Source of the DNA: a virus | Strand: one strand, 5' to 3' | IMG/VR virus record: IMGVR_UViG_3300042361_000297 | Coordinates: 1-22,609 of that record | Length of the DNA stretch: 22,609 bases | Shown: one piece after another, positions 1-22,609 of the stretch | Layout of the letters: every line of letters starts with the position of its first letter | How positions within the stretch are numbered: position 1 is the stretch's first letter | Notes under the pieces: model-generated | What the model was told of the DNA's origin: nothing | Seen by the model: the letters and a program-made list of their open reading frames with translations, nothing else | Database searches by the model: none | Translations under genes and position numbers: made by a program

Positions 1-737
1 ACTTCGCCGAATGGATTGATAGACGTAAAGTCCAGAATTCCATCAGCATATGCAATATTGTCGTAATCTTCATTATTTGCCAGAGGATCAATATCAGTCA
101 CCGAGTAACCACCCAAGATTAGCGAATCGCCAGAATTTAATAGTAAATTAAATCCGCTATTCAACAAGAACTGGTATGCATATTGGTCCTGTGACTTATC
201 GTCGATAACATCAATTTCTGGATTGCCAGTAATAAATCTTTCAGAACTATATTCGAAGACTTCACATTTCAGTTTGAATACGTTAATCTTGCCTAGTTGG
301 TAGAACGGATTAAGAAAGTCAACAAACTTGATTTCAAAGAAAGTTTTGGTCTTTGGAAAATATAGAATGTCACCTTCTGACGGTCTTGTTGTCAGTTGTA
401 GATTCTCGGCGTTATTCGCGACTGATTCTTCCCATCGTCTCTTAGAAACTACAAAACTTGCAGATGCTCTAAACTCAAATCCGAACTTGGTGAACAGATC
501 GCCCTCGCCCTCAAATCCTTCAACATTCTCTAGATACATTTCCAGAGGATAGAATTGACTGAAGTATGATAGAGGATCTTCGCCGAAAATTGGATCTTGG
601 TTAGCAATAGTTCTTGGAAGATAGTAAACGTCGTGCCCGTAAATCTTCAGACTTTCAATGACAAGATCCTCCACCAAACGTTGTTCGTTTGTGGTTCCCG
701 ATGTATTGCCAGATTGAAAGTAGAAGTTAGTAGGCAT
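1..737 (-). CDS. 14: T4-like neck protein gp14 (3' end cut by window)
   Basis: This is the head-tail neck protein of T4-like phages. Together with gp13 it completes the filled capsid and forms the site for tail joining. Reading leftward from the ATG at 735-737 gives about 245 residues without a stop, beginning MPTNFYFQSGNTSGTTNEQR and continuing through YGHDVYYLPR, FPLE-type and LFTKFGFEF segments typical of cyanophage gp14. The visible end, INPFGE, resembles the C-terminus of marine gp14, so only a few residues are probably missing. An AGGATAATAG ribosome-binding site precedes the start, which lies 3 nt after the gp13 stop. The two genes are therefore co-transcribed, probably from the late promoter at 1731-1738. 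Family assignment rests on remembered sequence patterns and on gene order. Confidence 0.85.
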   Translation of the reverse strand, partial: MPTNFYFQSGNTSGTTNEQRLVEDLVIESLKIYGHDVYYLPRTIANQDPIFGEDPLSYFSQFYPLEMYLENVEGFEGEGDLFTKFGFEFRASASFVVSKRRWEESVANNAENLQLTTRPSEGDILYFPKTKTFFEIKFVDFLNPFYQLGKINVFKLKCEVFEYSSERFITGNPEIDVIDDKSQDQYAYQFLLNSGFNLLLNSGDSLILGGYSVTDIDPLANNEDYDNIAYADGILDFTSINPFGE

Positions 738-740
738 CTA

Positions 741-1709
741 TTATCCTGTATAAAAATCGACAGGAAGTTCCGACTTGAGTTGCATTTCGTTTTCGATTTG
801 TTTAATCTCGTCGACTGCTTCGTCATAGACTTGTTGTCCGTTTAGAACAACACCGCCTGGAAGTTGGATTCCGCCGAACTTCTTCATGTTCTCACCCCAT
901 TGACGTTTGATCAACGCAGTAGTATACATCTTCAAGAACATGTCATTATAAACTTTAGTATATTCTGATGGATCTAGAATGCGATAACACTCAACGATAA
1001 TATGGTCACCAACTTGGAAAGTGTCATTCCAATTTACGTCGATATAAAGTTTATCTGTTTTTCTGTTGAACCTAATCGAACGCTGTCCAGGAAAAATCTG
1101 GTCATACATTTGCAGAGTTGTTTTAACTTGCGCATAGTAGATAAGGTCTGCTGCCAAAAGATTATACATGTCGTTAAGTCTAAATTGGTAGACCAAGTTG
1201 AACATGTTATTTGGATTTTCCATACCATCTCCCGGAGCATTGAAATTGAACATCTTGATGATGCCAATTACCGAATCTGGAATTGGAATATATTGTTTAT
1301 CTACATCGCCTGGAGTATAAAAGTTTGTCGTGGCAAGTGACCGTGTGAACCCTGAAGTAAGACCAGTTACATTCTCACCTGCTTGGAATACGCCTTTTGT
1401 CGTATCAGTTGTGGCAGTAGTTCCATTAAGCGAAAGTAAAGAACAAGATGCACCTGATGTTTCCCCGACGATTTTTTCGCCGAGTTCAAATGACGGAGAA
1501 CTTAGTCCACTAAATTTGAGAGTGTTGCCCGTGATTTGATGCTTCAGATAAGTTCGTTCAACACCATCGAAATGGTATTCTTGAAAATACTGTAGTGCAT
1601 CATCGACACGATCTTCTATTTGATCTTCGTCAACATTAATTTCAATTACTGGAAACCCAAGTCTACGAAGGCAGTAATCAATTAGTCCTTGTCTGGATGA
1701 AATGGTCAT
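741..1709 (-). CDS. 13: T4-like neck protein gp13 with an inserted domain
   Basis: 322-residue neck protein that seals the capsid vertex with gp14. The N-terminus (RQGLIDYCLRRLGFPVIEIN), the IEDRVDDALQYFQEYHFDG segment, IPIPDSVIGI near residue 141, and the C-terminal KRQWGENMKKFGG and LPGGVVLNGQQVYDEAV stretches are hallmarks of marine gp13. Between YLKHQI (about residue 59) and DVDKQYIPIP (about 135) lie some 75 residues that I do not expect in the usual marine protein. They contain two copies of a GExVxGxTSG motif, at about 77-86 and 111-120. A GAGGATAACAAA ribosome-binding site fixes the start at 1709, and a perfect TATAAATA box sits 21 nt upstream. gp14 follows directly. Confidence 0.93.
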   Translation of the reverse strand: MTISSRQGLIDYCLRRLGFPVIEINVDEDQIEDRVDDALQYFQEYHFDGVERTYLKHQITGNTLKFSGLSSPSFELGEKIVGETSGASCSLLSLNGTTATTDTTKGVFQAGENVTGLTSGFTRSLATTNFYTPGDVDKQYIPIPDSVIGIIKMFNFNAPGDGMENPNNMFNLVYQFRLNDMYNLLAADLIYYAQVKTTLQMYDQIFPGQRSIRFNRKTDKLYIDVNWNDTFQVGDHIIVECYRILDPSEYTKVYNDMFLKMYTTALIKRQWGENMKKFGGIQLPGGVVLNGQQVYDEAVDEIKQIENEMQLKSELPVDFYTG

Positions 1710-1730
1710 TTGTTATCCTCTATTTCGGAC

Positions 1731-1738
1731 TATTTATA
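1731..1738 (-). promoter_or_regulatory. T4-type late promoter TATAAATA for gp13-gp14
   Basis: Exact match to the T4 late -10 box TATAAATA on the minus strand, 21 nt upstream of the gp13 start. It overlaps the TAA stop of the 80-aa gene (1734-1736), so the stop codon is part of the promoter. Confidence 0.75.
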
Positions 1739-1976
1739 ACGCACCCATGTCATACACTGTGGGATCTATCCCTGCGAGATCGCCCAGATCGATTGTTCCT
1801 GGGATAGTAAAGAAATCTGGATTATAACCACCAACTTCGATAATACTACCATCAGTCTTCTTCGAGTATAATGTGCCATCAGCGAGGTTGACTGCGAGTT
1901 CTCCGACAGCAATATCAGTTGCCGTTGGGATTGCACCCGAAGTTTCACTTCTTTTAAGTTGGACAACGGTCGACAT
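1734..1976 (-). CDS. Small modular tail-fibre-like protein (QxKRS module)
   Basis: 80-residue protein. Its first 50 or so residues ([20 protein letters not shown], then VGELAVNLADGTLYSKKTDGS) are the same module that opens the 116-aa protein at 4101-4451 and, more distantly, the 563-aa fibre at 4760-6451. In marine myoviruses this N-terminal pattern occurs in fibre and virion structural proteins. The short tail ends in TVYDMGAL. The ATG (1974-1976) overlaps the TAA of the preceding 631-aa gene by one base (TAATG), implying translational coupling. It could be a minimal fibre or a baseplate or fibre adaptor; no enzyme motif is visible. Confidence 0.8.
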   Translation of the reverse strand: MSTVVQLKRSETSGAIPTATDIAVGELAVNLADGTLYSKKTDGSIIEVGGYNPDFFTIPGTIDLGDLAGIDPTVYDMGAL

Positions 1977-3871
1977 TAGTTTAATAGTGTCCCTGCGGCG
2001 TCATAGATATTGATACGGAAATATGCGCTTGAGTTTCCATCAAGAAGATCAGCATCAAGTCCTGAACCTGCACCATCTACTGTTTTAATTGCATCAAGCA
2101 TATTCGTTGCGGTGAATGAACCGCCTAGAGCTACGGATGTACCCGCAAGAGTAATTGCACTATTAGACAGCGACGAGTTAGCAATATTTGAAAGAGTATT
2201 TGATGCGCCACTGATTGTTTTATTTGTTAAGGTATTGGTAGAAGATATAGTTGGAACAACCACACCCTCAATAGCAAGAACACCCGCAGATGAACGTGTT
2301 AAAGTAGTATCAGTAGCGTGTCCTAATTCAATACTACCAACACCTAATGCAGTGGAAGTGGAAGCAGTAATACCGCTAACTGGTAGACCAGTAGCATTTG
2401 TTAATGTACCAGAAGATGGAGTGCCAAGCGCACCACCCGAATAGAGAACTGTACCACCAGCACCGAAAGCAACTGATGAAGAATCCGTACCAGTAAATAT
2501 TAACGTGTTTGACGCTGTTAATGTTTTACCATCAGCGATTGTTAACGTAGAACCAGTTGCTGGAGCAGTGATAGTAACCTTGTTAACAGATGTGGCAGAT
2601 GCAACACCAAGTGTTGGTGTAACAAGTGTTGGACTTGTGGCAAAAACAGCAGCACCAGATCCAGTTTCATCAGTTAAGGCTGCTAGGAGTTGAGCAGAAG
2701 TAAATGATCCAAGTACTGCAGCATTACCCACTGATGTAATATGCCCAGTTAAGTTCGCATTAGTTGTTACATTACCAGCAGTTAATCCAGATGCTGTGCC
2801 AGTTACATTGGTCATTACACCAGAAGCAGGAGTGCCCAATGCTGGTGTCGTTAGTGTTGGACTAGTAAGTGTCTTGTTTGTAAGAGTTTGCGTTGCAGTA
2901 GTACCAACAACAGGAATATAGTTAGTGCCGTCTACTGTATATTCCCAAACATCAGTAGTTTCATTCCACTGAAATGTAACATTAGTGGAAGTGCCACGCT
3001 CGACTTCAATACCAGCATTTTGTGATGGAGTTCCTGCTTCATTACTATTCAAAGTAATGATATTATCAGCAAGATTGATTGTTTCGGTATTTACAGTAGT
3101 TGTGGTTCCAGAAACCGTTAGATTGCCGCTAACAGTTAAATCATTAAATGTAACGTTAGATCCAGTTCCAACTGCCTGACCAATAGCAATTTGACCGCTG
3201 GTAATAGTAACACCAGTTCCAGCGCTGATATGAGCGCGAACATCTGTTGCACTTGGACCAGTATAAGTAATTACACCCGTCGAACTGTTATATGCGAGCG
3301 AACCATCGCCACCAGAATCAGTTACAGAAATGGCACCTCTTGCAGATGCATCTGTATATTGAGTAATGGTAGATGAAATTGCACCAGTTGTATTGTTATA
3401 TGAAATCCCTGTGCCAGCACTTAGACTTGACAGAGTAATAAAGTTGGCACCATTAGTTAGTTGACTGGTATTAGTTGGGATGGTAATAGCACCAGTTGTG
3501 CTGTTATATGCTCCTGAACCAGCAGTAAAACTTAGGGAGGCTCTAGCAAGAGTATCTGTATACTGTGTAATGGTAGTAGAGATAGCGCCGCTAGTAATAC
3601 TAATACCAGTGCTTGCACTAAATGCGTCTCTTGCTCTGGTAGTTGTAAAGTAGAGGTTCGTTGAACCTTCTGTAATCTCGTCGCTGTTATCTTTAGTCTG
3701 AATTGCCGAAGTAACATATGCTTCTGTTGCCAGAGGTTTACCACCAGCGGTGGTACCATCATGAACAACTACTGTATCTTTTGTTGTGTCGACAGTGACT
3801 TCACCGACAGCGCCCGTAAAGGTATTATGTTGGGTGGTAGTCCCTCTTCTAAGTTGTAAAATCGTTGCCAT
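1976..3871 (-). CDS. Tail-fibre-like protein with N-terminal Mtd-N-like domain
   Basis: 631-residue virion fibre-type protein. Residues 1-47 ([20 protein letters not shown], then [22 protein letters not shown]) match the pattern of the major-tropism-determinant N-terminal domain. Residues about 65-235 hold repeats of the [10 protein letters not shown] / TQYTDxxAR / YNSTTGAIT type. Residues 247-262 carry [12 protein letters not shown], also found in the 563-aa fibre. Residues 327-580 contain LTNKTL/I-type and TPxLGTP repeats. Near the C-terminus is [11 protein letters not shown] (602-612), a common tail-fibre element, and the protein ends [11 protein letters not shown]. It is rich in Thr, Ser, Ala and Gly and lacks Cys, as expected for a trimeric beta-rich fibre. 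An AGGAGAT ribosome-binding site precedes the ATG at 3871. Its role is probably host recognition or baseplate decoration; the exact position in the virion is unknown. Confidence 0.85.
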
Positions 3872-3891
3872 TTGTATCTCCTAGTCCACCC

Positions 3892-3899
3892 TATTTAGG
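3892..3899 (-). promoter_or_regulatory. Degenerate late-promoter box CCTAAATA
   Basis: Matches TATAAATA at six of eight positions, including the whole TAAATA core. It lies 20 nt upstream of the 631-aa fibre gene and overlaps the TAA stop (3895-3897) of the 68-aa gene. On its own it is weak; its placement matches the other boxes in this block. Confidence 0.45.
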
Positions 3900-4101
3900 T
3901 AGTATATGTTCCACCATTAATAATGGCACCTTCTTCTATATTTGCTAGAGTGGTTTTCAACAACTCATGTCCACCAGCAGTGGTACCATCATGCACCCTT
4001 AGCGTATTGTTTGTAGTGTCTACAGTAATTTCTGCTTCCGCACCGATAAATGAATTGTGCTGTGTGGAAGTACCTCTTCTCAGTTTGACTCTTGCTGCCA
4101 T
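3895..4101 (-). CDS. Stand-alone Mtd-N-like mini-protein
   Basis: 68-residue protein that is almost only an Mtd-N-like domain. MAARVKLRRGTSTQHNSFIG, then [23 protein letters not shown], parallels residues 1-45 of the adjacent 631-aa fibre nearly position for position. A short tail ends in NGGTYTT, related to the NIDGGTY ends of two other proteins here. The start overlaps the TGA of the 116-aa gene by one base (TGATG). It is probably a small virion protein sharing an attachment interface with the large fibre. It is intact rather than a broken fibre: it has its own coupled start and a tag-like C-terminus. Confidence 0.78.
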   Translation of the reverse strand: MAARVKLRRGTSTQHNSFIGAEAEITVDTTNNTLRVHDGTTAGGHELLKTTLANIEEGAIINGGTYTT

Positions 4102-4451
4102 CAGATGCTCCCGTAATCGATTGAGTTGTACTCAAAAACATTGTCGGTAATAAGACCGTAATCTAAATCTGCGTTTTGATTTAAGCGAACGACTGCAATG
4201 CCTGGAGTTGTTGTAGTATCAACAACGAAATCCCCGAAGATGGTGTCCGCGAAAGAGATGGTCGTCACCCCCGCATCCGCCCCACCATCATTTACTGCGA
4301 CTCCGCCGAGACCAACAACTGTTCCGTCGGTCTTTTTAGAGTAAATTTTCTTATCTACCAAATTAACAGCAAGTTCGCCAATCGCTAGATCTGCACCAGT
4401 TGGTGCTGCTCCAGGAGTCTCACTACGCTTTACTTGGACTATTGTCGACAT
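4101..4451 (-). CDS. Small modular virion protein (QxKRS module)
   Basis: 116-residue protein. The first half (MSTIVQVKRSETPGAAPTGA, then IGELAVNLVDKKIYSKKTDGT) is a paralogue of the N-terminal module of the 80-aa protein at 1734-1976. The second half is unlike that protein and ends FEYNSIDYGSI. A GAGGATTTAG ribosome-binding site precedes the ATG at 4449-4451, which lies inside the 3' end of the upstream coiled-coil gene (29-nt overlap, different frame). It probably belongs to the tail or baseplate fibre set; the function of the C-terminal half is unknown. Confidence 0.8.
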   Translation of the reverse strand: MSTIVQVKRSETPGAAPTGADLAIGELAVNLVDKKIYSKKTDGTVVGLGGVAVNDGGADAGVTTISFADTIFGDFVVDTTTTPGIAVVRLNQNADLDYGLITDNVFEYNSIDYGSI

Positions 4452-4704
4452 CTAAATCCTCTTCCCCGATAGAATACTCTTCAGAGGTGCCAAACGCCAA
4501 ACTGCCTTCAAGGTCAACATAATTCCCATTGGGTTTTGGTTGATTCTTTTCGTGCTCCAGAATTTGATTTTTCTGCGTAAGATCTGCTACCGTTTCATTT
4601 GCCATGGTAAGTTGTGTACTCAGCATGATATTATCAAGTGTCAACGCCTTCAACCGTTCTGCAAGATTGGCAATATACGAATTAATAAATTTAGTTTGGT
4701 CCAT
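4423..4704 (-). CDS. Small coiled-coil protein with acidic tail
   Basis: 93-residue protein starting MDQTKFINSYIANLAERLKA. Residues about 10-55 show a leucine heptad pattern typical of a coiled coil, and the C-terminal third is acidic (EEYSIGEEDLDVDN). I chose the ATG at 4702-4704 because GGAGA stands six bases upstream. A reading from 4746 would extend through the hairpin at 4724-4744 and lacks such a site. It overlaps the 116-aa gene by 29 nt. I do not recognise the family. Its place among structural genes suggests a virion or assembly protein, possibly a chaperone for the fibre genes beside it. Confidence 0.72.
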   Translation of the reverse strand: MDQTKFINSYIANLAERLKALTLDNIMLSTQLTMANETVADLTQKNQILEHEKNQPKPNGNYVDLEGSLAFGTSEEYSIGEEDLDVDNSPSKA

Positions 4705-4723
4705 TATGTATCTCCACAAAGTT

Positions 4724-4744
4724 GGGGTGGGATAATCCCACCCC
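4724..4744 (-). terminator. Perfect 9-bp GC-rich hairpin between fibre and coiled-coil genes
   Basis: GGGGTGGGA pairs perfectly with TCCCACCCC around a 3-nt loop. On the minus strand it is followed by AACTTTGTGG rather than a clear U run, so it is not a textbook intrinsic terminator. It lies after the stop of the 563-aa gene and the late-promoter-like box at 4754-4761, and 8 nt before the ribosome-binding site of the 93-aa gene. It could be an attenuator, a 3' end protecting the fibre mRNA, or a 5'-leader structure. Confidence 0.5.
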
Positions 4745-4753
4745 ATTCTTATC

Positions 4754-4761
4754 TATTTATT
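4754..4761 (-). promoter_or_regulatory. Late-promoter-like box AATAAATA
   Basis: Seven of eight matches to TATAAATA, abutting and overlapping the TAA stop (4760-4762) of the 563-aa fibre gene and 49 nt upstream of the 93-aa gene. Transcripts from it would carry the 4724-4744 hairpin in their leader. Confidence 0.5.
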
Positions 4762-6451
4762 AGTATGTTCCACCGTCGATATTACCGAACGAAGGAGCAA
4801 CACCTGTACCACCAGATTTTAGAACTTGACCAGCAGTTCCAACTGCGGTTGCTTGGATAGCAGAAGTTCCGCTACCGAAGAGAACACCGTTAGCAGTCAG
4901 TGTTTGTGCACCAGTACCACCGTCTGCAACGCCGATTGCTGAAGCAAGCGAAGCAATAGTTCCGCCTTCGAGGTTAGCAACAAGAGTAGCAATGGTATAA
5001 CCAGTTGCGCCTGTGTTAACAGTTGTTGTTGGAGCAACTTGTGAATCTCTGAAGAGTCTCCACTTACCGTCCGAAGCATCGCGGAAAAGACCTGAATAAA
5101 GGTCTAGCGAACCGCTGGTATCATACATACCGAACAGACCGATGTCAACTGCGTCGGTTGCATTGTTGTCGTTACCAACGAATACGAGAGGATCGGTAAC
5201 AGTTAGAGTTGTCGAGTTAACAGTAGTTGTTGTTCCCGAAACTGTTAGGTTTCCTGCAACAGTAACGTTAGCACCCGAAAGTGTAAGAGCAGTAGTTCCG
5301 TCTGATGCCTTGATGTCATTTCCGCCGATCTTAAGATCGCCAGCAACAGTAACGTCTGCGCCCGAAAGTGTTAGAGCAGTAGCAGAAGATGACTTAATGT
5401 CATTACCAGTTACGGTAAGATCACCAGCAATAGCAACGTTTGCAGCATCAAGTGTAATCGCAGTAGCAGAAGATGACTTAATGTCGTTTCCTGTAACTGT
5501 TAGGTCGCCAGCAACGGCAACATCTGCACCCGAAAGAGTGATAGAAGTTGTTCCGCCAGATGCCTTGATGTCGTTACCACCAACTGTTAGGTCACCAACA
5601 AGAACAACGTTGTCTGTAAGAGCAACAGTTACGCCAGCATCTTCAGAACCTGAACCTGTGATTGCAACTTGGTTTGCAGTTCCAGCAACAGTAGCAACAT
5701 AGTTACCAGTTGTATCAGTTCCAAGAGCAACCGAGTTGGCAGCAATCGAAGCAACACCTGATTCACTGATTGTAATGTCGCCAGAAACGGCAGCATAGAT
5801 GTAATCGCCAATATCTTCAGCAGTAATTTTCTTGTTTGCAGTTGCCGAAGCATCATAAACAAGGAACTCATCCGCATCAGCAAGTGATGTCAGAGCAGTA
5901 GCGCCAGTAATATCAGCAGCGATAGCAACTTGGTTGTCTGAAACTGTTGTCTTGACACCAGCTGAACCAGCAAAAGTCAGAGTTCCACCAGTCGAGAAGG
6001 AATCCGTATTAGGAACTCCTTGGTTATCGCTGATTGTGAATGTTGACGAAGCAGGTGAAGCGAATGCAAGTTGACCTGAACCATTTGTGGTAAGAATCTG
6101 CCCGTTTGTACCGTCTGCGGTTGGAAGGATCAAAGTAAGATCAGCAGCAAGTGTATCTGGTGCTTTCAGAGTTACTTTGTTGGAACCGTTATCTGTTCCT
6201 TCAGCAAAGGTTGCTTTACCACCAACTGATGATGTTGCGTCGATAAGACGAGCATCAACCTTGTCTGTGAAATACTTACCACCGACTGCGTGAATTGCGG
6301 CACTTCCGCCTTCTACCGATTCGATGTAAAGTTTTGCACCAGCGCCGCTATTGCTGGCGTCTTGTGCGTATGCCATTTCGCCTTCTAGGAGGGCGGATGT
6401 TGTTGGAGCAGTTGCACCTGAACTTCTTTTAATTTGAATAATTGTTGACAT
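4760..6451 (-). CDS. Tail-fibre-like structural protein with beta-repeat core
   Basis: 563-residue fibre-type protein. It opens MSTIIQIKRSSGATAPTTSA, then LLEGEMAYAQ, the longer marine-phage version of the QxKRS module. Residues 285-403 contain four to five copies of a 27-29 residue repeat (GDLTVTGNDIKSSSATALTL, then SGADVTVA). [12 protein letters not shown] at 401-412 and the following DPLVFVGNDN / DIGLFGMYD region recur in many cyanophage structural proteins. GVADGGTGAQTLTANGVLFG (507-526) is a common tail-fibre motif, and the protein ends NIDGGTY. The ribosome-binding site is AGGAATAG. It is probably a trimeric baseplate or tail fibre; target unknown. Confidence 0.85.
   Translation of the reverse strand: MSTIIQIKRSSGATAPTTSALLEGEMAYAQDASNSGAGAKLYIESVEGGSAAIHAVGGKYFTDKVDARLIDATSSVGGKATFAEGTDNGSNKVTLKAPDTLAADLTLILPTADGTNGQILTTNGSGQLAFASPASSTFTISDNQGVPNTDSFSTGGTLTFAGSAGVKTTVSDNQVAIAADITGATALTSLADADEFLVYDASATANKKITAEDIGDYIYAAVSGDITISESGVASIAANSVALGTDTTGNYVATVAGTANQVAITGSGSEDAGVTVALTDNVVLVGDLTVGGNDIKASGGTTSITLSGADVAVAGDLTVTGNDIKSSSATAITLDAANVAIAGDLTVTGNDIKSSSATALTLSGADVTVAGDLKIGGNDIKASDGTTALTLSGANVTVAGNLTVSGTTTTVNSTTLTVTDPLVFVGNDNNATDAVDIGLFGMYDTSGSLDLYSGLFRDASDGKWRLFRDSQVAPTTTVNTGATGYTIATLVANLEGGTIASLASAIGVADGGTGAQTLTANGVLFGSGTSAIQATAVGTAGQVLKSGGTGVAPSFGNIDGGTY
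5243..5596 (-). repeat. In-frame repeats of 81-87 nt in the 563-aa fibre
   Basis: Four clear copies and a partial one of the unit encoding GDLTVTGNDIK, then x4-5, then ITLSGADVAVA. Two central copies (GDLTVTGNDIKSSSATA) are identical at protein level. They look like a beta-strand repeat of a fibre shaft that grows or shrinks by unequal exchange. Confidence 0.8.
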
Positions 6452-6480
6452 TTAGACTATTCCTTTTTGGTTGTCTTCGT

Positions 6481-6488
6481 TATTAATA
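6481..6488 (-). promoter_or_regulatory. Late-promoter-like box TATTAATA
   Basis: Seven of eight matches to TATAAATA, 29 nt upstream of the 563-aa fibre start and overlapping the TAA stop (6483-6485) of the 71-aa gene. Confidence 0.55.
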
Positions 6489-6698
6489 CGTTCCACCGTC
6501 TATATTATCTAATACCACCTCAGATGCAGGATTCGCCGCTTCCCATTTGTTGGTAGCAGTGTTGTAAATTAAAGTGTATCCATCTTGGATACCGTCTACA
6601 TCCACATCTGCCAACGTTTCTATTTTGGTTGATGTTCTTTTACTTACTATATTTGTATTTATAGTATTTGAAGTTCCTACTGTAACTTTTAAAGACAT
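6483..6698 (-). CDS. Small fibre-tag virion protein ending NIDGGTY
   Basis: 71-residue protein: MSLKVTVGTSNTINTNIVSK, an ETLADVDVDGIQDGYTLIYN segment, then NKWEAANP and the C-terminal VVLDNIDGGTY. The middle part resembles the LxDVD..GxxDGxxLxYN..TxxWxA linker frequent in marine phage fibre proteins. The last seven residues are identical to those of the next gene (563-aa fibre). The ATG overlaps the stop of the 109-aa gene by one base (TAATG). It is probably a small structural component; function unknown. Confidence 0.78.
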   Translation of the reverse strand: MSLKVTVGTSNTINTNIVSKRTSTKIETLADVDVDGIQDGYTLIYNTATNKWEAANPASEVVLDNIDGGTY

Positions 6699-7027
6699 TA
6701 TTTTGTTACCTCTGGATTAATTACGACGATCCCCTCGAGAACTCGTAGCGTTTCGCCATCGCCTGTAATTTCAATATCATAAACATACCTCCCTGCTTTT
6801 ATTGCTGATGTTTGCACAGCAGTCAATGAAATAGTAACTTCACCATCTTCTGGTAAAGTAATTTCAGCAGTAAAACTAACGGAAGTATTAGTATAATATG
6901 ATTTGCGCATTTGTGCTGCAGCAGTATAATCAGTAAGATCTTTCGGATCCCCGTTCTGATCATTTACCATAAGAGACAAAGAAAAAGTTGTTCCTTGGTC
7001 GATATAGATATTTTGAATTTGTGCCAT
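6698..7027 (-). CDS. Small virion structural protein, possibly Ig-like (BppU-type)
   Basis: 109-residue protein beginning MAQIQNIYIDQGTTFSLSLM, with DLTDYTAAAQMRKSYYT, an EDGEVTISLTAVQTSAIKAG stretch and RYVYDIEITGDGETLRVLEG. Ordered beta strands with a DLTGxTxxAQxRxxxxx pattern and a YxYDIEI strand are known from small phage tail proteins with an immunoglobulin-like fold, such as the N-terminal domain of baseplate upper proteins. That fold is inferred from pattern only. It is the first gene of the left structural block. It has an AAGGG ribosome-binding site and a perfect late promoter 28 nt upstream. Confidence 0.78.
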   Translation of the reverse strand: MAQIQNIYIDQGTTFSLSLMVNDQNGDPKDLTDYTAAAQMRKSYYTNTSVSFTAEITLPEDGEVTISLTAVQTSAIKAGRYVYDIEITGDGETLRVLEGIVVINPEVTK

Positions 7028-7037
7028 CGGGAACCCT

Positions 7038-7045
7038 TATAAATT
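7038..7045 (+). promoter_or_regulatory. Late-promoter-like box TATAAATT driving the plus-strand island
   Basis: Seven of eight matches to TATAAATA on the plus strand, 32 nt upstream of the first glycosyltransferase ATG (7078). It faces away from the minus-strand box at 7056-7063, so the 50-bp gap works as a compact divergent promoter region. Confidence 0.5.
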
Positions 7046-7055
7046 ACTATGACAC

Positions 7056-7063
7056 TATTTATA
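7056..7063 (-). promoter_or_regulatory. T4-type late promoter TATAAATA for the left structural block
   Basis: Exact TATAAATA on the minus strand, 28 nt upstream of the ATG at 7027. It would transcribe the 109-aa, 71-aa and downstream fibre genes. Confidence 0.72.
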
Positions 7064-7077
7064 ATTTTGGAGTTGTG

Positions 7078-7755
7078 ATGAAAACAATTATAATGCTTAA
7101 ATATGGCACAAAATATTCTGCCGATGATGTGAATAGAATCGTCAAAGATACAGGCAGGAAATATACATACGTATGTTTTACCGACGACCCGACTGGATTG
7201 GATCCAATTGTTGTTCCTTGGCCGTTGCCAGATGATATAGAAGGTCACTGGTATAAGGTTTGGATGTTCAGTCAACGAGGGTTTGGTGATGTTCTTTATC
7301 TGGATCTAGATATTCGTATTCAAAAAAATATTGATCATCTGTGGAAATACCTTGACATTCATCCAACAATAGCGTATACTTACTGGAAGAATATAGAGTT
7401 TCCTGATTATGTCGGAGAAACTCATGGCATGCGGTATTTAAGTAATTACAACTCGAGCGTAATGATGTGGAAAGATGGGACTGTTCATCATATATGGGAG
7501 CACTTTCAATCAAATCCAGATTACTTCATGGTTAAGTATTTTGGTGACGACAGGTTCTTATGGCACGAAGATTTTAGATTTAATTACTTTCCGAAAGGTG
7601 AGATATATTCGTTCGTATATGGCGCAGACTATTATGGTATAGATGACCACAATAAATCTTTCTGGTATAGACCAGACTATACTATAGCATTACTAAATGG
7701 GTTAGACCAGTTTCCTGGAGCAGATAAAGAATATGATGAACTTCGTATGCATTAA
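7078..7755 (+). CDS. GT-A-type glycosyltransferase, paralogue 1 of 4
   Basis: 225-residue putative nucleotide-sugar glycosyltransferase. The N-terminal KYGTKYSADDVN and FTDDPTGLD segments, a DxD metal and nucleotide-sugar motif (YLDLDI, D76 and D78), YNSSVMMW, FGDDRFLWHE and YSFVYG occur in the same order in the next three genes. I take the ATG at 7078, preceded by TTTTGGAG, over the ATG at 6988 because the latter would run back into the divergent promoter and the 109-aa gene. It is the first gene of the plus-strand island and its 3' end overlaps paralogue 2 by 23 nt. Donor and acceptor are unknown; targets could be virion proteins, host surface glycans or modified bases. Confidence 0.8.
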   Translation: MKTIIMLKYGTKYSADDVNRIVKDTGRKYTYVCFTDDPTGLDPIVVPWPLPDDIEGHWYKVWMFSQRGFGDVLYLDLDIRIQKNIDHLWKYLDIHPTIAYTYWKNIEFPDYVGETHGMRYLSNYNSSVMMWKDGTVHHIWEHFQSNPDYFMVKYFGDDRFLWHEDFRFNYFPKGEIYSFVYGADYYGIDDHNKSFWYRPDYTIALLNGLDQFPGADKEYDELRMH

Positions 7756-8491
7756 GTGGGGTGATAAGTATCCCGCCAAATATGTGAACAATCTTTACAA
7801 CATGGTAAAGAAGAACTACCCCAACCTGTTTACATTCACGTGTTATACTGATGATACCGATGGTTTAATTTGCGACACTGCGCCTATACCAGACGATGGT
7901 ATTCTACATCCAAAATATTGGTTTGGTAAAGAAACCTTCTGTTTTGACCGAGCAAAGTTCTTAGTATTTAATTCACACAACTGGTTGGGGTACATAGGTG
8001 ACTGGTGCTATTTTGATCTTGACCTTGTGATCCAAGAAGATATATCTGACATTGAAGAACTTGCTCAGAAACCTCGTATAATTCAATGCCGCTGGCAACC
8101 ACAATCACAGAAACATGACAGACTGTTTATTGATACTCGAGGAACATTCTACAATTCTAGTATGATGCTTTGGCCTGGTAAATCATGCGAACATATCTAC
8201 AACGATGCCATCGAGAATTCCGAATCGATATTTAAAACTTTCTTCAAGGGGAGCGATAATTATCATTACTGGAGACAGAGGGATTTCTGGAAAGACATTC
8301 CAGGCGGATGGATTTATTCTTGGAATCGAGGAAAGCATTACCCAGATGATATTGAACGATTTAAGTTTCGATCCGATGCCAAGATTTGCTTATTCAATAC
8401 GGATAATGTTCCCCATCCTTCTGCTAAAGAGCAAATTAAGTTATTGGAATGCGAACATGAAGACATTCTCAGATTGTGGAACTGCGAATGA
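7733..8491 (+). CDS. GT-A-type glycosyltransferase, paralogue 2 of 4
   Basis: 252 residues. Shared family marks: VCIKWGDKYPAKYVNNLY at the N-terminus, CYTDDTDGL, HPKYWFG (also in paralogue 3), the DxD motif CYFDLDLVIQ (D95 and D97), FYNSSMMLW, KGSDNYHYW and GWIYSWNRG. Two adjacent ATGs (7733 and 7736) lie inside the 3' end of paralogue 1, and the first is annotated. It is closest to paralogue 3, sharing the extra HPKYWFG loop, so that pair probably arose by the latest duplication. No membrane segment is seen; it is presumably cytosolic during infection. Confidence 0.82.
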   Translation: MMNFVCIKWGDKYPAKYVNNLYNMVKKNYPNLFTFTCYTDDTDGLICDTAPIPDDGILHPKYWFGKETFCFDRAKFLVFNSHNWLGYIGDWCYFDLDLVIQEDISDIEELAQKPRIIQCRWQPQSQKHDRLFIDTRGTFYNSSMMLWPGKSCEHIYNDAIENSESIFKTFFKGSDNYHYWRQRDFWKDIPGGWIYSWNRGKHYPDDIERFKFRSDAKICLFNTDNVPHPSAKEQIKLLECEHEDILRLWNCE

Positions 8492-9306
8492 GAGTTAATT
8501 ACGTTTGCTGTAAATGGGGAACAAAGTATTCCGCTGAGTTTGTCAATCGTCTTTATCGAATGGCAAAGAAGCATACCCCAGATAATTTTGAGTTTCACTT
8601 CTATTGCTACACAGATAATAGTGAAGGGTTTGACACTGAAATTAAAGTCATCGACTTCCCAGACATTCCTGACATCCACCCAAAATACTGGTTCGGTTCT
8701 GAGGATTTCAAATACGGCATGGCACGTTGTTGGGACAGACCAAAGACTTTTATCTTCAACACCCACAACTTCGCAGACGATAAACCAACTGGCAGATTTG
8801 TATTCTTCGACCTCGATGTTATCATACAAAATGATTTGTCGCCAATCATCACTTATGACCTAGAGAATCCTACCAAGTTGCGCTCGTGGTGGCAAGATCC
8901 GAGACCGATGAAGTCTCGCAACTTCAAACTTTCCCATGGCGCATATACTAATGGTAGTTGTATGGTGTGGTCAGATGATCAGACAGAGTGCATCTGGCAG
9001 GATGTGCTAGAACATCAAGAACGTATTTGGTTCACGTTCACCGATGGAACTGACAACTATCATAGTTGGCGATGGGGAGACTTTAGCGATACTCCATTAT
9101 GGAAACATTTTCCAAATACCTTTGCTTACTCTTACAATCGCGGACGCGACTGGGATTCAGGCGACCTTGAAGTCGGTATATATAGAAAGGACTGTATTGT
9201 GTGTGTTTTTAATGTGGATTTACTTCCATTTACAGACAACAGCAGAGGGAAAGTGAAGCAGGAATCGCTTGTTGATCCTGATCTCTTAGAACATTGGAAT
9301 GTATAA
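8488..9306 (+). CDS. GT-A-type glycosyltransferase, paralogue 3 of 4
   Basis: 272 residues, the longest of the set. It begins MRVNYVCCKWGTKYSAEFVN and carries CYTDNSEGFD, HPKYWFGSEDF, the DxD motif FFDLDVIIQ (D108 and D110), TNGSCMVW, DGTDNYHSW and FAYSYNRG. The start at 8488 makes an ATGA overlap with the stop of paralogue 2, a standard coupling arrangement; a GTG at 8476 would add only four residues. It differs from the other copies in having Gly instead of Ser in the NSS motif (TNGSCMVW). Confidence 0.82.
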   Translation: MRVNYVCCKWGTKYSAEFVNRLYRMAKKHTPDNFEFHFYCYTDNSEGFDTEIKVIDFPDIPDIHPKYWFGSEDFKYGMARCWDRPKTFIFNTHNFADDKPTGRFVFFDLDVIIQNDLSPIITYDLENPTKLRSWWQDPRPMKSRNFKLSHGAYTNGSCMVWSDDQTECIWQDVLEHQERIWFTFTDGTDNYHSWRWGDFSDTPLWKHFPNTFAYSYNRGRDWDSGDLEVGIYRKDCIVCVFNVDLLPFTDNSRGKVKQESLVDPDLLEHWNV

Positions 9307-9989
9307 TGATTAATATTTACACAGTAAAGTGGGGATTCAAATATGATTCGGAAGATGTCAATAAAATTCTCGAACAATGCAAACAACACATTACAACAGA
9401 ATTTAATTTTTATTGTTTGACCGAACATTCTGGTGGATTAAGTCCAGAAATTAATGTCATCCCATTACCCGAGGATAACTACTACGAAAAATGGTGGAAT
9501 AAGTTATATCTTTTTGACCGAAATGTTGTTAAGCAAAAAGGAGAAAAACTTTTTCTAGATCTTGATATCGGTATTCAAAACAATATCGATTGCATCGTTG
9601 ATCATGATCCGGAAGACGGTTTAACTTTTGTTCGCACTCATTGGCATAACATGAAGAAAATGAAACAAGACACCCAAGATATTCCGCACAAATATACAGA
9701 CTTAAATTCTAGCGTGTTGAGGTGGAATGATAGGTTAGATATCGACAAAATCACCAAGTTCGTCACAGATTATGCAGATCAAATGTTCTTCTATTATCGC
9801 GGTCTCGACAATCTATTCGGGCATCAAAGAGAACGTCTTCTGAAAATTGACCATTTCCCAGACGGTTGGGTATATAGTTACAACTACGGATATATGTGGC
9901 CGACAGATGTAAGAGAACAAGTCCTGCGCGAAGAACCACTTATTTGTTTATATGATTCAATGGAAAGACCACAAGATGTTAAATTATAA
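9306..9989 (+). CDS. GT-A-type glycosyltransferase, paralogue 4 of 4
   Basis: 227 residues starting MINIYTVKWGFKYDSEDVNK. It has CLTEHSGGL, the DxD motif LFLDLDIGIQ (D85 and D87), DLNSSVLRW, RGLDNLFGHQRE and GWVYSYNYG. The ATG overlaps the TAA of paralogue 3 by one base (TAATG); the TTG at 9294 is less likely. It lacks the HPKYWFG insertion and is therefore closer to paralogue 1, giving the cluster a 1/4 and 2/3 pairing. Its end overlaps the methyltransferase-like gene by 14 nt. Confidence 0.82.
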   Translation: MINIYTVKWGFKYDSEDVNKILEQCKQHITTEFNFYCLTEHSGGLSPEINVIPLPEDNYYEKWWNKLYLFDRNVVKQKGEKLFLDLDIGIQNNIDCIVDHDPEDGLTFVRTHWHNMKKMKQDTQDIPHKYTDLNSSVLRWNDRLDIDKITKFVTDYADQMFFYYRGLDNLFGHQRERLLKIDHFPDGWVYSYNYGYMWPTDVREQVLREEPLICLYDSMERPQDVKL

Positions 9990-10632
9990 TTACTTAAACA
10001 ACTATCGTTATTGGGGTGAAGGTCTAGAAAAGATCAATCACGAAATGCCGTTTAAACACGAAGACTTTCGTAAGTCTTTGAATCCAAATACTATGGATGC
10101 TGCTATCTGGTTGGTAGAAGAATTGCAGAAATGCGTAGATGTAACCAAGCAATTAAATATTACGGTTTTGAATTCTTGGTTGGGGTTTCCGCTCGTTCCA
10201 TTGTTATGCGAAAATCTAAACGTCAAGAAAATTAATTTAATCGATATCGACAAAGATGCATTGGAACTCTCTAAAGTGTTTAATAGGTATTATTCCAACA
10301 CGGGTGTTGAGTTAAATCACATCAATTGGGATATTCCGTTTGCATATCATGATATCAATGCACTAGAAACAGATGTTGTTATTTCTCTTTGTTGTGAGAC
10401 CATGTACCCCCTCAAGAAAATGACAACTGCAAACCCAGATTGTATTTTTGCCTGCCAATCGTCAAATGTATTCAAAGAAATGTATGGTATTAATTGCGTA
10501 CCAACGATTGAAGAGCACATCGAGAATATTGGAGTTACTGATGTTTTCTACAAGGGATCTATTAAGCAGTCATATTACAGTTGGGATGGTAAGGTCGAGT
10601 TCGACCGCTTCATGGTAATAGGGAAAAAATAA
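9976..10632 (+). CDS. SAM-dependent methyltransferase-like protein
   Basis: 218 residues. A Rossmann-type pattern is visible: a hydrophobic strand and turn VLNSWLGFPLVPLL (64-77) in the motif I position, then INLIDIDKDAL (87-95) with acidic residues as in motif II, then NWDIPF and a DVVISLCCE strand. The motif I loop lacks the usual GxGxG, so SAM binding is likely but not certain. I chose the ATG at 9976, inside the end of paralogue 4 and with GGAAAG about nine bases upstream; the ATG at 9952 would add eight residues and has a poorer ribosome-binding site. Co-transcription with the glycosyltransferases suggests it methylates the same substrate or the attached sugar. No DNA-methyltransferase motif such as NPPY is seen. 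Confidence 0.62.
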   Translation: MLNYNYLNNYRYWGEGLEKINHEMPFKHEDFRKSLNPNTMDAAIWLVEELQKCVDVTKQLNITVLNSWLGFPLVPLLCENLNVKKINLIDIDKDALELSKVFNRYYSNTGVELNHINWDIPFAYHDINALETDVVISLCCETMYPLKKMTTANPDCIFACQSSNVFKEMYGINCVPTIEEHIENIGVTDVFYKGSIKQSYYSWDGKVEFDRFMVIGKK

Positions 10633-10633
10633 T

Positions 10634-11254
10634 ATGGGTAGAGCAAGAGTCGTCGCACCACCTCCGCAAGATTATATTCCAGAACCTTTAGTGTCAGTGC
10701 CGCCTCCACCCGAGGAAGTGGTTGTGGAGGAGTGGATCGAAGGAAATTTCCAAGAAGAAATTGTTGAAGTTGAAATTATTGAACCTTCTCAAGAAGAACT
10801 TGAGAAGGGAAGAATCGCACAAGAAAAATATGAAGAATTGCAGCGAAAGAAAGCAGAAGAGGAATCTAGAATTTCTGCTGAGTTGCAAAATTTACGCGAA
10901 GAAAACCAAAGACTTACACGTGAAAAAGAAGCAGCGGAAAGAGCAAAAGAAGAACAAATTGTAAAGATGCGGCAACAGGCAACTGATCAGCGCAACAATC
11001 AACACATGATTCAATTAAACATGACACCAAAAATTCCATCGTTAATTAGTAAAATTAAAACATTATTTAGAAACCGTCGAATTAAGTCTGCTACAAATGT
11101 TGGAATTAAAAACTATGAAACTGCAATCCTCGAGCGAGCAAGAATTGCAGTTCCTAAGTTATTAGATGATATTGAAAAAATGCATGAACAGTTGACTATT
11201 CTGGAAGATCTACTCGCAAAATATAGTGAGGTTAAAAGCACTCAGGAAAAGTGA
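10634..11254 (+). CDS. Coiled-coil protein with Pro/Glu-rich N-terminus
   Basis: 206 residues, family not recognised. Residues 1-30 are proline-rich (VAPPPQDYIPEP, SVPPPPEE). Residues 31-55 are acidic. Residues 55-120 form a long Glu/Lys/Arg/Gln coiled coil. The rest (IPSLISKIKTLFRNRRIKSA onward) is basic then helical, ending in a second heptad-like stretch (LLDDIEKMHEQLTILEDLLA). The start lies 1 nt after the methyltransferase-like stop, behind AGGGAAAA. It is the last gene of the island, and its 3' end overlaps the 3' end of the convergent oxygenase-like gene by 13 bp. It could be a scaffold or structural partner; no catalytic motif is visible. Confidence 0.7.
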   Translation: MGRARVVAPPPQDYIPEPLVSVPPPPEEVVVEEWIEGNFQEEIVEVEIIEPSQEELEKGRIAQEKYEELQRKKAEEESRISAELQNLREENQRLTREKEAAERAKEEQIVKMRQQATDQRNNQHMIQLNMTPKIPSLISKIKTLFRNRRIKSATNVGIKNYETAILERARIAVPKLLDDIEKMHEQLTILEDLLAKYSEVKSTQEK

Positions 11255-11919
11255 GAGGCATCCTCGCCGCTTATGTCTTCAATCATTGAGCGCCAGATTT
11301 CTAGATGCGGTACAACATATCCTAGTGTCAATCTCTTCGCAGTATTACCACAGCAGTGATATACGATTTTGTTTGGATCGCTGCGATCGCCGAAGTGACC
11401 AACCTTGCATGACCATCCCTTTGGATCGACCATAGTGACAACTTCTTTTGTTACAGGATCGAGATATCTGAAAAATCCGCCATTTTCTTCTGAGTTATAT
11501 GTAATGAGAATATTATAACCAGACGCATTCCAATTAGTGTGCCATCCCATAAACCCATCTTCTGGATAATATGTGAAGACCGCATTATTTCTAGCACCGA
11601 GATAATTTATTAATTCAGAATTTGTTTCTTGCTGCCTTCTGCCATATTCAGAAGGGAACCATGGTTGTCCATGTGCCTGAGACATGTCAGTGCACCATGC
11701 AACATCAGGAAATCCAACATGATTGTGTCCCTTATTGACGATATGATTCATATACTGCTCATCAGTAGCAGTGTCCACATTCAGTCCGCCGCGACGTTTT
11801 GCTTGCATATCTTCAGGTCCGAGAACTAGATGTTGATCGTTCTGTTGGAAGAACCATTCTGTGAACGGGTCTAAAATATCTGTAAGATCTTTTGAGACTG
11901 AATTTGTAAATTTCAACAT
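11242..11919 (-). CDS. 2OG-Fe(II)-oxygenase-like protein with HxN in place of HxD
   Basis: 225 residues. The C-terminal half has the layout of a phage 2-oxoglutarate/Fe(II) dioxygenase: GWHTNW (H127, N129), ILITYNSEENGGFFRYLDP, a DPKGWSCKVGHF strand, then VYHCC (H188) and KRLTLGY (K195 and R196, the 2OG-carboxylate position). Canonical enzymes carry HxD/E; here the third residue is Asn, so iron binding may be altered or lost. The WHTN pattern also occurs, as I recall it, in related marine phage proteins. AAGGAT precedes the ATG at 11919, which lies 10 nt after the stop of the glycosyltransferase gene upstream. Substrate unknown; a hydroxylase acting on a virion or host protein is one option. 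Confidence 0.6.
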   Translation of the reverse strand: MLKFTNSVSKDLTDILDPFTEWFFQQNDQHLVLGPEDMQAKRRGGLNVDTATDEQYMNHIVNKGHNHVGFPDVAWCTDMSQAHGQPWFPSEYGRRQQETNSELINYLGARNNAVFTYYPEDGFMGWHTNWNASGYNILITYNSEENGGFFRYLDPVTKEVVTMVDPKGWSCKVGHFGDRSDPNKIVYHCCGNTAKRLTLGYVVPHLEIWRSMIEDISGEDASHFS

Positions 11920-11929
11920 TTGATAATCC

Positions 11930-12625
11930 TTAATCTAACATACCGTGCGGGATAGTATAATGATAAATCACTCTCGGTTGTCCTTGGAGTTCTTCTTCTT
12001 TATATCCAGCGACAAAATTCCATCGAGCATCTGGGTCGGGAAACCGACCTGCCTTTACCCCAAAATCAAACTGGTTGAGGAGTCTCCACATCGTAAACGT
12101 ATCCCACTGCAAGGCAGATTTTGGATAATGTTTGCGATCCCATTCTGGTTTATTTTGCGCCCAATACTCGTCATACCAAGCACGCATCATCTCTAAGGTT
12201 TGTGGATTATTCCGATAGACAAACAACCCACAATGCTCAGTCATTTCTTCTGTCTCGGATAACTTGGTCAGTGCTGCGTTATACGGACGATTGGCAGTGA
12301 AGATAACATCGGTATCCTCTGGGATCTGATCAAAAATCTTTTGGATGTCTTCGTGTTCGACTTCAGTATCACAGTCCATATAAACTGTCAAGTCATACGG
12401 AGTCTGATCGAGCGCCCAAAGTTTTGCTCGTTTATCGCGAGGAACATTTTCGGTAATTACATTATCAAAAATTTCATAATCATCTGGTTGCACCCATTCT
12501 TCTTGGGTGAAGAATGTGATATTTGCATCTGGAAAATAATCTTTTAAAGAAATTGCCGAGTTTCTTGCTGCCCTGTAGTAACCTTTGCGGATTGTGGCAA
12601 CGTACAGGAATCCATTATTCGGCAT
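11930..12625 (-). CDS. Glycosyltransferase, different family from the tandem set
   Basis: 231 residues: NGFLYVATIRKGYYRAARNS at the N-terminus, FTQEEW, a KLWALDQTPYDLTVYMDCD segment carrying the DxD motif (D84 and D86), then CGLFVYRNN, WDTFTMWRLL and the C-terminal YHYTIPHG. This is the layout of phage and bacterial GT-A nucleotide-diphospho-sugar transferases. It shares no more than the DxD with the four plus-strand paralogues. I take the ATG at 12623-12625, which overlaps the end of the upstream gene by 11 nt; a TTG at 12643 would add six residues. Its position between two virion-protein blocks again suggests glycosylation in late infection. Confidence 0.75.
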   Translation of the reverse strand: MPNNGFLYVATIRKGYYRAARNSAISLKDYFPDANITFFTQEEWVQPDDYEIFDNVITENVPRDKRAKLWALDQTPYDLTVYMDCDTEVEHEDIQKIFDQIPEDTDVIFTANRPYNAALTKLSETEEMTEHCGLFVYRNNPQTLEMMRAWYDEYWAQNKPEWDRKHYPKSALQWDTFTMWRLLNQFDFGVKAGRFPDPDARWNFVAGYKEEELQGQPRVIYHYTIPHGMLD

Positions 12626-13085
12626 CAACTGCTTCTTGCGCAATAGCAGTATTCGCTTCTTCTTGCATCAGTAACATTACTGTGTATGCAGTGACTTCCA
12701 TAAACGTCTTAGACTTGCGAATCTTAGATTTTAAATCGCGATTCTTAGAGTTTTTAACTATATCAAGTTCGAAGGCATCCAACTTAGCAGCAAACAATTG
12801 TTCTTGTTGCACGCGAGTCTTGTCTACCTTCTGACGTTCAAGGTTTTGCTTTATTTGATTATTTCGTTCTTCCATGCGCCGATCAGTATTGGCATCGATC
12901 TGCCCGATACTATAGAGACGCATCACTTCTTCGTAATCACGATTGCTACCATCATTCATGATGGATGCAGTAACACGCTTATTAGTGTCAGGATAGAAAA
13001 ACTCAGCGATGATATGCTGACGTTCTTTATTCGCCCAATAAGGATTTTCGATCTTACGGGTAACTACAGGTGAGGTATTAATCAA
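12615..13085 (-). CDS. Unrecognised protein with central coiled coil, TTG start
   Basis: 156 residues, family not recognised. The N-terminal part (VVTRKIENPYWANKERQHII, then AEFFYPDTNKRVTASI) looks like a small beta domain. Residues about 65-120 are charged and probably helical or coiled coil (DRRMEERNNQIKQNLERQKV), and the C-terminus is an Ala/Glu-rich helix. The start is a TTG at 13083-13085, supported by GGAGAATTGAA just upstream; the next ATG would discard about 42 residues that fit the protein. It is the first gene of a three-gene minus-strand operon read from the promoter at 13121-13149. A virion or assembly role is possible, but nothing proves it. Confidence 0.68.
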   Translation of the reverse strand: MINTSPVVTRKIENPYWANKERQHIIAEFFYPDTNKRVTASIMNDGSNRDYEEVMRLYSIGQIDANTDRRMEERNNQIKQNLERQKVDKTRVQQEQLFAAKLDAFELDIVKNSKNRDLKSKIRKSKTFMEVTAYTVMLLMQEEANTAIAQEAVDAE

Positions 13086-13120
13086 TTCAATTCTCCATTA
13101 GAAATAATAGTCATGGTAAC

Positions 13121-13149
13121 AGTATATATAATAATTGCTACAAAGTCAA
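13121..13149 (-). promoter_or_regulatory. Sigma70-like promoter for the 12615-13085 operon
   Basis: On the minus strand TTGACT (13144-13149) and TATACT (13121-13126) are separated by exactly 17 bp, five of six matches in each box to the bacterial consensus. The same A/T run also contains TATATATA (13123-13130), seven of eight to the late box, so the site could be read by either form of polymerase. The TTG start lies 35 nt downstream. Confidence 0.6.
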
Positions 13150-13154
13150 TAGAT

Positions 13155-15686
13155 TTATGCAGTTTTTACCCACAAATATACTGTTGAGATGGTGTCTTTA
13201 GTCGCTTGAATGGTCGCACCAGAATAGGTTCCTGAAAACGACTGCGTATACGATCCGCTATAGAAACCAGTATATGTTGCAGTTCCTAGATAGAATCCTG
13301 TATAGTTGCCAGTAAAGTTCCCAGTGTATGTACCCGTATAGGTAGCACTTCCTAGATAGAATCCTGTATAGTTGCCAGTAAAGTTCCCAGAATAGGTTCC
13401 TGTATATGTGGCAGTTCCTGCATAGAATCCAGTATAGTTGCCACTAAAGTTTCCAGTGTATGTACCCGTATAGGTAGCAGTTCCTGCATAGAATCCTGAA
13501 AAAATTCTCGCATAGAATCCAACATAATTACCTGTATAGTTTGCTGGACCAATATAGTTTCCACTAAAGAATCCAGTGTAGTTGCCTGTATATGTTCCAG
13601 TATAGTTTGCTGTACCAATATAGTTACCAGTAAAGAACCCAGTGTAGTTGCCTGTATATGTTCCAGTATATGTAGCAGTTCCTGCATAGAATCCAGTAAA
13701 GAATCCAGTGTAGTTACCCGCATAGAATCCAGTATAGTTTGCGGGACCAATATAGTTACCAGTAAAGTTCCCTACATAGTTTCCACTATAGTTGCCAGCA
13801 TAATTAGCAGCATAGTTTCTTGAACCAGAGAAAGTGCCAAGATAGTTGCCACTATAGTTACCTGCATAGGATGCAGCATAGTTTCTTGAACCCGAGAAGA
13901 AACCTACATAGTTTCCACTAAATGTTCCCGCATAGTTACCAGCATAGTTTCTCGATCCAGCATAATTTCCAAGATAGTTACCGCTGAATGATCCGAGATA
14001 GTTGCCACTAAAGTTACTCGCATAAGTTCCTAGATAGTTACCAGCAAATGCTGTTCCAACGAAACCACCGAAAAATGGTGCATAGAATCCGAGATAGTTG
14101 CCACTAAAGTTTCCTAGGTAGGTTCCAGAGAAGTTTCTTGAATATGTTCCGAGATAGTTACCTGCATAGGATGCAGCATAGTTTCTTGAACCCGAGAAGA
14201 AACCTACATAGTTTCCTGAGAAGTTACCTGCATAAGATCCAGCGTAGTTTCTCGAACCAGCAAAGAATCCAGTATAGTTGCCACTAAAGTTGCTGGCATA
14301 GTTACCAGCATAGTTTCTAGAACCTGCAAAAGTTCCTAGGTAAGTTCCGCTGAAGTTTCCTGAATATGTTCCGGAATATGGAGCAGTGCCAGCATAACCA
14401 CCAGCATAGTTGCCGCTAAATCCACGAGAATATGAACCAGAGTAGTTTGCTGGACCTACGTAACCACCAACATAGTTGCCACTGAATCCTCGTGAGTATG
14501 AACCAGAATATGGGGCAGGTCCAACATAACCTCCAACATAGTTACCGCTGAATCCTTGTGAGTATGATCCGGAATATGGAGCAGTGCCTGCATAGGCTCC
14601 TGAGTATGTACCAGAAAAGTTACCGACATAGTTGCCCGTATAGTTTGCTGGACCTATATATCCGCCGCTGAAATTGTTGGCATAACTACCAGAGTATCCA
14701 CCAGAGTAGTTTGCTGGACCAACAAATCCGCCGCTGAAATTATTTGCAAAAGTGCCAGAATATGTTCCGGAATAGTTTGCTGGACCAACAAATCCACCAC
14801 TAAAGTTATTTGCAAAAGTGCCAGAGTATCCACCAGAGTAGTTTGCTGGACCTACATATCCACCAGCATAATTACCACTGAAGTTACCAACATAGTTACC
14901 AACATAGTTACTTGGCGAAATTTGTTCTCTGGTATCAGTAGTAGAAGTTCCTAATTGGACCCATGTTCCGCCAGATGGTGTTGAAGATTGAACCTTGTAT
15001 GTCCCTAAACCAGAATCAATAATTCTATTACGGAAACTTGGTAGCATCTGCAGAATTTCGCCAGAGGACATTTCTTTAATGTCCTTGGTATTGATCAGTT
15101 TAAGTGGTTTAAGACTTGTATCTGGAGTGCTAGTCGCCGCAGTTTTCTGCCAAAGGTAAGTAAGAGTATTACCACCGTTTGCAACATCAGTCAGTGTGTA
15201 GCGAGAAACCCACGTTCCACCGCTGGGGGCAGTTGCTTGTAGACGATATTGTCCAGCAGTATACGAACTTTCGGCGACCATCGCAGAAATAGCATAATCA
15301 AGCAATTCACTATCAATTTCTGCATCAGACATTTCTTTGATGCGGTCAGTGGAATATTTGATCGGTCTATTAGTAATACTTTCAGTCGCCGCAGCAGATA
15401 CCTGCTTTGCGTAATATGTTACAGTATCAATCGCACCAGTAGCTGGGTGAGTTCCTGTTGCCTCTTGACGATCTGTATCAACAAAGGTTCCGATTGCAGT
15501 TCCTGTGCCAGTATTATTTGTGGTGATATTAATTTCACCAGTACCTGTACCATCAGCATTCGCACCAAAGGAAACTGTTAGGATATTTGCTACATAATTT
15601 TTGATTTCATCTACAGACATTGCCTGCAACCCCTGCATATTTGCAGAGGTTACTGGTGTCGCAGAAGATTTAATTCTAAGAACCAT
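13155..15686 (-). CDS. Giant YxG-repeat virion protein, shorter paralogue
   Basis: 843 residues. Residues 1-258 form an N-terminal domain shared with the 1102-aa neighbour: EINITT, IGTFVDTDR, EATGTHPATG, YTAGQYRLQATAPSGGTW, RYTLTDVANGGNT, YLWQKTA, then PSFRNRIIDS and TSTTDTREQISP. Residues about 260-823 are almost wholly a short-period repeat of x-Tyr/Phe-x-Gly, for example NYVGNFSGNYAGGYVGPANY and TGTYTGNYTGFF. The last 20 residues (ending KDTISTVYLWVKTA) match the end of the neighbour. The protein has no Cys, transmembrane segment or enzyme motif. The ATG lies 2 nt after the stop of the 1102-aa gene, with AGGACT upstream. Probably a trimeric tail fibre or adhesin whose N-terminal domain attaches to the virion; the repeat fold is unknown. 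Confidence 0.85.
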   Translation of the reverse strand: MVLRIKSSATPVTSANMQGLQAMSVDEIKNYVANILTVSFGANADGTGTGEINITTNNTGTGTAIGTFVDTDRQEATGTHPATGAIDTVTYYAKQVSAAATESITNRPIKYSTDRIKEMSDAEIDSELLDYAISAMVAESSYTAGQYRLQATAPSGGTWVSRYTLTDVANGGNTLTYLWQKTAATSTPDTSLKPLKLINTKDIKEMSSGEILQMLPSFRNRIIDSGLGTYKVQSSTPSGGTWVQLGTSTTDTREQISPSNYVGNYVGNFSGNYAGGYVGPANYSGGYSGTFANNFSGGFVGPANYSGTYSGTFANNFSGGFVGPANYSGGYSGSYANNFSGGYIGPANYTGNYVGNFSGTYSGAYAGTAPYSGSYSQGFSGNYVGGYVGPAPYSGSYSRGFSGNYVGGYVGPANYSGSYSRGFSGNYAGGYAGTAPYSGTYSGNFSGTYLGTFAGSRNYAGNYASNFSGNYTGFFAGSRNYAGSYAGNFSGNYVGFFSGSRNYAASYAGNYLGTYSRNFSGTYLGNFSGNYLGFYAPFFGGFVGTAFAGNYLGTYASNFSGNYLGSFSGNYLGNYAGSRNYAGNYAGTFSGNYVGFFSGSRNYAASYAGNYSGNYLGTFSGSRNYAANYAGNYSGNYVGNFTGNYIGPANYTGFYAGNYTGFFTGFYAGTATYTGTYTGNYTGFFTGNYIGTANYTGTYTGNYTGFFSGNYIGPANYTGNYVGFYARIFSGFYAGTATYTGTYTGNFSGNYTGFYAGTATYTGTYSGNFTGNYTGFYLGSATYTGTYTGNFTGNYTGFYLGTATYTGFYSGSYTQSFSGTYSGATIQATKDTISTVYLWVKTA
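13218..14909 (-). repeat. Tyr/Phe-x-Gly short-period repeat region (843-aa protein)
   Basis: About 560 codons built from units such as GNYTGFYAG, ANYSGTYSGTFANNFSGG and GSRNYAGNYAG. An aromatic residue is followed two places later by Gly, most often with a four-residue spacing. Larger blocks recur, including a PANYSG..SGTFANNFSGGFVG unit near the N-terminal side and a GSRNYA unit in the middle. The region contains more than thirty N-x-S/T triplets (NFS, NYT, NYS) by eye. Confidence 0.88.
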
Positions 15687-15688
15687 AG

Positions 15689-18600
15689 TTATGCAGTCCT
15701 AATCCAAAGTTTAACCGTTGATATTGTGTCCTTCGAGGAAAGCACAGTTGCTCCGGAATACGTCCCCGCGAATGTTCCAGTATAATTACCCGTAAAGAAA
15801 CCACCGTATGCAGGTGAAGTATAAACGCTAGTAAAGAAACCAGTATAGAACCCTGTATATATAGCAGTTCCTGTATAGAATCCTGTAAAGTTACCTGCAC
15901 TGGTGAAACTACCAGTATAAAACCCAGTATAATTACCTGTATATGATGCAGTTCCTGTATAGAATCCAGTATAGAATCCAGTGTAATTACCAGTGTATGC
16001 TGGACCAATAAAGTATGCAGTATATGCAGTTCCAGTCGCTCCAGTATAGTAACCAGTATATGGTGTTCCTGGAATTGGTGCACCAGTATAGTAACCAGTG
16101 TAAGGTGTTCCTGGAGTTGGTTCGCCGCTATAGAAACCAGTGTAAGGTGTTCCTGGAGTTGGTTCGCCGCTATAGTAACCAGTATATGGTGTTCCTGGAG
16201 TAGATGGACCTGTATAGTAACCAGTATATGGCGTAGCAGGAGTAGATGGACCTGTGTAGAATCCAGTATATGGCGTCGCTGGGGATGGTTCGCCACTATA
16301 GAACCCAGTATATGGTGTTCCTGGAGTGGAATCGCCAGTATAGTAACCAGTGTATCTTGTAGGAACGAACAACGGTCCTGGATCCCCTGGACCTGCTCCT
16401 CCAGGTCTTGGAACCAAGGTTCCTGGCTGAATAGGCGGACCACTGTAGAACCCAGTATATGGTGTCGCTGGAGTAGATGGACCTGTATAGAATCCTGTGA
16501 ATGATTTTGGAACTGCTTGTGCAGTATAGAACCCAGTGTAAGGTGTTCCTGGAGTAGAAGAACCAGTATAGAAACCAGTGTATGGTGTTCCTGGAGTCGA
16601 TGGACCGCTGTAGAACCCAGTGAATGGTGTCGCTGGAGTAGATGGACCTGTATAGAAACCAGTGTATGGTGTTCCTGGAGTAGATGGACCTGTGAATGAT
16701 TTTGAAACTGGTTGTGCAGAATACACTCCAGTGTAAGGTGTTCCTGGAGTAGAATCGCCAGTATAGTAACCAGTATATGGACCAGTCGGATTTCCTACAA
16801 GAGTATAGAACCCAGTGTATTCCGCAATAGTCGGAACTACACCTTGGTAGAACCCTGTATAAATTCCTGGACCTGTGCTTGTGTACCATCCAGAATAATT
16901 TCCTGGAACAAGAGCCTGTCTATAATTCGTGATTGGTGGTCCTGGTTCACCTGGGAAAATTGGTGGTCCTGGTTCATATCCCTCATAGAATTCTAACGAA
17001 GGTACGCCAGTGTAAGTTCCCAAGTAATTCTGGGTGACAGGCGAACCACTATAATTACCAACATATGGAGTTAAAATTGGACCCATGAAGTCTTGCTCAG
17101 GCGGTCCATCACCTGTATAAGTCCCAGTAAACGACCCACCTGGATTTGTCCCACTATAGAATCCAGTATATGGCGTAGCAGGAGATGCACCGCCAGTGTA
17201 GTAACCAATGAAAAAGGCAGGAAGTTGGCCCGACGGAAACCCATTGAGATCGGCAACATCCCATTTCAGCGTATAGAATCCAGTGTAGGATGTTCCTGGA
17301 GTCGACGGTCCAGTATAGTAACCAGTATATGGTGTTCCTGGAGTGGAATCGCCAGTATAGTAACCAGTATATGGTGTCGCTGGAGTAGATGGACCTGTAT
17401 AGTAACCAGTATATGGTGTTCCTGGAGTGGAATCACCAATATAGGTTCCTGAAAAGAAGGCAGGAATCTGTCCCGACGGCATCCCATTGAGATCGGCAAC
17501 ATCCCATTTCAGCGTATAGAATCCAGTATAGAACCCAGTATATGGCGTAGCAGGAGTAGATGGACCTGTATAGAATCCAGTATATGCAGGCGCTGGAGTT
17601 AGATCTGCAGTATAGAACCCAGTATATGGTGTTCCTGGAGTCGACGGTCCAGTATAAAACCCAGTGTAAGATGGTGCTGGAGTTGATGGTCCAGTGTAGA
17701 AACCAGTAAAAGTTTCACCTGGAGTTGATGGTCCAGTGTAGAATCCAGTGTATGGTGTTCCTGGAGTTGATGGTCCAGTATAGAATCCAGTGTATGAAGG
17801 TGCTGGAGTTGATGGTCCAGTATAGAAACCAGTGTATGAAGGTGCTGGAGTTGATGGTCCAGTATAGAAACCAGTAAAAGTTTCACCTGAAGTTGATGGT
17901 CCAGTATAGAACCCAGTGTATGAGGGTGCATCAACAGAATATGGTATTCCATCGCGCTGAGTGGTATACGCAGGTCCAGTATAGGATCCTGTGTATGCTC
18001 TACTATAGGTTACGAAATTTTCTACAATAGTTCTAGTGTATACTCCGCTGAAACTGCGAGTGTACGTTGGACCTGCACCAGTAAAAACTCCAGTATAATT
18101 CGCAGGTCCAGTATAACCAGCAGAGAAATTATTGCTGTATCCAGGACTTGTGAATGGTGAGGTATATGGTGGACTGCCATATGCTCCGCTATACGTTCCT
18201 GTATAGTTACCAACATAATTTTGCGGAGAAACTTGCTCTCTAGTATCAGTAGTAGAGGTTCCTAATTCAACCCATGTTCCGCCACCTGGAGCAGTCGCTT
18301 GCAGTTTATAAGTTCCGATATTAGTATCGATAATGCGATTACGGAAGTTCGGAACCAACTGCTCAATTTCGGCAGCGGTCATAATCTTCAACGAGTTGGC
18401 ATCATTACTTTTTAATGGTGCAAGAGAATCGTTGGCGACTGTTGAAGCAGCGGTTTTTTGCCACAGGTAGGTTGTGGTATTTCCGCCATTCGCGACATCA
18501 GTGAGCGTGTATCTTGCTTGCCAAGTTCCACCTGTAGGAGCAGTTGCTTGTAGTCTATATTGACCAGCAGTATATTCAGATTCGGAAACAAACGCCGAAA

Positions 18601-18997
18601 TCACAGTATCCAAAACACCGTCCAGATTAGCATCAGTCATTCGGCGAATGCCATCAGAATGCCATGCGACAGGACGAGCAGTTACGCTTTCGGAAACAGG
18701 AGCAGTTACTTGCTTTACATAATAGGTAGTAGTAGTTATGTCACCCGTGGCAGGATGTGTCCCAGTCGCTTCAGTTCTATCCGTGTCAACGAACGTTCCA
18801 ATAGAAGTTCCTGAACCCGAATTATCTGTTGTGATGTTTATCTCAGCAGCGCCAGATCCAGTGGTATCCGTCGCAAACTTAGTTGTGATGACATTTGCAA
18901 TATAGTTCTGAACCTCTGCGTTGGTCAAAGGTTCCAGTCCGCTGAAAACAGCAGACGTAATTGGCGTCGTAGATGCTTTGACCTTTAGAGGATTCAT
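15689..18997 (-). CDS. Giant YTG/Pro-repeat virion protein, longer paralogue
   Basis: 1102 residues. The N-terminal domain (about 1-258) and the C-terminal tag (KDTISTVKLWIRTA) align with the 843-aa protein with only single-residue gaps. The middle (about 260-1082) is a different repeat: a 14-residue unit YTGFYTGPSTPGTP and variants (PATP, PAPS, GETF, GDST) occurs about 27 times. Interruptions include two LKWDVADLNG modules, Pro/Gly-rich inserts (PGPPIFPGEPGPPITNYR and a similar one), and, near the C-terminus, simpler YTGFYTG stretches like those of the paralogue. The start follows AGGTTGAACTAAA and lies 1 nt after the 160-aa stop. A fibre or adhesin role is inferred from context and composition. 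The Pro-rich units suggest an extended stalk different from that of the paralogue. Confidence 0.85.
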   Translation of the reverse strand: MNPLKVKASTTPITSAVFSGLEPLTNAEVQNYIANVITTKFATDTTGSGAAEINITTDNSGSGTSIGTFVDTDRTEATGTHPATGDITTTTYYVKQVTAPVSESVTARPVAWHSDGIRRMTDANLDGVLDTVISAFVSESEYTAGQYRLQATAPTGGTWQARYTLTDVANGGNTTTYLWQKTAASTVANDSLAPLKSNDANSLKIMTAAEIEQLVPNFRNRIIDTNIGTYKLQATAPGGGTWVELGTSTTDTREQVSPQNYVGNYTGTYSGAYGSPPYTSPFTSPGYSNNFSAGYTGPANYTGVFTGAGPTYTRSFSGVYTRTIVENFVTYSRAYTGSYTGPAYTTQRDGIPYSVDAPSYTGFYTGPSTSGETFTGFYTGPSTPAPSYTGFYTGPSTPAPSYTGFYTGPSTPGTPYTGFYTGPSTPGETFTGFYTGPSTPAPSYTGFYTGPSTPGTPYTGFYTADLTPAPAYTGFYTGPSTPATPYTGFYTGFYTLKWDVADLNGMPSGQIPAFFSGTYIGDSTPGTPYTGYYTGPSTPATPYTGYYTGDSTPGTPYTGYYTGPSTPGTSYTGFYTLKWDVADLNGFPSGQLPAFFIGYYTGGASPATPYTGFYSGTNPGGSFTGTYTGDGPPEQDFMGPILTPYVGNYSGSPVTQNYLGTYTGVPSLEFYEGYEPGPPIFPGEPGPPITNYRQALVPGNYSGWYTSTGPGIYTGFYQGVVPTIAEYTGFYTLVGNPTGPYTGYYTGDSTPGTPYTGVYSAQPVSKSFTGPSTPGTPYTGFYTGPSTPATPFTGFYSGPSTPGTPYTGFYTGSSTPGTPYTGFYTAQAVPKSFTGFYTGPSTPATPYTGFYSGPPIQPGTLVPRPGGAGPGDPGPLFVPTRYTGYYTGDSTPGTPYTGFYSGEPSPATPYTGFYTGPSTPATPYTGYYTGPSTPGTPYTGYYSGEPTPGTPYTGFYSGEPTPGTPYTGYYTGAPIPGTPYTGYYTGATGTAYTAYFIGPAYTGNYTGFYTGFYTGTASYTGNYTGFYTGSFTSAGNFTGFYTGTAIYTGFYTGFFTSVYTSPAYGGFFTGNYTGTFAGTYSGATVLSSKDTISTVKLWIRTA
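15752..18220 (-). repeat. 42-nt in-frame repeats encoding YTGFYTGPSTPGTP-type units
   Basis: About 27 units by eye of 42 nt each, many differing only at third positions or in the Gly/Ala, Thr/Ser and Pro/Asp columns. Adjacent units are often nearly identical in DNA, as expected from recent slippage or unequal recombination. This is protein-coding repetition, not a CRISPR or origin iteron array. Confidence 0.88.
17214..17520 (-). repeat. Two copies of a LKWDVADLNG-PSGQ-PAFF module
   Basis: Copies at about 17457-17520 and 17214-17276 encode LKWDVADLNGMPSGQIPAFF and LKWDVADLNGFPSGQLPAFF. They share a run of over 40 identical bases at the LKWDVADLNG end. They stand out as non-repeat, possibly folded insertions within the YTG/Pro repeat and mark a duplicated block about 244 nt apart. 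Confidence 0.8.
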
Positions 18998-18998
18998 T

Positions 18999-19481
18999 TT
19001 AGTTCAACCTGTTACCACTTGTATCGTAAACAATAAGATTAGTAATGCGATACCAATCTTGCGTATCCTGCGCAACTAACTGAACAGAACTATATGGTGC
19101 CAGATTAACAGCAACGTTCACAGTTCCTTCGTCAATGACGTCAGATGTGTTTGGATAAACCTTAATGGTAACCGCAGTAGTATTGACAATAGTAACAGAA
19201 ACGCCTACAGCAGCAGTCGGGAGTTTGACACCTTGGTTTGCTGTTGCCGAGGTAACAATATTGACTGTTTTTGTCAGCGCAGTTGCGCCACCTTGATCAG
19301 TTCCTGCTGCAGCAACCGATGCATTTACTGATGGGATAAATGCGCCAGTTAGTGTCAGGTTCTCGAACGATGGACTGTCACCAGATTGATACTTATCTTG
19401 ATTGAGGTTGGTAAAGTTATCATCAACCTCATTATTTGTTAAAGGTACGCCCTTGGCGGACCTCAGTGTAATTGTGCTCAT
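18999..19481 (-). CDS. Small tail-fibre-like structural protein
   Basis: 160 residues. The start (MSTITLRSAKGVPLTNNEVD, then DNFTNLNQDKY) has the common phage-fibre signature PLTNNEVDDNFxNLN, followed by SPSFENLTLTG. The middle is a beta-rich domain (TVNIVTSATANQGVKLPTAA, then ITIKVYPN-type strands, APYSSVQLVAQDTQDWYRIT). It ends LIVYDTSGNRLN, similar to the [11 protein letters not shown] end of the 631-aa fibre. The ATG overlaps the TGA of the 75-aa gene by four bases (ATGA). Probably a short fibre or baseplate decoration protein translated together with the giant paralogues downstream. Confidence 0.8.
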   Translation of the reverse strand: MSTITLRSAKGVPLTNNEVDDNFTNLNQDKYQSGDSPSFENLTLTGAFIPSVNASVAAAGTDQGGATALTKTVNIVTSATANQGVKLPTAAVGVSVTIVNTTAVTIKVYPNTSDVIDEGTVNVAVNLAPYSSVQLVAQDTQDWYRITNLIVYDTSGNRLN

Positions 19482-19705
19482 GCTTTCCTACCTTCATGAT
19501 TGTTGAGAATTTGTGTTAACAAAGATTTAATTTCCGTCATTTCATTCTTTAATTCATTAATCTCAATTCCATATGACTTCATTTGTTTAAGTCTTTCGCG
19601 TTGTGCATTATATGCTGCTAATTCATGTCTATCAGTAGAGACAATTGCTTTGGAGTCTCCATCTCTAATGTATTTATTCGTATCTTGAAGTGCGATTTTT
19701 GCCAT
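19478..19705 (-). CDS. Small coiled-coil protein
   Basis: 75 residues: MAKIALQDTNKYIRDGDSKA, then ELAAYNAQRERLKQMKSYGI and a C-terminal coiled coil INELKNEMTEIKSLLTQILN. The start is 1 nt after the stop of the large structural gene and the end overlaps the 160-aa gene by four bases, so it belongs to one transcription unit. Small proteins of this type are common between virion genes in marine T4-like phages; I do not know the function. It might be a trimerising or assembly factor for the fibres. Confidence 0.75.
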   Translation of the reverse strand: MAKIALQDTNKYIRDGDSKAIVSTDRHELAAYNAQRERLKQMKSYGIEINELKNEMTEIKSLLTQILNNHEGRKA

Positions 19706-19706
19706 A

Positions 19707-22609
19707 TTACACCTGCAGCGCGATTGCTCTCAGTTCCTTAAACTTAGGAACTACAGAACTATTGTTGGAGAACATGACAATCTTAATTGCCATTTTGTCA
19801 AATTTGGTATAAGTCGCACCCGAATACATGTATGTGAAGGGTTCATCTTCTAGTTCGTCAACTTTATTTGCCTTTGGTATTTTATATTCATACTCAACAA
19901 ATCCAGCAGCGGCAGTAGAACTTAGTGGCGATACACTTGTCTCTAGTTCTACCCAATCAAGATCTTCAAAGTTTCTAGAGTCTGATGCATTCTGCAACTT
20001 AGCATATATTCTTGCTGAAGTTCCTGCTGGTAGATAATTACTCAGATAGACCCTCAAATCTTCTGAGTTACCATCAAGATTAACTCGGCGCGAAATATAT
20101 TTAGAACTTGCAGTACCAACATTAGTATCTTCATCTCTATTACCATCATCTGAATTGATGAAGTTAGAAATACAAATCAATGAACACTTTCTAAGATCGA
20201 TCACAGGAGAAACTGTATCAGTCATTGTTTTCATACCAAATCGAAGATTCATTGACTTATTGCCACCAAGATCCTCAGTCTCGTTTGATTTTGAGAAAAT
20301 TGCTGCTTCTGTTAGGATGTCATTTGTTTCACCAAACGTTAGTCGCTCATATGTATTTCCTGCACCAGATGCTCCAGTTGCAGTCTTAGCATAAGTCCAA
20401 ACACCCGTAGTTGGCGTGAAGTCCATGTAACCGATATTAGTCTGGATAGAGTTGATCAGTTTATTTTCGACTTCAGCAACTGTAGTTTTGATTGTTCCGT
20501 TTGTGATTATATCTGCAGCAGCAAATTCGCCTTCTTGTACAACAATCTTCAGAACGTTATGCAACGGATCATATTGCTTAACATAACCATACTTTGTGTC
20601 TTCTTCAGATCCTAGAACGTAAACCTTTTCACCAGCAGCGAACTTGGTCGGGGTCACTGCATCATTAGAAACAAGAAGCATCTGCTCTGAAAGTGCAAGA
20701 TAGTCATAGTTAGAATTCTGGAACTTGGCAGTCGAGATAACTGATGTATCAAAGATTGCGCGATACAGAGTAAACTTTATATCTTCTGCTTGCTTTTCGC
20801 TCCATGTGCGATTGTTTGCAGAAGTGAACAGCATACCAACATTTGGTTGTTCTGAAATTCTCTTAGAAGTACCTACTTCATTTTCACCAATTTCAGAAAC
20901 CCATGTAGTATATCCAGGATCGTTACCTGCAGGCAGAAGAACGAAACAATATTCTGTATTGTTTTGCAGATATACTGGTGATGGGAATGTGAAGCGAGTT
21001 TCTGCGAATGTTACTACACCTGCCAGATTTTCAGTCGATACAGCAACATCGTCTGCATTCAAAGTAACTTCGCCGAATGGAAGAACCTTCTCCGATGGGA
21101 ATCCGTTAATCATCTCACGAAGTTGTAGAGTAATTGGTGCAGTTCCCCTGCTTCTGAAGTATACATCCAGACCAGTTGCGAATGTTCCAAATGGCATACC
21201 ATCGACAAAGAAACTTTGTGCGAGTGGATCTAATGCTCCAAAAGGACCAATACCAAAGAACCCAAGATTTCCAAAATCTATTCCAAAATCTGGGAACCCA
21301 TTATCGTCGAAATTAAACTCTACCAACTCAGGTTCTGCTGGTGGTCCAGGAGGAGGAGGAGGCGGAGGTGGTGGTGGCGCTGGTGGTATAATTGGAGGAA
21401 CTGGAACTTCCCTCTCAATAACAATAGTGGGATTGTTAGTAATATTAGTAACTTCTTCCACCAGAGTAATATTATTGACCACTGTATTTACCACATTTGT
21501 AGTATTAACAAGTGTTGTATTATTAGTGACGTTAGAAACGTTTGTAGTATTGTTAACAGTTGTAAAGGTATTATTTACTGTAGTGTTCTGAATTGTTCCT
21601 ACTGTTCTCTCACCAATACGATTTGTTGTAGTATTGTTTTCTGTTACCGAACGTGAATCGCTAACATTGGTAAACGCAATATTTGCCTCTCTAGTAGAGA
21701 CAACAGTTCCTTCAACAACCTGCGAGAGACCGTTAGCAGAGAATGAATTTGTGGCAGAAGTTGTAACGAATGGAGATCTGTTAAACGGATCATCACAAAC
21801 TCTGAAATTCTTAGTTCCAACTCTGAATGTATTCGCAGGGATTCTAAACTGGATCGCCAGTTCTCCGTTGTCATCAGTAACCAAAGGTGCACCATAAACA
21901 CCCGTTGGACCAGCAATAGCATATGCAGAATATTCTGCTGGATCAGTCGGTGATGCAGTTAGAGCAGCACTTGATAGTGGGCGACAGTGCGCAGATACAT
22001 CAATACCATCGAAGAATGGATAGATTCTTGTATCTGGTTTTAGTCTTTTAGTTTTAACTGTAATTGTAACGCTTCTCATATATGGAATTATAGAAGCATT
22101 TGTTACACGATTACCAAGATCTTTCGTCGTAGTTTGCGGAGTGACACCCATAGTCACACCTTGACGTGTTTGACGCTGCGTGGTAGTAGTAGTTGAGATC
22201 TGAATTTGCTCTTGGAAAAGAGTATCACCAGAAACTCTAGTTTGTCCGCCTGTCGTAGTTGTATCGGTAGAAATCGAGCGACCAGTTACGATATCCTGCC
22301 AGTCATTCCATTGAGTTCCCCATGCATTTGCCATAGCAGCAAAGTTATCATAGTTACCATCAAAGTTTACTGCAAGGTCAGGAAGAACCGCAGTATCAGT
22401 CCAGTTATCGACTGGTGGATCAAGAGTCATGTCACCAATGTAATTGAATAGAAGTTCGCCTACGCAATTTCTTGATTTCGAGGCAAATTTATTCTGAGTA
22501 AGAACACCATAGTTATATGGAAGTGTTAGAAGATCGCCTGTCTTTTTTACGCCAATAGAATTTGCAGAATCAAAAATTAGATCAACATTTTCGATATTAA
22601 AGTAAGGAC
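19707..22609 (-). CDS. Large virion structural protein with polyproline hinge (5' end outside window)
   Basis: The frame is open to the window edge, giving at least 966 residues. The ATG at 22430 is internal, because upstream codons (LLTLPYNYGVLTQNKFAS, then NYIGD) read on without a stop and fit the family. LTLPY near the N-terminus, YIGDMTLDPPVDNW, the RSVTITVKTKRLKPDTRIYP region and DPLAQSFFVDG (about 22430-minus-numbered residues 400-410) are hallmarks of the large baseplate or tail structural proteins of cyano- and pelagimyoviruses, which I believe carry a DUF4815-like domain. A stretch of about 75 Asn/Thr/Val-rich residues is followed by VPVPPIIPPAPP and a run of ten prolines, then a Phe/Gly-rich linker. 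The C-terminal half is beta-rich. It leads the operon that ends with the giant repeat proteins. Confidence 0.82.
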   Translation of the reverse strand, partial: PYFNIENVDLIFDSANSIGVKKTGDLLTLPYNYGVLTQNKFASKSRNCVGELLFNYIGDMTLDPPVDNWTDTAVLPDLAVNFDGNYDNFAAMANAWGTQWNDWQDIVTGRSISTDTTTTGGQTRVSGDTLFQEQIQISTTTTTQRQTRQGVTMGVTPQTTTKDLGNRVTNASIIPYMRSVTITVKTKRLKPDTRIYPFFDGIDVSAHCRPLSSAALTASPTDPAEYSAYAIAGPTGVYGAPLVTDDNGELAIQFRIPANTFRVGTKNFRVCDDPFNRSPFVTTSATNSFSANGLSQVVEGTVVSTREANIAFTNVSDSRSVTENNTTTNRIGERTVGTIQNTTVNNTFTTVNNTTNVSNVTNNTTLVNTTNVVNTVVNNITLVEEVTNITNNPTIVIEREVPVPPIIPPAPPPPPPPPPPGPPAEPELVEFNFDDNGFPDFGIDFGNLGFFGIGPFGALDPLAQSFFVDGMPFGTFATGLDVYFRSRGTAPITLQLREMINGFPSEKVLPFGEVTLNADDVAVSTENLAGVVTFAETRFTFPSPVYLQNNTEYCFVLLPAGNDPGYTTWVSEIGENEVGTSKRISEQPNVGMLFTSANNRTWSEKQAEDIKFTLYRAIFDTSVISTAKFQNSNYDYLALSEQMLLVSNDAVTPTKFAAGEKVYVLGSEEDTKYGYVKQYDPLHNVLKIVVQEGEFAAADIITNGTIKTTVAEVENKLINSIQTNIGYMDFTPTTGVWTYAKTATGASGAGNTYERLTFGETNDILTEAAIFSKSNETEDLGGNKSMNLRFGMKTMTDTVSPVIDLRKCSLICISNFINSDDGNRDEDTNVGTASSKYISRRVNLDGNSEDLRVYLSNYLPAGTSARIYAKLQNASDSRNFEDLDWVELETSVSPLSSTAAAGFVEYEYKIPKANKVDELEDEPFTYMYSGATYTKFDKMAIKIVMFSNNSSVVPKFKELRAIALQV
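21339..21638 (-). repeat. Asn/Thr/Val-rich repeats and polyproline hinge
   Basis: Codons for NTTVNNTFTTVNNTTNVSNV and similar units (about 21411-21638) alternate valine or isoleucine with Asn/Thr in a regular way, as in a trimeric coil or beta-helical shaft. They are followed by a Pro-rich segment with ten prolines in a row (about 21339-21401). This separates an N-terminal half from a C-terminal half that restarts with DPLAQSFFVDG. Confidence 0.75.

Follow-up and report, generated by a model that had tools for sequence, protein, structure and literature searches.

Two proteins of phage T4 provide the closest described parallels to the proteins treated here. The distal needle of gp37 (D10, D11), a chaperone-dependent homotrimer that binds a surface receptor with its tip, is an insertion into the collar domain (residues 811-881 plus 1010-1026), and its stem is formed by two arms of 50 residues each (882-931 and 960-1009) with a tip (932-959) exactly midway between them; the 17 C-terminal residues close off the collar, and a glycine of the stem packs on a phenylalanine of the trimer core (PMC6957217). 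The C-terminal triple-stranded beta-helix of gp5 is built from an octapeptide repeat with three intertwined chains, and it has neither a fold-back nor a central apex (PMC3004832).

Two adjoining genes, A and B, in the window (the whole stretch of viral DNA analysed, 22,609 nucleotides) probably encode adsorption needles of a T4-like phage, with a central apex, arms that run out and back and a C-terminal tag that closes the base (Table 1). With the gp37 needle they share a split collar or base, equal arms and a central tip; with the gp5 beta-helix they share a glycine-patterned repeat forming a beta needle, which in A and B, unlike in gp5, is mirrored. An earlier note on this DNA had described two adjacent genes with a common N-terminal region, a common C-terminal tag and differing Y/F-x-G middles, and each of these observations was reproduced: residues 4-318 of A align with B at 60% identity (E 1e-115), the ends of the two proteins (TVLSSKDTISTVKLWIRTA and TIQATKDTISTVYLWVKTA) match over 19 residues, and the middles comprise about 829 (A) and 570 (B) residues. 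The end modules, which the note called identical, are homologous but not identical (60% over the 254-residue N-terminal region).

Table 1. Coordinates of the two fibre genes, their parts and conserved neighbours in the window.
Feature	Position	Strand	Basis or remark
Gene A ORF, 1,102 aa	15689..18997	(-)	open and intact
Gene A base, residues 1-254, three tandem modules	18236..18997	(-)	sequence comparison; AF2 of relatives
Gene A array, residues 255-1083, two arms, 14-residue YTGFYTGPSTPGTP units	15749..18235	(-)	gapped mirror symmetry
Gene A probable apex, PPIFPGEPGPP	16934..16966	(-)	14 residues off array midpoint
Gene A C-terminal tag, last 19 residues	15692..15748	(-)	inferred last strand of module 3
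Gene B ORF, 843 aa	13155..15686	(-)	open and intact; adjoins gene A
Gene B module 1, about residues 1-98	15393..15686	(-)	module comparison, AF2
Gene B module 2, about residues 99-183	15138..15392	(-)	complete hairpin GGTWVSRYTLTD-VANGGN-TLTYLWQKTA
Gene B module 3, first part, about residues 184-254, without last strand	14925..15137	(-)	hhalign against module 2
Gene B outgoing arm	14076..14924	(-)	spacing, mirror register, arm lengths
Gene B apex FFGGF, residues 538-542, mid-array	14061..14075	(-)	sole odd Y/F-x-G spacing
Gene B returning arm	13215..14060	(-)	spacing, mirror register, arm lengths
Gene B C-terminal tag, TIQATKDTISTVYLWVKTA	13158..13214	(-)	inferred last strand of module 3; AF2 pLDDT about 90
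156-aa protein directly downstream of fibre gene(s) throughout family	12615..13085	(-)	conserved neighbour
160-aa protein directly upstream in near relatives, conserved cassette	18999..19481	(-)	conserved neighbour

The N-terminal 254 residues consist of three copies of one module, the third without its last strand (module 2 versus module 3 of gene B, E 2.5e-14 with hhalign), and AF2 models of relatives give each module the order beta-beta-alpha-beta-beta-beta. With a matrix derived from the end of module 2, none of 68,235 background 12-mers scores as high as the C-terminal tag of B; the tags of a distant subfamily likewise score highest with a matrix from that subfamily's own module 2. In the AF2 models long strands flank the array (E240-256 and E824-841, pLDDT about 90). 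Since the tag resembles the very strand that is absent from module 3, both ends of the array are placed at the base, a split domain that appears to be completed by a C-terminal strand as in the gp37 collar. The order anchor, shaft and C-terminal tip put forward in the earlier note is not supported by these results, since the tag resembles the last strand of the N-terminal module and is modelled with high confidence, and thus belongs to the base rather than to a tip. The parts of that note that were supported are the conserved N-terminal anchor and an exchangeable, beta-structured repeat with aromatic packing.

The array of B holds 116 [YF]xG motifs in 573 residues, three to four times the chance expectation from its composition (25% Y+F, 22% G), with a periodicity of 66 nt (22 aa), and that of A holds 102 such motifs, its 14-residue YTGFYTGPSTPGTP unit being a 42-nt tandem repeat. 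Glycine and serine positions in the repeats use all their codons, so that recent DNA slippage is ruled out as their origin. Spacings between Y/F-x-G motifs in B are even in 111 cases and odd in 4, the FFGGF apex being the only site at which the spacing turns odd. Seven residue types are confined almost strictly to one strand face (counts on the two faces: R 309:0, K 29:0, D 1:31, E 0:12, P 1:153, V 3:277, L 7:223). Low complexity, richness in tyrosine and glycine and AF2 confidence below 50 across much of the array would also suit a disordered cohesive or elastic aromatic/glycine polymer that acts as a sticky tether, in the manner of FG repeats or adhesive proteins. Such a polymer, however, does not demand even spacing, face-specific residues, mirrored units or paired indels, and the arrays carry positional constraint beyond composition, which makes disorder a highly improbable account.

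Two equal arms with a central tip, as in T4 gp37, were found. Among relatives with array lengths of 142-570 aa, the apex lies 0.5-1.5 residues from the array midpoint in all 26 motif-bearing B-type or single-gene arrays, and it was within 1 residue of the midpoint in 22 of 23 such arrays fetched later; in L143_493 it is 9.5 residues off centre. Arm lengths range from 71/71 up to 285/285 (r = 0.9999, 19 distinct arrays); as the arrays are related to one another, they are not fully independent tests of symmetry. When one arm of B is read against the reversed other arm, tyrosine stands opposite glycine along its whole length, and in most B-type arrays none of 300 unit-shuffles reached the observed Y-G register. 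The array of A gave a mirror score of 169 (z 6.7, gaps allowed), whereas its shuffled units gave 102+-10. Other A-type arrays carry PPLAPGEPGDx near the centre (offsets +4, -8.5 and -23) as the equivalent of the A apex, and the best mirror offset fell between -2 and +10 in 10 of 13 A-type arrays fetched later. The Y-G mirror signal was not found in the single-gene type represented by L034, L038, L040 and L048, though their apex is central, and in the distant Arg-rich subfamily it is present in a minority only, several members having off-centre globular inserts. These data point to the middle of the repeat as the most distal part, and not to the C-terminus, where the earlier note had placed it.

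A beta-solenoid shaft in which each repeat makes one coil of 22 residues and the C-terminal tag sits distally would agree with the period of B and with an AF2 strand pattern that recurs about every 22 residues (pLDDT up to 68). A plain solenoid nevertheless does not account for arms that match each other to the residue at lengths which are not multiples of 22 (including 71, 73, 81, 85, 89 and 97). No Foldseek match to a solenoid was obtained below E 0.01, and the tag belongs to the base; with lengths other than whole coils, mirror symmetry and a C-terminus that is not distal, a solenoid is very unlikely.

Near-identical phages show length differences that are paired, being equal in size and lying at mirrored positions. 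L026 and L028, which are 97% identical, are set apart by 22 extra aa in both arms, with no further indel between them; L007 and L022 differ by 44 and 44 aa, and L049 and L052 by 8 and 8 aa at mirrored sites. A DNA-level origin of the mirror was rejected, as inverted DNA repeats yield reverse complements and not reversed protein sequence. The paired indels pose an evolutionary question, namely how two far-apart sites in a single gene come to change length in concert.

Central apex, matched arms, paired indels and the alternation of two faces, together with the module repeat and the similarity of the tag, are all read from the sequence, and from them we conclude that the array is probably an antiparallel beta ribbon running out and back with its tip in the middle. 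Midpoint mirror symmetry, equal arms and a module-completing tag are likewise predicted by an antiparallel homodimer, a dumbbell-shaped rod in which two full-length arrays lie head to tail, each chain closing module 3 of the other with its tag. A homodimer, however, requires no special centre, yet at the array centres there are Gly-Gly turns where the spacing breaks, loops rich in proline, or stretches outside the repeat that are probably globular; a single chain is enough for AF2 to model both flanking strands with confidence, and the T4 precedent likewise folds back within a single chain. The homodimer is unlikely. Counting against the out-and-back ribbon are the AF2 models of the array itself, in which a single chain gives short strands spaced 22 residues apart, a more solenoid-like arrangement, at pLDDT 68 or lower, and the lack of a fold match to gp37 or to any other fibre.

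In the proposed out-and-back needle, residues 1-254 would form a base of three repeated modules, from the third of which the chain would exit as an outward beta strand that carries tyrosine, phenylalanine and glycine on one face and, on the opposite face, small polar residues. The chain would turn at the mid-array apex and come back antiparallel and in register, the arms presumably pairing in three dimensions, and the last 19 residues would donate the strand that module 3 lacks. In this layout the apex would lie distally and face the receptor; addition of units to both arms would change the length, and exchange of the apex would change the tip. Both fibres are expected to be present in the virion and to bind receptors, and by analogy with T4 gp37 they may be trimers. 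If so, the point of host contact is predicted to lie mid-repeat, which changes where host-range variation should be sought, and a testable structure (base, tip and mode of length evolution) is obtained from sequence alone for an unnamed, widespread family. A central apex, an antiparallel register and paired indels would together make a simple general test for folded-back fibres missed by structure prediction.

Several features set A and B apart from gp37. The arms are repeat-built, with 59 to 285 residues for B-type proteins and for those of the single-gene kind, and about 415 for gene A; they reach up to six to eight times the T4 length and use tyrosine or phenylalanine with glycine; a short turn replaces the tip domain in most family members, and the base has three tandem modules. 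In contrast to the HxH iron sites of gp37, no iron sites are expected in either array because neither contains histidine. Homology of A or B to the gp37/gp12 collar was not found at the sequence or fold level (PDB, Pfam, PHROGs and Foldseek, the Foldseek comparison being weak as the models are mostly of low confidence). More likely than not, this large unnamed family builds its needles by folding a single chain back over arms of several hundred residues, perhaps up to about a thousand, with a seam of aromatic residues and glycine but no metal; equal mirrored insertions would change the length, and structure alone would maintain the palindromic patterns in the protein.

The earlier note had counted a lack of homologues in other phages among the grounds on which its reading would fall, and this does not apply: the two-gene set, or one shorter version, is present in dozens of other viral contigs. 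The hypothetical protein CDS0201 of phage C48C1 (OQ984149, Kyanoviridae; 3,347 aa) has homologous N-terminal modules, Y/F-x-G/R arrays, the same downstream gene and the closing tag YTLYVRVA, but it is much longer, Arg-rich and interrupted by several globular inserts; mirror symmetry was not detected across the protein as a whole. Searches of Pfam and PHROGs with both proteins and 22 N-terminal regions, and sequence searches of the PDB, gave no match; Foldseek searches of two AF2 models against the PDB and one against BFVD gave none at E 0.001 or better, and nothing was found in the literature on YxG-repeat phage fibres or phage C48C1. Matches to a 'structural protein' of S-RIM2 were rejected as low-complexity similarity, caused by xVTG-type repeats in an otherwise unrelated protein of 1,912 aa.

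Within the window a phrog_473 virion gene lies upstream of the fibre genes and gp13-like and gp14-like genes lie downstream; a search for gp23 in 17 records, most of them family contigs, detected it in 11. The gp13/gp14 neck genes, the T4-like structural order and gp23 in relatives identify a T4-like phage of the Kyanoviridae kind. The 156-aa protein encoded downstream is a candidate partner or chaperone of the fibre. The possibility that this is a cyanophage was considered: psbA, for which the Pfam model gave two matches in the S-RIM2 control, was not found in 15 family-bearing viral contigs (mostly fragments) or in C48C1, and the gp23 of one relative is closest to those of methylophage Melnitz and pelagiphage HTVC008M, which makes a heterotroph host likelier than a cyanobacterial one.

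The 22.6-kb record that makes up the window is a separate virus record and a fragment of a T4-like phage, in which the fibre genes, A and B included, occupy the stretch between the neck genes and the virion genes of the high end. Genes A and B are about 60% identical over residues 1–254 (the base) and have a 19-residue C-terminal tag in common, whereas the Y/F-x-G arrays between these parts differ. The best reading, for which the AF2 model of the array is a single chain of low confidence, is that each chain would run outward as a beta strand, turn at an apex in mid-array and return, with the tag closing the base.

Fibre cluster and flanking genes of the window
Feature	Position	Strand	Product or match
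gp14-like neck gene	3-737		low end of window
gp13-like neck gene	741-1709		low end of window
Further fibre-type genes	1976-6451	-	
Fibre-type gene	1976-3871	-	Mtd_N domain, E 7e-14; phrog_9648 tail protein match
Fibre-type gene	4760-6451	-	84-nt tandem repeat
Row of related genes	6988-9989	+	opposite strand, within fibre cluster; 3 of 4 match phrog_1962 glycosyltransferase (E 1e-12, 4e-11, 0.0035)
Gene	11930-12643	-	weak likeness to Glycos_transf_2
Gene B	13155-15686	-	843 aa
Gene A	15689-18997	-	1,102 aa
Large virion-type gene	19707-22607	-	phrog_358; high end of window; long proline run (PPPPPPPPPP) beside Thr/Asn/Val-rich repeats
75-aa gene	high end of window		matches phrog_473 'virion structural protein'

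The base comprises one module in three tandem copies, each modelled by AF2 as two short strands, a helix and three strands (copy 2 vs. copy 3, E 2.5e-14; copy 1 matches more weakly, E 2.4e-4). No convincing sequence match to this N-terminal region was found in Pfam, PHROG or PDB. Copy 2 ends in GGTWVSRYTLTD-VANGGN-TLTYLWQKTA, and copy 3 lacks the last strand because the array begins straight after GGTWVQLGTSTTDTRE. The tag ends in TISTVYLWVKTA. Scored with a matrix made from the end of copy 2 against 68,235 background 12-mers, the B tag exceeds the entire background, whereas one 12-mer reaches the score of the A tag and up to 48 reach those of the lowest-scoring family tags. Tags of the distant, Arg-rich subfamily (such as TITTYTLYQRTA) resemble their own copy-2 ends (TTVNYNIYQRTA), so that the W/Y difference is parallel in tag and copy-2 end. 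By AF2 the array is flanked by strands E240–256 and E824–841 (~90 pLDDT), which, together with the likeness of the tag to the end of copy 2, indicates that both array ends most likely lie within module 3, with predicted strand pairing.

Array bounds were set from the end of DTR[EQ] to 19 residues before the C-terminus. In an unfiltered scan the motif [FYI][FY][GSA]G[FY] (FFGGF in B) lies 0.5–1.5 residues off the midpoint in all 26 motif-bearing B-type and single-gene arrays, whose lengths range from 142 to 570; three arrays contain one extra copy elsewhere, and the motif was not found in the L062 array. When near-centre motifs only are taken, the arms (outgoing and returning halves) measure 71/71, 73/73, 81/81, 85/85, 89/89, 97/97 and so on up to 285/285 (r = 0.9999, differences -3 to +1, n = 19 distinct but mutually related arrays, not 19 fully independent events). 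Among B-type and single-gene arrays fetched later, the apex is at most 1 residue from the midpoint in 22 of 23; the sole B-type exception, L143_493 (493 aa), has its apex -9.5 residues off centre, possibly through an error in the sequence or a true asymmetry. Odd spacing between Y/F-x-G motifs occurs in 4 of 115 cases in B, every one at the apex. A-type centres are rich in Pro (PPLAPGEPGD, among others) and lie at offsets of +14 to -23, and L094 and L096_645 have a non-repeat, probably globular, centre.

Length changes are paired between the arms. The L026 and L028 B proteins (97% identical) differ by only two indels, 22 residues per arm, and those of L049 and L052 by 8 and 8 residues at mirrored sites. 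Between window B and its L022 counterpart there are 44-residue differences at 310 and at 725 (310 mirrors to ~772, and 725 + 44 = 769), along with differences of 29 and 30 residues near the apex.

When one arm is set against the other reversed, Y/F falls opposite G at a fixed offset throughout B and most relatives. In B this holds for 41% of pairs vs. 19 ± 3% with unit order shuffled (0 of 300 shuffles reach 41%); in gene A the mirror is present with gaps, Pro units opposite Pro units (z 6.7). A central apex also occurs in the single-gene arrays of L034/L038/L040/L048 type, in which the Y–G mirror was not found. A mutual-information scan on residue classes places the best mirror offset close to zero in most B-type arrays, 10 of 13 later-fetched A-type arrays (two near-duplicates) and the distant members L094, L231 and L235, and not near zero in most distant-subfamily members. 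For L235 (2,282 aa; 2,006-residue array) the best offset within ±150 is +4, still central, and this single scan suggests arms of ~1,000 residues each. Y may stand opposite G or opposite Y: the two registers are 2 residues apart, and that expected from module 2 (residue sum ~1082 in B, from AF2 strands) suits both within a bulge.

Residues in and out of step with Y/G were counted in 50 B-type and single-gene arrays, leaving out Y, F and G as evidence since they set the step. The in-step:out-of-step counts are R 309:0, K 29:0, D 1:31 and E 0:12 for charged residues and P 1:153, V 3:277, L 7:223 and T 22:1462 for others. As read from these sequences, the bias is the alternation of a beta strand whose aromatic face carries the Arg and Lys.

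In T4 gp37 the needle (residues 882–1009) is inserted in a collar domain (811–881 plus 1010–1026), with stem arms 882–931 and 960–1009, a tip at 932–959 and stem Gly packed on Phe of the trimer core (PMC6957217); insertion and tip share the midpoint 945.5. The A and B fibres would work like this needle: out, central turn, back, and a base closed by the chain end. The iron-binding His of gp37 is absent from A/B and no sequence or fold match between them was found, hence membership of the gp37 family is not claimed; the likeness may come from convergence or from very remote descent. Scaled from the T4 needle (~150 A; PMC3004832) or from a flat strand, the 285-residue arms of B are estimated at roughly 65–95 nm. 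We infer that the fibre would be trimeric, that the apex may contact the receptor and that the 156-aa protein encoded downstream may have a role.

Homologues of A/B are frequent in viral contigs, with four overlapping searches giving 57, 36, 72 and 71 loci; each phage has A then B in tandem or one shorter gene (368–483 aa among complete copies); proteins of the distant subfamily have 645–3,347 aa. In near relatives reaching far enough, the 75-aa gene is followed by the 160-aa gene, then by the fibre gene(s) and then by the 156-aa gene, which is retained even in the distant subfamily. In one relative the capsid protein comes closest to those of T4-like methylophages and pelagiphages. Phage C48C1 (Kyanoviridae), the sole relative found that bears a name, belongs to the distant subfamily, and its 3,347-aa product is annotated 'hypothetical'. 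In this protein (CDS0201, L104 21012-31055) the arrays contain several globular inserts, and a segment of roughly 75 residues (KTRHRSYLYYSTDT...) is directly duplicated within the chain; mirror symmetry of the whole protein was not found.

The glycosyltransferase-like genes of the window could decorate the fibres or the host surface. The cyanophage Synechococcus phage S-RIM2 encodes, directly before gp13 and at the same place in the genome, a structural protein (L103 4423-10161) whose arrays are built of xVTG/xLTG tetrads; it could be a further beta fibre based on tetrads.
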